A DNA stretch of 64,000 nucleotides, from the NCBI RefSeq assembly GCF_017307055.1, contig NZ_JAFLEQ010000003.1, positions 181,747 to 245,746 of the forward strand, written 5' to 3'. The translations under genes were made by a program, and so were the position numbers. This stretch comes from Corynebacterium mendelii (GTDB lineage Bacteria > Actinomycetota > Actinomycetes > Mycobacteriales > Mycobacteriaceae). Below are positions 1-64,000 of the stretch, in pieces. Under the pieces are notes generated by a model. It saw only the letters and a list, made by a program, of their open reading frames with translations. It was not told the DNA's origin and did not search any database. Position 1 is the first letter of the stretch. Every line of letters starts with the position of its first letter.

Positions 1-1191
1 CTGCCGGTGCCGGGACCGGTATGGAAGAAAATGCGCGGGATCGCCGCCCTGCCGGCACCGTGGCCGAAAAGGGCGACAGAAGATTTCCTGGCGGTGCTGT
101 CGAATCCGGCGACACTGCAGCCGCTGGTTGCCGCCATGGACGCCAACGGGCTGTGGGAAAATTTCGTCCCCGAATGGCCGGTGGTCAGGGGGCTGGTGCC
201 CCGCGAACCCAGCCACACCCACACCGTCGACACCCATCTGGTGCACACGGTGGCCAACTGCGGACGTCACACCGTGCAGGTGGCCCGACCCGATCTGCTG
301 CTGCTGGCGGCGTTGTTCCACGACATGGGCAAAGGTACGGTCCGTCCGCACAGCCAGGTCGGCGCGGAGATCGCCGCCCGGGCCGGCGCCCGCATGGGGC
401 TGGTGCTGACAGACCGGGCCATCGTGCAGAACCTGGTTGCCGAACACACCACCCTGATGCGGCTGGCGGTGACCTGCGCCCCGGATGATCCGCGGGCGGT
501 TGACCGCCTGGTCGAGGCCTGCCACTGGGATCCGCTGATCATCGACCTGTTGTTCGAACTGACCCGGGCCGACGGGCTGGCCACCGGACCCCGGGTGTGG
601 ACCCGCCCGGTCGAACAGGCTGCCCGATCCCTGGTCGCCGGGGCCAAAGCGCATCTCAGCCCGGCGATTCCCTCCCGGCCGTACGTGTGGCTGCCGCCCG
701 GCGGGACACTGCGGATCGTCAGCCGCGATCCCGGCTGCGAGATGACCCTGCGGGCCGTGACCGCCGAAGAAATTGCCCGGCTGGTGTCACTGATCGGGGC
801 GAAAGGCTGGCTGATCACCGACTACCGGATGGTGCAGGCCGCGGACCGGCAACCGGGAATCTACAACGCGGTGGTGGGGGTGCGCACCACCTCCCCGGGA
901 GCCGTCGATGAAAAGCTCATTGTCGAAGCCCACAAATCCGGGGTATTCACCCGGCTGCCCGAGGTGGCCCCGGCGCCGACCGTGGTCCACTGGTACACCC
1001 CGTCGATCGGGGAGGTCCGCACCGCCGACCGCAAAGGGGTGCTCGGCCAGCTTTTGAAACTTCTGCCCGTCGTGCACTGGTCCTCGGCAACCACCCCGGG
1101 ATCAACGGTGATCGCCCGCTTCCAGCTTCCCGGCAGCAGCAGTGGTCCCGCAGTGGAGAAATCCCTCATGGCCGCGCTGGCGGGAACCTGA
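1..1191 (+). CDS. glnD: [Protein-PII] uridylyltransferase GlnD, C-terminal part (5' end outside window)
   Basis: The reading frame is open from base 1 and ends at a TGA, so about 396 C-terminal residues are present. GlnD modifies the PII signal protein GlnK according to nitrogen status. The nucleotidyltransferase domain lies upstream of the window. The HD phosphohydrolase domain is visible: HTHTVDTHLVHT is followed by the metal-binding LLAALFHDMGKG. The last ~110 residues contain an ACT-like segment (VRTADRKGVLGQLLKLL), the usual glutamine-sensing region, though here it is loosely conserved. In Corynebacterium glnD normally follows amtB and glnK and lies near ffh, and ffh does lie downstream here. 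The internal ATG at 7 should not be read as the true start. Family assignment is firm. Confidence 0.9.
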   Translation: MPVPGPVWKKMRGIAALPAPWPKRATEDFLAVLSNPATLQPLVAAMDANGLWENFVPEWPVVRGLVPREPSHTHTVDTHLVHTVANCGRHTVQVARPDLLLLAALFHDMGKGTVRPHSQVGAEIAARAGARMGLVLTDRAIVQNLVAEHTTLMRLAVTCAPDDPRAVDRLVEACHWDPLIIDLLFELTRADGLATGPRVWTRPVEQAARSLVAGAKAHLSPAIPSRPYVWLPPGGTLRIVSRDPGCEMTLRAVTAEEIARLVSLIGAKGWLITDYRMVQAADRQPGIYNAVVGVRTTSPGAVDEKLIVEAHKSGVFTRLPEVAPAPTVVHWYTPSIGEVRTADRKGVLGQLLKLLPVVHWSSATTPGSTVIARFQLPGSSSGPAVEKSLMAALAGT

Positions 1192-1404
1192 AAAACCACC
1201 CCGCCGGGCGGGTGCCGCCACAGCCTGTGCAGCGTGATAGATTCCTCGCATAACCCGGCCTGTACCGGTTGTGCCCGGCACACGTGTGGCGCCGCGACAC
1301 CATCGTGGCGGTGCCGTGGTGGTGAGGGCATGTCGGCTATCACCCCATGCCCGGAAAAAGTGCCACACCCTAAATTTTTCCTCAGGAAAGGCCCCTACAC
1401 CCCG

Positions 1405-2412
1405 ATGACGATCACCCGTGCCCTGGCCGCGTGCCTTTTTGCCGTGGCAACCGCCACCGTTTCCCTGCCCGCCGCGGTAGGGGCAACCTCATCCGACCCG
1501 GCCGGTTTTTCCTCCACCGGATCCGCCCAAGCGCTGATCAGCGGCCACTACGGGCTGGGGGAATTCAACAAATCCGCGGCCAGCTCCTGGAATGCCGCCG
1601 AGCCCCAGGCCCCGGCCGGGGGTTTCCCGGTGCTGGTGTTCGGTGATTCCCACACCGGCGGCACAGTCCTGCCGATCAGCGCCGACTCCCGCGGCTGCAT
1701 GCATTCGGCCCGCTCGTGGCCCAGCCAGCTCAACGATCGGCTGGGCGGCAATGCCGTCCTGGACGCTTCCTGCTGGGGCAGTGGACTCAACTCCGGGCAC
1801 GGTATCCCGTTGGCCGACCAGGTCCGCTACGCCGAATCGGTCTCCGGACTGGGGCAGTCCACCCGCGACATCATCATCCAGATGGGATTCAACGACACCT
1901 GGTCCGGGCACGGCACCACCATGCTGGAGACCGCTGTCACCTGCATCACCAACCGGGCGGCCTGCAACCGGGGGCACGCCCCGCAGCAGGTGATCAACCC
2001 GGCCGACATCACCGCTGACTCCTATGTGGCCCGGCTCAAACCGGTCACCGACTACCTGGCCTACTATGCGCCCAACGCCACCATCCACCTGCTCGGCTAC
2101 GCCTCGCTGAACCCGGCCGGTGACCCCGCCGTGTGCGCCACCATCGCCGGTGCCCCGCTGCGCCTGGCCGGAACAGAATTGGTCGGTGAGGAATTCGCCG
2201 CCCTGCACAAGGCACAGCAGCAGGCCGCCGCCCGACTGGGCCTGGACTTCATTGACCTATCCGCCGCCACCGCCGGACACCATTCCTGCAGCGCCGACCC
2301 GTGGATCAGCGGCATCGGCGATATCCGGGCCGGATTGGGCGGGGCGATCTACCACCCGTCGGTCACCGGCAACCGGGTGGCCGGCGACCTGGTCGCCTCC
2401 CGTCTGCGCTGA
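1405..2412 (+). CDS. Secreted SGNH/GDSL-type hydrolase-like protein
   Basis: A 335-residue protein when started at ATG 1405. That start gives a signal peptide (positive MTITR, then a hydrophobic core to about residue 26); an upstream in-frame ATG would bury it. SGNH blocks are visible: nucleophile Ser82 in VLVFGDSHTGG, the glycine block CWGSGLNSG and the IIQMGFNDT block. The final block reads AIYHPS, so the catalytic His is present but the Asp expected three residues earlier is Ala. The product is probably exported and acts on ester groups of the envelope, either as esterase or acyl acceptor enzyme. The next gene, 112 nt on, encodes an acyltransferase-3 membrane protein, a common partner for SGNH proteins in O-acylation of surface glycans or lipids. 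Substrate unknown. Confidence 0.72.
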   Translation: MTITRALAACLFAVATATVSLPAAVGATSSDPAGFSSTGSAQALISGHYGLGEFNKSAASSWNAAEPQAPAGGFPVLVFGDSHTGGTVLPISADSRGCMHSARSWPSQLNDRLGGNAVLDASCWGSGLNSGHGIPLADQVRYAESVSGLGQSTRDIIIQMGFNDTWSGHGTTMLETAVTCITNRAACNRGHAPQQVINPADITADSYVARLKPVTDYLAYYAPNATIHLLGYASLNPAGDPAVCATIAGAPLRLAGTELVGEEFAALHKAQQQAAARLGLDFIDLSAATAGHHSCSADPWISGIGDIRAGLGGAIYHPSVTGNRVAGDLVASRLR

Positions 2413-2524
2413 CACGGCGCAGCCCACCGCACCCGCCCCACCGGCCGGGGCGGGAAACACGGTCTTTTCTCCCCGAACCGATCGTTTGTCCACACATTTT
2501 CACGCTGGCAGGTAACCGATTTTC

Positions 2525-3901
2525 ATGGCAACACCCGCACAACCGGCACGCCGCCCCAATCTTCCCAGCCTCACCGGCGCCCGCTGGTGGGCTGCCGCCG
2601 CCGTGTTCGTTTTGCACGCCCTGGTGTTTCTGGCCGTCTACCCCTTCCAGAAATCGGATCTGTTTTCCACCCTGCACGCCATCGTGCCGATGCAGCTGGG
2701 CAGCGCCGGGGTGACGTTCTTTTTCATCCTGTCCGGATTTTTGATCTACTGGTCCAACTCACAGCTGGACAGTGTGCGCGCCGGGCTGTACTACTGCCGC
2801 CGCCGGATCACGAAAATCTATCCCATGCACCTGATCACCATGGGGCTGTTCATTCTCGCGGCAGCCACCGTGGCCGGCTACGTGCAGGCCGAGCAGGCGG
2901 GCCGTGAACCCGGCCTGCTGGATGTGGCGGCCCCGTTTCCCGTCTCCCGGCTGATCTGCTGGCTGCCCAATGCGCTGCTCATCCACACCTTCAACACCGA
3001 CTGGGTGATGATCGGCGGGCTGAACGTTCCCGCCTGGTCACTGGCGTCGGAAATGCTGTTTTACCTGTCTTTTCCGTTGTTTGTGCCGCTGCTGCGGGCC
3101 ATCCGCGGACGCGGCAACTGGGCCGGGCTTATCGGATGTTTCCTCCTCTCGCTGGCGCTGATCACCGCCATCCATCGTCTCGCCGACGGATCGAAAGACA
3201 CCCGGAACTTCTTTGTCCCCCGCCTGTGGCCGGGGGAAGTCTCCCCGGTGGCTGACGTGCACGCCCACCCGCTGTGGTTTATCCAGGACAGCATCGCCGT
3301 CGACCACACCTACTGGCTGTCCTACTATTTCCCGCCCACCCGCCTGGTGGAGTTTTATCTGGGGGTCTTCGCCGCGAAGCTGGTGTGGGAGGGGCAGTTC
3401 AAAAACACCCGCATCGCCTGGCCGCTGGGGCTGTTGGCGCTGTCGTTTGCGGCAACCTGGTTTGTGCCGGTGGCCTACAAAATGTCGGTGGTTATGTCCC
3501 TGCCGATGACGCTGGTGGTGGCCACCCTGGCGGTGCGCGACATGAGCGGGGTCTCCGGGCGCATCAGCGGCCCGCGGATGGTGCTGCTGGGCAATATCTC
3601 GTTTGCCTTCTACATGGTGCAGTTTCCGGTGATGGTGTTTGTCCAGCGCTATGTCCTGGCCGGTAAACACGGCGGGCTGGGCCTGTGGCTTGCCGCCGCA
3701 GCCATCGCTTTTGCCGCCAGCTTCATCCTGGCCTGGATTCTTTTCACCTTCGTCGACGAGCCGCTGATGAAAGCGACGGCCAAAAAAACCGGGGACACCC
3801 GACCCCACCTGGCCGACACCCCGCACCCGCTGGTGCGCGACACCGCGATTATGCTCGGGCGCTTCTCGCCGGTGACTGTGCGCCCGGGAAAAAACAAATA
3901 G
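2525..3901 (+). CDS. Acyltransferase 3 family integral membrane protein
   Basis: 458 residues with about ten hydrophobic spans, typical of the OafA/YrhL acyltransferase-3 family that moves acyl groups across or onto envelope glycans and lipids. The N-terminal region shows the family pattern: a first helix with FVLHALVF, then GVTFFFILSGFLIYW (the 'FFxxSGF' block), followed by basic YYCRRRITKIYPMH. The product sits in the plasma membrane. It follows the secreted SGNH gene and probably shares its transcript. In Corynebacterium a related enzyme (TmaT) acetylates trehalose monocorynomycolate. Whether this one does is untested, since several paralogues exist per genome. The basic C-terminal tail after the last span is cytoplasmic by the positive-inside rule. 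Confidence 0.85.
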   Translation: MATPAQPARRPNLPSLTGARWWAAAAVFVLHALVFLAVYPFQKSDLFSTLHAIVPMQLGSAGVTFFFILSGFLIYWSNSQLDSVRAGLYYCRRRITKIYPMHLITMGLFILAAATVAGYVQAEQAGREPGLLDVAAPFPVSRLICWLPNALLIHTFNTDWVMIGGLNVPAWSLASEMLFYLSFPLFVPLLRAIRGRGNWAGLIGCFLLSLALITAIHRLADGSKDTRNFFVPRLWPGEVSPVADVHAHPLWFIQDSIAVDHTYWLSYYFPPTRLVEFYLGVFAAKLVWEGQFKNTRIAWPLGLLALSFAATWFVPVAYKMSVVMSLPMTLVVATLAVRDMSGVSGRISGPRMVLLGNISFAFYMVQFPVMVFVQRYVLAGKHGGLGLWLAAAAIAFAASFILAWILFTFVDEPLMKATAKKTGDTRPHLADTPHPLVRDTAIMLGRFSPVTVRPGKNK

Positions 3902-4154
3902 GCCCTGGTCACCACCTGCTGCAGGTGGTGGGTACACAGCCGCCGGTGAGCCTGATTACACAACCGGCGTCGTCGGGCGGTAGATTGTGCGGACAAACCG
4001 CGGTACCGGCCGCAGCTGTGGGTCGATGAAAAAAACATCACCGCAGCGGCCGACACCGTCGACCATGCTTGCGGCCTGTAACCGGGCGGGCCAGCCCGCC
4101 ACAGCCGGAGAAAGTCCGCATCAACCGACGTGAAAGACGTGTGAGAGAAAACCC
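3902..4154 (+). other. Spacer with perfect hairpin and lipoprotein upstream region
   Basis: No gene seen. Ten bases (3910-3919) pair perfectly with 3921-3930, a tight hairpin directly after the acyltransferase stop. It has no T-run, so a role in termination is uncertain. Downstream, TAGATT near 3980 is a possible -10 for the following lipoprotein gene. Confidence 0.35.
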
Positions 4155-4736
4155 ATGACTTTTTCAACAGCCCGTAAACCTGTGGGCGCCGTCATCGCCG
4201 CCTGCGTGATGGTGACCGGACTTGCCGCCTGCAATAACTCCGACGACAAGGACTCCCCGGAGACCACCACCACCGGGACCACCACCACCGCCGAGGTGGC
4301 GACCACCACAGCCACCACCACCAAACCCAGCGCCACAGCCACCACCACGGTGGACAAGACCACCCAAGCGTCGTCGACGGTCACCGTCGACCCGGTTGGT
4401 TCGGTGGCATCGACTGTGTCGTCGGTGGCCAGTGAGGCCGCCGAGACCGCCGGATCGAAGGCCTCGTCGGTGAGTTCTGCTGTGTCGTCGGTGGCCGGGG
4501 ACGCCTCTGAAGCGGCCACCTCCCTGGCCGGTGACGCATCGTCTGCCGTGTCGTCGGTGGCCGGTGAAGTGGTCGACACCGTCTCTCCGGTCCAGCCGGA
4601 ACCGGCCCAGCCTGCCGCCCCGGCCCAGCCTGCCGCCCCGGCGCAGCCTGCCGCCCCGGCGCAGCCTGCCGCCCCGGCCAACCAGCAGCAGCCCCCGCAG
4701 CTGCCCGGTGCTAGTGACGGAAAACCCGGCTACTGA
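4155..4736 (+). CDS. Low-complexity Thr/Ser/Pro-rich lipoprotein
   Basis: 193 residues. A signal peptide ends in the lipobox LAAC with the acylated Cys26, so the mature protein should be anchored to the outer face of the membrane. The rest is low complexity in three blocks: a Thr-rich stretch (about residues 36-75), an Ala/Ser/Val stretch with repeated SSVAS/SSVAGDAS units (about 80-145), and four exact AQPAAP units near the C-terminus. No catalytic motif is visible. It may be a wall-spanning spacer or heavily O-mannosylated, which Thr/Pro-rich corynebacterial lipoproteins often are; that is inference. It stands alone between the acyltransferase and ffh and is followed by a strong terminator. 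Family not recognised. Confidence 0.75.
   Translation: MTFSTARKPVGAVIAACVMVTGLAACNNSDDKDSPETTTTGTTTTAEVATTTATTTKPSATATTTVDKTTQASSTVTVDPVGSVASTVSSVASEAAETAGSKASSVSSAVSSVAGDASEAATSLAGDASSAVSSVAGEVVDTVSPVQPEPAQPAAPAQPAAPAQPAAPAQPAAPANQQQPPQLPGASDGKPGY
4608..4679 (+). repeat. Four tandem 18-bp repeats encoding AQPAAP
   Basis: Four head-to-tail copies of an 18-bp unit (starts 4608, 4626, 4644, 4662) differ only at the last base. Being a multiple of three, copy-number change would lengthen or shorten the lipoprotein stalk without breaking the frame. Confidence 0.9.
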
Positions 4737-4768
4737 TTGACACCCCGGGAACTTGTTTTTCCCGGCTG

Positions 4769-4820
4769 ACCGCTGTCCCTGTCCACCGTGGCGCCCGTTG
4801 GTCGGGGACAGCGGTTTTTT
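4769..4820 (+). terminator. Rho-independent terminator after lipoprotein gene
   Basis: An 11-bp perfect stem (4769-4779 with 4805-4815) is followed immediately by a run of T to 4820. It separates the lipoprotein gene from ffh. Confidence 0.85.
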
Positions 4821-4906
4821 ATGCTCTCCCGCCCCCGACCGGCCCAAGCCCCGGTACCGCCCAACCGGGGCGCGGTAGTCGATGTCAGGTGGAAGCGGCC
4901 GTGGGT

Positions 4907-4912
4907 TAGGAT
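4907..4912 (+). promoter_or_regulatory. Possible -10 box of ffh promoter
   Basis: TAGGAT lies about 65 nt before the chosen ffh start. It resembles the corynebacterial TANNNT consensus; no clear -35 is seen. Placed downstream of the lipoprotein terminator, it would give ffh its own transcript. Confidence 0.35.
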
Positions 4913-4977
4913 GGATCGGCACACCGGTTGTGTGCCGGCCATCCATCCCCGAGAAGCAAAAGGTGTTGATCCCCGAA

Positions 4978-6624
4978 GTGTTCGAGTCTTTGTCAGACCG
5001 CCTGACAGAAACGTTGAAAGGCCTGCGCGGCAAAGGCAAACTCACCGAGCAGGACATCAATGCCACCGCCCGTGAAATCCGTCTGGCACTGCTGGAAGCC
5101 GACGTCTCCCTGCCTGTGGTGCGGGGATTTATCAAACGCATCAAAACCCGTGCCGCCGGTGCCGAGGTCTCTGAGGCGCTCAACCCCGCCCAGCAGGTCA
5201 TCAAAATCGTCAACGACGAACTGGTCGGCATTTTGGGCGGCGAAACCCGCCGGATGGTGTTCGCCAAAACCCCGCCGACGGTGATTATGCTGGCCGGTCT
5301 GCAGGGTGCCGGTAAAACCACCCTGGCCGGCAAACTGGCCCACCACCTGGCAGGTCAGGGGCACACCCCGATGCTGGTGGCCTGTGACCTGCAGCGGCCG
5401 GGTGCGGTGCAGCAGCTGCAGATTGTGGCCGAACGCGCCGGTGTGGACTGCTTTGCCCCCGATCCGGGAACCGCCATCGATTCCCACGACCATGAGATGG
5501 GCACCTCCCACGGCGATCCGGTGCAGGTGGCCAAAGACTCCGTCGAACAGGCCAAGCGCACCAAACACGATGTGCTCATTGTTGATACCGCCGGCCGGTT
5601 GGGCATCGACGAAACCCTGATGGCCCAGGCCCGCAATATCCGGGATGCGGTCAACCCGGATGAAGTCCTCTTCGTCATCGATTCGATGATCGGCCAGGAT
5701 GCGGTGCACACCGCCCAGGCTTTCCGCGACGGTGTCGACTTCACCGGTGTGGTGCTCACCAAACTCGACGGTGACGCCCGCGGCGGTGCCGCCCTGTCAA
5801 TCAGGGAGGTCACCGGCAAGCCGATCATGTTCGCCTCCACCGGTGAGAAGCTCAAAGACTTCGATGTCTTCCACCCGGAGCGCATGGCCAGCCGGATTCT
5901 GGGCATGGGCGACGTTTTGTCGCTGATCGAACAGGCCGAAACCGTCTTCGACCAGCAGCAGGCGGAAAAAACCGCGGCCCGGATGAGTTCCGGGGAACTG
6001 ACCCTGGAAGACTTCCTCGACCAGATGCTGATGATCCGCAAAATGGGTCCCATCGGCAATATCCTGAAAATGCTGCCCGGCGGCAAACAGATGAGCCAGG
6101 TCGCCGACATGGTCGACGAGAAACAGCTCGACCGGATTCAGGCGATCATCCGCGGCATGACCCCGGAAGAACGCGACAACCCGAAAATCCTCAACGCTTC
6201 CCGCAGGAAACGCATCGCCAACGGCTCCGGTGTCACCGTCCAGGAAGTCAACCAGCTGGTCAACCGCTTCTTCGAGGCGAAGAAGATGATGGGCAAAATG
6301 GCGGGCCAGATGGGTATGCCCGGCTTCGGCGGCCGCAGCGCCACCAAGAAAAAGCCCAAGGGGCGCAAAAACAAGAAGGGCAAACGCAAAGGCGGCGGCA
6401 AACAGCACACCCCGAAGATGCCCGGTGGTATGCCCGGAATGCCCGCCGGCATGCCCGGCATGCCGGATATGGCTGAACTGCAGAAACTGCAGCAGCAGAT
6501 GGAACAAGGCGGCGGGATGCCGAATATTCCCGGTATGCCGAAGATTCCGGGAATGCCGAAAATGCCCAAGGGCATGGAAGGCATCGACCTGGACAACCTC
6601 GATTTCGGCGGCAAAGGCAAGTAG
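4978..6624 (+). CDS. ffh: Signal recognition particle protein Ffh
   Basis: 548 residues from GTG 4978, the start that makes the protein begin VFESLSDRL as in other actinobacterial Ffh proteins; GTG 4963 is an alternative. Ffh binds 4.5S RNA and signal sequences and targets nascent membrane proteins to FtsY. Order: N domain helices (1-90), GTPase G domain with P-loop GLQGAGKTT (about residue 106), DTAGR and TKLDG motifs, then the methionine-rich M domain from about 300. The C-terminus is extended by a long basic stretch and by repeated MPGM/GMP units rich in Met, Gly and Pro (about 480-540). This tail is longer than in E. coli but usual in actinobacteria. Monocistronic, bounded by terminators on both sides. 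Confidence 0.97.
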   Translation: MFESLSDRLTETLKGLRGKGKLTEQDINATAREIRLALLEADVSLPVVRGFIKRIKTRAAGAEVSEALNPAQQVIKIVNDELVGILGGETRRMVFAKTPPTVIMLAGLQGAGKTTLAGKLAHHLAGQGHTPMLVACDLQRPGAVQQLQIVAERAGVDCFAPDPGTAIDSHDHEMGTSHGDPVQVAKDSVEQAKRTKHDVLIVDTAGRLGIDETLMAQARNIRDAVNPDEVLFVIDSMIGQDAVHTAQAFRDGVDFTGVVLTKLDGDARGGAALSIREVTGKPIMFASTGEKLKDFDVFHPERMASRILGMGDVLSLIEQAETVFDQQQAEKTAARMSSGELTLEDFLDQMLMIRKMGPIGNILKMLPGGKQMSQVADMVDEKQLDRIQAIIRGMTPEERDNPKILNASRRKRIANGSGVTVQEVNQLVNRFFEAKKMMGKMAGQMGMPGFGGRSATKKKPKGRKNKKGKRKGGGKQHTPKMPGGMPGMPAGMPGMPDMAELQKLQQQMEQGGGMPNIPGMPKIPGMPKMPKGMEGIDLDNLDFGGKGK

Positions 6625-6661
6625 AAAACCCGCTGTAGCGGGCAAGCCCGCATAATTTAGA

Positions 6662-6698
6662 ACTGTCCCCGACCACTCCCGGTGTGGTCGGGGACAGT
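6662..6698. terminator. Bidirectional terminator between ffh and a convergent gene
   Basis: A perfect 15-bp stem (6662-6676 with 6684-6698) with a 7-nt loop lies between the 3' ends of ffh (+) and the small HTH gene (-). There is no clear T-run on either side, but its place between converging genes supports a shared terminator. Confidence 0.7.
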
Positions 6699-6733
6699 GT
6701 CGTTGGCGGGCTGTGGTGATAAAGACAGGTGGT

Positions 6734-6964
6734 TCAAAACAGCGACTGCTGGGCGTCTTCGATTCTCGGGCCACCGAAACGGTGCCGGGCCTGGCGTTCA
6801 CTGACTCCCAGATACTGGGCGATGACGTCCCAGCCGAGACCGCGCATGACGGCGGTGGCCACCGCGTCTTTGAGAACCTGGCTGGCTTCAGCCTCCGCGA
6901 CCGCGGCCTGCTGGATGTGCAGCAGTGCTTTGTCGTCCGCTTTCAGGCGTTTGGGGAGTGACAC
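6734..6964 (-). CDS. Small helix-turn-helix protein
   Basis: 76 residues from GTG 6964, chosen because AGGG lies 8 nt before it; longer versions of the frame run into low-quality sequence. The C-terminal half contains a helix-turn-helix: MRGLGWDVIAQYLGVSERQARHRFG, in which 'WDVIAQYLGVS' and 'RQARHRF' look like the two helices. The N-terminal half is a charged helix (KRLKADDKALLHIQQAAVAE). The size and pattern fit the small HTH proteins found next to ffh in corynebacteria, with unknown targets. It is divergent from the lipoprotein gene at 7162, so it could regulate the shared upstream region; that is inference from position only. Confidence 0.7.
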   Translation of the reverse strand: MSLPKRLKADDKALLHIQQAAVAEAEASQVLKDAVATAVMRGLGWDVIAQYLGVSERQARHRFGGPRIEDAQQSLF

Positions 6965-7102
6965 ATCTTTTACCCTGCCACACAACCGACCGCACGTGTG
7001 CGACAAACACGCCGGTGAAACGGTGTATCGCGGCCCGTTGTCCGGCGGAACGGAAGCCGGGTCGGCGCGTCCGGCCTGGGGTGCCCGCACGGTTTTTTCG
7101 GC

Positions 7103-7108
7103 TAGGAT
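7103..7108 (+). promoter_or_regulatory. Possible -10 box upstream of the YgiB-like lipoprotein
   Basis: TAGGAT lies 53 nt before the lipoprotein ATG, in the divergent region with the small HTH gene. No convincing -35 is seen. Confidence 0.35.
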
Positions 7109-7161
7109 CGGTGGGACATCAACCGTAGTCGACCTACCGCAGGGGAGTTGTCGGTTTTTCC

Positions 7162-7932
7162 ATGAGTCACCGTCCGCACACCAGGATTTGTCTGCTGGCC
7201 GCATCTTTGGTGGTCACCGCCCCGTTTGTGGCCAGTTGTTCGGCCTCGGACACCGCGGTCCAGCAAGCCCCGGTCGAGGTGTCATCGGTCGCTCCGGAGG
7301 CTGCCGCGCCCGTGGAGGACCAGCCCGAACCCGGCCCGGATGATTATGTGGCCGTGTGCGTCAACCCGGACACCGGCCAGCGGGTTGACGATGAAGAGTG
7401 TCCCGACCAGGATTCTTTCGAGCAGACTGATCAGCATGTCCACTACTACGGCGGATCCCCGATCACCCCGTTTTTGTGGTTCTACCTCGGCACCCAGTTG
7501 GGTGGCCGCCAGCCGTTCATTCCGCCGGTCGGTTCCCCTGTCCAGACCTCCGGGCCCAATGCGGGAACCGTCACCACACAGCGTCCCGTGCAGGGCAAGG
7601 TGTTCACCGGTGCCCCGCAGACAGGCGGCAGTTTCGCTGACTCGGTGAAAAGTGCCCGCACCGTCAACACGGTCAGCGGTGGGTCAGTCACCCGCAAGCA
7701 GGCTGTGGCCGGTGCTGCCGCGGGTGCTGCGGCAGGAACCGCGGGATCGACCAAACGCACCGGTGGTTTCGGCAAGCCGAAACAACCCGCGGACGGCAAA
7801 ACCGGTCCCGAGGGCAAGACCAACAACAATTCCGGTCAGAAACCCCCGGCCAACAAAGGGTCGAGGACCCAGAACCGCACAGGCGGGTTCGGCGGCGGCA
7901 AACGCTCCGGGGGCGGACACCGCGGCGGCTGA
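7162..7932 (+). CDS. YgiB-like lipoprotein paired with an ATP-grasp protein
   Basis: 256 residues. A signal peptide ends at lipobox VASC, with Cys26 as the acylation site. After an acidic linker come a two-Cys segment (VAVCVNPDTG and DDEECPDQ), a hydrophobic aromatic stretch (ITPFLWFYLGTQLGG) and a long Gly/Arg/Lys-rich tail with RTGGFGKP and TGGFGGGKR units. Overall architecture resembles E. coli YgiB (UPF0441): lipobox, a central 'Gly-rich hydrophobic' stretch and a tail containing GGFG. The downstream gene encodes a YgiC-type ATP-grasp enzyme, the same pairing as ygiB-ygiC. The two genes are 89 nt apart and co-directional. Direct sequence homology to YgiB is not certain; the argument is architecture plus partner. 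Confidence 0.65.
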   Translation: MSHRPHTRICLLAASLVVTAPFVASCSASDTAVQQAPVEVSSVAPEAAAPVEDQPEPGPDDYVAVCVNPDTGQRVDDEECPDQDSFEQTDQHVHYYGGSPITPFLWFYLGTQLGGRQPFIPPVGSPVQTSGPNAGTVTTQRPVQGKVFTGAPQTGGSFADSVKSARTVNTVSGGSVTRKQAVAGAAAGAAAGTAGSTKRTGGFGKPKQPADGKTGPEGKTNNNSGQKPPANKGSRTQNRTGGFGGGKRSGGGHRGG

Positions 7933-8021
7933 CAGACAGCGGGTCAGCCGGACCCGTGTGCCTTCACAACACCGCACTGTTGCGACCACACACGCTTTTT
8001 TAAAAACAAGGACACACCCGT

Positions 8022-9254
8022 ATGCTGCGACACCGTTTTGAACCCCGGCCCGGCTGGCAGACCACCATCGCCGAAGAGGGCCTGACCTACGATCTGGATT
8101 CCCCGGCCGATACCGAGCACTACTGGAACGAAACCCACGCCTACCTGTTCACCGAGAAGCAGATCGCCTCCATTGCAAAGCAGTGCGAGGAACTGTACTG
8201 GATGTGTCTGGAGGCGTCCTCCCGGATTCTCGACCGCCGCTACGGCGATCCCGGGGTTCCGGAAGAAGCCATCGATTTCGCCAAAGCCTCCTATGACGCC
8301 GGCGATATTCACCTGTATTCGCGTTTCGACGTCATCTACAACCCGGAGGAAGACCAGATCAAACTGCTGGAATACAACTCCGACACACCCACCGCGGTGG
8401 TCGAGTCGGCGGTCTGCCAGCAGTCGTGGATCGCCGACAAACCCGGGCTGCGTGACACCGGGCAGCTGGGGTCGATGCTGGTGGATAAATTCCGCCAGAT
8501 TCTCGACCAGTCCGACTCCCCCCAGCTGCACCTGGCCCATGTCGACGATGAACTCGATGAGCTGGCCGAAGACCGGATGAACGTGGCGGTGCTCGCGCAT
8601 GCGGCCAGATTGGCCGGCTGGCATGTCAAGGTCATCCCGCTGTCGGAGATATTCTGGGATGAGGACAAGGGCCTGTGGCTGGACGGCTCCGACGACCAGA
8701 TCACAAACCTCTACAAGCTCTACCCGTGGGAGGACCTGGTCACCGACAATGATTCCGGCTACGACCGGCTGCTGTTTGACCATGGGCGCGACATCCAGTG
8801 GATCAACCCCGCCTGGACGATGGGTTCATCCACCAAGCTGCTGCTGCCCGCGTTATGGGATGCGTTCCCGTCCCATCCCTCGCTTCTTCCCGCCCGGGTC
8901 GATGATCCCGGGGAGATGACCGACTGGGTGAAAAAACCCTTCTTCGGCCGGGAAGGCGACGGCATTACCGTCAACGCACCGACTTTCGGGGTGACCGCCG
9001 ACACCAACCGCCCCGACGACTCCGGCTTCAATGTTTTCGAGGATCTGGGCCGCTACGCCTTCCAGCAGTACTGCCCGCCGTTTGCGTTCGAAGGGGAGGA
9101 CCACCGGATCAATCTGCCGGTAATCGGCTGCTGGATGGTCGGCTCGGCATTCGCCGGTCTGGCAATCCGCGAATCCTCCAGGATCATCACCGATGACCAG
9201 GCTCGTTTTGTGCCCGCGGCCATCATGGAGGAGGGATACCTTGACCGGCTGTGA
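8022..9254 (+). CDS. Glutathionylspermidine synthase-family (YgiC-type) ATP-grasp protein
   Basis: 410 residues; ATG 8022 has AAGG upstream and gives the family N-terminus. Recognisable segments are the substrate-side region RFDVIYNPEEDQIKLLEYNSDTP (split here as RFDVIYNP and LLEYNSDTPT), the ATP-grasp region KLLLPALWDAFP, the lysine/glycine loop VKKPFFGREGDGI, and the C-terminal GCWMVGSAFAGLAIRESS. The family contains the synthetase domain of E. coli Gsp plus many proteins, like YgiC and YjfC, with no amidase domain and unknown substrates. Actinobacteria make mycothiol rather than glutathione, so the acceptor here is probably not glutathione. It presumably ligates an amine or peptide with ATP in the cytoplasm. 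Partner of the upstream lipoprotein. Confidence 0.85.
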   Translation: MLRHRFEPRPGWQTTIAEEGLTYDLDSPADTEHYWNETHAYLFTEKQIASIAKQCEELYWMCLEASSRILDRRYGDPGVPEEAIDFAKASYDAGDIHLYSRFDVIYNPEEDQIKLLEYNSDTPTAVVESAVCQQSWIADKPGLRDTGQLGSMLVDKFRQILDQSDSPQLHLAHVDDELDELAEDRMNVAVLAHAARLAGWHVKVIPLSEIFWDEDKGLWLDGSDDQITNLYKLYPWEDLVTDNDSGYDRLLFDHGRDIQWINPAWTMGSSTKLLLPALWDAFPSHPSLLPARVDDPGEMTDWVKKPFFGREGDGITVNAPTFGVTADTNRPDDSGFNVFEDLGRYAFQQYCPPFAFEGEDHRINLPVIGCWMVGSAFAGLAIRESSRIITDDQARFVPAAIMEEGYLDRL

Positions 9255-9294
9255 ACCCGCCGCGGGGTAGCTCAGCGTAGCGGAAGCCGCGGCT

Positions 9295-9555
9295 TTGCCC
9301 GGGCTGGACGACCAACGGGTGGTTGCCCTGCTGGAATCCGGTGACCTTCGCGCCAGCCACGATGGTTCCCGCTGGCAGATCACCGCCACGGCCCTGGCTG
9401 AGTGGAACAACCGCCGCACCCCGCGGTTGACCACTCTGGCGCAGGCACTGGCCACCCCCGGTGGCATGGCCCGTTTCACCGCCGGGCAGGTGGCCCGCTA
9501 CCTCGATGATGAGGTGGTTAGCCCGGCCAGCCGACCGCCCGAAACGACGCTCTAA
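9295..9555 (+). CDS. Short excisionase-like HTH protein, possibly a gene remnant
   Basis: 86 residues from TTG 9295. The frame is open back to a TAG at 9268, and translation from 9271 gives LSVAEAAALPGLDDQRVVALL, the N-terminal helix pattern of MerR/excisionase-type HTH domains, continued by LESGDLRASHDGSRWQITATALAEW. So the conserved domain begins before any usable ATG or GTG. Either TTG 9295 is the start, trimming the first helix, or an upstream mutation has removed the start codon. The C-terminal 40 residues (FTAGQVARYLDDEV) are not recognised. It lies 40 nt after the ATP-grasp gene, co-directional. Function unknown; DNA binding is inferred from the fold pattern. Confidence 0.45.
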   Translation: MPGLDDQRVVALLESGDLRASHDGSRWQITATALAEWNNRRTPRLTTLAQALATPGGMARFTAGQVARYLDDEVVSPASRPPETTL

Positions 9556-9868
9556 GTTGCCCCCGGCTGCCGGATGCTGCTAGTGTTTTTCGGGTTGTCC
9601 CTGCCGGATCATGTGTATCGGCGCCCCGCAACGGATGGGCACATCCGGCGGTCTGCTGCACACTATGTCACACTATGTCCGGCACAACCATGAAAAAGGG
9701 ACAGCTTTTCCTGCGTATCACCGCAATCGACCACGGTCGAACGGTGGTCACGCGCAGGGTAACCAATCCAAGGGTTGAACCGGCCTGGAGATGTCAGCCG
9801 CGATGCGGAGGGTTTTTCCGGGTGCCTGTACTGCCCAGTGACCGACACTACGAAAAGGAGCCATCACC
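9556..9868 (+). other. rpsP upstream region without a gene
   Basis: No gene supported. Contains an imperfect direct repeat of CACTATGTC (about 9661-9679) and a 6-bp inverted repeat (9729-9734 with 9744-9749), possible operator or leader structure. The rpsP ribosome-binding site AAAGGAG ends at 9860. Confidence 0.4.
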
Positions 9869-10381
9869 ATGGCCGTCAAAATCAAGCTTCAGCGTATCGG
9901 CAAGATCCGCACCCCGCACTACCGCGTCGTCATCGCCGATGCCCGCACCCGCCGTTCCGGCAAGGTCATCGAAAACATCGGTGTCTACGAGCCGAAATCG
10001 GAACCGTCCGTCATCAAGATCGATTCCGAGCGCGCCCAGTACTGGCTGGGAGTCGGCGCCCAGCCGACCGAACCGGTTCTGGCTCTGCTGAAGATCACCG
10101 GTGACTGGCAGAAGTACAAGGGCCTGCCCGGTGCCGAAGGCACCCTGAAGGTTGCGGAACCCAAGCCCACCAAGCTGGATCTGTTCAACCAGGCTCTTGA
10201 AGAAGCCAACAAGGGACCCTCCGTCGAGGCGTTCACCGAAAAGAAGAAGAAGGCCAAGGAAGAAAAGGCCAAGAAGGAAGAAGCCGCCAAGAAGGCCGCC
10301 GCCGAGGAAGCCAAGAAGGCTGACGAGGCTGCCGAGAAGGCTGAAGCCGACGAGGCCAAGGCCGAGGAAGCATCCGAATAG
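9869..10381 (+). CDS. rpsP: 30S ribosomal protein S16
   Basis: 170 residues; ATG 9869 sits 8 nt after a strong AAAGGAG. The first ~90 residues are S16 ([53 protein letters not shown]). S16 binds 16S rRNA early in 30S assembly. Typical bacterial S16 is about 80-90 residues. Here, as in other actinobacteria, a long Lys/Glu/Ala tail (about 120-170, repeated [29 protein letters not shown] patterns) is added, which would form a charged helix or stay unstructured on the ribosome surface. It is followed by a terminator, so it may be cut off from rimM-trmD, unlike the single rpsP-rimM-trmD-rplS operon of E. coli. Confidence 0.97.
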
Positions 10382-10450
10382 GATTGCCCCCGTCCTCTCT
10401 TTTCCCGCCGCGGCGGTCCGGTTGACCGGACCTGTTCTAAGCGGGGCATT

Positions 10451-10506
10451 AACGGGTCCCGACACCCGGCGGCGCTGCCGGCCGGAAAGGGGACCCGTTC
10501 ATTGTT
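10451..10506 (+). terminator. Terminator downstream of rpsP
   Basis: A 10-bp perfect stem (10451-10460 with 10490-10499), holding an inner GC hairpin in its loop, is followed by a T-rich stretch to about 10508. Confidence 0.7.
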
Positions 10507-10533
10507 TTTGCCTCCATGGTTGACCCATCGGTG

Positions 10534-10625
10534 TGATATAAACCACCTTCTTTGTCGGCTGTGTCCGTCACACCCTGCCACATCCCCGGCTGATCCCGGT
10601 ACTGAAAGGATCAGCCGGGGATTGT
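10534..10625 (+). ncRNA. Candidate small RNA with own promoter and terminator
   Basis: An extended -10 (TGA followed by TATAAA, 10534-10542) lies between the rpsP terminator and cutC. About 40 nt on is a perfect 15-bp hairpin (10582-10596 with 10608-10622, 11-nt loop) followed by a weakly T-rich sequence. A transcript of about 75 nt starting near 10549 would fit. No reading frame of note lies between. It could equally be a tandem terminator plus the cutC promoter. Seen: promoter box and hairpin; inferred: the RNA. Confidence 0.3.
10582..10622 (+). terminator. 15-bp hairpin between rpsP and cutC
   Basis: The perfect stem 10582-10596/10608-10622 is GC-rich and followed by TGTTGTGT. It probably acts as a second terminator insulating cutC from upstream transcription. 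Confidence 0.6.
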
Positions 10626-10940
10626 TGTGTCTGTGTCGGACACAGCCCGCCAGCCGCAGGCGCCACGTCGGCAGCGGCAACCGGCAGGTTGGCTTTTTTC
10701 TTCCGCCACCGCTTCCGCCACCGCCCGGGCTGTCACAGGCCCCGCCCGAGCAGGTGGGGTGGCCACAGGCGGGATCTGTGCCTGCTCCAAAGCCGCGGGA
10801 TGCCACCGTCACCGGTGCACGGTCGGCGGCTTGTCGTGTTTTTCCACCCGCCGGGGCTTGGGGTGGGCCACAATGGAAGGCGGGGCGTGGGCGAGATGCC
10901 CCGGATAGTCGACAACCCCAGTGGAGAGGATTTTTTAAAA

Positions 10941-11669
10941 ATGGGATCGTTCAGGACGAAACTGGAGGTGGCGGTGCAGGACGCCGCCGGTGCCAGGGTA
11001 GCCAAACAAGCCGGTGCCGACCGGGTGGAGCTGGCCGCGGCGCTGGCGCTGACCGGCGGGCTGACCCCGACACTGCCGGTGGTCAAAGCAGCCGTGGCCA
11101 CCGGTATTGATGTGCATGTTCTCATCCGGTGCCGGCCCGGCGGCTTCATCTACACCGACGAAGAGATCGCGATCATGTGCCAGGAGATCACCGATTGTGT
11201 TGACGCGGGCTGCGCCGGTGTGGTCTGTGGGGCGGCCAGCCCGGACGGCACGGTGAATATTGCCGCCATGGGTGCCATGGTTGCCGCGGCCCGGGGACTT
11301 GATGTGACCGTCCACCGGGTCATCGACACCGTCGACGACCGGCTGGCGGCCATTGATGCGGTCGCCGATATCGGGGTGGCCCGGATTCTCACCTCTGCCG
11401 GGGCGGCCGGGGCCTGCGATGATCCACAGGCCATGGCCGAGATGGTCGCGCGGGCCAACCGCCACGGCATCGGTATCCAGGCCGGCGGGTCGATCCGCCC
11501 GGCCACTGTTGGGGCACTCAAAGACACCGGTATCTGCGCGGTGCATGCCTCCTGTTCCGGTCAGGGACCCGATACCGGCCCGACAGGCCCGGGCGGTGGA
11601 TCGGTGAGTACCACCATCACCGACGCTGCGGCAGTACGGGAACTCGCCGAGATCGTCCACTCCTGGTAA
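10941..11669 (+). CDS. cutC: CutC family protein
   Basis: 242 residues from ATG 10941, preceded by GGAGAGGA at the right distance; the frame extends upstream but without conserved sequence. CutC is a TIM-barrel family originally linked to copper homeostasis in E. coli, with its biochemical role still unsettled. Family signatures are visible: LEVAVQDAAGARVAKQAGADRVEL near the N-terminus, RCRPGGFIYTDEE (the 'RPRxGxFxYs' block), VCGAASPDGTVN, VHRVIDTVDD, RILTSAGA and IQAGGSIRPATV. Thus the standard 'RPR' arginine pair appears as RCR. Cytoplasmic. It is intercalated between rpsP and rimM, with its own upstream region. The next gene begins 100 nt downstream. Confidence 0.85.
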   Translation: MGSFRTKLEVAVQDAAGARVAKQAGADRVELAAALALTGGLTPTLPVVKAAVATGIDVHVLIRCRPGGFIYTDEEIAIMCQEITDCVDAGCAGVVCGAASPDGTVNIAAMGAMVAAARGLDVTVHRVIDTVDDRLAAIDAVADIGVARILTSAGAAGACDDPQAMAEMVARANRHGIGIQAGGSIRPATVGALKDTGICAVHASCSGQGPDTGPTGPGGGSVSTTITDAAAVRELAEIVHSW

Positions 11670-11755
11670 AAAGCCGCGGCGAAGAAAAAGCAACACACAA
11701 AAACACGCGGCTGCGGCCCCGGGGTGCGGGTGGCGTCCTGGGCCGGGCCAGCGGC

Positions 11756-11770
11756 TAAGCTTTTGCCCCA
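11756..11770 (+). promoter_or_regulatory. Possible leaderless promoter of rimM
   Basis: TAAGCT (11756-11761) lies 8 nt before the rimM ATG, and no Shine-Dalgarno sequence is present, which suggests transcription starting at or next to the start codon. Confidence 0.4.
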
Positions 11771-12276
11771 TGGATGTCAGAATCGGCCGAGTTGTTAAAT
11801 CACACGGCATCAAAGGTGAGGTGGTGGTTGACGCGACCACCGACGCCCCGGAAATCCGTTTCGCCCCCGGGAGCGTACTGACCGGCAGACAGGGTGGGTC
11901 CACCACCGAGCTGACGGTGGCATCGGTGCGGGAACACAAAAACCGTCTGCTGGTCTTATTCGAGGAGATCACCGACCGCACCCGGGCCGACCGGCTGCGC
12001 GGCATGGTGTTCGACGCGCCGCCACTGGACGACGACAGCGGTGAGGAAGGCTTCTACGACCACGAGCTTCAGGGCCTGGATGTCATCTGTGACGGCGCGA
12101 CAATCGGCACTGTCACCGGGACTGTGACCGGTCCCGGCGGCACGCTGCTGGAAGTTGGGATCACAGACACCGGCAAACAGGTGCTGGTTCCCTTCGTCCA
12201 CGCCATTGTCCCCACCGTGGATGTGGCCGGGCACAGCGTGACCATCACCCCGCCGGAGGGCCTGCTGGATCTGTGA
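11770..12276 (+). CDS. rimM: Ribosome maturation factor RimM
   Basis: 168 residues, the usual length. RimM binds S19 and assists maturation of the 30S head. N-terminal RimM domain: VRIGRVVKSHGIKGEVVVD (the conserved GxxGxxGEV pattern) and later FEEITDRTRADRLRGMVF. The C-terminal PRC-barrel begins near residue 95 with GFYDHELQGLDVICDG and ends VPFVHAIVPTVD. It precedes trmD by 138 nt, the usual order. No ribosome-binding site is seen; see the possible leaderless promoter at 11756. Confidence 0.95.
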   Translation: MDVRIGRVVKSHGIKGEVVVDATTDAPEIRFAPGSVLTGRQGGSTTELTVASVREHKNRLLVLFEEITDRTRADRLRGMVFDAPPLDDDSGEEGFYDHELQGLDVICDGATIGTVTGTVTGPGGTLLEVGITDTGKQVLVPFVHAIVPTVDVAGHSVTITPPEGLLDL

Positions 12277-12414
12277 GACAAACACTTCCCCCCTTTGAAA
12301 AAACCCGTCCCGCACGGTTGCTGCCGGTTTTCCCCGGGGGGATCACCCACCCGTTGCTACTCCGGCCGCGGCACACGGCAAACCACCACAACCAGTTGAA
12401 AACACCCCATCCCC

Positions 12415-13326
12415 ATGCGCATTGACGTCGTCACCATTTTCCCCGGCTATTTCGAGCCGCTGCGCCACGCACTGGTGGCCAAAGCAGTGGAGAAAAACCT
12501 CCTTGAGGTCTACATCCACAATCTTCGCCAGTGGGCCACCGGCAACCACAAATCCGTCGATGATTCCCCCTGCGGCGGTGGACCGGGCATGGTGATGACC
12601 CCGACGGTGTGGGGTCCGGCGCTCGACGATGTGGCAGCCGGAACCGGCCCTGTGTCCACCGCCTGCCGGTTGACCTCAGCGGCACCGCACGCCAATAAAC
12701 CGCGTCACGATGATCTTTCCGGCACCGGTTTTTCCGGCTACACCGACACCGCCTGGATTGATCCGGCCCGCGGTGAAGCACCCTGTGACGGGGACAAACC
12801 CGTCCTGGTGGTTCCCACTCCGGCGGGCAGTCCCTTCACCCAGGAGCAGGCCAGACAGCTGGCGGCCGAGAAACACCTGGTGTTTGCCTGCGGGCGCTAC
12901 GAAGGCATCGACCAGCGGGTCATTGATGAGGCCGCCGCACGCTACCGGGTGCGGGAGGTCTCCATCGGCGACTATGTTCTCATCGGCGGGGAAGTGGCGG
13001 TGCTGGTCATCGCCGAGGCCGTGGTCCGCCTGATCCCCGGGGTGCTGGGCAATGCCACCTCGCATGAGCAGGACAGTTTCTCCGACGGCCTGGTGGAAGG
13101 GCCCTGCTACACCAAACCCGCCCGGTGGCGGGGACGGGACGTACCCGAGGTGTTGTTGAGCGGAAATCACGCACTCATCGACACCTGGCGGCGCGAACAG
13201 TCACTGCGCCGCACACTGTCGGTGCGCCCTGACATCATCGACCGGCTGGCCGATGACAATGCACTGTCGACCGACGATCTGGAATATCTGGCGCAGCTGG
13301 CAGATGATGCCGAACACCACAGCTGA
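12415..13326 (+). CDS. trmD: tRNA (guanine-N1)-methyltransferase TrmD
   Basis: 303 residues; makes m1G37 in tRNAs and prevents frameshifting. Family motifs: MRIDVVTIFPGYFEPL at the start, DDSPCGGGPGMVM, the deep trefoil-knot SAM site LVFACGRYEGIDQRV and IGDYVLIGGEVAVLVI, and the C-terminal RPDIIDRL. It is longer than E. coli TrmD (255) because of a roughly 50-residue insertion after residue 75 (VAAGTGPVSTACRL through DTAWIDPARGEA) before the conserved LVVPTPAGSPFTQ. From memory, insertions here are common in corynebacteria. Start ATG 12415 lacks a clear ribosome-binding site. Confidence 0.96.
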   Translation: MRIDVVTIFPGYFEPLRHALVAKAVEKNLLEVYIHNLRQWATGNHKSVDDSPCGGGPGMVMTPTVWGPALDDVAAGTGPVSTACRLTSAAPHANKPRHDDLSGTGFSGYTDTAWIDPARGEAPCDGDKPVLVVPTPAGSPFTQEQARQLAAEKHLVFACGRYEGIDQRVIDEAAARYRVREVSIGDYVLIGGEVAVLVIAEAVVRLIPGVLGNATSHEQDSFSDGLVEGPCYTKPARWRGRDVPEVLLSGNHALIDTWRREQSLRRTLSVRPDIIDRLADDNALSTDDLEYLAQLADDAEHHS

Positions 13327-13351
13327 GCGCGCACAGGTGCACAATGGGGAT

Positions 13352-13726
13352 ATGGACAGGGAAGTTTCCACAGACATCAATGTGCTGATCACCCCCGGCG
13401 AGTGGGCGGCAGTCGCGAAAGATTTGGTCTCCCGGCTTGAGCAGCGGGGCATACACGGGGCAACCGTGGACGCGGAAGAAATCTCACTGTCGTGTGAGCC
13501 GGACAATATGCTGGTCACCCAGTACGAGCAGCAGCAGGGCCATTCCCCGGTTGCGGAAGTGCTGCACAGGGTGGTCATCAACGGCCGGTCAACGTTGACT
13601 CCGCGGCAGCTCACCGCCGCGGTGGTGGCCTGTTTGCCGGAGGACATCTACTGGTACGGCACCTCCCATGAGGGGCGTACCGAACCGGGTGGCCGGGCAG
13701 CCTGCGACTGGAATCCGGATCGCTGA
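13352..13726 (+). CDS. Hypothetical protein downstream of trmD
   Basis: 124 residues from ATG 13352 (GGGG just before); an upstream GTG at 13337 is possible. Not recognised. The protein is acidic, without signal peptide or membrane span: MDREVSTDINVLITPGEW, then a predicted alternating helix/strand pattern (VAKDLVSRLEQRG, HRVVINGRSTLTPRQLTAAVV), and a polar C-terminus with two Cys. The composition and third-base GC fit a real gene rather than a shadow. It begins 25 nt after trmD and could be translated from the same transcript. It converges with the DUF1648 gene at 13806. Confidence 0.55.
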   Translation: MDREVSTDINVLITPGEWAAVAKDLVSRLEQRGIHGATVDAEEISLSCEPDNMLVTQYEQQQGHSPVAEVLHRVVINGRSTLTPRQLTAAVVACLPEDIYWYGTSHEGRTEPGGRAACDWNPDR

Positions 13727-13805
13727 CTGCTTCTTGTGCCATCGGGTGCCTGCCGCATGCACTTTGCGGCATCTGTCACCGGCGGTGCCGGCCGCAGGGA
13801 TTTTT

Positions 13806-14252
13806 CTAGCGGGCATCCCGTCTGACCGGGGGGCCGGCCAGCCAGGCGGCCAATAGTCCCACCACACATCCCCCGGCACCCCACACAAGAATCTGGGCGA
13901 CCGGCAATGTGACTGTGTGCGGGTCAGTGGCCGCGGCATTGATCGACGCCACCTTGACCATGATCCCACCCATCAGCGTTGCGACAGCGGTATTGATGCC
14001 CACCAGGCCACGGTTGACGGTGCCGCCCAAAAACCCCATGCCCACAGCCAACGCCAGGGCAATGGCGAACAGCAGCAGCGTGTAGGGCAGCGCCGCCCCG
14101 AAGCCGTCGGGCTGGCCGTGCACATTGAAATGGACGGCGATCTCGTCGGGCATCGACGGAACCTTCAGTAGGGAGTAGATGCCGCAGACAAGGGCAATCA
14201 CGGTGGGCACACCGATGGCGACGGTGCGAAACCTGGTGGCGTTGGGTTGCAT
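13806..14252 (-). CDS. DUF1648 domain membrane protein
   Basis: 148 residues from ATG 14252, with AAGGA five nt upstream. Four hydrophobic spans. The DUF1648 motif is clear between spans 1 and 2: PDEIAVHFNVHGQPDGFG, matching the family's 'P..IP.HFN..G.PD.w' pattern. DUF1648 proteins are small integral membrane proteins; some (SdpI) give immunity to a peptide toxin, others have no known role. No toxin gene is visible nearby. It diverges from tex, with 233 nt between the starts. Confidence 0.75.
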   Translation of the reverse strand: MQPNATRFRTVAIGVPTVIALVCGIYSLLKVPSMPDEIAVHFNVHGQPDGFGAALPYTLLLFAIALALAVGMGFLGGTVNRGLVGINTAVATLMGGIMVKVASINAAATDPHTVTLPVAQILVWGAGGCVVGLLAAWLAGPPVRRDAR

Positions 14253-14472
14253 GGTTCCTTCGAAAAAGAAAATCGTATCCGGGACAAGCTGTCGGCGCCT
14301 GACACGCCGCATCCGTTGTGTTCCCAAGTGTAGGTGCACCGGGCACACCGGTGTGGGCAAAACACCGCAAAACATCCGCCCGCCCGGCTGTGCCCGGACC
14401 AGTCGGCGCCCACACCCTGTGCCGGTGTTGTGTGCCCCCCGGCCCGCTGTCGGGCTTGTTCTGTCGCGCCCC

Positions 14473-14486
14473 TATAGTGGGGCGGG
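14473..14486 (+). promoter_or_regulatory. Leaderless promoter of tex
   Basis: TATAGT (14473-14478) is 7 nt upstream of GTG 14486, and no ribosome-binding site precedes the codon. This spacing places the transcription start at the GTG itself, which also decides the start codon. Confidence 0.6.
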
Positions 14487-16819
14487 TGATTTCTTCGACC
14501 ATCGCCCGCGAGTTGGGTGTCCCAGAAAACCATGTCCAGGCCGCGATTGATCTTCTTGACGAAGGCAACACCGTTCCGTTCATCGCCCGCTACCGGAAAG
14601 AAAAAACCGGTGGCCTTGACGACAGTCAACTGCGTGAACTCGACCAGCGCCTCAGCTATCTGCGGGAACTGGAAGACCGCAAGAACACAATCCTGGCGGC
14701 AATCGACGAGCAGGGAAAACTCACCGACGACCTGAAAGCCCTGATTGTCGGCTGCGAGACGAAAGCCCGCCTGGAAGATTTGTACCTGCCGTACAAAAAA
14801 CGCCGCAAAACCAAGGCGGACACCGCCCGTGAGGCCGGTCTGGAGCCGCTGGCTGATCTACTGATCGAACGCGGCGGCAGCGCCACCTTCACCGCCGAGA
14901 CGGCAGCCGGTGAAGCCGAAGCATTCATCTGCGAGGGTTTCGCGGAACCGAAGGCGGTCGTCGACGGTGCCCGGGCGATCATCATTGACCGTTTGGCCAC
15001 CGACGCCGATCTGGTGGGCGGGCTGCGTGACGACTTCTTTGCCAAGGGATCACTGACATCGTCCGTGGTGGAAGGAAAACAGCAGGAAGGACAGCGGTTT
15101 TCCGACTACTTCGACTATTCGGAGCCGTTTACCTCCATGCCCAGCCACCGGATTCTGGCGGTGCTGCGCGGGGAATCCGAAGGTGTGCTCACCGTGACCC
15201 TGTCCGGCGGGGATGACGAGATGTTCGTCTCGGGAATCGCCAACCACACCGGCTGGACGATGGAACCCGGCTCCTGGCTGCGTGATGCCGCCACCCGCGG
15301 CTGGCGCACCAAACTCGGTGTATCGGCCGGTTTGGATGCGCGGATGAAACTCAAGGACGTCGCCGAGGACGAAGCCCTGAAGGTCTTTGCCACCAACCTG
15401 CGCGATGTGCTGTTGGCAGCCCCCGCCGGACAAAGGGCAACCCTGGGCATTGACCCGGGCTACCGCAACGGCTGCAAATGCGCCGTGATCGGTAAAACCG
15501 GCACAGTGCTCGACACCGTCATTGTCTACCCGCACCAGCCGCAGAACCGTTTCGACGATGCGGTGAAGGTGTTGTCCTCCCTGGCCGCCACCCACCGGGT
15601 GGAACTTATTGCCGTCGGCAACGGCACCGCGTCACGGGAATCAGTGCAGCTGGCCGGAAAAGTCGCCGACCTTCTTGCCGCGGCAGGCGGTGAAAAACCG
15701 GTGGTGGTCACTGTCAGCGAATCCGGTGCCTCGGTGTATTCGGCCTCCAAACTTGCGGCGGAAGAATTCCCGGACATGGATGTCTCCCTGCGTGGTGCAG
15801 TCTCCATTGCCCGCAGGCTGCAGGACCCGTTGGCCGAGCTGGTCAAAATCGACCCGAAATCCATCGGTGTCGGCCAATACCAGCATGATGTCAACCAGAC
15901 CAATCTGGCCACCACCCTCGACGCCGTGGTCGAAGACGCCGTCAACGCGGTGGGGGTCGATTTGAATACCGCCTCGGCCGCCCTTCTCGGCCGGGTGGCC
16001 GGTATCAGCGCCACACTTGCCGGAAATATTGTGGCCCACCGCGACAGCAACGGGGCTTTCACCAGCCGTAAAGGACTGCTCGACGTGCAGCGACTGGGGC
16101 CGAAGGCCTTCGAGCAGTGCGCCGGCTTTTTGCGCATCAACGGCGGGGACAATCCTTTGGACCGCTCCGCCGTCCACCCGGAGGCCTACCCGGTGGTGGA
16201 AAAAATCGTCGCCGCCACAGGACTGACCATCGACCGGCTGATCGGCAACTCGCCGGTGCTGGCGAAACTGAAACCCGAAGATTTCGCCGATGACACCTTC
16301 GGTGTGCCCACCGTCACCGACATTATCGCCGAACTGGACAAACCCGGCCGGGATCCCCGCCCGGAATTTGTTACCGCCACCTTCAAAGAAGGCGTGGAGA
16401 AAATCTCCGATCTTCACCCCGGCATGATCCTGGAGGGAACAGTCACCAACGTCGCCGCTTTCGGTGCGTTCGTCGATGTGGGAGTCCACCAGGATGGCCT
16501 CGTGCATATCTCGGCGATGAAGAAAGGTTTTGTCGATGACCCGCACTCGGTGGTCAAATCCGGCGACATCGTCAAAGTCAAGGTCATGGATGTCGATGTC
16601 GACCGCAAACGCATTTCTCTGTCGCTGCGGCTGGATGACGATCCGGAAGAAACCGGCAGCGGAAAACCCCGCGGCAACCGCGACAAACAGTCCACTTCCG
16701 GCAGGCGCGGCAACCGGGGAAACAGCGGAGAACCCCGCGGCAACCAGCGCGGAAGTAAAACCCGGGCACCGAAGGGATCCATGGCTGATGCCCTGAGGCA
16801 AGCCGGTTTCGGTAAATAG
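14486..16819 (+). CDS. tex: Tex-family RNA-binding transcription accessory protein
   Basis: 777 residues from GTG 14486. Tex binds nucleic acid and is linked to transcription and stress or virulence phenotypes; its exact activity is unresolved. Order: N-terminal Tex helices (IARELGVPENHVQAAIDLL, FIARYRKEKTGGLDD), YqgF/RNase H-like domain (LGIDPGYRNGCKCAVIG at about residue 325), helix-hairpin-helix region (VAGISATLAGNIVAHRD, LLDVQRLGPKAFEQC), then an S1 domain (GMILEGTVTNVAAFGAFVDV). A C-terminal extension of about 50 residues is rich in Arg, Gly and Asn (KPRGNRDK, GNRGNSGEPRGN), likely to aid RNA binding. A strong hairpin follows. It forms the left border of the accessory island. Confidence 0.95.
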   Translation: MISSTIARELGVPENHVQAAIDLLDEGNTVPFIARYRKEKTGGLDDSQLRELDQRLSYLRELEDRKNTILAAIDEQGKLTDDLKALIVGCETKARLEDLYLPYKKRRKTKADTAREAGLEPLADLLIERGGSATFTAETAAGEAEAFICEGFAEPKAVVDGARAIIIDRLATDADLVGGLRDDFFAKGSLTSSVVEGKQQEGQRFSDYFDYSEPFTSMPSHRILAVLRGESEGVLTVTLSGGDDEMFVSGIANHTGWTMEPGSWLRDAATRGWRTKLGVSAGLDARMKLKDVAEDEALKVFATNLRDVLLAAPAGQRATLGIDPGYRNGCKCAVIGKTGTVLDTVIVYPHQPQNRFDDAVKVLSSLAATHRVELIAVGNGTASRESVQLAGKVADLLAAAGGEKPVVVTVSESGASVYSASKLAAEEFPDMDVSLRGAVSIARRLQDPLAELVKIDPKSIGVGQYQHDVNQTNLATTLDAVVEDAVNAVGVDLNTASAALLGRVAGISATLAGNIVAHRDSNGAFTSRKGLLDVQRLGPKAFEQCAGFLRINGGDNPLDRSAVHPEAYPVVEKIVAATGLTIDRLIGNSPVLAKLKPEDFADDTFGVPTVTDIIAELDKPGRDPRPEFVTATFKEGVEKISDLHPGMILEGTVTNVAAFGAFVDVGVHQDGLVHISAMKKGFVDDPHSVVKSGDIVKVKVMDVDVDRKRISLSLRLDDDPEETGSGKPRGNRDKQSTSGRRGNRGNSGEPRGNQRGSKTRAPKGSMADALRQAGFGK

Positions 16820-16867
16820 CCAGCCCGGAAAAAGCGGTGCAGCAACCGGCGGTGGCACACCGGTTGA

Positions 16868-16914
16868 AAACAACCCGCGGACCCATCTTTTTTAAGGTCC
16901 GCGGGTTGTTTGCG
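16868..16914 (+). terminator. Terminator of tex
   Basis: A 16-bp perfect stem (16868-16883 with 16896-16911) with a 12-nt loop; the 3' arm ends TTGTTTG. It marks the left boundary of the accessory island. Confidence 0.75.
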
Positions 16915-17196
16915 TCCAACCGGGGGTGGTCACCGGCGGCGCAGGCACTGTCCAAGCGGCCACCCACCCCCGTCACACGGGCTGTCTGGAACTGAAGAAA
17001 TCTCTTTCGGCAAGGGGCAATGGCGCATCAGGCAGGTGGGCGGCAGTAGTGTCCGGGACTTCCCGGATAGAGGCTGTCGCGTAGGGTGTTGTAAAAAAGT
17101 TCAGGCACAACCACTTGTTTTGCCGCCGTATCCGGCGGTGTGGTATCCGGTATGCCACGTGCCCTTGTGTCACGCAGAAGATAAAGGACACCAACA
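16915..17196 (+). other. Upstream region of the accessory island
   Basis: No gene supported. It holds an A/T-rich patch (about 17085-17100, GTTGTAAAAAAG) that may include the promoter of the DUF4132 gene. A good AAAGGA site precedes ATG 17197 by 8 nt. Confidence 0.35.
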
Positions 17197-18066
17197 ATGA
17201 CCATCTGTGACGACCAGCTCGACTGGATTGAAGCCGAGGGCTACCACCTGGCATTGGACGGCAGCGAGATTGTCTGCCGCAATGCCAAGGGCACGAAGCT
17301 TAAAACCGTGCCGGCGAAAGCCCGCAAGACCGGGCAGTACCAGGAGCTTCTCGCCACCCGGGATTTTCTTGACCAGCACACCGACCAATGCAAATCCACT
17401 GTGTTGGCCTGGTTTTTGGCAGGGGAGGAAATACCGGTCGTATTACTCGGACAGGTGTGGACGGATCCGGCGTGGCGGCACTGGCTTGAGGATTTGGTGG
17501 TGTGCAGCAGCGGCACAGTCGGCCTGCTCAAAGGTGCGGATGAGAACAATCTGCACCTGGTTGATCTTGACGGCGAAAGCGTGACTGTCACCGTCACTGA
17601 TACGGCAGTTGCCACGATTCCCCACCCGGCAGGCATGGTGGATATCGACGATTGGCGGGAATTCGCCGTTGAACTCGGCGTGCACCAGAACCTTGACCAG
17701 CTGCTGCGGGAAATCCATCCCAAACCGGCCGATGAGAAAACCCAGCGGGAAGCAGTCCGGGCCTATGACGGGGGCGTCTATGAGCAGGCCTCCCACTTGT
17801 TGGGGCGGGGCAGGGGCGGCGGATTCAAAACCAGCCTGCAGGAAATCAGTGTCACCGTCACCGAAAACGGGGTCAACACCACAGCCGTTTTGGACGTCAC
17901 AGCCTGGTCCCCGGAAGACGAAGCAACACTGGGCACTCTGGGCTTTACCCGTTCCGGGCGCACGGTGGCACTCGCCGATGTCGGCCCGGTCGCCTGGTCG
18001 GAGGGCATCCGCATGGCCGAATACATCTACTCCGCCCGCACCAAGGAAAAAGACACCAAAAACTAG
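17197..18066 (+). CDS. Short DUF4132-like protein
   Basis: 289 residues with a good ribosome-binding site. It resembles the C-terminal part of DUF4132 proteins (E. coli YehI/MolR, over 1200 residues): LDWIEAEGYHLALDGSEI and RNAKGTKLKTVP at the start, then the helical block YQELLATRDFLDQHTDQ, the 'W..lv' block VWTDPAWRHWLEDLVV, and ATIPHPAGMVDIDDWREFAVELG. This last matches the family's 'v.iaHPlhl....W...f.d' pattern. WGR and N-terminal helical regions are absent, so this is a free-standing C-terminal module. The biochemical role is unknown. It is the first gene of the MoxR/VWA island, 123 nt before the 1552-residue gene. Assignment rests on pattern memory. Confidence 0.65.
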   Translation: MTICDDQLDWIEAEGYHLALDGSEIVCRNAKGTKLKTVPAKARKTGQYQELLATRDFLDQHTDQCKSTVLAWFLAGEEIPVVLLGQVWTDPAWRHWLEDLVVCSSGTVGLLKGADENNLHLVDLDGESVTVTVTDTAVATIPHPAGMVDIDDWREFAVELGVHQNLDQLLREIHPKPADEKTQREAVRAYDGGVYEQASHLLGRGRGGGFKTSLQEISVTVTENGVNTTAVLDVTAWSPEDEATLGTLGFTRSGRTVALADVGPVAWSEGIRMAEYIYSARTKEKDTKN

Positions 18067-18189
18067 CGTCTGCAACGACTTTTCAGCACCAGTTTTCCAC
18101 CACCCCTGTCGGCCGGATTCCCCGGCAGGCCCGCCACCGGCAGGTGTGTATCCCCGGGCGGGAACAACAACAACCGATTGGACCACCAC

Positions 18190-21100
18190 ATGACTGCGCC
18201 GACGACCCCCAGTGCCGCGGAGAAACTGCGTGCCGGACATACCCTGCCGCCGGGCCACCCCCTTGATCCGGGTACCAAAGCCGTGGTGTTGATGGCGGTG
18301 ACCTATACCTCCGGTACCCGAACCATGGTGCGCCTGGTGCCCGAGCCGCTGATCCAGGCCGAAGACATTGCCATGAAAACCCTGGGATACACCAACCACA
18401 AGGTCACACCCGTCGGCCGCACCCGTCCGGTGGCCGTGGGTTTTCCCGCCTGGCCGATTCTGGTGGATCCGGGAAACGCCCGCCACGCCCTGAATCTGGT
18501 GGGGGATGTGCAGTGGGCGAAAAGAGCGGTGAATTCCCGCGCCAAGGATGTCAAAGACCGTTTCGACACCCTGGCCGCTGAACTGGGTAAATCGGCCCCG
18601 CATTTTGTGCCGCCGCTTCTGGAGGAAGTGGCCCGTCTGTTCCACGGGGTCGGCAACCAGCAGTTTGCCAAACAGTTTTTCGGCAAAGCCCGGGAAGCCG
18701 AGCGTGCCTACAACATCGATATTGATCCGGTCCGTCACCGGGCGGCCTTCACCGAATTCGCGGCCCTGGGTGTTGCCGGTGCCCGGGAGTTGACCGCGGA
18801 AGCCACGGCCTGCCTGGAGCGTTTCGATGATCCGAAAGACGCCCTCGACTATTTCATTGAACTCAACACCGACCGGATCACCGCCGGGCAGCCGCCGTAT
18901 GCGTACTTGGCCCGGGATACCCGCAAAATCGGCAAAGCCGCGGGGTTGACACCCGCCGAAGCCGATGCCCTGCTGTTCGAGCACATTATCGGCCTGGCAG
19001 CTGTGCGCCGTGCACCGGCCGGGTTTTTCAAAGCCGTCGGAAAATCCCTGGCCCACTGGGCGAGAAAACATCCGGACGCCCAGGAATGGTTGTGTGACGA
19101 CAGGCCCGCCGAAATGGAGGTCGAAGACTACTTCCAGCTGCTCATTGATGCCGGGGTGACGAAAGAGACCGACAAAGACCACACCACAACCCGCGACCTG
19201 CTGTTGCGGCTGTGCGGATATTTGGAAACAGACTGGCAGTCGGTGCGCCCCGCCAACCTCATCGCCGCCATCGACAGCCACCATGACGCATTGAACGGGG
19301 TGGACTACCGGCCCAAAGCCATCAGGGGATTGAGCCTTGATCTGCTCGATGCGCTGGCCGCGGCAGGGGTTCAGTTCCCGGATGTTGATTCATCCGATAC
19401 CGACTACACCGCACGGTTGGGCACCTCCTGGGATGGGTGGCTTCAAGCAGGCAAACAACCGGACAACCGCAACCGTGATCTTATGGCACTGGCGGCCCAT
19501 CCCACGCTGTCTGTGCGGGCCGCCCACGATTTGAACGCGAATGCCATTGATGAACACCTGGACAGTTTGCTCGCGCACCCCGGATCCCGCGAGTTGCTGG
19601 CCCGGGCGCTGGATGTGATCGCGGGCGACCGTGCCACATGCACCGGCAGCATCAAAGAACTGGAAAAGTTCACCGACAACATCCTGCCCCACCTGAACGA
19701 TCCGCGGCTGACAGACGTCAACCCGGACGCGATGGAGAAAATCTTCGCCTTCGACCAGGTTGCGGAGGTTGCCTCCAGTCTGCGCACCGGTGTGGCCGCC
19801 GAATACACCTTCCCCGCACTGGAGGAAGCCGTAGCCTACGTCCGTGCCCGCCACCTGGAAGACACCGGCGACAATGCCGTGCCCGGAAACTGGGAACAGG
19901 ATCCGGTACAACTGCACGAATCATTCCCCAACCAGGCGGTGACCTGCGGCGACCACATTGCGGTGGTGACGCCGAAGAAAATGATTGCTACCGGCACGCT
20001 TCCGCGGGGAGTGGAAATGGTGGTCGGGGTGCGCACCGTCAAAGACCGGGTGCGGGTCAGCTACCGCGGCAGCAACGGGTATGTGGAGCACATCTACTGG
20101 CTGGGTGAGCAGGCCGCCCACAAAACCGACAACTATGTGTGGCATTCCAATGGCGGATCCTATTCCTACGAAATCGGGGCCGGTCGTGTGGTTGCCAATG
20201 GTCTTGTCGCCGACGGCGACACAGCAGACGACCGATGCGACTCGAATGTTCTGGTCACCCCAAACAGCATTATCGGTGTTCCCCACTGGGACCGTGCCCA
20301 TGCCAGGGTCTACGACCGGAAAACCGGTGAAAAAACCGGGGAAGTCAACCTTTACACTTGGCCTGCAACGCTGAAAAACCTGGGGGTTCCGGTCGATAAA
20401 CTCGATATGGACGGCCTTCCGGCATTCGACAGCCCGGAACAGTTCTACCGCGCCGGCGAAGACAGGGCACAATGCGACCTGGGATATGTGACCTGTATGC
20501 CGGTGACTGATCTGACAGCCGCTTCCCCCATGGGATCTGTCGGTGGCTGGCACCTGTCCTTCCCCGTCGATCAGGCGGGCGATAACTGCGTGGTCGGAGC
20601 TCTTGGTACGTTCCGCACCACCGGCAAAGGCCTGACGATCGGGGCGGCGATCGCGCGTCCCGGCGGGGGAGTGTGGCTGCACACCAGTGAAGGTCTCATT
20701 GATGCCGAGACGTTGAAACAGGTGCCCAGAACCCTGGAAGCCGACGGCCGGGAAAGCTTTCTGGATGGTCTTCTGATCAACCAGCTGCACTTTATTGCCC
20801 CCAGGGACGAAAACGTCAGCCGCCTGCTGCGCAGCGTGACCGCTGACACGGCCCGTGATTTGCTTGATCCCACCCGCAGTGAACAGCAACGCAAAGACCG
20901 GATCGGGAAGGTGTTTGCCACTGCCGACCCGGTGTTGATCGAAGCCATCGACGGCGTTGTGGTGCAGGTCAACCAGGTGCACGAAGAAATCAAAAAACAA
21001 CGCGCCACCCTGGATGCGGCCGTGGAGACCGACCACGGTGTACCGCAGCCCACAGAACAAGTCGAAGACCTGCTGGAACTGCTCGGCAACGGAAACACCA

Positions 21101-22848
21101 TCGATTACGGGCGCAAACTTGCCAAGCTCGTTGACGCCATCACCACCAACACGCTGTCCGACTACGAGCCGGAAGAGAACTTCAACCCCGGTTTCATGGG
21201 TTACGAGCAGGCCTTGCTGACGATTGCGGCATCCCCGCTTCTGGCCGAACCGGTGCGCAACGATTTTGTGGGGTTTGTCCGTGCCATCCATGCCCTGGGA
21301 GCAACCTGTACCGGCTGGCGGCGGGTGATCGCCCATTCACCGGACCAGGAAGCGGGAAACTGGCCGCGGAAAGGATTCCACGACGGGGTTTTGGTGTGGG
21401 GCTGCGACTGGAATTGGCGCGACGGATCCCGGCACGAAGAACGCCATCTTCTCGCCCCTGTCGCTTTGACCCGGTGGCAGTCGGTGGCGCTGCCGCAGGC
21501 GACAGACACAACCCTTGACAAAGACACCTTCACCGTCGCACTGGAAGCAATCGAGACAGCCCGCACCGCCACTTCGACAGCAGAAAATGAACCGGCTGAG
21601 GCGTCCGGTGCCCAGGCCGTGGTGGCCGCGAACCTGGAGAAATCACTGGAGGAAATCTCGCAGGCCACGGTTTTCCCGGTCTCTGCGCTGCGCTACCTGT
21701 TCGGTGCCTATGTGGGCCGCCACAGCTGGCAGCACAGTTTCCTAAGTAAAGAGCAGCGGGAACTGCTCGGTTTCACGGTGGCGGAAGCCGCGGCAGCGAA
21801 AAGCCTCATGCAGCAGCTCACCCCCGACGAAGTCCGGGAGTTGTTGGCGGCTGCCTTCAACCCGGCAAGGCCGGCGGATATTGCGGTTGGCCACCTCAAC
21901 ACCGCGCGGGTGATCGCCACCGCCAACCGGCTGATGGGTGAGCCGAAGGTTCGCCTGTCAGCTGAAGAATGGAGCCGCCAGATCGCAGTCGAAGGCACCA
22001 GCTACTGGTGCAGCTGTATTGGCAGTGTGCTGCACGGCGAGTCGATTGCGGAGGAAAGCCGCAACTACACCGGTAATCATCCGCGGGACGAGTACCTGTC
22101 GTTGATTGTTCGTCTGGCTGCCGAATGCCGCCTGGATCCGGATAGTGCCGCCTGGCTTGCAGGACAGCTGCAGGCAGCGAAAGACCATGTATTCTCCCAG
22201 CCGGAGGAGCTGCGGAAAAAGTGGGACGCGGAAGTTCCCATCCCGAGTCCTTTCGACAACGCCGAGAAATACGTCGATGAAAAACAGGTGCCGAATGTGT
22301 GCCGCATGATTGCCGCCGGGTGGGCTGATGGGTTGATCCAGTGGTTGCGTACGTCGCAGTTCCCGGCGGCGGGGAATCGTTTTGATCCGGTTGTCAGTGT
22401 GCCGGGGTTGGTGGAAGAGGTTTCCAAAGTTAAGGGTGTTTCTTCTGCTGCGGCGCGCTATTACCTGCAGCTTCTGGCTTTGCAGTTCCCGTCGGACAAG
22501 ATCGTTCGGGAGTTGAATGGGTGGAAGAAGAGGGATATTGATCAGGCTGCGGGGGAGTTGGTTGCTGCTGGTGTGGTGGTTGAGGGCAGTCGGAAGGGTG
22601 CCGGGCGGAAGGTGTTTTTGCCGGGTGGTTGGTTGGAGGCGTCTGCGCCGAATAAGCCGATGGAGGTGTGGAAGGCGCCGCATTATCTGTTGTGGGAGGA
22701 TACGCGGGTGAAAGCGGTGGTGAAGGGGTGTCCGCCGTTGGTGCCTGCACACGAGTTGTTTGCTGATGTGTGGCAGCGGATTGTTGATGGTGATCAGCCG
22801 GGGTATGAGGAGTTGCGGACCAGCCAGTACCGCCGGAAACGCCGGTAA
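18190..22848 (+). CDS. Very large helical protein with C-terminal winged-helix-like domain
   Basis: 1552 residues from ATG 18190 (a TTG four codons earlier is less likely). No signal peptide or membrane span. Mostly predicted helices, with no recognised nucleotide-binding motif. The N-terminal ~300 residues contain many short acidic/basic helices (FFGKAREAERAYNIDIDP, LLFEHIIGLAAVRRAP). A central region (about 560-900) is richer in strands. The C-terminal segment (about 1415-1490) looks like a winged helix: SAAARYYLQLLALQFPSD, LNGWKKRDIDQAAGELVAAG, GAGRKVFLPGGWLEA. Large 'DNA-binding' proteins of this type occur beside MoxR/DUF5682/VWA/SWIM clusters in other actinobacteria, as I recall. Codon usage changes sharply near 22310, with G/T-ending codons replacing C/A-ending ones, so the C-terminal ~180 codons may have a different origin. 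Confidence 0.6.
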   Translation: MTAPTTPSAAEKLRAGHTLPPGHPLDPGTKAVVLMAVTYTSGTRTMVRLVPEPLIQAEDIAMKTLGYTNHKVTPVGRTRPVAVGFPAWPILVDPGNARHALNLVGDVQWAKRAVNSRAKDVKDRFDTLAAELGKSAPHFVPPLLEEVARLFHGVGNQQFAKQFFGKAREAERAYNIDIDPVRHRAAFTEFAALGVAGARELTAEATACLERFDDPKDALDYFIELNTDRITAGQPPYAYLARDTRKIGKAAGLTPAEADALLFEHIIGLAAVRRAPAGFFKAVGKSLAHWARKHPDAQEWLCDDRPAEMEVEDYFQLLIDAGVTKETDKDHTTTRDLLLRLCGYLETDWQSVRPANLIAAIDSHHDALNGVDYRPKAIRGLSLDLLDALAAAGVQFPDVDSSDTDYTARLGTSWDGWLQAGKQPDNRNRDLMALAAHPTLSVRAAHDLNANAIDEHLDSLLAHPGSRELLARALDVIAGDRATCTGSIKELEKFTDNILPHLNDPRLTDVNPDAMEKIFAFDQVAEVASSLRTGVAAEYTFPALEEAVAYVRARHLEDTGDNAVPGNWEQDPVQLHESFPNQAVTCGDHIAVVTPKKMIATGTLPRGVEMVVGVRTVKDRVRVSYRGSNGYVEHIYWLGEQAAHKTDNYVWHSNGGSYSYEIGAGRVVANGLVADGDTADDRCDSNVLVTPNSIIGVPHWDRAHARVYDRKTGEKTGEVNLYTWPATLKNLGVPVDKLDMDGLPAFDSPEQFYRAGEDRAQCDLGYVTCMPVTDLTAASPMGSVGGWHLSFPVDQAGDNCVVGALGTFRTTGKGLTIGAAIARPGGGVWLHTSEGLIDAETLKQVPRTLEADGRESFLDGLLINQLHFIAPRDENVSRLLRSVTADTARDLLDPTRSEQQRKDRIGKVFATADPVLIEAIDGVVVQVNQVHEEIKKQRATLDAAVETDHGVPQPTEQVEDLLELLGNGNTIDYGRKLAKLVDAITTNTLSDYEPEENFNPGFMGYEQALLTIAASPLLAEPVRNDFVGFVRAIHALGATCTGWRRVIAHSPDQEAGNWPRKGFHDGVLVWGCDWNWRDGSRHEERHLLAPVALTRWQSVALPQATDTTLDKDTFTVALEAIETARTATSTAENEPAEASGAQAVVAANLEKSLEEISQATVFPVSALRYLFGAYVGRHSWQHSFLSKEQRELLGFTVAEAAAAKSLMQQLTPDEVRELLAAAFNPARPADIAVGHLNTARVIATANRLMGEPKVRLSAEEWSRQIAVEGTSYWCSCIGSVLHGESIAEESRNYTGNHPRDEYLSLIVRLAAECRLDPDSAAWLAGQLQAAKDHVFSQPEELRKKWDAEVPIPSPFDNAEKYVDEKQVPNVCRMIAAGWADGLIQWLRTSQFPAAGNRFDPVVSVPGLVEEVSKVKGVSSAAARYYLQLLALQFPSDKIVRELNGWKKRDIDQAAGELVAAGVVVEGSRKGAGRKVFLPGGWLEASAPNKPMEVWKAPHYLLWEDTRVKAVVKGCPPLVPAHELFADVWQRIVDGDQPGYEELRTSQYRRKRR

Positions 22849-22866
22849 GCATCCTGCCGCGGGCTG

Positions 22867-22872
22867 TAGTAT
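22867..22872 (+). promoter_or_regulatory. Possible -10 box between the large gene and the membrane-protein gene
   Basis: TAGTAT shortly after the large gene's stop. Transcription from it would begin near 22880; the nearest ATG (22882) is in a non-coding frame, so the membrane protein would start further down at 22962 or 22977. Confidence 0.35.
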
Positions 22873-22961
22873 TGGAGCGCAATGGCCACACCATGCAACT
22901 CCCCGCCCCTGCAGTCCCACGGGCGGTCCCGGCCTGACCGCATCCCGGTGGTGGTTGCCCG

Positions 22962-24128
22962 GTGTGCCTGTCGGCAATGCTGGGCCTCGTTTTCTCCCCG
23001 GACACGATTGCCGGCGTTTATGTGCGCGGGCTTACTGCAGGCCACGTCACCGACAGCAGCCCGCGAAACAATCTTGCGGCGGAGTCCGGCCGCAACGAGC
23101 GGCCGGAACCATCCGATGTCGGCTACCCCGGGGAAGTGGCCGGCGGCAACCACAACAGCAGTGATGGTGCAACCGGTGACGGTGCCTACCGGGAGGCCAC
23201 CGGCCAGCCCGAAGCCGACGGCGATAACCCGGTGCCCGGGATTCCCTTTGACCCTTCCGGGAAGCAGCAGGCGGATTCGGCTGAAGAAGGAGCAATTCCG
23301 GCGCCACCTCTGGGGGATGAACAGTTGCGGATATCCTCCGAGTCACTGTTCGGGGAGTCGGATGCCGCCGACGCTGCAGCAGTACCCGGAATACACACCC
23401 CGCCGACTGTCGGTGACAGGACTGATACCCGTAAACAATGTCCGGTGGACGGCTCCGGCAGCGGGCAGCCGGATGTTTTCTACTTCGGCAGTTTTGATGC
23501 TGCAACCGGTGACGGTTACCTGCCGCCGGATGTCCGTGACACCGGCACCTCCGGCGACGGTGATACTGCGGCTATGTGGGGTGCTGCGGGCATGGCCCTG
23601 GCGATGTCGGCTATGTGGGGTGCAACCGTGGTCAGCAGAAAACGCCGGGGTGCCCGCACGACGGAGGGGCCTGCGGCTGCATCAGACGGTTTGCCGCCGC
23701 AGGCGTCGGTGTTGCCGGTCAATGGTGTGGTCGGCCGGTTGGTCTCGTATCTGCGCAAGGACGAACAGCTCAAGCGCGAAGCTGAACGGATGTACAACGA
23801 AATCATGGAGGAACGTGTCGCGGCCTGGGACAGCAACCCGGCCCACATTGCTGTTGACAAGGGGCTCGACGACATCGACGACAAAGACATCGACGATGGC
23901 TTCGACGACGATTTTGAGATCATCCACCTTACCGGGCACACCCCGTGTGAGATGCGGGATACCACCACCGACACCGTCTCCTACGACACCGGTGACACCT
24001 ATCCGGCCGGCGGCCACCCGTCACGGGGTGCCCGAGGACTGTTGTCCCGGTTGATCGGCGGCCGCACCGACGATGACCCGGTCGAGCGGTACCGCAGGGA
24101 ACACGGCCCGGGCGGGTCACGTCTGTGA
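22962..24128 (+). CDS. Single-span acidic membrane protein of the MoxR/VWA island
   Basis: 388 residues from GTG 22962; ATG 22977 is the other candidate. The frame is chosen for its acidic, Gly/Asp-rich composition; the +1 frame over the same bases gives an Arg/Pro/Ser-rich shadow. The N-terminus is mildly hydrophobic (MLGLVFSPDTIAGVYV), possibly a signal sequence. Then come a Gly/Asp/Pro-rich region to about 200, one membrane span (about 204-222, AGMALAMSAMWGATVV) followed by basic SRKRRGAR (stop-transfer), and a cytoplasmic tail. The tail has a helical segment (LRKDEQLKREAERMYNEIMEE) and a very acidic patch (GLDDIDDKDIDDGFDDDFE). No known domain. It sits between the large protein and the MoxR ATPase and could anchor the system at the membrane. 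Confidence 0.6.
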   Translation: MCLSAMLGLVFSPDTIAGVYVRGLTAGHVTDSSPRNNLAAESGRNERPEPSDVGYPGEVAGGNHNSSDGATGDGAYREATGQPEADGDNPVPGIPFDPSGKQQADSAEEGAIPAPPLGDEQLRISSESLFGESDAADAAAVPGIHTPPTVGDRTDTRKQCPVDGSGSGQPDVFYFGSFDAATGDGYLPPDVRDTGTSGDGDTAAMWGAAGMALAMSAMWGATVVSRKRRGARTTEGPAAASDGLPPQASVLPVNGVVGRLVSYLRKDEQLKREAERMYNEIMEERVAAWDSNPAHIAVDKGLDDIDDKDIDDGFDDDFEIIHLTGHTPCEMRDTTTDTVSYDTGDTYPAGGHPSRGARGLLSRLIGGRTDDDPVERYRREHGPGGSRL

Positions 24129-24328
24129 CTCACGGTCAGCTGCGGCACCGCCGGGGGACAGCCGTTTTCTTCCCGGCCCCACCCGCGTCAGGCACATGGC
24201 CGCGCCGATCGTGGCACCATGGACTGACCACGCCGCCCGCCAGTGCACCCACCGGCGGGCAGGCCGCGGTTTTCTTGTTTTGTTATCCGCCACCGGTTTT
24301 TCCACCAGACAGACAGGGCACCACCGAT

Positions 24329-25498
24329 ATGGCCGACACCACCGCCACCCAAGTTCAGGCCGCGGAAGAACGCTTCGCCGATGAGCTGGCGTTTCTTGCC
24401 GTCCAGGACACCGGTCCCAGGCCGCCCGGATGGGCGATGACCCCGCGGGCGGTGGTGGATTTCATCTGTGGTGTGCAGGGGCTGCGACTGGACAAAGCCG
24501 CCGCTGCCAAGCACCCGGATCTGCCGGCGCGCAGGGACATCAGCCCGAAATTCATCGGTGACAAGGCCATTGTGCAGCGCTGCGTGGTCACCCTGGCCGG
24601 CGCCAGGGCGCTGCTGCTCACCGGGGAGCCGGGAACCGCCAAATCGATGCTGTCCGAACTGTTGGCGGCGGCTATTTCCGGCACCAGTGCTTTCGTGGTG
24701 CAGGGATCGGCGGGAACCACCGAAGACCAGCTGCGCTACGGGTGGAACTACGCGCAGCTCCTGGCCGAGGGTCCCTCACCCCAGGCGCTGGTTCCCTCCG
24801 CGGTGATGGCGGCGATGCGGAAGGGAACAATCGTCCGTGTCGAAGAGATCACCCGCATGCTGCCCGAAATCCAGGACGCACTGGTGCCGGTGCTGTCCGA
24901 GAGGAGAATCTCGGTTGCCGAACTCGGTGACGAAACCGTCTACGCACGGGAGGGGTTCAGTGTCATTGCCACGGCGAACCTGCGGGACAAAGGGGTCAGT
25001 GACATGTCGGCTGCCCTGAAACGGCGCTTCAACTTCGAACGCATCGACCCGATCGCCGACCGGGATGCCGAGCGCCGGCTGGTTGCCCGCGCCACCCGGC
25101 AGGCGCTGGACAAAGCTGCGGTGCATGTGCCGGTCGACACCCGGGTCGTCGACACCCTGGTGACAATATTCAGGGATTTACGCCGTGGCATCACCGACGA
25201 AGGGTGGCCGGTCGACAAGCCCTCCACCACCATGTCGACGGCCGAAGCGGTGGCGATCTCCTCGTCGCTGGCCTTTGACGGTGTCTATTTCCCGTCCGGA
25301 AAAGACCCGGTGGCCGATATTCCCGGCCATATTGCCGGCGCGGTACGCACCAACGACGACAAAGACACCGCCCGCCTGGCCGCCTACTTCGACACGGTCG
25401 TCAAACGCCGGGCGGAACAAAACCAGTCCGGCGCAACCGGCGACACCGCCGATCCGTGGACGGTGTTGTGGCAGGCCCGCACCGACATCGTCCGCTGA
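24329..25498 (+). CDS. MoxR-family AAA+ ATPase (YehL-like)
   Basis: 389 residues from ATG 24329. AAA+ motifs: Walker A GEPGTAKS (99-106), Walker B region TIVRVEEITRMLPE (about 167-180) in which the usual Asp-Glu reads Glu-Glu, sensor 1 IATANLRDKG (213-222), and an arginine-finger segment ALKRRFNFERI (229-239). MoxR proteins are ring ATPases that remodel or activate client proteins, usually together with a VWA partner. The downstream gene, 5 nt away, carries a VWA domain. The 'EE' form is, from memory, shared with YehL-type members of this branch, so it need not mean loss of ATPase activity. The pair recalls the ChlI/ChlD logic of Mg chelatase, but no chelatase substrate genes are nearby. Confidence 0.88.
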   Translation: MADTTATQVQAAEERFADELAFLAVQDTGPRPPGWAMTPRAVVDFICGVQGLRLDKAAAAKHPDLPARRDISPKFIGDKAIVQRCVVTLAGARALLLTGEPGTAKSMLSELLAAAISGTSAFVVQGSAGTTEDQLRYGWNYAQLLAEGPSPQALVPSAVMAAMRKGTIVRVEEITRMLPEIQDALVPVLSERRISVAELGDETVYAREGFSVIATANLRDKGVSDMSAALKRRFNFERIDPIADRDAERRLVARATRQALDKAAVHVPVDTRVVDTLVTIFRDLRRGITDEGWPVDKPSTTMSTAEAVAISSSLAFDGVYFPSGKDPVADIPGHIAGAVRTNDDKDTARLAAYFDTVVKRRAEQNQSGATGDTADPWTVLWQARTDIVR

Positions 25499-25503
25499 CC
25501 CCC

Positions 25504-28500
25504 ATGGCTTGCCCGCACCCCTTCCACGCCGCCGGTGGTCCCGCTGCCGCCGCGAGCTTCGGCAACGATGGTGACTGGACGGATCTGCTGGAGCAGATGA
25601 CCGACACCGGCGGTGACAGTGTGCTGTTCGGTATCCGGCACCATTCCCCGGCCTGCGCCCGCGCGGTGGTGCAGGCAGCCGAACACCTTTGCCCCCGGGC
25701 TGTCGCCGTGGAAATGCCCTCCGATCTGGCCGATTATGTCACCTGGCTGGTGCATCCGGACACCCGGGCACCGGTGGCGGTGGCCGCAGCCACCGACGGG
25801 GGAGCAGGTGGTTTCTATCCTTTCGCCGACTTTTCCCCGGAACTGGCGATCTGCCGGTGGGCGCACGCCAACCGGGTGCCGGTGGAATTCATCGATCTTC
25901 CCGTCGGCCTGCGCCACGCCGTCGACACGGATCCGGACGCATCTGCGGCTTCCACCGACGCGGGGAAACAATCCACTTCTTGTGCGGCGGCGGGTTTTTC
26001 TTCGCTGATCGGCCAGGAAGCCTGGGACACCAGTGTTGAAGCCCCGTCGGTGGGGTGCACCTGGCAGCAGATCAGGCGGGCCGCGCTGGCTGTGGGGATA
26101 GCCGCCAGGTATGCCGAGACACACGACGGCACCCCTGCCGATGCAGTGACCCGGGCCCGTGAAGCCTGGATGGCCCGCAGACTGCAGCAGTTGACCGGCA
26201 CTTCGGCGACGCCATCTTCCGCCGGTCCGGTGCTGGTGGTGGTCGGTGCCTACCACTGTGCCGCCCTTGTTCCCGGTGGATGCGGTGACACCGCCCCCGG
26301 GCGCGAAGAAGAACTCTTTTCCCTCGTGCCCCAGCCGGTCACGGTGTCGGTGGTGCGCTACAGCTTCGAACGGCTCGACACCCGCTCCGGGTACGCATCG
26401 GGTATCCGGGATCCGCACTACCACCAGGAACTGTTGACCAGGATCGCTGCTGCAGGTGATGACCAAAAAGCGCAGGCGGCGGCCGCCCAGGAGGTGGCCG
26501 GGGACATTCTCACCGATATTGCCCGTGGGCTGCGCAAAGAGGGCGAGCCCGCGGGAACCGGGGAGGTGGCCGAAGCCTTCCGGTTTGCCCGCGATCTGGC
26601 GCAGCTGCGGGGCCTGCCCGCCCCCGGCCGCCGCGAAATACTCGATGCGGCCACCACGGTGATGGCCCAGTCACAGGTCACCGGGCGGGGGAGGCTGGTT
26701 GCCCGGGCGGTGGCCGCCGCCATGGCCGGTGACCGGGTCGGCGACCTTCCCGCTGACTGCCCGGTTGCCGAACTGCAGAAACACACCCGCGGGCAGTTGG
26801 CTGCGCTGTCGTTGCCTTCCACCGAACAGCAGCCGCGGGCCAGCAAAAAGATCGCGCCTTTTTCCGGACCCACCGATTTGAAACGGCACCTGATTCTGGC
26901 GCGGCTGAAAGCCCTGGATGTTCCCTACTGGGAGGGCGGGAGCGGAACCACCCGCGGCATGGACAACCGGTCGTACACCATCGACTGCCGTTTCACCCCC
27001 ATGACCGCGGCGGAACTGGACCGGCACGCCGCAGCCGGGGTGACACTGGAACAAGCCGCCGACACCGTTCTGGTGTCCCGTCTGAACCGGGCGGCGGGTT
27101 CCCCGGAAGGCCCCGACCCGGAAGTGGTGACCGGTATCGTCGACCGGGCGGCCGCCTGTGCCGCCCCGCAGGCACTGTCGCAGGCCATTGATCTGCTGGA
27201 ACAGGAGATCGCCGTGCAACTGGGCTTCCGGGCTGCGGTATCGGCCATGCAGGTGCTGGCCGGAATTGCCGGCGGCAGGCAACCGGCGGCCGCTTGCCTG
27301 CCGGAACAGTTGCTGCAACGCTGCGACCGGATGGTCGATGAACTCGCCCGGACCGTGGTGGGGGCCATCGACGGGGTGAAAGGCTCCGCAAAGATCGCTG
27401 ATGCGCGGTTGCTCGGGACTCTGGCCGGGTTGAGTGGGCGGCTGGGACTGGCTGTCGGCCACGCCCTGGCCGATGTCATCGCCACCGGTTCGGCACTGAT
27501 GGCCGGTGCCGCCTGCGCCGTGGACTCCCTTCTGGAAGAGCGGGACGCCCCCGCCTTCGAAGACAGGGCGGACACCACCGGCACCGGTTCCCCGAGCGGA
27601 ACCGGTGCCGGTGGGCACGGTGTGCAGACCGGCCGGTGGGATGCACTGTGCACCCGCACCGGGGCACTGGTGGACCGGCTGGCCGTGGCAGAAACCAGGG
27701 TGGCCGCCCGGGACTGGCTGACCGGTTTTCTGGCGGCACTGGGGCCGGTGTGGAGCGACCACCCCGGCCTGGACGGTCTGATAGCCAGGGTCAGCGGCAT
27801 CAGTGACGGAGCCTTCATTGCGGCGCTGCCGGGGCTGCGGGCGGTATTCGACACCGTCGCCCCCGGCGAGCGGGAGCGTTTCCTCGACCGGCTGGCACAA
27901 GACATCGGCCGCATCGACCAACCGGAAATTGCCCCGGAGATTCTCATTGCCACCGCCACCGCCGACCAGGAGGCGAAAAAACGGCTGGAAGCGTTGGGAT
28001 TGCTCGACCTGTCGTTTGACCCGTCAACCAGGTGGCGGCTGGTATTGGGGGCTGATCCGGAACAACTGTCCGGCACCGGCTGGCAGATGGCCGAAACCCT
28101 GGACGAGTTGTACGGCGGCACCGGCGACGACCGGACCGGGGAAGCGCAGGGGCGGGTGCGGGCGGCGGGCTCAGGGCCCGGAAGTCTGGCGGTGCGCCGG
28201 TGGAAAAACCAGATTGAGGTTCTCTTCGGCCCCGACCGGGTCGACGACATCCTCGGGGTGGCAGCCGAACGCGGGAGGGCCGATGCGGCACTCGAATTGA
28301 ATGCGGAGACCGCCCGGCCGTCGGTGGGACTTTTGACCACCCTGCTGAACCTGAAAGGGGCCCTGCCGGAATCAACCGTGGCACGGATCAGGCCGCTGAT
28401 CGCCCGCGTGGTGGATGAACTGGCCAGGGCCCTGGCCACCACGATGCGGCCGGCCCTGACCGGCATCGGTTCCGCACGCCGCAGCCTGCGGCCGGCCGGG

Positions 28501-29115
28501 CGGCTGGATTTGCCGGCCACCATCCGCAAAAACTTAAGCCATGTGGTCTCGATTGACGGGCGCGTCCAAATCGTTCCGGTTAACCCGGTGTTTTGCACCC
28601 CGGTGAAACAATCTTCCGAATGGCACATCATCGTCGCGGTGGACGTGTCCGGCTCCATGGAGGCCTCCACGGTGTACGCGGCCATGACCGCGGCGATTTT
28701 GAGCGCCGTCGACTGCCTGCGGGTGGAACTGTTCACCTTCGACACAGACATCATCGACATGACCGGCACCGTCGACGACCCGTTGGCCACACTGCTGGAA
28801 ATCAAGGTCGGCGGTGGCACGGACATCGCCAAAGCCATGGCCTACGCCCTGTCCCGGGTGACGGTTCCGGCGAAAACAATGGTGGTGCTGGTCACCGATT
28901 TCGAGGAATCCGGTTCCGCGCACCGGCTGGTCGGGACAATTAGGGAGATGACCGAACGCGGTATCACCACCATCGGCTGCGCGGCCCTCGACGACACCGG
29001 CCTGGCCGCCCACAACGCCGGGGTGGCGCAGCTGTGTGCCGGGGCCGGCATGCACACCGCCAGCCTGTCGCCGCTGGCGCTCGGCCGGTGGATAGCGCAG
29101 GTGGTCAACCGGTGA
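25504..29115 (+). CDS. DUF5682 - VWA fusion protein
   Basis: 1203 residues from ATG 25504, 5 nt after the MoxR stop. N-terminal DUF5682: DSVLFGIRHHSPACARAVV (39-57) followed by AVAVEMPSDL, the family hallmark. This pattern recalls TraB/TIKI-type metal-dependent enzymes ('GT.H...s..' then 'VE'), an inference only. The middle (about 450-1000) is a long Ala/Leu-rich helical region with a Ser/Gly/Thr-rich linker near 690-710. The C-terminal VWA domain has an intact metal (MIDAS) site: DVSGSM at 1047-1052, Thr1106 in GGGTDIAK, Asp1132 in LVTDFEES. In E. coli the corresponding parts are separate proteins (YehM, YehP), so this is a natural fusion linking the two. It overlaps the next gene by 4 nt. 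Confidence 0.85.
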   Translation: MACPHPFHAAGGPAAAASFGNDGDWTDLLEQMTDTGGDSVLFGIRHHSPACARAVVQAAEHLCPRAVAVEMPSDLADYVTWLVHPDTRAPVAVAAATDGGAGGFYPFADFSPELAICRWAHANRVPVEFIDLPVGLRHAVDTDPDASAASTDAGKQSTSCAAAGFSSLIGQEAWDTSVEAPSVGCTWQQIRRAALAVGIAARYAETHDGTPADAVTRAREAWMARRLQQLTGTSATPSSAGPVLVVVGAYHCAALVPGGCGDTAPGREEELFSLVPQPVTVSVVRYSFERLDTRSGYASGIRDPHYHQELLTRIAAAGDDQKAQAAAAQEVAGDILTDIARGLRKEGEPAGTGEVAEAFRFARDLAQLRGLPAPGRREILDAATTVMAQSQVTGRGRLVARAVAAAMAGDRVGDLPADCPVAELQKHTRGQLAALSLPSTEQQPRASKKIAPFSGPTDLKRHLILARLKALDVPYWEGGSGTTRGMDNRSYTIDCRFTPMTAAELDRHAAAGVTLEQAADTVLVSRLNRAAGSPEGPDPEVVTGIVDRAAACAAPQALSQAIDLLEQEIAVQLGFRAAVSAMQVLAGIAGGRQPAAACLPEQLLQRCDRMVDELARTVVGAIDGVKGSAKIADARLLGTLAGLSGRLGLAVGHALADVIATGSALMAGAACAVDSLLEERDAPAFEDRADTTGTGSPSGTGAGGHGVQTGRWDALCTRTGALVDRLAVAETRVAARDWLTGFLAALGPVWSDHPGLDGLIARVSGISDGAFIAALPGLRAVFDTVAPGERERFLDRLAQDIGRIDQPEIAPEILIATATADQEAKKRLEALGLLDLSFDPSTRWRLVLGADPEQLSGTGWQMAETLDELYGGTGDDRTGEAQGRVRAAGSGPGSLAVRRWKNQIEVLFGPDRVDDILGVAAERGRADAALELNAETARPSVGLLTTLLNLKGALPESTVARIRPLIARVVDELARALATTMRPALTGIGSARRSLRPAGRLDLPATIRKNLSHVVSIDGRVQIVPVNPVFCTPVKQSSEWHIIVAVDVSGSMEASTVYAAMTAAILSAVDCLRVELFTFDTDIIDMTGTVDDPLATLLEIKVGGGTDIAKAMAYALSRVTVPAKTMVVLVTDFEESGSAHRLVGTIREMTERGITTIGCAALDDTGLAAHNAGVAQLCAGAGMHTASLSPLALGRWIAQVVNR

Positions 29116-30731
29116 GCACCCTTCCCCCCATCGACCCCGGCTATGCCGGTGAGCTTCTGTCCGGTCTTCCGCGCCGACTGTCCACCCGCGCCGGGAAACT
29201 GGCCGAAACCCACTCCGACTGGGCGGTGGCAGCGCAGCCCGGCGGCACCACCATCACCATCGGCACCGCCACGGTTACCGTCACCGGGCCCGACCAGGTG
29301 GTCTGTGACTGTCTGCTCAGCCCGAGGTGCGCCCACTGCGGGGCGGTGTGTGTGGCCGCACCCCCGGCTGCGGGCACACCAGAGGGCACAGAAGATGCAG
29401 CGTCTACCGGCCGCAGCGGCGGGGATGACGGCCGCGGGGGTGCCGCCGGTCCTGCGCCCGTCGCGGCGGCCCGGGTGAACACCCGGCAGGTTCTGGACAC
29501 CGTCGACGAGATTGAACGGGTGCTCCAGGCCGTCATCGCCCACGGAATCACCGGCACCGGGGCGAGGGGACACGCCAGACTGCTCGCTGTCCTGCAAAAA
29601 GCCCGGGTGGCCGGACTGCACCGGGCGGAACGGCAGATCACCGCTGTGGTGTCGGCTTCGGCTGATCTGTTGGCCGCCCGTCCGGTCGGCCGGGCCGCCA
29701 CCGCCGAAGCCGCCGCGGAGCTGGCGTTGACGGCCCATCTTCTGCGCCGCGACCCGACCGACATCATGGCCGTGGGCCGGGCCAGACGGCAGTATCTTCC
29801 GCTGGACACCACCAGCGGGGCGGCAACCGGGGTGTTGACGGCACTGTTTGCTGAACCTGTGATCACCGGCTCCGGATTCGCCGGGGTGGTCGTTGTGTGC
29901 GCCAGTGACGAGGGCGCCCTGCTGAGCATCACAAAAACCCCGCCCGGGACAGCGGCCGATGTGCCCGGTATTTTCGCCGGACCCGTCCGGTTGGGGGACA
30001 TGCACTGCTCGCACTCCGACATCGCCCGGGCAACAGTGCTGATCACCGGGGCGACAGCATCCAGCGACGGCCGTTTGGGGCAGGGTGCAGGCGTGCATGC
30101 CGCTCTCGGGCGCACCACCGGCAAAGACACGGTGACAGCGGCCGTGCGCGGACTGGACCCGGCCTGTGGCATCGGTGTGGTCGCCGGCACCCTCACCGGA
30201 GCATCCGTCGGCGGGATCACCGTGGATGACGGTGGCCGGGAGATTGTTCTCGGCATCGCCAAGCCCGCCCGCCAGTTGGGGGTGGCGGGACTTGCCGCCC
30301 TGGTCAATTGCCACCTGGGGGAACCGGTGACCGCCCTTGTCCGCGACGGTGAGCTTGTGGCCTTGTGGCCCGATACCCCCTGGCCGGATCTTGACGACAG
30401 TTTCAAAGGCAGAATCTTCCCCGGCCTCGATCAACCGTTACCGCGGGAATCCACCGGGCCGCCCACCGGTGGCGGCACCGCCGGCGACGGGCAACCGGCG
30501 CCCCTCAAGCGGGCGGACAGTTCGGTGGGCCAGATTCTCGACCTGTGGTGCCAGCGCCTGGTTTTCGGCGGGAAAAGCCTGGTGGACGCCTGCAGACAGG
30601 ACAAAGACGCCGACATTTCCAGGCTGCGGGCCCTGGCCGCGCCGACCGCCGCGGAGCTTCTGGAGCAGCTGGCCGCCGCGGCCGACTGCCGGGTTCTGGC
30701 GGCGGTGGCCGCCTACCACCTGAAGGACTGA
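29112..30731 (+). CDS. SWIM zinc-finger protein (YehQ-like)
   Basis: 539 residues; GTG 29112 overlaps the preceding TGA (GTGA), implying translational coupling. The SWIM finger CxCx5CxH is exact: Cys65, Cys67, Cys73, His75 in VVCDCLLSPRCAHCG. SWIM domains bind zinc and mediate DNA or protein contacts. Downstream is a Gly-rich linker, a helical region with LDTVDEIERVLQAVIAHGITG, and a strand-rich half with repeated 'G-A-x-x-G' segments. No other known domain. The two extra Cys residues at 76 and 80 are a possible second metal site. Last gene of the six-gene set. A SWIM protein also accompanies MoxR, DUF5682 and VWA in the E. coli yeh cluster, which supports one functional unit. Confidence 0.85.
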   Translation: MSTLPPIDPGYAGELLSGLPRRLSTRAGKLAETHSDWAVAAQPGGTTITIGTATVTVTGPDQVVCDCLLSPRCAHCGAVCVAAPPAAGTPEGTEDAASTGRSGGDDGRGGAAGPAPVAAARVNTRQVLDTVDEIERVLQAVIAHGITGTGARGHARLLAVLQKARVAGLHRAERQITAVVSASADLLAARPVGRAATAEAAAELALTAHLLRRDPTDIMAVGRARRQYLPLDTTSGAATGVLTALFAEPVITGSGFAGVVVVCASDEGALLSITKTPPGTAADVPGIFAGPVRLGDMHCSHSDIARATVLITGATASSDGRLGQGAGVHAALGRTTGKDTVTAAVRGLDPACGIGVVAGTLTGASVGGITVDDGGREIVLGIAKPARQLGVAGLAALVNCHLGEPVTALVRDGELVALWPDTPWPDLDDSFKGRIFPGLDQPLPRESTGPPTGGGTAGDGQPAPLKRADSSVGQILDLWCQRLVFGGKSLVDACRQDKDADISRLRALAAPTAAELLEQLAAAADCRVLAAVAAYHLKD

Positions 30732-31126
30732 CCGTTTCACTGTCTGGCACAGAAATCCGAAAAAACAAGGCAGCTTTGCCGCTACCGCACGGTTGCCCAG
30801 GCAGGCCGTGGGGTGTGATGGGGTCTGGGAGGACGATCAAACCACCAGCAGATGTGGGTGTGGTGGTGATCCCGCTGTGCGTAAGGAAACGAAAAACACC
30901 GGATGACCCAACGCGGAGGACGCCGCACAGGTCTGTTGCCCGGCAAAGGTGAGGTGTAGATCGTGCAAAAAGGCTCGCCGTGGATTTAAAGGATATGCCC
31001 CATGGCTGACTCTTCCGGTACCCGACATCTCTGCAAGGGTGACAGATAAGGGAAACTCCAGTGCCTGTATTTCGCTGTGGGGTCCCGATTGCTCGGAAAT
31101 CGTGCAGAACGACTAGCAGAGACTGA
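30732..31126 (+). other. Spacer between the SWIM gene and rloA
   Basis: No gene supported. Base composition shifts from GC-rich to more balanced along this stretch, consistent with a junction between separately acquired segments. An imperfect inverted repeat (GATCAAACCACCA near 30835 with TGGTGGTGATC near 30861) could end transcription of the SWIM gene. Confidence 0.4.
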
Positions 31127-31139
31127 TATTATGGGCGTA
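31127..31139 (+). promoter_or_regulatory. Leaderless promoter of rloA
   Basis: TATTAT (31127-31132) is followed after six bases by ATG 31139. There is no ribosome-binding site, so the transcript probably begins at the ATG. Confidence 0.6.
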
Positions 31140-32488
31140 TGATCCTGCTGTCGTTTACGGTGCGCAACCACAAAAGCATCCGGGATGAGGTTACTCTTGA
31201 CCTTACGAGTCCGTCCCTGCGGACTCTGCAACCCTCCGATGGTGACTGGGAGAAAGTGTCGTACCCGATCACGGGGATTTTTGGCGCCAACGCGAGCGGA
31301 AAGTCGGCACTTCTTGATGCCATTCTCTACATGTTTTCCGCAATTCGCTTTTCAGCGACAGTGTGGCAGGACGGAAAGGGCGTGTATCGGGCGCCATTTG
31401 CTCTCGATGGCACTGCCGAAACATCCTCCAGTTTCTACGAAATCGACTTCGTCTTTGCAAATCACCGCTTCTGCTATGGATTTGAGGTTGATCGCAAAGG
31501 TATTGCACGGGAGTGGCTCAAAGATATTCCCACCACCCGGTGGCGAACTCTGTTTCACCGTGACCGTGAACAAGAGACTTTCAAGTTCCATTCCACCGTC
31601 AAGTCCACCAGTGAGGTCACCGACCGGGAATTGGTGCTCAGCCGTGCCCTGCTGCTGAAGCGCGGTAAATCCGTTTTGGGGGCTGTCGCCAGAGAGCTTG
31701 TCGAAGCTTTCGACTGTGTTCTGGTCACAGATTCCTACCGTGCGCACAGGGTCGCAGGCATCATCGAGGATCTTGTCGAGAACAATATGACGTTCGGTGA
31801 CCTGCAGATGCTGTTGGAAATCGCAGACATTGGCGTCGAGGGAATAACCGTTGAGCAATCAGATGTCCCGGAAGAAGTCCGACGGCTTTTGAGGATTCTC
31901 GATCGGGAACTTGGCGGTTCGGCGACGCCTTCAGACACGCTGGACGAGGATACTCCTGGAGGGGGAACTGGCATTGACACGGACGAAAAGCACCGGGAGC
32001 AAGTGGCTCGCCGCTTGATGCTGACCCACAGAGGCTCAGTAAAACAGTGTCCGCCGTTCAGGATAGAACAAGAAAGCGACGGCACGATCGCCTGGCTGGC
32101 ACTGTCTGTTCCGGTTCTCGAAGCGCTGCGGAGCGGTGGTCTGGTCATCGTTGATGAAATCGACGCCAGTATTCACCCACATCTGTTGGAGTTGGTCCTG
32201 GGGGCCTTTGCTGACCCTGAAATCAACCGCAAACATGCGCAATTGATTTTCAGTACCCATGAGTCCTTCGTGCTGTCACCCATGTGTGAGGTGAAGCTGC
32301 AGCCGGAGCAGGTGTGGTTTACCGACAAGGCGGTTGATGGAGCTACGGAGCTGACCTGTTTGGCGGATTTTCCCCGACATCCCGACGCCAATGTGGCGCG
32401 CCGTTACCTCGCCGGCAGATACGGGGGAACACCACGGTTGGCGCCCAGCATGTTGTTGGCGCTTGTCGATTCTTCGCTTGATCAATAA
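31139..32488 (+). CDS. rloA: RloA/AbiLi-like AAA ATPase
   Basis: 449 residues. AAA_15/ABC-type ATPase of the class found in abortive-infection and anticodon-nuclease-like loci: N-terminal ILLSFTVRNHKSIRDEVTLD, Walker A GANASGKS (49-56), a signature-like motif QESDGTIAWL (311-320), Walker B GLVIVDEIDASIHPHLL (334-350), and H-loop IFSTHESFVLS. The middle region (about 60-300) is the usual variable insertion. The partner gene 10 nt downstream encodes RloB, the same pair as Campylobacter rloA/rloB and lactococcal AbiL (AbiLi/AbiLii), reported as phage resistance. Predicted as the ATP-dependent sensor or regulator of the RloB effector. Lower GC and more even codon use than its neighbours suggest horizontal transfer. 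Confidence 0.82.
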   Translation: MILLSFTVRNHKSIRDEVTLDLTSPSLRTLQPSDGDWEKVSYPITGIFGANASGKSALLDAILYMFSAIRFSATVWQDGKGVYRAPFALDGTAETSSSFYEIDFVFANHRFCYGFEVDRKGIAREWLKDIPTTRWRTLFHRDREQETFKFHSTVKSTSEVTDRELVLSRALLLKRGKSVLGAVARELVEAFDCVLVTDSYRAHRVAGIIEDLVENNMTFGDLQMLLEIADIGVEGITVEQSDVPEEVRRLLRILDRELGGSATPSDTLDEDTPGGGTGIDTDEKHREQVARRLMLTHRGSVKQCPPFRIEQESDGTIAWLALSVPVLEALRSGGLVIVDEIDASIHPHLLELVLGAFADPEINRKHAQLIFSTHESFVLSPMCEVKLQPEQVWFTDKAVDGATELTCLADFPRHPDANVARRYLAGRYGGTPRLAPSMLLALVDSSLDQ

Positions 32489-32498
32489 GGGAGCACTC

Positions 32499-33122
32499 GT
32501 GGGTCGTAAAAAAGGTGAAGGGCGCAGACGTAAACGTGGCAGTCGGCGACGGCCCGCCAGGGCGGAACGGCGTCGCATCCTCGTTGTCACCGAGGGGTTG
32601 CGCACTGAGAAGCAATATGTGGAGCGCCTCAACGGTTTTCTTCGTAGTCGGGGCAGTACGACTGTGGTGAGGTCGGTCGGCGTTGGCAAAGACCCCCTGA
32701 AGGTGGTTGAGGAATGCATCATCATCCGGCAGCAGGCAGCTGCCTGTGGCGATGAGAAAAAGTTTGATGAATGTGTCTGTCTGGTTGATGTGGACAAGCA
32801 CTCTACAATGGCCCAAGCGATCCGGTTGGCCCGTGCAGAGTCCATTCAGTTGATCGTTTCGAATCTCAAATTCGAAGTGTGGATCTGCTGGCATGCTGAC
32901 GACAGGTGTGGCCCCTTGTCGTCGAAGCAGTTGGATGCCCGGGTGAAAAAGCTGGGCCTGATGAGTGGCAAAGACCTTGCTTCCACGTTTCCGATTGACA
33001 AGGTGGCAACGGCATGCGCGATTGCCCGAAAAGCTGATGCCGGGTTGTCCGCCGGGAGGGTCGGCCCCGATCCGTCCACTGCGATGCCGGTGCTGGTGGA
33101 ATTGCTTACGGAGGAGAAGTAG
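32499..33122 (+). CDS. rloB: RloB/AbiLii-like protein
   Basis: 207 residues from GTG 32499 with AAGGGAG upstream. It has a very basic N-terminus (residues 1-26, many Arg/Lys). RloB features: RILVVTEGLRTEKQYVERL (27-45; Glu32 and Glu37 in a Toprim-like 'EGxxTE'), CLVDVDKH (94-101, acidic pair Asp97/Asp99), and SNLKFEVWICWH (121-132), the variant of the hallmark 'SNPxFExWLLxH'. The Toprim-like acidic residues suggest a metal-dependent nuclease, which would be the effector controlled by RloA; this is inference. It is translated from the same transcript as rloA. Ends 280 nt before rplS, the right border of the island. Confidence 0.85.
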   Translation: MGRKKGEGRRRKRGSRRRPARAERRRILVVTEGLRTEKQYVERLNGFLRSRGSTTVVRSVGVGKDPLKVVEECIIIRQQAAACGDEKKFDECVCLVDVDKHSTMAQAIRLARAESIQLIVSNLKFEVWICWHADDRCGPLSSKQLDARVKKLGLMSGKDLASTFPIDKVATACAIARKADAGLSAGRVGPDPSTAMPVLVELLTEEK

Positions 33123-33402
33123 GGGCTGTCGGTGGTAAAGAACCAAAACTTTCCGGTGCCGGTACGGTGCCGTCGCGGTGCTTGGCAGGCCGCGGATGGG
33201 AACTGTTTGCCTTGGCCGGGGTAGATTTGGCATACTACGCGGGTTGCCTACTCTGCTGTGTCCAACTCCGTCAAGGATTGGTCGCACTCTTGTGGAGCAC
33301 AGCAACCGTACTGGATACGAACCGGTAGAGCGCCCCGATACCCGTGGGAGAAGCCGCCAGGTTCCTCTTTCCCTCTGCAGAAACAGAAAGCTTGATATAG
33401 AC

Positions 33403-33744
33403 ATGAACATTCTCGACAAGGTCGATGCCGCGCAGCTGCGCGACGACATTCCCGATTTCCGTGCCGGTGACACCGTTGACGTCCACGTCAAGGTCATCGA
33501 AGGTGAGAAGTCCCGTATCCAGGTCTTCCGTGGTGTTGTGATCCGCCGTCAGCGCGGTGGCATCCGGGAAACCTTCACCGTCCGCAAGATTTCCTTCGGT
33601 ATCGGTGTGGAGCGTACCTTCCCGGTGCACTCCCCGAACATCGACCACATCGATGTGCTCACCTGCGGCAAGGTCCGCCGCGCCAAGCTGTACTACCTGC
33701 GCAACCTGCGCGGCAAGGCAGCCAAGATCAAGGAAAAGCGCTAA
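33403..33744 (+). CDS. rplS: 50S ribosomal protein L19
   Basis: 113 residues from ATG 33403, the start that matches the actinobacterial N-terminus [21 protein letters not shown]19 lies at the 30S-50S interface. Signatures: [71 protein letters not shown]. Longer upstream frame sequence shows no conservation. In most actinobacteria rplS follows trmD closely. Here they are separated by about 20 kb containing tex and the accessory island. The 280-nt upstream region must carry its promoter. Confidence 0.97.
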
Positions 33745-34020
33745 GGCGTTTCCCGGTTATCCGCCCGATCCTGCGGCGGATGACGGTCGCAGCTTTTGCC
33801 ACCTGCGGTCACGGTCGTTGTTTTCCCAAAAAAAAGGGACAACACCGTGGCCGCAGGTGTTTTTTCTGCCCTGGCCCGCTGCGGCCGCACAGCTGGTGGG
33901 AAGTGTTGCTCCGCCTGCCCCGGGGTGGTCCGCACGGATGCCGCACGGGTGTTTTCCGGGGTGATACCAGGGCGGATGCGGCCCTTCAGGTCTGGTGTCC
34001 GGGAAGGGGAATCCAACTGG
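33745..34020 (+). other. rplS-lepB spacer
   Basis: No gene supported. A/T patches (about 33820-33835, a run of A) may be part of a terminator for rplS, but no strong stem with a T-run on the plus strand was found. Confidence 0.3.
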
Positions 34021-34035
34021 TAGCCTTGGCTGGCG
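34021..34035 (+). promoter_or_regulatory. Possible leaderless promoter of the first lepB
   Basis: TAGCCT (34021-34026) lies 8 nt before GTG 34035. The same arrangement, with similar flanking bases, precedes the second lepB, so the box was duplicated with the gene. Confidence 0.45.
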
Positions 34036-34985
34036 TGACCTCTCCTGATCCGAACCGCAGGCGTCCTGCCGGGCCCACCGGCCCCACCAACCGTCGCGCA
34101 CGCCCCCGCCGCCCGATCCGCGGTGCCGGGGATGACCGTGCCGCAGGCCTGGACCACCGGTCGGGTTCGCCGCAACACCGGGACACCCCGCCACAGGACC
34201 GCCCGGCCCGGCCGGACCGGGCCAGCCGCGGCCGGGGAACCAGGGGCGCGGGCACAAACAAAAAGAAAAACAAAGAGCAGCCCTGGTACATCGAAATTCC
34301 GCTGGTGATGGTGATCACCCTGGTTGTGGTGGCGTTGCTGCAGACATTCGTCGGCCGGCTGTACGTGATTCCCTCCCAGTCGATGGAACCGACCCTGCAC
34401 GGCTGTGCCGGCTGCACCGGGGACCGGATTTTCGTCGACAAGATGGTCTACGACTTCACTGATCCGAAGCCGGGGGATGTGCTGGTGTTCCGCGGCCCGC
34501 CGTCGTGGAACGAACACTACGAATCCCGCCGCAGTTCAAATCCGGTGCTGCGGGGGCTGGCCAACCTCGGCTCCTACGTGGGGCTGGTGGCCCCCGACGA
34601 AAACGATCTGGTCAAACGGGTCATCGCCGTCGGCGGCCAGACAGTGCAGTGCCGGGAAGGCGACCCGGGGGTGCTGGTGGACGGCCAACCGGTCGACTCC
34701 AGTTTCATTCTTGACCCGCCGGCCTACATGACCAATCCGGAGATTGGGTCGCAGGCCTGCGGCGGACCCTACTTCGGGCCGCTGAAAGTCCCGGAGAACA
34801 ACTTGTTCATGATGGGCGACAACCGCACCAATTCGGCTGATTCCCGCTACCATTTGGGCGACCAGTACCAGGGCACGGTCCCGGTGGACAATGTGGTGGG
34901 CAAAGTGCGGGTGATTGTGTTGCCCTTCGGCCGCATGGGAATCATCGACGATCCGGATATCCAGCACACACCTGCCGGCCGGTAG
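34035..34985 (+). CDS. lepB: Signal peptidase I, first copy
   Basis: 316 residues from GTG 34035. SPase I cleaves signal peptides of exported proteins at the outer membrane face. A long Arg/Pro-rich cytoplasmic N-terminus (1-82), one membrane span (about 89-106), then the catalytic domain: Ser116 in YVIPSQSMEPTL, and the general-base Lys193 in LVKRVIAVGGQ. The box [16 protein letters not shown] near the C-terminus is standard. Two Cys in [13 protein letters not shown] follow the Ser box, a corynebacterial trait. The next gene is a close paralogue, 131 nt downstream, with the same promoter layout, catalytic residues and C-terminal motif. The long basic N-terminus differs from that of the paralogue. 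Confidence 0.95.
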   Translation: MTSPDPNRRRPAGPTGPTNRRARPRRPIRGAGDDRAAGLDHRSGSPQHRDTPPQDRPARPDRASRGRGTRGAGTNKKKNKEQPWYIEIPLVMVITLVVVALLQTFVGRLYVIPSQSMEPTLHGCAGCTGDRIFVDKMVYDFTDPKPGDVLVFRGPPSWNEHYESRRSSNPVLRGLANLGSYVGLVAPDENDLVKRVIAVGGQTVQCREGDPGVLVDGQPVDSSFILDPPAYMTNPEIGSQACGGPYFGPLKVPENNLFMMGDNRTNSADSRYHLGDQYQGTVPVDNVVGKVRVIVLPFGRMGIIDDPDIQHTPAGR

Positions 34986-35102
34986 CCGACTTCGCATCCC
35001 CGGAGCAGGTGCTGGTACCCGCTGATCGGCGGGTGCCGGTGCGGCCCGGCGGCATCTGTGTTCCCGCTGTCCGGGGTACGCCCCGCACAGCCGGCCGGCT
35101 GG

Positions 35103-35117
35103 TAATCTTTGACGACG
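35103..35117 (+). promoter_or_regulatory. Possible leaderless promoter of the second lepB
   Basis: TAATCT (35103-35108) lies 8 nt before GTG 35117, mirroring the first copy; start context GTGACC is also shared. Confidence 0.45.
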
Positions 35118-35974
35118 TGACCACTCCCTCCCCGAACCGCAGGCGCCGGGCCGGTGCGCATTACCGGCGCATCGGTATGCACCGGAAACGTGCGGGTCAA
35201 AACGACAGGGCGTCTGTTTTCGAGCACTTGAAAAAACACCAGCACCCCGACGCCGACCAGGGGAAGCCGTGGTATATCGAGATTCCCGTCGTCATTGTGC
35301 TCACCCTGCTGGTGGTGGGGCTGGTGCAGACCTTCATCGGGCGGTTGTACGTGATTCCCTCGGAATCGATGGAACCGACCCTGCACGGCTGTGCCGACTG
35401 CACCGGGGACCGGATTTTCGTCAATAAACTCATCTACGATTTCACCGCCCCGAAACCCGGTGACGTGGTTGTGTTCCGCGGCCCGGCGTCGTGGAACGAA
35501 CACTTCGTCTCCCGCCGCAGCTCCAATCCGGTGATCAAGGCGGTCCAGGATGCGGGATCCTATGCCGGGCTGGTGGCCCCGGACGAGAACAATCTGGTCA
35601 AAAGGATTGTCGCGGTCGGCGGGCAGACCATCTCCTGCCAGGAGGGTGATCCCGGGATCATGGTTGACGGCACACAGATCGATTCCTCCTACATCCTCAC
35701 CCCGCCGTCCCGCCCGGAGAGCATCGACTACGGTTCCCGGGCCTGCGGCGGTAACTATTTCGGCCCCATCAAGGTGCCCGCGGGAAACGTCTATGTGCTG
35801 GGGGACAACCGCACCAATTCGGCGGATTCCCGCTACCATCTGGGTGACCGCTACCAGGGCAGTGTGCCGTTGAAAGACGTCATCGGCAAAGTACAGGCCA
35901 TCGTGCTGCCGCTCAACCGCATCGGCCCGGTCGACAACCCCGATATTCTCCACCCGCCAGAAGACGGCAACTGA
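35117..35974 (+). CDS. lepB: Signal peptidase I, second copy
   Basis: 285 residues from GTG 35117. Same family as the preceding gene and clearly a tandem duplicate: catalytic Ser84 in [12 protein letters not shown], Lys162 in [11 protein letters not shown], shared TGDRIFVNK, and [16 protein letters not shown]. One membrane span (about 55-73). The cytoplasmic N-terminus is shorter and His/Lys-rich, unlike the Pro/Arg-rich one of the first copy. The active site is intact in both, so neither looks like a pseudogene. Divergence in the N-terminus and substrate-side residues suggests different substrate preference or regulation; this is inference. Followed by rnhB after 149 nt, the usual neighbour. 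Confidence 0.95.
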
Positions 35975-36123
35975 CTTTACAGCACCCCCGGTGCGGCAGC
36001 GGGTGGGAGTTTTCAGGGCGAGGTGCAAAAAAATACCGGCAGAAATACCCGCCCCTGCCGGCGGGGCGATCGTTTTGCCGTTTTCATTCAGACAGTGCGA
36101 AAGGCCAGGGCGAGACAACCATC

Positions 36124-36888
36124 ATGGCGGCATCAACCCGCGGCAGGGCACGCACCGCATCCGGTGCTTCTGCCGCAGACCTTTCGGCGGTGCGGGACGT
36201 CCCCCGGATCCGGCTGCGGCATGTGGCGGGCCTGCGCACATTCGAGCATGCCATCGATTCCGCGCTGCTCGGGCCGGTGGCCGGTGTCGACGAGGCCGGC
36301 CGGGGTGCCTGCGCCGGGCCGATATCGATTGCCGCCTGCATCCTGCCCGACCGGCCGCTGCCGGAGCTGGCACGGCTGACCGACAGCAAAAAACTCACCC
36401 CCGCCGCCCGGGAGCAGCTGATGCCGGTCATTGAGCAGCTCGCCGTCAGTTATTCGGTGATCCTCATCGATAACGACGAGATCGACCGGCGGGGAATCCA
36501 GTGGGCCAATGTGTGCGGGATGCGGCGGGCTGTCGCCGCGTTGGACACCCCCGCCGGATACGTGCTCACCGATGCGGTGCCGGTACCCGGCCTGCCGGTG
36601 CCGCATATCCCCATGATCCGCGGTGACGGCCACGCCCGCTGCATAGCCGCGGCCAGTGTGCTGGCGAAAGTGACCCGTGACCGGGTGATGGTGCAGCTGG
36701 ACGGGCAGTATCCCGGATACGGTTTCGCCGGGCACAAGGGATACGGCACCAAAGCCCACATGGATGCGGTGCGCCGCCACGGAAAAAGCCCGGTGCACCG
36801 TTACACTTATGCCAACGTCGCCGCGGCCCACCGCGACTGGTGCGCAGCACAGTCACCCGCAGTGGACCGGACACGGACAGCACCGTGA
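36124..36888 (+). CDS. rnhB: Ribonuclease HII
   Basis: 254 residues. RNase HII cuts the RNA strand at ribonucleotides in DNA. Active-site motifs: [18 protein letters not shown] (Asp-Glu pair near residue 56), [13 protein letters not shown], the third acidic block with VLTDAVPVP, and the conserved [23 protein letters not shown]-terminal [16 protein letters not shown] is also standard. The N-terminal ~45 residues form an extension; a downstream start is possible, but ATG 36124 is the first good one. It precedes the DUF2469 gene by 66 nt. Confidence 0.95.
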
Positions 36889-36954
36889 AGTTTCAGTGCC
36901 GGCGATGCTGTTGTACCCCAGCCGATTGACAACGTTTAGGAGCAGGCGGAAAAA

Positions 36955-37263
36955 GTGAGCGCCGAGGAACTCGACAACTACGAAGCCGACGTCGAGCTGT
37001 CGCTGTACCGGGAATACCGGGATGTTGTCAGCCAGTTCTCCTATGTCGTGGAGACCGAACGGCGTTTCTACCTGGCCAACGCCGTGGAATTGATCCCCCA
37101 CAACGACGGCGGGGAGGTCTACTACGAAATCCGCATGTCCGATGCCTGGGTGTGGGACATGTACCGCTCGGCGCGGTTCGTTCGCTACGTCAGGGTGATC
37201 ACCTACAAAGACGTCAATATCGAAGAACTCGACAAGCCGGAGATGTTCGTCCCGGATTCCTGA
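36955..37263 (+). CDS. DUF2469 family protein
   Basis: 102 residues from GTG 36955. DUF2469 is a small acidic family restricted to actinobacteria and nearly always located between rnhB and yraN. Conserved features: SAEELDNYEADVELSLYREY, FSYVVETERRFYLAN, and VYYEIRMSDAWVWDMYR, all present. Function unknown; no membrane span or signal peptide. It likely shares the rnhB transcript and is followed by a very large hairpin at 37340. Confidence 0.93.
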   Translation: MSAEELDNYEADVELSLYREYRDVVSQFSYVVETERRFYLANAVELIPHNDGGEVYYEIRMSDAWVWDMYRSARFVRYVRVITYKDVNIEELDKPEMFVPDS

Positions 37264-37741
37264 TCACTCACCCCGTGTGACCGGTTGCAAGCGGACCGAC
37301 GGGCGCCGGTGGCAGGCGCGGGAAGAATAAAAAACACAGCGACAACCATCCCGGCAGGGGGCGGGGGCGTGCCCGAAAAGGTGGCAGCCCCCCACCGCCG
37401 GGATGGTTGTCGTCGTCTTCCGCCCCGTCCCCGGGGCCGGTTCGCCACCAAATGGGTGCCGGGAAATGACCTCTGCCCGGGTCAGGGGCGGGTGTGCGCC
37501 CATCCGGCGGGGGATACCGGCAGGGCAGCGGCGGGCCGGGAAAAGCTGTGGATAACCCGGATCCGTCCACCGGTTCGCTGCGGGTGGCCGGGCGCGTGCT
37601 GCGTGCTGTGCGGCCCGCCTGCGATGGTGACAGATACCACCTGTGCCGCCGGATACCAAACGGTGTCGGCGGGATGGGCGGATATCAACGACACAGGATG
37701 TCCCGCCCCCGGCGGGATCAGCGCGCCAAAGGACACACCCC
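37264..37741 (+). other. DUF2469-yraN spacer
   Basis: 478 nt without a supported gene. It contains the long hairpin at 37340-37412. No Shine-Dalgarno is evident before yraN; several A/T-poor stretches make promoter recognition unreliable. Confidence 0.4.
37340..37412. terminator. 16-bp inverted repeat downstream of DUF2469
   Basis: A perfect 16-bp stem (37340-37355 with 37397-37412) encloses a further G-rich/C-rich inner pairing. Read on the minus strand, it is followed by a run of T (A-run at about 37328-37333), so it looks like an intrinsic terminator for leftward transcription, and may end rightward transcription too. No leftward gene is annotated, which is odd. Confidence 0.6.
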
Positions 37742-38200
37742 ATGCTCATCACCCGCACCTACCACCCGCACGCGCCGAGAAACCGTCAGGTGGCGGCGCT
37801 ATTTCTCACCGACCGGAATCTTGCGGTCCGGGCCACCGGTGTGCGCTATCCCGGCGGGGAAGCCGACATCATCGCCGAAGACACCGACGGCACGGTCGTG
37901 GCGGCCTGCGTGGTGGGCGGCTGGCGGCGCACCACCGCATCATCGGCCCCGGTCACCAGGGGCCGTCTGAAGCTTCTGGCCACCGCCGCGAAAAGATTCA
38001 CCGCCCACCGGTCCCGGGCGGTGATACGCCTGGATGCGCTCACCGTCACCCCCGCGGACACCGGCGATGCCGGCGCATGCCCACGGCACCACCCCGGAGA
38101 CGACCACGGCCGCCACCGGAGGGAAGAAATCGTGGAAACCCCCGGTGGGCAGCGGTTTGTGGTCACCTGGTTCAAAGGTGTCGGCCGTGCCCGCAATTGA
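37742..38200 (+). CDS. YraN (UPF0102) homologue with lost nuclease motif
   Basis: 152 residues from ATG 37742. Position and N-terminal pattern (NRQVAALFLTDRNLAVRATGVRYPGGEADIIA) identify it as YraN-like. YraN proteins have a Holliday-junction-resolvase-like fold with a PD-(D/E)xK core: 'GEIDLIA...VFVEVK'. Here GEADIIA (Glu40, Asp42) remains, but the following strand is VVAACVVGG, with Ala and Val where Glu and Lys should be. The catalytic ExK is therefore missing. The C-terminus has an unusual His/Arg-rich insertion (CPRHHPGDDHGRHRREE). It overlaps the ComM-like gene and belongs with it and dprA in a block of degraded competence-associated proteins. Confidence 0.7.
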   Translation: MLITRTYHPHAPRNRQVAALFLTDRNLAVRATGVRYPGGEADIIAEDTDGTVVAACVVGGWRRTTASSAPVTRGRLKLLATAAKRFTAHRSRAVIRLDALTVTPADTGDAGACPRHHPGDDHGRHRREEIVETPGGQRFVVTWFKGVGRARN

Positions 38201-39749
38201 GGCGTTCACCGTGACCAGAATCGGGCCGGGATGTTTCATTCATCCGCTGGTGGCGACGTCGACGAAAGGAAACCACACGGTGGTCACCGACGACCCGGCC
38301 GATCCCTTCCGCGTCGGGCAGGCGATGCGGGTGGCCACCGCCCTGCGGCGCCGTGCCGCCACCGCCCCGACGGCACTGGTGACCGTCAGCCACAAAACCA
38401 AGCCGCCCGCCAACGATGTCACCGACACCGACCTGGCCTGCGCGGTGGCCGCCACCTTCAGGCACACCACCGACCCGGCGGTACGCACCCTGATCGAAAA
38501 AGCCGTGTTTTTGGGCGGGCTGGCCCCCAGCGGCACCGTCAAACCGGTCACCCGGCTGGCCGACCGCATGGTGTGCGCGGCCGCCTGGTCGCCTGTCGTA
38601 TTCGTCCCCCGCAGCCAGGCGCGTCAGGCCCAGGGGTATGCGGTCACCGTTATCGGGGTCACAGACATCAGTGACACCTGCCGGAAAATCCGGGACCTGG
38701 CCGCCGGCCGGGCACTGACCCGTGGCCCGCGGAACACCACCCGCCACAGCACCACCCCCGCCGCCGAGGTCCCACCACCACGCACCCCCACACCCCGCCC
38801 CGCAGCCGGGACACACCCCCGGCACACGCCGCCAACCGACTCCCGGTGGCCTGTCCCTTCCCCGCTGCCGGCCGCTGCCCCGGCAGATGCGGCAGATGCG
38901 CCGGGTGCGGCAGTAACCGGTGGCCCGACGGTCCGCCCGGCCGGTGCGGCGGTTGAGCGGCGGGCGGTCACCGCGCAGCTGGTGCTGGCGGTGGCAGCGG
39001 CCGGGGGACATGACCTCATCGCGCCGGGGCTGACGGCGGACACGGCACACCGGGTGGCCGGGATCCTTGCCCGGGCGGCAGGCGAACTGTTGGCCGACAC
39101 CACGCGGTCGACCGTGGTGATGCTGGACTGCCCGGGACCGGAGGATCTGGCGGAGGCTGTCCGGCCCCCAACAGCGGCCGTCGGCCGGGCGGGGGCCGGT
39201 ATCGGGGCAAGCGTTGTTGTTGTCACCGGGTATCTTCCGGCTGCCGCACGCCGCTGCCTGCGGCAGCTGCCGCAGGCCGGGACATGGGGCGGGGCAGCTG
39301 CGCCGCTGCAGATCATCGACGCCACCGCCGACCACGGCCCGGGGAAGGTGGAACGGTTGCCGGGCGCCGTGGTGGTGCCGGATACCGGCGACCTGGCCCG
39401 GCTTGCCGGGAAGGACCAGCTCGGATTCACCGGCGCCGGGACCGTGCCGCCCGCCGCGGCCAGGCGCGCCGCCGCCGGGCGGTGGCGCGCCCGCGGCAGG
39501 TCGGCGGCAAGCAACGCCCGCGTGGACTTTCCGGTCATCGCGGGTTTCCTCAATGACCTGCCCGGGGCCGGGCAGCTGGTGGGGCGGCTGCGCGGCCTGC
39601 CGGAGCCGGTGGGGCAGGCGGTCATCCGGGTTGCGTTCACCCTGGCGGATCTCACCGGGCGCGGGATCCCCTCGGCCGGGGATGTGGATCTGGCCCGCGC
39701 CATGGTCACCGGCCGGCAAACACGAAACCGGCGGAGAACAAAGCCGTGA
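38187..39749 (+). CDS. Degenerate ComM/Mg-chelatase-like protein lacking the AAA+ P-loop
   Basis: 520 residues from GTG 38187 (GTG 38178 also possible), overlapping yraN. It occupies the position of comM between yraN and dprA. The N-terminal domain is recognisable as ComM-like: DLACAVAATFRHTTDP, EKAVFLGGLAPSGTVKPVTRL (cf. 'vFLGELgLdGrlrpV'), and QARQAQGYAVTVIGVT. The C-terminal end RLRGLPEPVGQAVIRVAFTLADL resembles the ComM C-terminal helix bundle. But the whole middle is Pro/Ala-rich linker plus unrelated strands; no GxPGxGKT, no DE Walker B and no Arg finger were found. ATP-driven branch migration, the known ComM role, is therefore unlikely. It overlaps dprA by 4 nt (GTGA). Confidence 0.6.
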   Translation: MPAIEAFTVTRIGPGCFIHPLVATSTKGNHTVVTDDPADPFRVGQAMRVATALRRRAATAPTALVTVSHKTKPPANDVTDTDLACAVAATFRHTTDPAVRTLIEKAVFLGGLAPSGTVKPVTRLADRMVCAAAWSPVVFVPRSQARQAQGYAVTVIGVTDISDTCRKIRDLAAGRALTRGPRNTTRHSTTPAAEVPPPRTPTPRPAAGTHPRHTPPTDSRWPVPSPLPAAAPADAADAPGAAVTGGPTVRPAGAAVERRAVTAQLVLAVAAAGGHDLIAPGLTADTAHRVAGILARAAGELLADTTRSTVVMLDCPGPEDLAEAVRPPTAAVGRAGAGIGASVVVVTGYLPAAARRCLRQLPQAGTWGGAAAPLQIIDATADHGPGKVERLPGAVVVPDTGDLARLAGKDQLGFTGAGTVPPAAARRAAAGRWRARGRSAASNARVDFPVIAGFLNDLPGAGQLVGRLRGLPEPVGQAVIRVAFTLADLTGRGIPSAGDVDLARAMVTGRQTRNRRRTKP

Positions 39750-41044
39750 CAGACAGCCGAACGCCCCCGACAGCGCCAGCGGAGGATGAACGTGCCTGCC
39801 GGGCGTACCTGAACCTCGTGGCACCGGGATGCGATCCGGTGATCAACCGTGCCATCGGCGAGTGCGGCGGTATCGCCGGGGCGGCCGGTGCCATTGCCGG
39901 ACTGGGGATCGCGCTTCCCGGGTCCCTGGTGGCCCGGGTCCGGGCTTTGGGCGGCCGGGACGGTATCGGGCGGGCGGCCCGGCTGGCCGCGGCGCAGGGC
40001 CGCAGGGGCGTCCGGTTCATCTGCCCGGGCGATGCGGAATGGCCCGCCAGCCTGGAACGGGCCTTCAGGTTCGCTGCCCTGGGGGTTGGTGACCGCGCCG
40101 GGGAGTGCGCCGATACCGCCCATCGCCCGGTGGGCCTGTGGGTGGCGGGCGCCGCCCTGGCCACCGGATGCCGGGCCGCGATCACCGTCACCGGCTCGCG
40201 CCGCATCACCGACTACGGCCACGACACCACCCGCCGGCTGGTCGGGGGACTGTCGCGCCACGGGGTGGCCATTGCCTCCGGGGCGATGCCCGGCATCGGG
40301 CATCTGGCGGTGTCGGCGGCGCTGGCCGCCCCGGCCCGCCCGGCGCATCCGGCGGTGATGGTGCTGGCGGGCGGACACGACAGCATCGGCGACCACCGGA
40401 CCCGGCGGCTGGCCGGACAGGTGCGGGCCTGCGGCGGCACAGTGGTCACGGAATATCCGCCCGGCACCCCGGCAAGCTTCGCCCGGATGCTGGCCCGCAA
40501 CAGGCTGGCTGCCGCACTGGCCCGGGGAACCGTTGTGGTCGAGGCCCCCGAGGCCTGTGTGGCTTTGAACACTCTGCGGTGGGCGGGCATTGTGGGAAGC
40601 GTGGCGATGGCGGTTCCCGGCCCGGCCGGATCCCGCTGGTCGACCGGCTGCCACCGGGCGATCGCGGAAGGGGCGGCGCAACTGGTCACTGACTGGCGTG
40701 GTATCGCCGAACTGACCGGTGTGGCAGACGATCACCCCCGGTACCACGGCGTCTGTGGGCACACCGGCGACCGGTCGGGGGTGCCGGGGGAGTACAGCCG
40801 TGAGGAACTGGCGGTGTTGTCGGTGATCGGCACCCAGCCGCTGACCTACCGTACGGTGTGCGCGGCAACGTATCTTCCCCCTGCTCAGGTGACCCGGGCG
40901 CTGGTGAATCTGCACGCCCGGGGCGAGGTTGACTGCCACGGAGTGTGGTGGGCGCGGCCGGGGTCGGTGACTGACCGGGCCACGACCGCAGGAGGGGGTT
41001 GCGGATCGCGGTCAAACCCTATAGCCTTGGGCAGGCAAACCTAA
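39746..41044 (+). CDS. Divergent DprA-like protein
   Basis: 432 residues from GTG 39746, coupled to the ComM-like gene. DprA loads RecA onto incoming single-stranded DNA. The Rossmann-type core is visible: AITVTGSRRITDYG (145-158), TEYPPGTPASFARMLARNRL, ALARGTVVVEAPEACVALNTLRWA, and VAMAVPGPAGS. The DNA-binding glycine loop, normally 'SGGAxGID', reads SGAMPGIGH (178-186), so the second Gly and the Asp are gone. The 'acGvd..YP' loop reads LAGGHDSIGDHR. A C-terminal winged helix remains (EELAVLSVIGTQPLTYRTV). Length is normal for actinobacteria. DNA binding is probably altered; whether it still functions is open. Confidence 0.78.
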   Translation: MTDSRTPPTAPAEDERACRAYLNLVAPGCDPVINRAIGECGGIAGAAGAIAGLGIALPGSLVARVRALGGRDGIGRAARLAAAQGRRGVRFICPGDAEWPASLERAFRFAALGVGDRAGECADTAHRPVGLWVAGAALATGCRAAITVTGSRRITDYGHDTTRRLVGGLSRHGVAIASGAMPGIGHLAVSAALAAPARPAHPAVMVLAGGHDSIGDHRTRRLAGQVRACGGTVVTEYPPGTPASFARMLARNRLAAALARGTVVVEAPEACVALNTLRWAGIVGSVAMAVPGPAGSRWSTGCHRAIAEGAAQLVTDWRGIAELTGVADDHPRYHGVCGHTGDRSGVPGEYSREELAVLSVIGTQPLTYRTVCAATYLPPAQVTRALVNLHARGEVDCHGVWWARPGSVTDRATTAGGGCGSRSNPIALGRQT

Positions 41045-41570
41045 GCAACGGGGTTCGGGCTGGTTCCCCGGCTTGCGGCGCAACCACAGCGCCCGGTGGC
41101 CATTGTCTTGTCACACCGTGGGCTGCAACCGTCCGGTTGCCGCCCGTTACAGACGATGTCCACTGGTGGCACCCCCGCCTTGCGGTGTCACCGTCGGTGT
41201 GGGGGCGCCAGGGTTAGCACATGGGTGAGTCAGATACGGAAGGCGGCACGGCGGAACACTGTTTCCGCGGTGCCGCCTTTCCGTCTATTTCCCGCCCCGG
41301 AATGGTTGCCCGCAGCCGCGGCGGAGCCGGAAAACAGTGGCGGCGGTGTGTTGTGGCGCCGATTCTCCGGCCCGCGTGCTCGGGGTGGGGAAGGCACTGG
41401 CGGGGTTGCCGCAGGGATGCGGCCGCACTGTATCGCCTCGTGTCGGGGTGCGGCTTGGCCGTGGGGCGTCATAAAGGTCTGTACTATTAGGTTGTAAATA
41501 ATTCGGGTGAAAACTACGGGGCCGTCTGGGTTGTGGACGACGGTGCCTGTGCGGTTAAAAGGGCAAGACG
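41045..41570 (+). other. dprA downstream spacer with terminator
   Basis: 526 nt without a supported gene. A strong imperfect hairpin lies at 41236-41284. Near 41485 an A/T-rich patch (TACTATTAGG and TTGTAAATAATT) is the likeliest promoter for the small membrane protein at 41571. Confidence 0.45.
41236..41290 (+). terminator. Terminator-like hairpin after dprA
   Basis: About 20 bp of stem (41236-41256 with 41263-41284) interrupted by one bulged T and one mismatch, then TCTATTT. It probably ends the yraN-comM-dprA transcript. Confidence 0.6.
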
Positions 41571-41831
41571 ATGTCCGGATTTTCTTTCTACGGAAAGCAC
41601 CGCCCCAGGGTGCTGGTGGCGGTGGCCTGGTTGCTGGTTTTCGCAAGCGTCCTGTTGCTGATGCTGTCCCCCGGCATGCCGGGGACCTATCTTGCCTTCA
41701 GCGTTGCCGCCGGGCTGGTGGTGATCGCGCTGGCGGTGAAATTGAAAAGCATCCTGCTGCTTGTCGCCGGCAGTTGTGTCGCGGTGTCCTACTACGGCAT
41801 GGCTTTGATGATGATGTCGGTTACCCCCTAG
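41571..41831 (+). CDS. Small three-span membrane protein
   Basis: 86 residues; AAGGGCAAG lies upstream of ATG 41571. Three hydrophobic spans (about 13-32, 40-56, 60-80), a basic start (YGKHRPRVLVAVAW), and Met-rich end (MALMMMSVTP). The codon third-base pattern fits a true gene. No known family. It lies between dprA and xerC. It could be a small stress or wall-associated membrane protein; no evidence for a specific role. Confidence 0.65.
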   Translation: MSGFSFYGKHRPRVLVAVAWLLVFASVLLLMLSPGMPGTYLAFSVAAGLVVIALAVKLKSILLLVAGSCVAVSYYGMALMMMSVTP

Positions 41832-41897
41832 ATTTCAGGGGCGGGTGAATCCGGGGTGGGCGGTTTATGGGCGGGGCGAGGGCGGGGGCGGTTGTTT

Positions 41898-41910
41898 TAC
41901 AGTGGTGCCA
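41898..41910 (+). promoter_or_regulatory. Leaderless promoter of xerC
   Basis: TACAGT (41898-41903) lies 7 nt before ATG 41910, with no ribosome-binding site. The spacing fits transcription from the start codon and selects this start over an upstream in-frame codon at 41856. Confidence 0.5.
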
Positions 41911-42860
41911 TGACAGACACCACCGCGCCGGGGGACGCCGGCGTACCGGGCAAGCCGGATGCCGCCCTCGGTGAGCTGCTGGAGGATTTTCTGGATTACC
42001 TGCTGTATGTCAAAGGCCGTTCCGCAGCCACGGTTGCCGCCTACCGGGCCGATGTGACCGATCTGCTGTCACTGGTCGACAGTATCGACGGCCTCACCCT
42101 GGCGGTGCTCAGGCAATGGTTGGCTGCCGCGGTGTCACAGGGCAAAGCCCGCAGCACCGTTGCCCGGCGCGCCGCCGCCGCCCGGAGCTTCACCCGCTGG
42201 GCCCACACGCAGGGCTACCTGCCGTCGGATCCGGGCCGGAGACTGAAAAGCCCGGCGGCTGTCCGTGCCCTGCCGGTGGTGTTGAGCGAAGACCAGGCTG
42301 ACGCGATGATTGCCGCCCCCGCCGACAGTGTCGGCGCCGGGGAAAAAACCGGCACCGACCCGGTGGTGGTGCGCGATACCGCCATCCTGGAGGTGCTCTA
42401 CGGCACCGGTATCCGGGTCGGTGAATTGACCGGGCTGGAACCCGGCGATGTTGATCTGGCCGCGGGCGGGATCAAAGTCACCGGCAAAGGGGACAGGCAG
42501 CGGATTGTGCCGGTGGCCGGGGGGTGCGCGCGGGTGCTGCGGCTGTGGATGGATCATTACCGGGGGCACCTTGCCGCCCCGGGTGAGCGGGCGTTGTTTG
42601 TCGGGGTGCGGGGCAGGCGGATCGACCCCCGCCAGGTGCGCCGGATCGTGTCCGCGGCGGCCGCCGGCGCCGGTGTTTATGGGGTGGGTCCGCACGCGCT
42701 GCGGCATACCGCGGCCACCCATCTTCTCAACCATGGGGCGGATCTGCGGATTGTGCAGGAGCTTTTGGGGCATTCCTCGCTGCAGACAACCCAGATTTAC
42801 ACCCACGTGTCCACCGAACGCCTGCGGGAGGTGTTCAACCGGGCCCATCCCCGTGCCTGA
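41910..42860 (+). CDS. xerC: Tyrosine recombinase XerC
   Basis: 316 residues. Xer recombinases resolve chromosome dimers at dif. N-terminal SAM-like domain (FLDYLLYVKGRSAATVAAYRADV), then the catalytic domain with the Arg in TGIRVGELTGL, Lys in TGKGDRQRIVP, HALRHTAATHLL (His/Arg), LGHSSLQTTQIYTHVS with the nucleophile Tyr in the last part. Its place between dprA and rpsB is the usual xerC position in Corynebacterium. There is no sign of a mobile element around it. The last gene before the convergent M23-like gene, 47 nt away. Confidence 0.93.
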   Translation: MTDTTAPGDAGVPGKPDAALGELLEDFLDYLLYVKGRSAATVAAYRADVTDLLSLVDSIDGLTLAVLRQWLAAAVSQGKARSTVARRAAAARSFTRWAHTQGYLPSDPGRRLKSPAAVRALPVVLSEDQADAMIAAPADSVGAGEKTGTDPVVVRDTAILEVLYGTGIRVGELTGLEPGDVDLAAGGIKVTGKGDRQRIVPVAGGCARVLRLWMDHYRGHLAAPGERALFVGVRGRRIDPRQVRRIVSAAAAGAGVYGVGPHALRHTAATHLLNHGADLRIVQELLGHSSLQTTQIYTHVSTERLREVFNRAHPRA

Positions 42861-42907
42861 GACCGTGCGGCACCGGTGGTTTTTTCTGCGCTTTCTCCCC
42901 GGGCTCG

Positions 42908-43540
42908 TCAGCTGCCGGGGATGAATGTGGGACGGGTTTTCAACCTGATGGGGGGACGGTCGAGCAGGTGGACCGGGTTGATGTAGACCCCGTCAAGCCG
43001 GGCGCCCCAGGACAATCCGGGCCAGACGGTCACCGGTTCGGACAGCTGACCGATCAGCTGGCCCGCCGATACCGGTTGTCCGGCCGCCACCGCAGCCTTG
43101 ACCGGCTGGTAGGTGGTGATGATCCCGCCCGGATGGCGGATCGACACCGTCGGTGTCAGGGCCACAAAACCGGCGAAGCGGACCGTCCCGGCACCGGCGG
43201 CGTAGATCGGCTGGCCCGGGGCGGCGGCCACATCCACCCCCCGGTGACCGGCCAGCCAGCGGCGGGCCGGCGGATCGAAGTCCCTGACCACCACCGGCCG
43301 TCCGGGAAAAGAGGTCACCGGATTCACCCACCCGCCGCCGGCTGCGGCGGTCCGGGGCACGGCTGCCGCCGCCACGGCCCCGCCGGGTGCCGCGGCAACC
43401 AGCACCACCAGCAGCAGCGCCGCCAGCCGGTGGAGCCACCGGGAATGCGGGTGGCACCGGCCGGATAGCGGGCGGCCGGGGCGTGACGCCGGATCCGGAT
43501 GCGGGCGGGAAATGGCTGGCGGAAGGTGGAGGGTGTTCAT
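42908..43540 (-). CDS. M23 (LytM)-like secreted protein with defective zinc site
   Basis: 210 residues from ATG 43540. A signal sequence or anchor (about 38-60, LAALLLVVLVAAAPGGAVAA) is followed by a short Gly-rich linker and a LytM-like beta domain. Family landmarks: WLAGHRGVDVAAAPGQPIYA (His99, Asp103 zinc ligands), GTVRFAGFVALTPTVSIRHP, GIITTYQPV and VSAGQLIGQLS. The third ligand region, usually 'S.CLHWGAR', reads WPGLSWGARLDG with Ser177 in place of the His. This should break zinc binding and endopeptidase activity. Such inactive LytM proteins (for example EnvC-type) can serve as regulators of real hydrolases. It converges with xerC and diverges from rpsB. Confidence 0.75.
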   Translation of the reverse strand: MNTLHLPPAISRPHPDPASRPGRPLSGRCHPHSRWLHRLAALLLVVLVAAAPGGAVAAAAVPRTAAAGGGWVNPVTSFPGRPVVVRDFDPPARRWLAGHRGVDVAAAPGQPIYAAGAGTVRFAGFVALTPTVSIRHPGGIITTYQPVKAAVAAGQPVSAGQLIGQLSEPVTVWPGLSWGARLDGVYINPVHLLDRPPIRLKTRPTFIPGS

Positions 43541-44229
43541 AGTCCGGCGGATATCCTTGGGGGTGGTGAAGGTGATGGTTGGCGTGTGTTTTTTCAAATT
43601 AAGGGCGGGGCGGTGACCGCCGCCCGGTATCTGTTGGACCGGGGTGGGGCGGCGTCCGGTTCCCCGGGGGTGGCGGGCGGGCCACGGGCACATGTGCGCG
43701 GGTTTTTTCCACCCGGTGGCGGCGGTGCCCGGTGACCGGGGTGGCCGTCACCCCGGGCGGGCACGAATTTTGCCGGGTCTGTTGCCGGGGTCTATGATCA
43801 TGCGTTAGCAGTGTGCGCACAGTGTGCGTGCGCTGACTTCGCGCGGCCTTGACGTGGTTTTTGCGTGTATGGGTCTTCCACGGCGGACCGGGATGTTGCG
43901 GTTAACAGCCCCCCGCCGCCGCGGCAGCCGCATCCGGCCACTCCGGTGCAGCAGTTTTCTGCCACCGAGGTGGTCACCACCGGGAATGAAAACTTCTTCG
44001 GTGGTAGTCGATGATGGTTGGCCGGACACGTTCACCGCCGATTTCCGCCCAGGTCCCGGACATTTCGGGCACACCGGAACTTCCCCGGGTTTTGTTTTCC
44101 CGGGAGTTGCCACGGTTGCTGCCCCACGGTGTCGGGGTGCGGGTCGGCGCGGTCGCCAGGAGGCGGGGAGAACCCGCTTGTTTTTTCAAACATCAACCAA
44201 ACATCTATTTGTGAAAGGGCTTGTTACCC
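43541..44229 (+). other. Long divergent region and rpsB leader
   Basis: 689 nt without a supported gene. It contains a good promoter (43770-43798) whose transcript would have an approximately 425-nt leader before rpsB. Within the leader are GTGTGCGCAC-type repeats (about 43810-43830) and a CCCGGG/CCCGGG hairpin enclosing a T-rich loop (44084-44104). Such a long leader before an r-protein gene suggests autoregulation by S2 or attenuation; this is inference. Confidence 0.5.
43770..43798 (+). promoter_or_regulatory. Promoter upstream of rpsB
   Basis: TTGCCG (43770-43775), 17 bp, then TATGAT (43793-43798): a good match to the housekeeping sigma consensus. Transcription would start near 43805. 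Confidence 0.6.
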
Positions 44230-45102
44230 ATGGCAGTTGTGACCATGCGCGAGCTTCTCGACGCCGGTGTCCACTTCGGACACCAGACCCGCCGTTGGAA
44301 CCCGAAGATGAAGCGTTTCATCCTCACCGACCGCAACGGCATCTACATCATCGATCTGCAGCAGACGCTGACCTACATCGATCAGGCCTTCGAATTCGTC
44401 AAAGAGACCGTTGCCCACGGTGGCACCGTGCTGTTCGTCGGCACCAAGAAGCAGGCCCAGGAAGCCGTCCAGAATGAGGCTGAGCGCTGCGGCATGCCGT
44501 ACGTCAACCACCGCTGGCTCGGTGGCATGCTCACCAACTTCCAGACTGTCTCCAAGCGCCTGCACCGCATGAAGGAACTGCAGGCCATGGACGCGGCCGA
44601 GGACGGCTACGACGGCCGCACCAAGAAGGAAGTGCTCATGCTCACCCGTGAGCGCACCAAGCTTGAGCGCGTGCTCGGCGGTATCGCCGACATGACCAAG
44701 ATTCCGTCCGTGATGTGGATCGTCGACACCAACAAAGAGCAGATCGCCGTCTCCGAGGCCGAAAAGCTCAACATCCCGGTCGTCGCCATCCTCGACACCA
44801 ACTGTGACCCGGATGTCGTCAACTACCCGATCCCGGGCAATGATGACGCCATCCGCTCGGTGGATGTGCTGACCAAGATCATCTCCACCGCTGTGGAAGA
44901 GGGCAAGAAGGCAAAGGCCGAGCGTGAATTCAACGCCGCCCGCGAAGCCGCCGGCGACGAAGTTGCCGCCAAGGTCGAAGACGCCTCCCAGCCGAAGGAA
45001 GAAGCCGCAGCCGACGAGTCCGCCGCTGACGCCCCCGCCAAGGATGAGGCTCCCGCCAAGGCTGAAGCCCCGGCCGAGGACACCGAGCAGGCCAGCGAGT
45101 AG
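44230..45102 (+). CDS. rpsB: 30S ribosomal protein S2
   Basis: 290 residues from ATG 44230, with AAAGGG upstream; TTG 44221 three codons earlier is in frame but less likely. Signatures: [56 protein letters not shown], and [19 protein letters not shown]2 joins late in 30S assembly. A C-terminal Ala/Glu/Lys-rich acidic extension (about 235-290) is typical of actinobacteria. rpsB-tsf is the usual pair, but here separated by an unusually long structured spacer. Confidence 0.97.
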
Positions 45103-45631
45103 CACCACCGGGATGCAGTCCCCGGGCCGCGCCCGTGATGACAGGCGCCCTACGCGCCCTGCACGTGCGGCCCGGTTCCATCCCGGCTGGGCTTTGTTCA
45201 ACGGCCCGGTCCACGCCTGAGCGTTGACCCCACCCCCACCGCCTGATCCAGCCACAAGGACGTTCCACCGCCCTTGGCCAACTCCTGTGCACCCACCCGG
45301 TGCCCGGGTGTCGCCGAAGGCGGTGGGGGTGGGTGTTTGTGCGGGGCCGCGAAAAAAATGACCACCCCACTTTTTGTGGGGGACGGTCAGCTGTCCGGTG
45401 CATCCCCATCCCTGCCGGCGACGGCAGCTGCGGGCGCACCGCAGACCACGACGACTTTTTCCACCACACGCCCGCCCGGCGGGTGCCGCACGCACGTTTG
45501 TGTTTGTTTTTTTCCGTGTTTTTCGTCTCCCAAGGGACAACACACGGGGGCACCGCGGCACCACCCATGGGCCTGTGGGTAGACTTTCCCACAGCAATTT
45601 CCACATATATCCCAAGGAGGATCGCCCCACG
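45103..45631 (+). other. Unusually long rpsB-tsf spacer
   Basis: 529 nt, no gene. It holds the two-tier structured element at 45108-45186, a second small hairpin (about 45294-45310) and CCCCAC/GTGGGG with a T-rich loop near 45363. Before tsf lies a perfect AAGGAGG (45614-45620). The arrangement would allow rpsB and tsf to be made in different amounts. Confidence 0.55.
45108..45186 (+). terminator. Nested hairpin directly after rpsB
   Basis: Outer stem of 8 bp (45108-45115 with 45179-45186), middle stem of 8 bp (45123-45130 with 45167-45174) and an inner GGCGC/GCGCC hairpin. No T-run, so it probably acts as a partial terminator or processing site. Confidence 0.55.
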
Positions 45632-46465
45632 ATGGCGAACTACACCGCTGCAGACGTCAAGAAGCTCCGCGAGATCACCGGTTCCGGTATGACCGCCTGT
45701 AAAAACGCCCTCAACGACACCGAAGGCGACTTCGACAAAGCCGTCGAGCTGCTCCGCATCAAGGGTGCGAAAGACGTCGGCAAGCGCGCTGAGCGCACCG
45801 CCGCCGAGGGTCTGATCGCCGTGTCCGGCAACACCATGATCGAGGTCAACTCCGAGACCGACTTCGTGGCCAAGACCCCCGAATTCAAGGATTTCTGCGA
45901 CCGGATCGCCGCCGCTGCCGCTGAGGTGAAGGCCAACTCCACCGAAGAGCTGCAAAACGCCAAGGTCGACGGCGACAAGACCGCCCAGGAAGCCATCAAG
46001 GAGCTGTCCGCCAAGATCGGCGAGAAGCTGGAGCTGCGCCGTGCCGCCACCATTTCCGGTGAGCGTCTGGCCGTCTACATGCACCACCGCAGCGCCGACC
46101 TGCCGCCGAGTGTCGGTGTCATGGTTGCCTACACCGGTGAGGGCGAAGCCGCCGAGCAGGCAGCCCACGGTGCCGCCATGCAGGTTGCCGCGATGAAGGC
46201 CCGCTTCCTCAACACCGAGGATGTGCCGGAGGATGTCGTCGCCAAGGAGCGCGAAATCGCCGAGCAGATCTCCCGCGAGGAAGGCAAACCCGAAAAGGCC
46301 CTGCCGAAGATCGTCGAGGGCCGTCTGAAGGGCTTCTTCAAGGATGTCTGCCTCAACGAGCAGGCCTCTGTCACCGACAACAAAAAGACCGTCAAGCAGG
46401 TCATGGACGAAGCCGGTGTCACCCTGACCGACTTCATCCGCTTCGAGGTCGGCCAGCACTCCTAG
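45632..46465 (+). CDS. tsf: Elongation factor Ts
   Basis: 277 residues from ATG 45632 with a perfect AAGGAGG 11 nt before it. EF-Ts exchanges GDP on EF-Tu. Signatures: [44 protein letters not shown], and the C-terminal [16 protein letters not shown]. Length is normal. A large inverted repeat follows its stop codon. Confidence 0.97.
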
Positions 46466-46794
46466 CCGATCCGGCCCAACAAAGCCCCGGACACACAGCG
46501 GTACCGCTTTTAACAAAACATCCCCGTCGGCTGCCGTGCGGGAGCACCAGCCGCCGCGGATGGGTGCCGCCGGGGCTTTGCGGGCGCCTATTTCCCGCCG
46601 GACACGTCCCGCCCGCCGCCTTTTGTGCGGCAGGGTGGACGACGTGCCGGCGGGTTTTTGCATTTTTTCGCTTTCCCCGGCGTCAGCGCGGGGGATGTCA
46701 TCGGCCGGGTTTCGGGCCTAGACTGGTGTTTCGCTTTTCCGGATCGATTCTCAACCCCGCTGCCCCCCACGTTTTTGAAACAACCACCACGACC
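46466..46794 (+). other. Spacer between tsf and the mevalonate genes, with inverted repeat
   Basis: No gene. An 11-bp inverted repeat (46480-46490 with 46570-46580) encloses about 80 nt that itself contains AGCGGTACCGCT followed by TTTTAAC, a plausible terminator for tsf. No strong promoter was identified; none of the start region has a ribosome-binding site. Confidence 0.45.
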
Positions 46795-48810
46795 ATGAGC
46801 AACCGGCACATCCCCGACGACGCAGCTTTCCCACCGCCCCCACCACCGGCATCCCGCCAAGGGTGTGCCTGGGCGCCGGGCAAACTCATCCTCATCGGCG
46901 AGCATGCTGTTGTTTTCGGCGGTACCGCCCTGGCGGTGCCGTTCCCGGATGTCGGCGTGGAGGCCGTGGCCGTTGTCAGCCGCACCGGCCACACGGTGCT
47001 CAACACCGGTGACTACCATGGGCCGATCGACCGGGCACCGGAAGTGGTGGCGCCGCTTGTCGAAGCTGCCCGGAAGACCTTGAGCTTCGTCGGCCTGGAC
47101 GGGCAGCCGATCGAGCTGTCCTGCCACGGGCTGATTCCGCCGGGGCGGGGACTGGGGGCCAGTGCCGCCTACTGCGCGGCCATTGTGACCGCCATCGCCA
47201 GGCTCGCCCGGGTGGAGCTTTCGGCCGAGCAGCGCTTCAACCTGGTGCAGGCCGGGGAACGGGTGGCCCACGGAAACCCCAGTGGTCTGGATGCCCGTAC
47301 CGTGCTCGGCGGGGCCCCGATCTGTTTCAGCGGCGGCAGTGTCAGCCCGCTGTCTCTTGGCGCGCCGGTGCATCTGGTGGTTGCCGACACCGGTGTTGCG
47401 GGCAATACCCGCAGTGCCGTCTCGGCGGTAGAGGATCTGGCCCGGCGCGACACGGCTGTCGCCCACCGGCATCTTGCGGATTTGTCCAACGTGGCCGGCA
47501 ACTGCCGGGAGCATCTGGCCATGGGGCTTACCGACCGGGTGGGACAAGATATGGACCGGGCCCATTCCAGCCTACAGGCACTGGGGGTGTCCCACCCAAG
47601 CCTCGACCGGCTGGTTGACGCCGCCCGCCGGGCCGGTGCCTGCGGCGCCAAGCTCACCGGGGCCGGCCACGGCGGCTGCATGCTGGCTCTGGCCGCAGAT
47701 GCCGCCGCCGCCCGGCGGATCGATGCCGCCCTCATCCGGGCCGGGGCGGAAAAAACCTGGACTCTCACCCTGGCGCCGACTCCACCCCCGGAAACCGGCC
47801 GTCCCGCCGGGTGCCCGCCGGCGGACACCGCCCCGGAGGGGCCGTGCCAGGCGGTGGCGCACCCGAATATCGCGCTGATCAAATACTGGACGAAAAGGGA
47901 CCGAGACCTGGTGCTGCCGCACACCGGATCCCTGTCGCTGACCCTGGATGTTTTTCCCACCCGCACCACCGTGGAACCGGGCGGCAGGAAAGACCGTCTG
48001 TTCATCAACGGCCAGCAGCACACCGGAGCGGCACTGCAGCGGATGAGCGGGTTTTTGTCCCTTCTGCGCTCCTTGTCCGGTGATGGGCGCCATGCCACGG
48101 TGGTCTCCCACAACAGTGTTCCCACCGCCGCGGGGCTTGCCTCCAGTGCCGCCGGTTTCGCCGCCGCCGCCCTGGCGGGGGCGGCCGCCTACGGCCTGCC
48201 GACCGATACAGCCACACTGTCCCGCCTGGCCAGGCGCGGATCCGGGTCGGCCTGCCGGTCGGTGATCGGGGATCTGGCGCTGTGGGATCCTGGTCAGGGG
48301 GAGGGACAACAGGCCGATGAAACATCGTATGCCCGCGCGGTACGAGGACCCCGGCTGGCGATGGTGATTATGGTGGTCAACAGTGATACCAAAGCCGTGT
48401 CATCACGCACCGCGATGCAGCAGACGGTGGAAACCTCACCGTATTTCGAAGGATGGATCACCACTGCCCGCCGGGATCTAAAGCTTATGGTCACTGCTCT
48501 CGAGCAAGAGGACATGTCGGCCATCGGACAAATCACGGAAAGAAATGCGCTGCGCATGCATGCGGCGATCATGGCCAATGATCCCCCGACGGTGTTTGCC
48601 GCGCCCACAACCCTCCGGATCGTCGATGCTGTCCGCACCATCCGGCAGGAGCGGGGCCTGATGTGTTTCGCCACCGCCGATGCCGGACCCAATGTGGCGG
48701 TGGTATGTCCCGATGCGGAGCTTCCGGCGGTGTACGGGGCATTGACGGCACGCTTCCCGGACATCAACGCCATTGCCGCCCGTTCCGGCCCGGGGGTCTA
48801 CCGTGCCTGA
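46795..48810 (+). CDS. mvaK1/mvaD: Mevalonate kinase - diphosphomevalonate decarboxylase fusion
   Basis: 671 residues from ATG 46795. First half (about 20-325) is a GHMP mevalonate kinase: WAPGKLILIGEHAVVFGGTA, the ATP loop PPGRGLGASAAYCAA, HGNPSGLDA, and motif 3 KLTGAGHGGCML. A Pro-rich linker of about 25 residues (TPPPETGRPAGCPPADTAPE) follows. Second half (about 350-671) is diphosphomevalonate decarboxylase: AVAHPNIALIKYWTKRDRDL, TGSLSLTLD, SVPTAAGLASSAAGFA, GSGSACRSVIGDLALWDP, and DAGPNVAVV. Together they would turn mevalonate into its 5-phosphate and, after the kinase encoded next door, the diphosphate into isopentenyl diphosphate. Both active sites look complete. No stop codon or frameshift lies in the linker. 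The fusion is unusual to my knowledge. Confidence 0.92.
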   Translation: MSNRHIPDDAAFPPPPPPASRQGCAWAPGKLILIGEHAVVFGGTALAVPFPDVGVEAVAVVSRTGHTVLNTGDYHGPIDRAPEVVAPLVEAARKTLSFVGLDGQPIELSCHGLIPPGRGLGASAAYCAAIVTAIARLARVELSAEQRFNLVQAGERVAHGNPSGLDARTVLGGAPICFSGGSVSPLSLGAPVHLVVADTGVAGNTRSAVSAVEDLARRDTAVAHRHLADLSNVAGNCREHLAMGLTDRVGQDMDRAHSSLQALGVSHPSLDRLVDAARRAGACGAKLTGAGHGGCMLALAADAAAARRIDAALIRAGAEKTWTLTLAPTPPPETGRPAGCPPADTAPEGPCQAVAHPNIALIKYWTKRDRDLVLPHTGSLSLTLDVFPTRTTVEPGGRKDRLFINGQQHTGAALQRMSGFLSLLRSLSGDGRHATVVSHNSVPTAAGLASSAAGFAAAALAGAAAYGLPTDTATLSRLARRGSGSACRSVIGDLALWDPGQGEGQQADETSYARAVRGPRLAMVIMVVNSDTKAVSSRTAMQQTVETSPYFEGWITTARRDLKLMVTALEQEDMSAIGQITERNALRMHAAIMANDPPTVFAAPTTLRIVDAVRTIRQERGLMCFATADAGPNVAVVCPDAELPAVYGALTARFPDINAIAARSGPGVYRA

Positions 48811-49975
48811 CACCACCGCTGGCACAACCACCGGCGGCGCGGTGGGACCCGCCTGCACCGCGCGGATTCCCGGCAAACTGTATCTGGCCGGCGAATATGC
48901 GGTCACTGTTCCCGGCCGGGCCGCACTGGTGGTGGCCGTGGACCGTTTCGTCACCGTCAGGGCACAGCTGACAGACTCACCCCGGGGCAGGTTCACCACC
49001 GCCGGGGCCGCACCGCTGGTGTGGCGGCAGCACAACAATGTCCCGGTGATCGATTCCGGCGGCGGCGATTTCTGGTCGCACTGCATTCACGCCCACCGGG
49101 TCGTGGAAGCGTGGCGGGTCCACAACGGTGTGCCCGCGGCCACCTATGACGTGACGGTGACAAGTGATCTGGTCGATAAGGCAACCGGCCGCAAATACGG
49201 GCTGGGTTCTTCTGCTGCGGTGACCTGTGCGGTGATCGCCGCGATCGCCGGGGTCTACGGCCTGCCAGCCGACCCTGTCACGCTCTACAAGCTGGCGATG
49301 CTGGCCACGGTGATGGATTCGCCGGCGACCTCCGGCGGGGATATTGCCGCCAGCAGTGCCGGGGGATACGTGCACTACCGGTCTCCCGACCGGCAGTGGA
49401 TTGCCCGGCAACGTCTCGTAAAGCCGCTGCACACCCGGGTGGCGGAGCTGGTGTCGGCCCGCTGGCCGGGGTTGTCGATTACCCCGGTCACCGCCGCCGG
49501 TCGGCTGCGTATTCTTCCCGGCTGGACGGGGTCCCCGGCGGTAACCGACACGATGCTGGGCACACCGGCCCGCACTCCTTTTCCCGACAGTCTGCTTGAC
49601 CGCTCGGATGGGCTGGTTGAGACCATGGCCGCCATGGTGGCCGGGCAGCAACCGGCCGACGGAGTCGGGGAGGTGGTCGCCGGGCTGCGGGAGGTGCTGT
49701 CAACGGTGGCTGCGGTCAGAACCACAACCATTGTCACCCCGCGGCTTGCCCAGCTGATTGACTGCGCGGAACAGCTCGGCTGGTCGGCGAAAACCTCCGG
49801 GGCGGGCGGTGGTGACTGCGGCATCGCCATCACTCCTTTTCCCGGCGCCACCGCAGACAAGGAACACGAGCTCGGCCTGCAGTGGGAGAAAGCCGGTATC
49901 AGCGCCCTGCCGGTGGTCCCGCCCGAGAAACCGGCGCTGCCGCAGGTGACATACCACGGGCACGGACCGGCTTGA
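48803..49975 (+). CDS. mvaK2: Phosphomevalonate kinase
   Basis: 390 residues from GTG 48803, overlapping the fusion gene by 8 nt and so probably translationally coupled. GHMP kinase that phosphorylates mevalonate 5-phosphate. Motifs: RIPGKLYLAGEYAVTVPGRA, AALVVAVDRFV, GRKYGLGSSAAVTCAV, and SGAGGGDCGIAI. The order kinase-decarboxylase-phosphomevalonate kinase is that of Staphylococcus mvaK1-mvaD-mvaK2. HMG-CoA synthase, HMG-CoA reductase and IPP isomerase genes are not in this window. Corynebacteria usually make isoprenoids by the MEP route, so this lower mevalonate set is likely acquired and may use external mevalonate or serve a separate pathway; that is inference. Confidence 0.92.
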   Translation: MPDTTAGTTTGGAVGPACTARIPGKLYLAGEYAVTVPGRAALVVAVDRFVTVRAQLTDSPRGRFTTAGAAPLVWRQHNNVPVIDSGGGDFWSHCIHAHRVVEAWRVHNGVPAATYDVTVTSDLVDKATGRKYGLGSSAAVTCAVIAAIAGVYGLPADPVTLYKLAMLATVMDSPATSGGDIAASSAGGYVHYRSPDRQWIARQRLVKPLHTRVAELVSARWPGLSITPVTAAGRLRILPGWTGSPAVTDTMLGTPARTPFPDSLLDRSDGLVETMAAMVAGQQPADGVGEVVAGLREVLSTVAAVRTTTIVTPRLAQLIDCAEQLGWSAKTSGAGGGDCGIAITPFPGATADKEHELGLQWEKAGISALPVVPPEKPALPQVTYHGHGPA

Positions 49976-50404
49976 CAACAGCTGCAGCGCGGGCACAGTC
50001 GGGGGTGTCCCGCACCGTCGGCAACCATCCGGCACCGCGGCACAGGCAGCAGGCACCGGCCACCGGTGCGGGATGTTGGTTCGTGTTCGGCCGGCCGGAA
50101 AACCAGGCGGGACAGACCCGCCCGGGGCGTTTGTCCAACGCTGATTCCACCCCGCCCCGCCGGGGCAGGCCTTTTCCCCGCGACAGGGCTTATCTGGCTT
50201 TATAATCTGCGGGTGGCCCTTTTTTGGCCCCTGATGTTCCTGCCACCGATGAGGAGACCCATGCGCCCTGCCGAAAAAACCAGTTGCGTGTGCACGTGTG
50301 TTCCCGCACCATGTGTGACAGAACACGGCGTGCATTGCAGCCCGGGGTACCCCGGTGCGGGTGGTCACCTGGCGGCTTCCGGTAGCAGGGGAGTGGTCTA
50401 GCCC
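49976..50404 (+). other. Spacer after mvaK2
   Basis: 429 nt without a supported gene. A clear TATAAT lies at 50201-50206. Downstream, a T-rich patch (about 50219-50224) lies between complementary GGCC segments, possibly a small hairpin early in the leader. Confidence 0.45.
50201..50206 (+). promoter_or_regulatory. Consensus -10 box upstream of the CbiX-like gene
   Basis: A perfect TATAAT; GCGACA 15 nt upstream may serve as a weak -35. Predicted leader of about 190 nt to GTG 50405. Confidence 0.5.
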
Positions 50405-51256
50405 GTGCCCGAGACCACATTGACCGACCAGCCCACCGGTAACGGTGCCGCGGATGTTGTTGTCGCGGTGATCTGCGGCCGGGATGCCGATGCCGCCTGG
50501 CTCGGCGGTTTCCTTCAGCAGGTGCGTGTCCTGGCCGACCAACAGCAGCTGTCGGCTCTGCTGGACGAGGAAAAAACCACCTCACGCACCGTTGTGGTGG
50601 TGCCCGCCACCACCGGACGCAACCTGCCTTTCATCACCCAGACCGCAGCCACACTTCGGGCGGCCCGCAACACCGGCGGGGTCAGATGTGTTCTGGCCCA
50701 GCCGCTCGGGGACGCCACGCAGGTGGTCTCCGCACTGAAAGCCCGCCTGCGGCGCAGCGCGGCCCTGCAGCGGGCTGTATCGCCGTCAACCAGGCCCGGC
50801 GCCCCGGCGGCGGGCACCACCACCGGCGCTGACACCGCCACCGCTTGTGGCAGCGATACCGGTGCCGGCAGCTATGTGGTGGTTGTTTCGACAAGCATTG
50901 ACCGGGCGGGTGACGGGGAACTTGTCCGGCAGGCAGGCCTGGTCGGTGACGGTGACAGCACCGTGGCCGTTGAGGTTGCTTTCGACGGCGCCGAACCGGC
51001 TGTCGATGATGTCATCGCCGCCCGCGACAACCAGCCGCTGGCCATTGTGCGTGCTGATCTGTGCGCCCCGCACGAGGGGCAACTGCCGCTGTGGGATCCG
51101 TCGTCACTGGCGGCTGTTATCGGGGTGCGGGCACAAAGCGCGTTGTCGCGCATGCGCACCCACGGAACCGACGGCATCGACCGTCCGGAGGCTCATTCCC
51201 GCCCCCGCCAGCACCACAACACCGCCGGAGTCCCATCCCACCCACCGCGCCGGTGA
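50405..51256 (+). CDS. Divergent sirohydrochlorin chelatase (CbiX)-like protein
   Basis: 283 residues from GTG 50405. Two half-repeats resemble the tandem CbiX/SirB domains of actinobacterial sirohydrochlorin chelatases: first VVAVICGRDADAAWLGGFL, TVVVVPATTGRNLPFITQTA, RCVLAQPLGDATQVVSALKA; second SYVVVVSTSIDRAGDGELVRQA and VAFDGAEPAVDDVIA. The usual metal-binding 'GHGS' His in the first repeat is Cys-Gly-Arg and no compensating His is obvious, so chelatase activity is doubtful. A Thr/Ala/Pro-rich linker (about 123-150) joins the repeats. The position between mevalonate genes and pyrH gives no pathway clue. The assignment is tentative; a generic alpha/beta protein of unknown function is the alternative. 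Confidence 0.4.
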   Translation: MPETTLTDQPTGNGAADVVVAVICGRDADAAWLGGFLQQVRVLADQQQLSALLDEEKTTSRTVVVVPATTGRNLPFITQTAATLRAARNTGGVRCVLAQPLGDATQVVSALKARLRRSAALQRAVSPSTRPGAPAAGTTTGADTATACGSDTGAGSYVVVVSTSIDRAGDGELVRQAGLVGDGDSTVAVEVAFDGAEPAVDDVIAARDNQPLAIVRADLCAPHEGQLPLWDPSSLAAVIGVRAQSALSRMRTHGTDGIDRPEAHSRPRQHHNTAGVPSHPPRR

Positions 51257-51399
51257 GGACGTGGGGGCAGCCCACTGGCGTGCACCGGGACTGCTGCCGA
51301 ATCCACCATCTGCCGTGACTGTTTGGTGTGGCTTCCGCCGTTGATTGCCCGGTGGCCGGGTTTGTGGGCTACGGCCGGCTGTCGGCGGGGTATCTGCGC

Positions 51400-51405
51400 T
51401 ACGAT
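51400..51405 (+). promoter_or_regulatory. Possible -10 box for pyrH
   Basis: TACGAT lies about 105 nt before the pyrH start in an otherwise GC-rich spacer. Confidence 0.3.
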
Positions 51406-51509
51406 TGCTGTGATGGTACGGGATCCGCGGCAGCGCCACGGAACCCGGAGCAGACCGGCGCAGCAGCGCCCACCAGCACACCCCTACCGAGGAGAACGTT
51501 TCAAAGCCC

Positions 51510-52238
51510 ATGGTCGATGACACTTCCACCAGATCAGGTTACAAACGAGTGATGCTGAAATTGGGGGGTGAAATGTTCGGCGGCGGCACGGTCGGTATCG
51601 ACCCCGATGTGGTCGAAAACGTCGCCCACCAGATTGCGGAAGTCGCCCGTGAAGGCACGGAAGTCTGTGTCGTCATCGGCGGCGGCAATTTCTTCCGCGG
51701 CGCCCAGCTGTCGCAGCGCGGCATGGACCGGGCGCGCAGTGACTACATGGGCATGCTGGGAACGGTCATGAACTGCCTGGCGCTGCAGGATTTCCTGCAG
51801 CAGCTCGGTATTGACTGCCGGGTACAGACATCGATCAACATGGCGCAGATCGCCGAACCCTACCTGCCGCTGCGGGCCCGCCGTCACCTGGAAAAAGGAC
51901 GGGTGGTCATCTTCGGTGCAGGTATGGGCATGCCGTACTTTTCCACCGACACCACCGCCGCCCAGCGGGCCCTGGAAATCGGCTGCGAGGTGCTGTTGAT
52001 GGCCAAAGCCGTCGACGGTGTCTACGACGATGATCCGCGGAAAAACCCGGATGCGACCATGTACGACCGCATCACTCCCCGGGACTGCATTGAAAAAGGC
52101 CTGAAAGTCGCTGACGCCACGGCGTTTTCGCTGTGCATGGACAACAATATGCCGATTCTGGTGTTCAACCTGTTGACCAAGGGCAATATCGCCCGGGCGG
52201 TGCGCGGCGACAATGTCGGCACCCTGGTCTCATCCTGA
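51510..52238 (+). CDS. pyrH: UMP kinase
   Basis: 242 residues. Bacterial hexameric UMP kinase of the amino-acid-kinase fold, making UDP for pyrimidine nucleotides and cell-wall precursors. Motifs: [94 protein letters not shown] 51510 is 15 nt past GAGGAG, farther than ideal; the N-terminal ten residues vary in the family. pyrH-frr is the usual order. Confidence 0.97.
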
Positions 52239-52537
52239 CCGGTGGGGGAAACCGGCAGTTTTTTTCACTTGTGCACCCCGCCCCGGCTCCGGTTGACGGT
52301 GGGGGTGACAGGCCGCCGACAGTTTTGGCCCCACCCCGGGCGCGCCGCTGGTGCCACCGGGGTGGGCAACCGGATACAATCCCGGTATGTCTTTTCCCGG
52401 CTGGCCCCCGGTTTTTTTGAAACACCGTCCAGCCACGCCCGGCCCACCCGGCCCGGGCGGCGGCGCAGCTGCCGCCCGCAGCAGATTATTTTTCACCGAC
52501 CGATTTTTTCCGCCCGAACAACTTGACGAGGAAAGCC
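52239..52537 (+). other. pyrH-frr spacer
   Basis: No gene. A short stem (CCGGT 52239-52243 with ACCGG 52251-52255) followed by seven T (52259-52265) could be a weak terminator or pause site. A possible frr promoter could lie in the A/T-richer part near 52485-52510. Confidence 0.4.
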
Positions 52538-53095
52538 ATGATTGACGACAACCAGCTCGAGGCCGAGGAGCGCATGAGCGCCTCCGTCGACCACGCCCGC
52601 GAGGATCTGACAACCATCCGCACCGGACGGGCCAACCCGGCCATGTTCAACGGTGTCACGGCCGAGTACTACGGCACCCAAACCCCGATTACCCAGATGG
52701 CCACCATCTCTGTTCCCGAGCCGCGCATGATGATCATCCGGCCCTACGAGCAGTCCTCGATGCAGCTGATCGAAAACGCCATCCGCAACTCGGATTTGGG
52801 CGTCAACCCCACCGACGACGGCCAGGTGCTGCGGGTGGTTATTCCCCAGCTGACCGAGGAACGGCGCAAAGAAATGGTGAAATTGGCCCGCTCCAAGGGG
52901 GAAGACGCCAAAATCGCCATCCGCAATATCCGCCGCAAGCACATGGATGTGCTGAAGAAAATGCAGAAAGACGGCGACGCCGGGGAAGATGAATGCATCG
53001 CCGCGGAAAAGGAACTGGATAAAACCACCCAGGAATACGTCGCCCAGATCGACAAGCTCGTGGAAAAGAAAGAAAAGGAACTCCTGGAGGTCTAG
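52538..53095 (+). CDS. frr: Ribosome recycling factor
   Basis: 185 residues from ATG 52538 with AGGAAAG upstream; a TTG 15 nt earlier is in frame but poorer. RRF splits post-termination ribosomes with EF-G. Signatures: [79 protein letters not shown]. Length is exact for the family. A hairpin separates it from cdsA. Confidence 0.97.
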
Positions 53096-53121
53096 ACCTC
53101 TTTTTCCACGCGCGTCCCTTT

Positions 53122-53155
53122 GTCTCCGCTGCCGGGTAGATCCGGCGGCGGAGAC
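53122..53155 (+). terminator. Hairpin between frr and cdsA
   Basis: A 13-bp stem (53122-53134 with 53143-53155) with one G-U pair and an 8-nt loop. No T-run follows; possibly partial termination. Confidence 0.5.
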
Positions 53156-53311
53156 TGTGTACGGGCACCGCACAACCCTTATGTGGCAAGCTATCTGTTG
53201 CATCCGGGGTGGCCGTGGGTCACCAAACCCGACCGCGGGCCCGCAGAAAAAACAGAAAGTTTTCCCCACCCCCCACGTCTTGTCCAACCACCACCAGTTT
53301 GGCGCCATTTT

Positions 53312-54268
53312 ATGCAGCGACACGCTTCTTCCTCGCCGTCACCCGAACCGGGCGGACACACCGGCGATGCAGTGAACCGTTCCCGGCGGGAGCAGCTTAT
53401 TGAATCGCTGCCGAAACCACGCAACTCGGCTGGCCGTGATCTGAAAAGCGCGGTGATCACCGGCGTGAGCCTGGGGGCGCTGGTGCTGGTGTGCATTTTC
53501 CTCATCCCCACCCCCTACGGCTGGTACCCGTTTGTGGCCGTGGCCATCGCACTGGGATCCTTTGAGACCCTGTCCAGGTTGAAGGAAGCGGGCTACATCC
53601 TTCCTTTCCCGGTGGTGCTGGTCGGCGGGCAGCTGATGCTGTGGACCTCGTGGCCTTTCGGCACCAAGGGATTGGTGTCCAGTTTCGTGGCCACTGTGCT
53701 GGTTCTCATGTTCGGCAGGCTTTTCCACCACGGGCGCAGCTCGGCGCCGATGAACTACATGCGGGACACGGCGATCGGGATTTTCGTTCTGGCGTGGATT
53801 CCCCTGTTCGGAACCTTCGCCGCCATGCTGGCGCTGATCAGCCGCGACGGGGTGCCGGGCACCCTGTTTATCATCACGTTCATTGTCTGTGTCATCGCCA
53901 ACGACGTCGGCGGCTACATTGCCGGGGTACTGTTCGGCAAACATCCCATGGCCCCTGCCGTCAGCCCCAAAAAATCCCTCGAGGGATTTGCCGGTTCGGT
54001 GGTTGCCGGTGTTGTCGCCGGGGCGTTGATGAGCCACTGGCTGCTCAACGATTTCTGGTGGCGGGGCGCGATCATGGGCCTGGGGCTGGTGATCTGTGCA
54101 ACGTTGGGTGACTTGGTGGAATCCCAGTTCAAACGGGAGCTGGGGATCAAAGACATGTCAGCCATGCTGCCCGGCCACGGCGGAATCATGGACCGTGTCG
54201 ACGGAATGCTGCCCGCAGCCATGGTCACCTGGCTGTTCATGTCCGTGATGTCGATGTCGGTGGCCTGA
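53312..54268 (+). CDS. cdsA: Phosphatidate cytidylyltransferase
   Basis: 318 residues from ATG 53312. Makes CDP-diacylglycerol from phosphatidic acid and CTP in the membrane; precursor of cardiolipin, PI and PIMs. Eight or so hydrophobic spans. The C-terminal CDS signature is intact: VSPKKSLEGFAGSVVAG and DLVESQFKRELGIKD then PGHGGIMDRVDGM. The N-terminal ~45 residues are polar and cytoplasmic (SRREQLIESLPKPRNSAGRD), as in other corynebacteria. Last gene of the conserved backbone in this window. rlmN normally follows in Corynebacterium but is absent here; a catabolic segment follows instead. Confidence 0.95.
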   Translation: MQRHASSSPSPEPGGHTGDAVNRSRREQLIESLPKPRNSAGRDLKSAVITGVSLGALVLVCIFLIPTPYGWYPFVAVAIALGSFETLSRLKEAGYILPFPVVLVGGQLMLWTSWPFGTKGLVSSFVATVLVLMFGRLFHHGRSSAPMNYMRDTAIGIFVLAWIPLFGTFAAMLALISRDGVPGTLFIITFIVCVIANDVGGYIAGVLFGKHPMAPAVSPKKSLEGFAGSVVAGVVAGALMSHWLLNDFWWRGAIMGLGLVICATLGDLVESQFKRELGIKDMSAMLPGHGGIMDRVDGMLPAAMVTWLFMSVMSMSVA

Positions 54269-54571
54269 ACCTTGTTTTCGGCCCGCGGCCGGACGGAGAA
54301 CACAACACAACTGCTGTTGGTGTCCCTTCCCGGTCGGCCCCGGATTGGGGCCGGAAAACCCGCTTGCGGGGAAAATACACCCCGGCACACAGGCAACCGG
54401 AACGACACCGCCCACACCCGGGCCGGGACAACAACGGGCCGGCGGCAGGACAATCCCCGTACCACCGTTAGTGCCGCACAGTGGGTGTGAACATCGTGCG
54501 GTGGCAGCCAACGTGGGCGGTGTACAACAGGGGGCCACTGCCCTTCACCCCGCGGGTGGTGTCCCCGGAGA
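54269..54571 (+). other. Spacer between convergent cdsA and amine oxidase genes
   Basis: 303 nt without a supported gene. Two small hairpins (54335-54341 with 54347-54353; 54359-54363 with 54366-54370) may end transcription of either gene. Confidence 0.45.
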
Positions 54572-55873
54572 CTAGGCCGGAAGCTCGGTGTCGATTTCCC
54601 GGGCCGCCCGGAAACCGGTTTCAATGGCCCCGTCGACAAAGGAATTCCAGCCGCCGGCGAAATCGGATCCGGCGAAAACCACATTGCCGTGACGCAGCTT
54701 TTTGGGGTGTCCGTCGACAAACTGCCCGGTTTTCGGGGTGGCCCAGGTCTGTCCGGTAAAAGCATCGGCGTTCCAGTCGTGCCCGCAGGTATCGACCACC
54801 TCCAAATCGGCATTCCAGGCGTTGACGGCCTGTTGCACATCCTTGACGTCGTTGAGGTCGATGGCGGTGTGGTCGGAGCCGAAACCAACCATGATCATGG
54901 TGCCGTCATCGAGGAAGTATTCGGTGCGCATCAAGGCGATCGGATGCCCGGAGCCGGCGTAGGTGAGCACATTTCTGTGGCCTGTGCATTTGACCCAGAT
55001 TTTGAACCCGGTGCAGTTCCAGCCTTCGTCAACCACCCGTTGAATGTGGCCGGGGAGACCGGGGGAAAACTCCACCGCCTTCATCGCACCAACCGGGATA
55101 GTGGTGATGACCGCATCGGCTTCCAGCGTGCTACCGCCGGTGAGGGTGACAGTCACCCCCTGTCCCTTACCGTGGTCGTGGACTTTGTCCACCACAGTGT
55201 TCAGCCGGATATCCCCCCGCACATCGGCCGCGATCTGGGAGTAGATGCCCTTCATCCCGTCGACCAGTTTCCACCTGAGCGTCTGGTCGTCGAGAAGCGA
55301 CAGCCGGTGGTCGGACAATGCCGCCCAGTGGACGGCCATCATCGGCGATGCCGTCGCGGTGGACCCGTTGTAGCCGGCCGACCAGTAGGCGTCGACAATG
55401 GCGAGTTCCTCATCGGTGAAATCACCGCCGCGGACCCGGTCAAGGACAGTCCCCTTATCGGCTGCCGCCACCTCCTCGGCCCTCAGCCAGGGGGAGTGGG
55501 GCTGTTCGAACAAGGCACGGGAGCCGTCAAAGATGGTGGCCTGCGCAGTGGCCAGCAGACGGTCGACATCGGCTTCCGTTCCTGTTTTCACCTCATCGCC
55601 GACAATCCAGAACGCCTCGTCGCAGATGGGTGAAGAAATGATCTCGGCGCCGTAGCGCTGGATTTCAGCCCAGATATACGGCTGCATCCAGTGCACCCAG
55701 GTACCGCCCATCTCCAGCTTGTGGCCCATGCGCTGGTCAGTCCAGGTGCGGCCGCCGACACGGTCGCGGGCCTCCAGCACGGTGACCGTATGCCCCAGCC
55801 GCTCGAGTTCCCTGGCCGACACCAGACCGGCGAAACCGGCGCCGATGATGACGATGTTTTTCTTCTTTTCCAT
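54572..55873 (-). CDS. Flavin monoamine oxidase family protein
   Basis: 433 residues; AGGAG lies 7 nt before ATG 55873. FAD-dependent amine oxidase: dinucleotide motif IVIIGAGFAGLVSARELE (7-24), VLEARDRVGGRTWTD, and the C-terminal FAD contact VVFAGSDFAGGWNSFVDGAIE. It oxidises a primary amine to an aldehyde with H2O2 release. There is no covalent-flavin Cys motif, as in most bacterial members. The substrate is not readable from sequence; putrescine, tyramine and phenylethylamine oxidases all fall here. It is divergent from an APC permease and lies near an aldehyde dehydrogenase, so uptake, amine oxidation and aldehyde oxidation can be read as one pathway. Cytoplasmic. Confidence 0.9.
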   Translation of the reverse strand: MEKKKNIVIIGAGFAGLVSARELERLGHTVTVLEARDRVGGRTWTDQRMGHKLEMGGTWVHWMQPYIWAEIQRYGAEIISSPICDEAFWIVGDEVKTGTEADVDRLLATAQATIFDGSRALFEQPHSPWLRAEEVAAADKGTVLDRVRGGDFTDEELAIVDAYWSAGYNGSTATASPMMAVHWAALSDHRLSLLDDQTLRWKLVDGMKGIYSQIAADVRGDIRLNTVVDKVHDHGKGQGVTVTLTGGSTLEADAVITTIPVGAMKAVEFSPGLPGHIQRVVDEGWNCTGFKIWVKCTGHRNVLTYAGSGHPIALMRTEYFLDDGTMIMVGFGSDHTAIDLNDVKDVQQAVNAWNADLEVVDTCGHDWNADAFTGQTWATPKTGQFVDGHPKKLRHGNVVFAGSDFAGGWNSFVDGAIETGFRAAREIDTELPA

Positions 55874-56140
55874 TCGTTGTCTCCTGTCTGTGGTGCCCCA
55901 CCAGCCGAAGGTGACCCTTGATCGGAATGTAGCGGATCATCTTCTATTTGGACAGGGGGGTGACTGACAGTTATCCCACCATTTCGGTTGGGTGTTTTGT
56001 GTGACAGGAGCGCAGCAAGTTTGTGATTGGGCGCACATCGACAGTGAAGGTGTTTCGCTGCTCACTGTCCTGCTTTTACACTGCAACGACCGCCACTCGT
56101 AAGAGCTGGATAAACGCTCAAATCCCCTAGAGGAGCAGCT
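55874..56140. promoter_or_regulatory. Divergent promoter region, amine oxidase and APC permease
   Basis: 267 nt between divergent genes, more A/T-rich than the surroundings. Likely the control region for both genes and a candidate target of the AraC regulator at 57873. No palindrome stands out. Confidence 0.45.
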
Positions 56141-57649
56141 ATGACCCAACAACAAATTCTGGATCCGCAGGATCCGTCCCTGCATGACGGCAAGCATGAT
56201 CTTGTTGGTCATCTGGGGACCGGATCGCTGATCTTTTTGATTATTGCCGCCTCCGCGCCACTGACAGTGGTTGCCGGCGGTGCCCCCACATCTTTCGCAG
56301 TTACTGAAATGGCGGGGGTGCCATTGGGGTATCTTGTGCTCGGTATTGTGATCCTGTTTTTCTCTGTCGGCTACGCCGCGATGAGTTCGCGGGTCACCAA
56401 CGCCGGGGCGATCTACGCCTACACGGCGGCGGGGCTGGGGAAACGGCAGGGACTGGCGGTGGCCTGGCTGGCTTTGGTCAGCTACAACGCCATGCAGATC
56501 GGCCTGTACGGCATTTTTGGGTTCGTGCTGGCGATCACCCTGGATGCGATGGCCGGTATCACCGTGTCCTGGTGGTTGTGTGCCCTGACCGGCTGGCTTT
56601 TGACCGCCATCCTGGGGGCGATGAACATTGACGCATCCGCGAAAGTCATCGGTGTGCTGGTGCTGCTGGAGTTTTTCATCGTCGGCGCCGTCGACTTCTT
56701 TGCCCTGTCGACTCCGGCTGACGGCTACCCCATGGGTGGCTTCGATGTTCCCGAGTTTGTCTCATCCCCCGGTGTGGGTGCTGCTCTCGCCTTCGGCATG
56801 GCCGCGTTCATGGGGTTTGAATCCGCCACGATCTACACCGAAGAGACCAAAAACCCGCGCAAGACGATTCCGCGCGCAACCTATGGGGCTGTCACCATCA
56901 TCGCCTTGTTCTACGCCTTCTCGGTGTGGGCGGTGCAGGTGGGCATCGGCGAAACCCTGGTCATCGACAAATCCATCGAGATGGGTCCCGAACTCGTTTT
57001 CTGGTACCTGGCTGAAACCGGGCATCCCGTCCTCGCCGATCTGGGGCGCGTGGTGTTTATCACCTCCCTGTTTGCTGCCCTGTTTGCCTTCCACAATGCG
57101 ATCGCCCGTTACATTCTCACTCTCGGCAGGGAAGGTGTGCTCCCGGAGTTTCTGGGACGCACCAGCCCGAAAACCCATGCACCGATCGGTGGCTCGCTGA
57201 CCCAGTCGGCACTGGCGTTCGTCTGCATCATCGGTTTCGCCGCCTACGGAGCGGTTACCGGTGCACCGTTTGAGTTCCCGGTCATCGTCATGTTCGGCTG
57301 GCTGACCAACGCCGGTGCCTTCGGCATCGTCTTCCTGTTGTTTATCACCGCATTAAGTTGTGTTTTCTTCTTCCGCGGTGATGCGAGCATCAACCTTTTC
57401 TCCCGGGTCATCTCCCCGGTGCTGGCGATGATCGGCCTGGGATTCGTCTTCATCGAAATTCTCATCCACTTTGATGTGCTGGTCGGCGCCGAAGGATTCA
57501 GCCCGCTGGTGATCGGCATGCCGACAGTCATCCTGCTCACCGGTGTCCTGGGGCTGATCAGGGGGGAATGGCTGCGCAGGAACCGGCCGGCCGTCTTCGA
57601 CAGGATCGGTACCGGACACGGCGTCGAGTTCGACAATCAGCACACCTGA
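56141..57649 (+). CDS. APC-family amino acid/amine permease
   Basis: 502 residues; GAGGAG upstream of ATG 56141. About twelve membrane spans. APC features: ASAPLTVVAGGAPTSFAVT in span 1, GAIYAYTAAGLGKRQG in the span 3 region, GFESATIYTEETKNPRKTIP after span 6, and FHNAIARYILTLGREGVLP. These match the amino acid-polyamine-organocation superfamily, in the sub-group often beside amine oxidases and aldehyde dehydrogenases. The transported compound is probably an amine or amino acid fed to the flavin amine oxidase. Transcribed away from that gene and toward the AraC regulator. Confidence 0.92.
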   Translation: MTQQQILDPQDPSLHDGKHDLVGHLGTGSLIFLIIAASAPLTVVAGGAPTSFAVTEMAGVPLGYLVLGIVILFFSVGYAAMSSRVTNAGAIYAYTAAGLGKRQGLAVAWLALVSYNAMQIGLYGIFGFVLAITLDAMAGITVSWWLCALTGWLLTAILGAMNIDASAKVIGVLVLLEFFIVGAVDFFALSTPADGYPMGGFDVPEFVSSPGVGAALAFGMAAFMGFESATIYTEETKNPRKTIPRATYGAVTIIALFYAFSVWAVQVGIGETLVIDKSIEMGPELVFWYLAETGHPVLADLGRVVFITSLFAALFAFHNAIARYILTLGREGVLPEFLGRTSPKTHAPIGGSLTQSALAFVCIIGFAAYGAVTGAPFEFPVIVMFGWLTNAGAFGIVFLLFITALSCVFFFRGDASINLFSRVISPVLAMIGLGFVFIEILIHFDVLVGAEGFSPLVIGMPTVILLTGVLGLIRGEWLRRNRPAVFDRIGTGHGVEFDNQHT

Positions 57650-57666
57650 TAGATTGCCGTTCATGC

Positions 57667-57687
57667 GGCGCCGGGATTCCCGGCGCC
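57667..57687 (+). terminator. Hairpin after the permease
   Basis: A 10-bp self-complementary GC stem (57667-57676 with 57678-57687). No T-run; a candidate terminator or the stem of a binding site upstream of the regulator gene. Confidence 0.4.
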
Positions 57688-57872
57688 GGCGAAAGTGAAA
57701 TATTCGAACCCCCGTTACCCCCGTCAATGTTGGGATTTGCGGGGGTAAGTGGCGGTTTGTGTTTTGTGCAGATGTTGCATTCGGATCGGAATATCCCCAA
57801 AATAGGGCTAATGGGCACGAAGAAAACTGATTGAAAGAAAGCGACACGCGAGGTGATCTGGAAGCTGTGGAA

Positions 57873-58814
57873 ATGACCGCAACGAAGGGGCAGATCAGTG
57901 ATGCAATGGGCTTGCGTGATTTTCGGGCGGCCGTCGCCGAGTCTTTCGTGCCACTGCAGGTCAGTTGTGACGACGAGTCCACATTCGCGGGCAGGATTGA
58001 GCACCAGGAGTTCGGGCGCACCGGCTTCAATGTGGTCGAGGTCACCCCGCACCGGGTGATCCGCACCAGGGAACTGATTGCCCGTTCCGGGGCCGGGCAC
58101 ATCAAAATTGCCCTCCAGATCGAGGGCCACGGGGTGTTGCACCAGGATGGCAGGACCGTTCGGATCAAGCCCGGCGACATCACCATCTACGACACTTCCC
58201 GGCCCTACACCCTGGACTTCACCACCCATACGCGGCTGTTTGTGATGATGGTCTCCCGTTCCGACTGCGGTATCCCGTTGACGGTACTCGACGGGCTGAC
58301 CGCGCAGCCGCTGGCCGGATCAGCCGGTGTCGCCACCAGCGTGAGCGCATTTTTATCGGGTCTGGCCGATCACTTTGATGAACTGTCCAGTTCCTGCGGC
58401 CAGAGGCTGGCCGGCACCGCCCTGGATCTGGTGCGGCCAATTCTTCTGGCGGCCGCCGAGCATCACGGTGTCGGGCAAGGTGGCAAAGCACAGTTGCTGT
58501 CTGAGATCGACCGCTTCATCGACGAGCATGTCGCCGACCCCGACCTGGATCCGGCGTTGATTGCCGCGGCGCATTTCATCAGTGTCCGCCAACTGCACTC
58601 GATTTTCCGCGACAGCGGGAAAACCGTGTGTGCGACGATCAAACACAAGCGGCTGGCCAAAGCCAAACGGATGCTGACCCAACCGGCCTATGACCATATG
58701 AGCATTGGCGCGGTCGCCAGTGCCTGCGGCATGACTGACGCGGCGTATTTCTCCCGGGCCTTCCGCGGGGTGTATGCCATGACCCCCAAACAGGCCCGGG
58801 CCGACCGGGGGTAA
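57873..58814 (+). CDS. AraC-family transcriptional regulator
   Basis: 313 residues from ATG 57873; a TTG at 57831 and GTG 57867 are other in-frame starts. The N-terminal AraC-binding-like domain of the FeaR/NphR type: HIKIALQIEGHGVLHQDGRT, VRIKPGDITIYDTSRPYTLDF. The C-terminal double HTH: DPALIAAAHFISVRQLHSIF and MSIGAVASACGMTDAAYFSR with the AraC signature 'FSRAFRGVYAMTPKQARADR'. E. coli FeaR controls an amine oxidase and aldehyde dehydrogenase for phenylethylamine; here the regulator lies between permease and aldehyde dehydrogenase, which suggests the same logic. Effector unknown. Confidence 0.9.
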   Translation: MTATKGQISDAMGLRDFRAAVAESFVPLQVSCDDESTFAGRIEHQEFGRTGFNVVEVTPHRVIRTRELIARSGAGHIKIALQIEGHGVLHQDGRTVRIKPGDITIYDTSRPYTLDFTTHTRLFVMMVSRSDCGIPLTVLDGLTAQPLAGSAGVATSVSAFLSGLADHFDELSSSCGQRLAGTALDLVRPILLAAAEHHGVGQGGKAQLLSEIDRFIDEHVADPDLDPALIAAAHFISVRQLHSIFRDSGKTVCATIKHKRLAKAKRMLTQPAYDHMSIGAVASACGMTDAAYFSRAFRGVYAMTPKQARADRG

Positions 58815-59015
58815 AAGCGGCGTCCGGGGTGCTTGCCCAGCGCTTCGCCAACCCCCGTGTGGGGGAGGGGTGTGATCATTTGCGTGGGGGGAAACTGTGG
58901 TTATTGTTTCGCTGCGCGCCAAGGATCAATTATTTGGCACAGGTAAACAAGCTTTATCTGTAACCGGTAGCCATACTTGGGGGTAGATCCAATGTTTCCC
59001 ACCGGAAGTCTTTCC
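58815..59015 (+). other. Upstream region of the aldehyde dehydrogenase gene
   Basis: No gene. An A/T-rich patch (about 58925-58975) including CATACT could hold the promoter; likely a target of the adjacent AraC regulator. Confidence 0.35.
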
Positions 59016-60458
59016 ATGTCCACCAAACTTTTCATCGACGGTAGCTGGGTTCCCGGCTCGGGCGAAACGATCCCGACCTTCAACCCGGCTGACGGCACAG
59101 AAATCACAAAGGTGTCCTCGGCATCCCAGGCGGAGGTCGACCAGGCTGTCGCCGCCGCCCGACAGGCGTTGGGGGCTGCCGAATGGGCGGGTCTTCTTCC
59201 CGTGCAGCGGGCCGCGATCCTGTTCAAGATCGCCGATTTGATCGAGCAGCATGCCGATGAACTCGCTGAGCTGGAAACCCTCGACCAGGGGCAGCCCTTG
59301 GGAGTCGCGCAGCAGGTTTCGGTCGGCGGCGCCGCCAACCACTTCCGCTACTACGCGGGCTGGGTCACCAAAATCGAGGGCACGGTCAATCCGATCAGTT
59401 TTCCGGACACGCTGCATTACACCCGCCGGGAGCCGGTGGGGGTGAATGCGTTGATCACCCCGTGGAACTTCCCGCTGATGATTCTGGCCTGGAAGCTGGC
59501 CCCGGCGCTGGCCACCGGCAACACCGTGGTGATCAAACCTTCGGAGGTCACACCCCTGACATCGATCAAACTGGTTGAACTGTGCGAAAAGGCCGGCGTT
59601 CCCGCCGGCGTGGTCAACCTGGTCACCGGTGGCGGCGATGTGGGGGCGATGCTGTCCTCCCACATGGATATCGACCATGTTTCCTACACCGGCTCGACTG
59701 CCACCGGCAAAAAGATCGCCATTGCCTCGGCCGAATCGAACCTGAAACGGCTGACCCTGGAACTGGGCGGAAAAGCCCCGTCCATCATCACCAAAGATGC
59801 TGATATTGATGCTGCGGTGGCCGGTAACCTCGGGGGAGCGTTGCTCAACTCCGGGCAGGTGTGTGCCGCCTACACCCGTTTCTTCGTCGATTCCTCCGTC
59901 CACGATGAGTTCGTCGAGAAGATGGCTGCGGCGATGAAGTCGATGAAAGCCGGGTCCGGTATGGATGAGCAGGCCCAGGTCACGCCACTGGTCTCTGACA
60001 GGCATGCCGAGCATGTCATGCGGATCATCGAATCCGGCCGCTCTGAAGGAGCGGAACTGGTCACCGGCGGTCACCGTCTGGACCGTGACGGCTACTTTGT
60101 TGAACCGACTCTGTTTACCGGTGTCGGTGATGATATGACGTTGGCCAGGGAAGAAATCTTCGGTCCGGTGCTGTCGGTGATGTCCTACGACGGTGATGAG
60201 GGACTGGATGAGGTTATTGCCCGTGCCAATGACACAGAATACGGTCTGGCGGCCACCGTGTGGACCCGCGATATCGCCACCAGCCAGAAAATCGCCAACG
60301 GGCTGCGCTCGGGGGCCGTGTTCGTCAATATGCTTCCGATTCCGGATATGGCTGCCCCGTGGGGCGGCTACAAGGCCTCCGGGTGGGGCCGTGAGATGGG
60401 CAAGTGGGCGCTTGACTGCTACACAGAGGTCAAAGCCGTCTGGATGCACTACGGATAA
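59016..60458 (+). CDS. NAD(P)-dependent aldehyde dehydrogenase
   Basis: 480 residues from ATG 59016, chosen for the family N-terminus STKLFIDGSWVPGSG; ATG 58992 is possible. Active site: Asn151 in ITPWNFPLM, Lys174 in VVIKPSEVTP, Glu249 in LTLELGGKAPS, nucleophile Cys283 in LLNSGQVCAAYTR. The nucleotide-binding loop SYTGSTATGKKI is standard. It oxidises an aldehyde to the acid; by context the aldehyde released by the flavin amine oxidase at 54572. Separate from that gene by the permease and regulator. Followed by a strong terminator. Confidence 0.94.
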   Translation: MSTKLFIDGSWVPGSGETIPTFNPADGTEITKVSSASQAEVDQAVAAARQALGAAEWAGLLPVQRAAILFKIADLIEQHADELAELETLDQGQPLGVAQQVSVGGAANHFRYYAGWVTKIEGTVNPISFPDTLHYTRREPVGVNALITPWNFPLMILAWKLAPALATGNTVVIKPSEVTPLTSIKLVELCEKAGVPAGVVNLVTGGGDVGAMLSSHMDIDHVSYTGSTATGKKIAIASAESNLKRLTLELGGKAPSIITKDADIDAAVAGNLGGALLNSGQVCAAYTRFFVDSSVHDEFVEKMAAAMKSMKAGSGMDEQAQVTPLVSDRHAEHVMRIIESGRSEGAELVTGGHRLDRDGYFVEPTLFTGVGDDMTLAREEIFGPVLSVMSYDGDEGLDEVIARANDTEYGLAATVWTRDIATSQKIANGLRSGAVFVNMLPIPDMAAPWGGYKASGWGREMGKWALDCYTEVKAVWMHYG

Positions 60459-60513
60459 AATAACCGCTGCATCAATGCCTCCCCCCGGTTTTTCCACCGG
60501 ACAGGCTACAACC

Positions 60514-60550
60514 AGGCCATCCCGCACCGAGATTGCGGGATGGCCTTTTT
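60514..60550 (+). terminator. Terminator of the aldehyde dehydrogenase gene
   Basis: A perfect 13-bp stem (60514-60526 with 60534-60546), 7-nt loop, then five T. A textbook intrinsic terminator. Confidence 0.9.
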
Positions 60551-61056
60551 GTGCGGCTCCATCTGCCCGCTCACGGTACCTGGCAGCCTCCCGGCCCTGT
60601 CAACGGAGAACACCACGCGGTTTGGTCCTGGTGGCATCGGCACCCGGTGGCTTTGTCTGGTGGGGGCAAGACAAAACAAGCTGTCGTTTTTCTTCCCCGG
60701 CCGCGGTCGGCAGGAAACAACACCCGCAATGAATGCAGCGGCGCTGGAGTATTTCTTCCGCCTGTCCGGACCGGTGCACCGACACGGCCACCGTGGCCGT
60801 CTGCCCACTTTTTCATTGCCCGGCGCATCGCGGGAGGACCAACTGGTCGCGGTGATGTCACCCGGGCGATGGTGCAGCCCGCTGTGGTGCGGGGGCAGCA
60901 GCTGTAGAAAAGCAGTCCACTGGTGGTGGACAAAGAAAAACCACCGGTCGGACAACCACCGCAGGAGGTGGTGTCCGGCCGGTGGAAGCACCTTCGGCAC
61001 ACAGTGGCCGGGTTGTTGGTGCGGCGGTGGAGCCGCCGGGTACCGGTAGACGGTTT
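60551..61056. other. Spacer between convergent genes
   Basis: 506 nt without a supported gene; several long frames here are compositional shadows. It contains the minus-strand terminator at 60933-60986. Confidence 0.5.
60933..60986 (-). terminator. Terminator of the hydroxybenzoate monooxygenase gene
   Basis: Long hairpin (60942-60961 with 60968-60986, one bulge and one G-U pair) followed, on the minus strand, by a T-rich run (60933-60941). It lies about 70 nt past the minus-strand stop. Confidence 0.75.
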
Positions 61057-62952
61057 CTAGCTGGTGAAAATCGGGTCCATGAAGTCGCGGATCTCCTCGT
61101 GGGCATCCAGCGGGAAGATGGCGGAGACATACTGGTCCGGGCGGACCAGAATCATGCAGCCGTCCCGGTTGATGTCACAGACATCGAAGATGTCCACCTC
61201 CGGGTGGACACCGAAGACGGTCTCGGTGTACTGCAGTTTGAAGGGACCGACTTCGGGGAAAAACAGATCCGGTGCGTCGGTGAGGTTGAAGCTGTCATGC
61301 GGCTGCTGGTAGATCACCTTGATATCGAACAGCGCATTGTCGTCACCGCCTTCGGGAGTGTATTTCCTCACCGGTGAGTCCTCGCCGGTTTGCAGCCACC
61401 TCGCCAGTGACCGGACTTTGGAATCCTTGTCCGGGGCGGGAGAGTCGGCGAAAACATAGATGCGCCAGCGGCCGTCGGCGACATGGGTGTGGCCCAGGTG
61501 GATCGGATTGGCGTCGCAGATGCGCACCACTTTCCGCGAGCGGAACCGTTTGCCGATGGGGAAACCGGGGGCCAGATCCTGGTGATCGGTGTCGTCGGTG
61601 ATCAGTGACTTGGTGTATTCGGTCATGAAACCGGCCGGGAACTCGGCGGTTTTGACGTAGAAGTCCTCCAGGAAAGAAGGTGCCTCAAACTCTTCCGGGG
61701 GAGTGGCCATAAGCGTTGACCATTCTTTGTCGAAGCGGATCAGATCACCGGCGACAACCTGCCGTTCGTCGGAGTAGGTGTCGAGCAGTTCCGCCGGGCT
61801 GGTGCCGCGGATGACGTGGCCGAGCTTCCAACCGAGATTGAATCCGTCCTGCATCGAGACATTCATGCCCTGGCCGGCTTTGGCCGAGTGGGTGTGGCAG
61901 GCGTCGCCCATGATGAATACCCGGGGAGTGCGCGATCCCTGTTCCTGTTCGGCAACATCATCGAACTTGTCGGTGAGCCGGTGCCCGACTTCGTAGACCG
62001 AATGCCAGGAAACGTCCTTGACGTCGAGACTGTAGGGGCTGATGATCGCATTGGCTTTGGCAATGATCTCATCGATGGTGGTGGAACGCACCGTGGCTTT
62101 GCGCTCCTCGGTCACCGTCCCCAAATCCACGTACCAGCGCACCAGGTGGCCGCCTTCTCTGGGGATGAGCAAAATATTGCCCTCGGACTTCGACTGGATG
62201 GAGCACTTGGTGCGCATATCCGGGAAATCCGAGTTCGCCAAAACATCCATCACACCCCAGGCGTGATTGGCCTGGTCGCCCTCCAAACAACGGCCGATCG
62301 ATTTCCGCACCGGGGAGTGCGCGCCATCGGCACCGACGAGGAACTTGCAGCGCACTGTCCGGGTGACCCCCATGGTCTCCCCGGGTCCGTCACCATCATC
62401 GGAGCGCCGCAGCGTGACTTTGATCGGGTATTCCTCGGTTTCGTCGATTTCCTGGGCGATGAACTCCCAGCCGTAGTCCGGTGTCAGCCGGGTGGGGGAT
62501 TTACGCATGAAGTCGGCGAAGTACTCGATCACACGGGCCTGGTTGACGATCAAGTGGGGGAATTCGGAGATGTTTTCCGGGTCATCGACAGTCCGGGCGG
62601 TGCGGATGATGCGCTCCGGGTTTTCCGGATCCGGCTTCCAGAAACACATCTCGGTGATCCGGTAGGCCTCGTCGGTGATGGGTGAGGCGAATCCGAAAGC
62701 CTGGAAGGTCTCGACCGACCGGGCCTGGATACCGTCGGCCTGCCCGACCATCAGCCGGTGGCCGCGACGGTCGATGATGCGGGTGTGCACATCAGGAAAC
62801 ATCGACAGCTGGGCGGCGGTGATGATGCCGGCCGGTCCGGCACCGACGACCAGCACATCCATTACTGGTGGCAAAAACTGGGGACGAAGGCCGGAGGCCT
62901 CCGGATATTCCCGGGGATCCCCGCTGACGTAGCCGTGGTGGTGGAAGTGCAT
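61057..62952 (-). CDS. mobA: 3-hydroxybenzoate 4-monooxygenase-like flavoprotein
   Basis: 631 residues from ATG 62952, with GAGGAGA upstream. Class A FAD monooxygenase with the extended C-terminal thioredoxin-like domain of the phenol hydroxylase group. Motifs: DVLVVGAGPAGIITAAQL, the DG motif FLVGADGAHSPVRKSIG, and MGDACHTHSAKAGQGMNVSM. Length and blocks such as GQADGIQARSVETFQAFGFA, EFPHLIVNQARV and NHAWGVMDVLANSDFPDMR closely match remembered MobA of Comamonas (639 residues). It would hydroxylate 3-hydroxybenzoate to protocatechuate with NADPH and O2. The transporter immediately downstream (minus strand: upstream) is an aromatic-acid-type MFS. Ring-cleavage genes are not in the window. Confidence 0.85.
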   Translation of the reverse strand: MHFHHHGYVSGDPREYPEASGLRPQFLPPVMDVLVVGAGPAGIITAAQLSMFPDVHTRIIDRRGHRLMVGQADGIQARSVETFQAFGFASPITDEAYRITEMCFWKPDPENPERIIRTARTVDDPENISEFPHLIVNQARVIEYFADFMRKSPTRLTPDYGWEFIAQEIDETEEYPIKVTLRRSDDGDGPGETMGVTRTVRCKFLVGADGAHSPVRKSIGRCLEGDQANHAWGVMDVLANSDFPDMRTKCSIQSKSEGNILLIPREGGHLVRWYVDLGTVTEERKATVRSTTIDEIIAKANAIISPYSLDVKDVSWHSVYEVGHRLTDKFDDVAEQEQGSRTPRVFIMGDACHTHSAKAGQGMNVSMQDGFNLGWKLGHVIRGTSPAELLDTYSDERQVVAGDLIRFDKEWSTLMATPPEEFEAPSFLEDFYVKTAEFPAGFMTEYTKSLITDDTDHQDLAPGFPIGKRFRSRKVVRICDANPIHLGHTHVADGRWRIYVFADSPAPDKDSKVRSLARWLQTGEDSPVRKYTPEGGDDNALFDIKVIYQQPHDSFNLTDAPDLFFPEVGPFKLQYTETVFGVHPEVDIFDVCDINRDGCMILVRPDQYVSAIFPLDAHEEIRDFMDPIFTS

Positions 62953-63130
62953 CGTTTCTCCTCGCTTTTTAAAAAATGGCGATGGTGGGTGTGGGTGTGG
63001 TCTCTGGTGTGTGGTCCCGGCGGGATGCAGGCCTGAGCAAAACCGGTGCGGCCTGCTCCCCGCCGGGGAAGGTGGGGGAAAGAGCGTGTCAGGGGCGTCT
63101 TCCTGTCCCGGGAGTTGGTGGTGTCGGCTG

Positions 63131-64000
63131 TCAGACCTTGGTGACACCGCGGATGGGGGACTCCCACTGTTGTTTTTCATGCTCCGGACCCAGCGGGATG
63201 CCGCTGCGGTCCTTCAGCGCCAGCACGCAGCCGAGGCCGATGAGGGTCATGATTGACAGATAAACGGTCACAGAGTTCGTGGTTCCGGTTGTCTGGACCA
63301 GGTACTCGGCGATCGTCGGGGCGAAGGCACCGCCGACGATGGCACCGATCGCATACGAGATGGAGACCCCGGAGAACCTGATCGAGGCCGGGAACAGTTC
63401 CGCGTACATTGCGGCCTGCTGGCCGTAGGTGAGTCCCAGGCCCAGGGTGAGAAGCGCGATGCCGAGGAAAAATGACATCGGGGTTGCCTGGTTGACCAGC
63501 GGGAAGACTGCCAAAACTCCGCCGAACTGCAGGATAAATCCCACAATGTAGGACGACCGGCGGCCGATTCGGTCGGACAGCCATCCGGCGAACAGAGTGA
63601 ACACCAGCCAGAGAGCGGCTGATCCGGTCACCGCCCACAGCACATCACCGCGGGACAGTCCGACAGGACCGCCCGGGTCGGTGGCATAGTTTTGAATGTA
63701 TCCACCGGTGGTCATGTAGCCGACGGCACTGTTGCCGGCGAAAATCAGGGCGGCAACGGCCACCAGCTTCCAGTGCTCCCGGAACAGGGTGGCCACCGGG
63801 GCGGACTCTTTTTCCTGCAGCTTTTCCATCTCGCGGAAGACCGGGGATTCTTCAACACCGTGGCGGATGACTGCCCCCACAACGATCAAAATCACCGACA
63901 ACAGGAAGGGAATGCGCCATCCCCACTGCATGAAGGCGTCACCGGGGGCGATCTTGCTCATAAACGCAAGTACCGCAGAAGCTAAAAGCAGACCGCCGGG
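63131..64000 (-). CDS. MFS (metabolite:H+ symporter) transporter, C-terminal part
   Basis: The frame is open through the window end, so the N-terminus is missing; about 289 residues are present. The ATG at 63961 is internal. Six or seven spans remain. Metabolite:H+ symporter features: WGWRIPFLLSVILI, VRHGVEESPVF-type segment (VIRHGVEESPVFREMEK), DRIGRRSSYIVG (the conserved loop after span 8), and YAELFPASIRFSGVSISY. The sub-family includes proline/betaine, shikimate and aromatic-acid carriers. Next to mobA and co-directional (179 nt), it probably imports 3-hydroxybenzoate or a related aromatic acid; the substrate is inference. Confidence 0.88.
   Translation of the reverse strand, partial: PGGLLLASAVLAFMSKIAPGDAFMQWGWRIPFLLSVILIVVGAVIRHGVEESPVFREMEKLQEKESAPVATLFREHWKLVAVAALIFAGNSAVGYMTTGGYIQNYATDPGGPVGLSRGDVLWAVTGSAALWLVFTLFAGWLSDRIGRRSSYIVGFILQFGGVLAVFPLVNQATPMSFFLGIALLTLGLGLTYGQQAAMYAELFPASIRFSGVSISYAIGAIVGGAFAPTIAEYLVQTTGTTNSVTVYLSIMTLIGLGCVLALKDRSGIPLGPEHEKQQWESPIRGVTKV

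Follow-up and report, generated by a model that had tools for sequence, protein, structure and literature searches.

Gene content of the tex-rplS locus

The window, i.e., the whole stretch of DNA analysed (64,000 nt of Corynebacterium mendelii, contig NZ_JAFLEQ010000003.1, positions 181,747 to 245,746), carries a co-directional gene set at positions 17197 to 30731, with tex upstream and an RloA/RloB pair followed by rplS (33178) downstream. The features are as follows, homologue counts referring to the best 80 loci of the genome scan.

17197..18066, + strand: small DUF4132 protein, 289 aa (PF13569, E 8e-22); homologue in 70 of 80 loci
18190..22848, + strand: P1556, a giant protein of 1552 aa with its ATG start at 18190; homologue in 76 of 80 loci
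22962..24128, + strand: acidic single-span membrane ORF
24329..25498, + strand: MoxR-type AAA+ ATPase (AAA_5, E 7e-37); homologue in 73 of 80 loci
25504..29115, + strand: DUF5682-VWA fusion, 1203 aa (PF18934, E 4e-103; PF05762 VWA_CoxE, E 1e-50)
29112..30731, + strand: SWIM-type zinc-finger protein, GTG start at 29112 (CxC...CxH motif, from the alignment); homologue in 77 of 80 loci
31139..33122, + strand: RloA/RloB (AbiL-type) pair (PF13304, PF13707; PADLOC AbiLi, E 2e-78, and AbiLii, E 3e-18)

The ORF coordinates and Pfam matches in the window bear out the ORFs, spacings, and common direction given by a first-pass annotation. The "contiguous set" described there is indeed co-directional but not tightly packed throughout: MoxR and DUF5682-VWA are separated by 5 nt and DUF5682-VWA and SWIM overlap by 4 nt, whereas spacers of 123 nt (DUF4132 to P1556), 113 nt (P1556 to the membrane ORF), and 200 nt (membrane ORF to the likely MoxR start) lie between the others. 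The MoxR start is likely the ATG at 24329 rather than 24125, because of the extent of the conserved part and the presence of an ATG at that position.

The membrane ORF has a coding-like GC content by codon position (0.68/0.54/0.71), matched nothing among the Pfam, NCBIfam, and PADLOC models, and found a single marginal match (E 4e-4) across 150 other Corynebacterium genomes. It is essentially confined to the C. mendelii genome and falls outside the conserved set. The proposed six-gene island thus comes down to five conserved genes, and a membrane tether is not supported as a conserved part of it.

Co-occurrence and distribution

Searches recovered the MoxR, DUF5682-VWA, SWIM, DUF4132, and large-protein set far beyond C. 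mendelii, and because the set recurs in other genomes its grouping exceeds chance. P1556 was found in 12/12 Corynebacterium genomes with the fused DUF5682-VWA versus 6/139 others (Fisher p 1e-13) and, in a phylum sample, in 7/7 genomes with the fused type versus 0/289 others, the two to three top candidates per genome being scored in both searches. None of the 14 phylum-sample genomes with strong split- or partial-type DUF5682-VWA matches had a P1556 match. Over the 68 complete loci the identities of the components covary (r 0.94 to 0.97).

The set is accessory in Corynebacterium, since DUF5682-VWA homologues occur in 14/151 genomes, 12 of these 14 being of the fused type. The DUF5682-VWA tree mostly tracks taxonomy, with 13 label changes where the minimum is 9 and shuffling gives a mean of 41.

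Motor, DUF5682-VWA, and SWIM proteins

The motor, MIDAS, and SWIM motifs are intact. The Walker A pattern was present in 87/87 MoxR relatives. The DUF5682-VWA protein consists of an alpha/beta domain (residues ~1 to 290), a helical middle, and a C-terminal VWA domain with a MIDAS pattern, the latter found in all 92 fused proteins among 95 relatives. In its AF2 model (pLDDT 85.1) the VWA fold comparison gave Z 18.3 (rmsd 2.6 over 160 residues), and VWA filled the match list of the fold search. Pfam gave no match for the SWIM protein, which carries the motif CxC-x5-CxH; its C, C, C, and H are invariant across 22 aligned members, including E. coli YehQ, and the pattern is present in 84/85.

The N-terminal DUF5682 domain is probably a TIKI/TraB/Ere-like hydrolase, a putative assignment resting on motif placement. 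G[VI]RHH and a second GxxH motif are each conserved in 94/95 relatives, and in the AF2 model the two His motifs and one catalytic-type Glu sit at or close to predicted strand ends. Against this, hhalign with Ere (P 0.16) and with YbaP as a single sequence (P 0.0095) aligned the motifs in register but neither similarity was significant, the controls being single runs with P 0.11 to 0.35.

Relationship to the E. coli Yeh proteins

A similar cluster of MoxR, DUF5682, VWA_CoxE, SWIM, and DUF4132 genes is found in E. coli as the uncharacterised yehI-yehL-yehM-yehP-yehQ. The correspondence drawn in the first-pass annotation held by blastp for MoxR and YehL (43% identity, E 2e-89), DUF5682 and YehM (28%, E 1e-29), and VWA and YehP (33%, E 5e-55), and by hhalign for the DUF4132 protein, which aligns with the C-terminal part of YehI (residues 934 to 1139; probability 77, E 2e-5). 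For SWIM and YehQ it extends to the motif only, blastp similarity being absent, and no similarity was detected between P1556 and YehI. The layouts also differ. DUF5682 and VWA are two genes in E. coli but one fused gene in C. mendelii; DUF4132 lies towards the end of a protein of 1210 aa in E. coli, which also has the WGR protein YehF, whereas the C. mendelii DUF4132 protein is small and none of the six window proteins gave a WGR match in a profile search. Furthermore, yehMPQ is near-core in E. coli (matches in 5300/5426 genomes, 5259 of them covering at least 80% of the query) and chromosomal in 5318/5320 places, while the actinobacterial set is accessory in Corynebacterium.

The near-core, chromosomal status of yehMPQ would fit a general stress or DNA damage machinery, as opposed to defence, in which the set acts on cell proteins after damage, remodelling or degrading them, and P1556 varies along with changing cellular targets. 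We regard this as a tentative possibility. The mostly taxonomic DUF5682-VWA tree and the ordinary Pfam families around the Corynebacterium loci (see below) point the same way, and so may the Deinococcus DUF4132 protein DRA0166 and WGR protein DR2173, which are reported to be upregulated by mitomycin C in a DdrO/IrrE-controlled response (PMC8533742). The accessory status in Corynebacterium (fused type in 12/151) speaks against it, and a housekeeping stress protein would not usually show the tandem arrays and uneven divergence found for P1556.

P1556 divergence and tandem arrays

P1556 matched no curated family tried (0/25 members had a Pfam match at E 0.01). An AF2 model of residues 1 to 1060 (pLDDT 82.8) together with fold comparison predicts a TPR/PCI-like helical solenoid at ~90 to 304 and more helices to ~562, and the model places a beta-rich region at 574 to 838, again followed by helices; the fold matches of this segment are middling, as expected of any solenoid. 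To the eye, the conserved C terminus reads like a winged helix.

P1556 is the least conserved component of the set, with a mean identity of 40% over the 68 complete loci compared to 76% for MoxR, 59% for DUF5682-VWA, 56% for DUF4132, and 46% for SWIM. Of the 12 Corynebacterium carriers, 10 showed two or more P1556 ORFs. In genome G026, a DUF4132 gene heads 18 P1556 ORFs (8 full-length, 10 less than full-length) spread across 62.5 kb, with the core 3.5 kb beyond. The core proteins of G026 are 97 to 99% identical to those of the sister species G136, but only 8/18 array ORFs have a best partner there at 73 to 97%, the other 10 reaching at most 52%, where G136 contig ends could conceal partners. 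DUF4132+P1556 pairs also occur in G062, G088, and G120, in which no DUF5682-VWA was found.

DUF4132 plus a varying number of P1556 genes is a separable module, duplicated into tandem arrays and diverging beside a constant core. That the core is a single motor-enzyme unit served by interchangeable giant recognition subunits, encoded in DUF4132-headed arrays and constituting a further MoxR-vWA-centred system, is a speculative proposal that we would not yet favor. Long arrays were seen only in two related species (G026 and G136), and among the best 80 loci just 4 of the 76 that carry P1556 have a second P1556 ORF within the locus stretch.

Genomic setting and the question of defence

The insertion between tex and rplS had been taken as a hint of defence. 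In 24 other Corynebacterium genomes the gap at this position, derived by hand from coordinates, is at most ~270 bp in 17 and larger in 7. Nine ORFs picked from the larger gaps encode thiamine (ThiC, ThiG) and pantothenate functions, a sugar epimerase, a glycosyltransferase, an ABC-2 transporter, and a TetR regulator, with no convincing PADLOC match among them. With metabolic, transport, and regulator genes in this place, the position is a weak hint.

An anti-phage or other conflict system, in which P1556 senses invader molecules and the MoxR-vWA machinery frees a toxic DUF5682 hydrolase, is another tentative possibility. It would account for the patchy distribution and for the apparently variable position of the set: in 40 Streptomyces loci, 3.3% of ordered pairs have more than 1 kb of the left flank in common and 2.6% more than 1 kb of the right flank, with the core common to all, although 26/40 do share flanking sequence with one or more of the others. 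Published MoxR-vWA systems have been interpreted as serving in conflicts, with a sensing module that varies (PMC7159879). RloB is found in 7/12 Corynebacterium carriers versus 19/139 others (p 9e-4); the count takes in two matches below the family cutoff and two sister species, and the enrichment may stem from carriers having larger genomes. The RloA/RloB pair itself, which adjoins the set in C. mendelii and lies within ~5 kb of it in two sister species (L032 and L039) of 13 relatives, is probably a separate neighbor.

Other evidence runs against a conflict system. The only PADLOC match of the set proteins was a weak one of MoxR to mads_8 (E 5e-4). Among the 65 proteins flanking 10 Corynebacterium loci no PADLOC family had more than two matches; the RloAB pair, helicase models, and families matched once make up most of them. 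For the same proteins, the names of the 25 Pfam families listed, out of 52, are ordinary. Matches to the set were few in plasmid (40/72,556) and phage (1/50,697) records. A role in defence is a possibility to be weighed against the ordinary look of the flanking genes and the near-core status of the E. coli version.

Proposed mechanism

Our preferred reading, to which we give a little less than even chances, is an actinobacterial MoxR-vWA machine of the NorQD/CoxDE type in which the vWA protein bears the enzyme-like DUF5682 domain and DUF4132 and P1556 form a variable recognition module. Judging from its family, MoxR would be the motor; by analogy with NorQD, the C-terminal vWA would dock into it, and an ATP-driven twist would travel along the helical middle and reach DUF5682 at the N terminus, a domain that has an invariant two-His/Glu signature and may be opened or metal-loaded on command. 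The SWIM and small DUF4132 proteins would act as fixed accessory parts. P1556, with its solenoid and beta-rich region, would be the giant scaffold and variable part, probably recognising a trigger or target and handing it over to the machine. Co-occurrence, gene order, domains, intact motifs, differing conservation, and the arrays were observed directly; we infer that P1556 serves in recognition, that DUF5682 acts as an enzyme, and that the purpose lies either in conflict or in dealing with a changing cellular target.

Several observations sit uneasily with this machine. The Ere/YbaP profile similarity is not significant; four Streptomyces loci (L096, L112, L119, and L121) have the other four parts but no MoxR within the locus stretch, and therefore the motor may be dispensable or sited elsewhere; DUF4132+P1556 pairs exist where no DUF5682-VWA was found; long arrays and second P1556 ORFs within the locus stretch are infrequent; and the P1556 model, with its middling fold matches, covers residues 1 to 1060.

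The set could instead be a cofactor or metal insertion chaperone for one metalloenzyme, similar to CoxDE/NorQD, with DUF5682 as the substrate-binding arm. Membership of the VWA in the CoxE family (PF05762), iron insertion by NorQD through twisting of the NorD linker (PMC13036017), and an old link of MolR to molybdate (cited in PMC8533742) would agree with this. We nevertheless consider it improbable: a recurring metalloenzyme is absent from the 25 of 52 Pfam families listed for the 65 flanking Corynebacterium proteins, and the P1556 arrays are left unexplained.

For the five-gene set, which recurs across actinobacteria, the papers retrieved describe no function. The constant core and variable array offer a testable handle on the uncharacterised Yeh-type proteins, including those, near-core, of E. 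coli K-12. Should the P1556 proteins prove to be recognition subunits, the arrays would represent a recognition repertoire of a new form in bacteria, analogous to receptor gene clusters.

Comparison with known systems

The actinobacterial set shares with NorQD, CoxDE, and RavA-ViaA the pairing of a MoxR ATPase with a vWA partner. Those three pairs are not known to include DUF5682, SWIM, DUF4132, or P1556. In the cryo-EM structure of NorQD a vWA finger enters the MoxR pore and the linker is twisted, the vWA of NorD being joined via this linker to an N-terminal domain (PMC13036017). The clients of these systems are described as respiratory or other enzyme complexes.

As in the MoxR-vWA ternary systems (VMAP, iSTAND, FtsH, and beta-propeller types; PMC7159879), a MoxR motor and vWA partner are combined with a large variable component, and the MoxR gene adjoins the vWA gene (AAA_5, VWA_CoxE). 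As regards the third component, bpMoxR scored below its cutoff (23.1 versus 27 bits) and P1556 had no Pfam match. The VMAP and iSTAND types, as described there, carry a variable effector C-terminal to the vWA, whereas in the aligned members here the VWA ends the protein and a constant DUF5682 is N-terminal. The main text of that paper contains none of the terms SWIM, YehL, DUF4132, MolR, EreA, TIKI, and TraB.

Like the TIKI/TraB/Ere hydrolases, DUF5682 has a pair of GxxH-type motifs and a Glu close to the ends of strands, the TIKI enzymes having a 2His/2Glu arrangement (PMC6254334), but DUF5682 differs in its fusion to a helical region and a vWA, with no significant profile similarity. Finally, the conflict system sensors diversified by DGRs (PMC10907252) are a related kind of system with diversifying putative sensors; in P1556, by contrast, diversity accompanies tandem gene arrays.

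A conserved gene set between tex and rplS

In the 3.09-Mb genome carrying the window, six co-directional ORFs lie between tex and the RloA/RloB genes plus rplS. Five encode conserved proteins: DUF4132 in a small protein, P1556 with its 1552 aa, and three that form the core, namely the MoxR ATPase, the fusion of DUF5682 with VWA, and the SWIM protein. Landmarks are listed below (window positions).

14318-16819: tex
16865-16905: inverted repeat with a T-run
18190-22848: P1556
22962-24128: acidic single-span ORF, without Pfam, NCBIfam, or PADLOC match
24329-25498: MoxR ATPase
25504-29115: DUF5682-VWA fusion
31139-33744: RloA/RloB and rplS
33780-34985 and 35009-35974: a pair of neighboring signal peptidase (S26) genes, downstream of rplS

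The first-pass annotation had taken the acidic single-span protein as a possible membrane tether of the system. As a conserved part this falls away, a single marginal match (E 4e-4) being found in 150 other Corynebacterium genomes. GC content is 60 to 61% for DUF4132 and P1556 versus 66 to 70% for the core. The inverted repeat after tex, seen by eye and absent from the list of the promoter/terminator scan, is probably a terminator parting the set from tex; the same scan returned terminator-like stems in excess and no promoter-like site. The size of the tex-rplS gap varies in Corynebacterium (genomes G018, G012, G019, G014, G001, G006, and G023; loci L124 to L130).

Co-occurrence and distribution

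That the genes belong together beyond this genome, as the initial reading anticipated, was borne out by a scan of species genomes, in which the best 80 of at least 573 DUF5682-VWA relatives were analyzed and their high-GC stretches read by six-frame profile search. Homologues of MoxR were present in 73 of these 80 loci, SWIM in 77, P1556 in 76, and DUF4132 in 70. The loci are mostly from Streptomyces and other actinobacteria; a planctomycete, a deltaproteobacterium, and an unclassified source contribute one each. The usual order is DUF4132, P1556, MoxR, DUF5682-VWA, SWIM, with variable order in Corynebacterium. Some loci missing one part are contig ends (L044, L120, and L122); L092 lacks P1556 and DUF4132, and in four Streptomyces loci (L096, L112, L119, and L121) the other four parts are present and MoxR has no match in the stretch examined. 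In L096, the P1556 frame stops 3 nt ahead of the opening of the DUF5682-VWA frame.

The DUF5682-VWA query matched 14 of 151 Corynebacterium genomes, 12 with the fusion and two (G091 and G098) with the split type, i.e., DUF5682 and VWA as separate genes. The P1556 profile matched 18 of these genomes, with weak scores in two. The 18 comprise every one of the 12 fused-type genomes, neither split-type genome, and six others (Fisher p 1e-13). The split loci (L036 and L037) are E. coli-like, and G091 has a YehI-like 879-aa DUF4132 protein. In the phylum sample, the DUF5682-VWA profile matched 32 of 296 genomes: seven with the full-length fusion (G000, G164, G189, G273, G327, G348, and G359), 14 with strong split or partial matches (including G294, with VWA-half matches only), and 11 with weak matches to the VWA part alone, which were left out of the carrier count. 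P1556 was found in exactly the seven full-length-fusion genomes; in both P1556 searches the two to three best candidates per genome were scored. Five of the seven (G273, G348, G327, G359, and G189) have a strong VWA-half match at another site as well, and split and fused types may coexist in one genome.

P1556, a protein family that multiplies

Pfam assigned no known family to any of 25 P1556 members, and the window member had no match in NCBIfam. The C-terminus gave five weak Pfam matches, each in one of 12 members and two of them of HTH type (FaeA and HTH_67), with no significant match among PDB sequences. P1556 as a split-off piece of YehI was unsupported (hhalign E 0.21, the YehI side consisting of two sequences). 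Residues 1 to 1060 are predicted (pLDDT 82.8) as a TPR/PCI-like solenoid with a beta-rich region at 574 to 838. The best fold match of the solenoid is Get4 (Z 12.2, rmsd 5.8 over 175 residues), a likeness that may be just a common arrangement; WD-repeat chains among the weak Foldseek rows for P1556 hint that the beta-rich region may be a propeller.

P1556 forms arrays. In the Corynebacterium genome G026, a single DUF4132 gene heads a run of 18 P1556-matching ORFs over 62.5 kb (2,301,464-2,363,920), eight of them full-length, and the core starts 3.5 kb past the array on the opposite strand.

G026:C1:2300600-2363920: P1556 array including its head (loci L158, L159, L168, and L169)

The array also holds short P1556 variants covering mainly the middle of the protein, one of which (profile positions 280 to 865) is kept at 97% between G026 and its sister species G136. 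Contig 17 of the latter bears 13 ORFs or pieces of P1556, four of them full-length. Identity between the two genomes is 96.9 to 98.7% for the core, 90.6% for the array-head DUF4132, 94% for RloA, and 90% for RloB. Eight of the 18 G026 array ORFs have their best G136 partner at 73 to 97% (three full-length, at 73, 75, and 95%), while for the other 10, five of them full-length, it is at or below 52%, although G136 contig ends could conceal partners.

Multiple copies also occur elsewhere in Corynebacterium: four in G023, three each in G071 and G115, two each in G035, G150, G142, and G139, and at least two, on broken contigs, in G024. Among the carriers, a single P1556 was seen only in G000 and probably G040, and G119 (53% complete) contains pieces. 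Three genomes (G062, G088, and G120) carry DUF4132 and P1556, with no DUF5682-VWA found when looked for. Among the best 80 loci, 4 of the 76 bearing P1556 have a second P1556 ORF within the stretch examined. The arrays, the multiple copies, and the DUF4132-P1556 pairs in genomes where no DUF5682-VWA was found therefore identify DUF4132 plus a variable number of P1556 genes as a separable, multiplying module.

Motor, VWA, SWIM, and DUF5682 domains

The Walker A pattern was found in 87 of 87 MoxR relatives. Walker B usually reads DE; in the window MoxR and its relatives the context is R[VI]EE instead (75 of 87 relatives, the searched string being absent in the other 12). The VWA MIDAS pattern is present in all 92 fused proteins, and the three proteins lacking it are split-type DUF5682 proteins with the VWA in a separate gene. 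The C-terminal VWA superimposes on solved VWA domains with Z 18.3 and rmsd 2.6 over 160 residues. In the SWIM protein, C, C, C, and H are invariant across 22 aligned members.

In DUF5682, GxRHH and a second GxxH are each conserved in 94 of 95 relatives, the exceptions being L122 (cut at the N-terminus) and L106, respectively. An invariant Glu (E41, model numbering) stands in every aligned row (43 of 43 and 27 of 27), as far out as YehM of E. coli. In the AF2 model of the fusion (pLDDT 85.1, pTM 0.71), the His motifs and E41 lie where strands 10-15, 37-43, and 214-219 end, or close to these points. This layout resembles that described for TIKI-superfamily hydrolases in PMC6254334, making DUF5682 a candidate member. 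Profile comparison of DUF5682 showed no significant similarity to Ere (P 0.16) or YbaP (P 0.0095), the controls lying at 0.11 to 0.35; YbaP served as the single TraB-type representative because TraB, found in 1 of 119 of the phylum sample, was too rare for a profile. A search of DUF5682 against PDB sequences gave nothing convincing. The VWA dominates the fold matches of the whole model; the top one, TROVE/Ro60 (E 2e-5), was rejected as a homologue, the alignment spanning helices plus VWA at rmsd 15.8.

Inheritance and genomic position

Over 68 complete loci, mean pairwise identity is 75.8% for MoxR, 58.7% for DUF5682-VWA, 56.0% for DUF4132, 46.1% for SWIM, and 40.3% for P1556, and the component identities correlate at 0.94 to 0.97. 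A quick tree of 89 DUF5682-VWA proteins, with long branches flagged and uneven composition, requires 13 order-label changes, where 9 is the minimum and shuffling gives 41 on average. Inheritance has thus been largely within orders.

The genomic position of the set is not fixed. In a comparison of 40 of the 80 loci, all from Streptomyces and without a synteny control, the core aligns over >1 kb in all ordered pairs, whereas left flanks do so in 3.3% and right flanks in 2.6%; nevertheless, 26 of the 40 loci have some flank in common with another locus. In Corynebacterium, five pairs among 12 loci have flanking proteins in common, and the window has RloAB alone in common with two of these loci.

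Defense or stress

From its place in a ribosomal-gene neighborhood next to RloAB, the set had been suggested to act in defense or stress response. The patchy distribution, the variable position, the P1556 arrays, and the presence of RloB in 7 of 12 carriers compared to 19 of 139 other Corynebacterium genomes speak for a defensive role. However, MoxR, with a weak match, is all that PADLOC recognizes of the set, and the 65 proteins flanking 10 Corynebacterium loci gave mainly RloAB, helicase models, and single PADLOC matches, their Pfam families being ordinary (25 of 52 families listed). Also against defense, nine ORFs picked from the larger tex-rplS gaps of other Corynebacterium species belong to thiamine and pantothenate genes, a sugar epimerase, a glycosyltransferase, a transporter, and a TetR regulator. 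The set is also rare on plasmids (40 of 72,556 records) and phages (1 of 50,697 records), and its E. coli relative, with matches in 5300 of 5426 genomes, is near-core. A 14-kb phage record from faecal samples (MT835988.1, "Bacteriophage sp."), with a DUF5682/VWA-like stretch in two pieces, is perhaps a mislabeled bacterial contig. Given this counterevidence, and given that PMC8533742 counts a DUF4132 protein, along with a WGR protein, among the members of the Deinococcus DNA-damage regulon, we regard a stress role and a defensive one as equally likely.

Comparison with known systems

In NorQD, a MoxR-vWA pair studied by cryo-EM, a vWA finger sits within the motor pore and ATP use twists a linker (PMC13036017). 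On the same pattern, force would pass from the MoxR motor to DUF5682 through the helical middle of the fusion. Recognition would be supplied by P1556, the variable giant, much as the sensing part of MoxR-vWA conflict systems is taken to be a variable nonenzymatic module (PMC7159879).

Literature searches, with subscription papers and preprints outside their coverage, listed no paper on the five-gene set among their matches and did not name DUF5682; nor was there one on the set among the TIKI/TraB matches listed, and none was found joining three of molR, molybdate, yehI, and chlorate. DUF4132 is named in three papers. For the Yeh names, one search gave three papers (two on genomes or strains and one on RNA-seq), and a broader one matched 650 papers with any one of four names, the 25 listed being mostly false matches judging by title. 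The set is a new variant of the MoxR-vWA machines, akin to the uncharacterized E. coli Yeh set (YehI, YehL, YehM, YehP, and YehQ), its new element being the P1556 family and its arrays.
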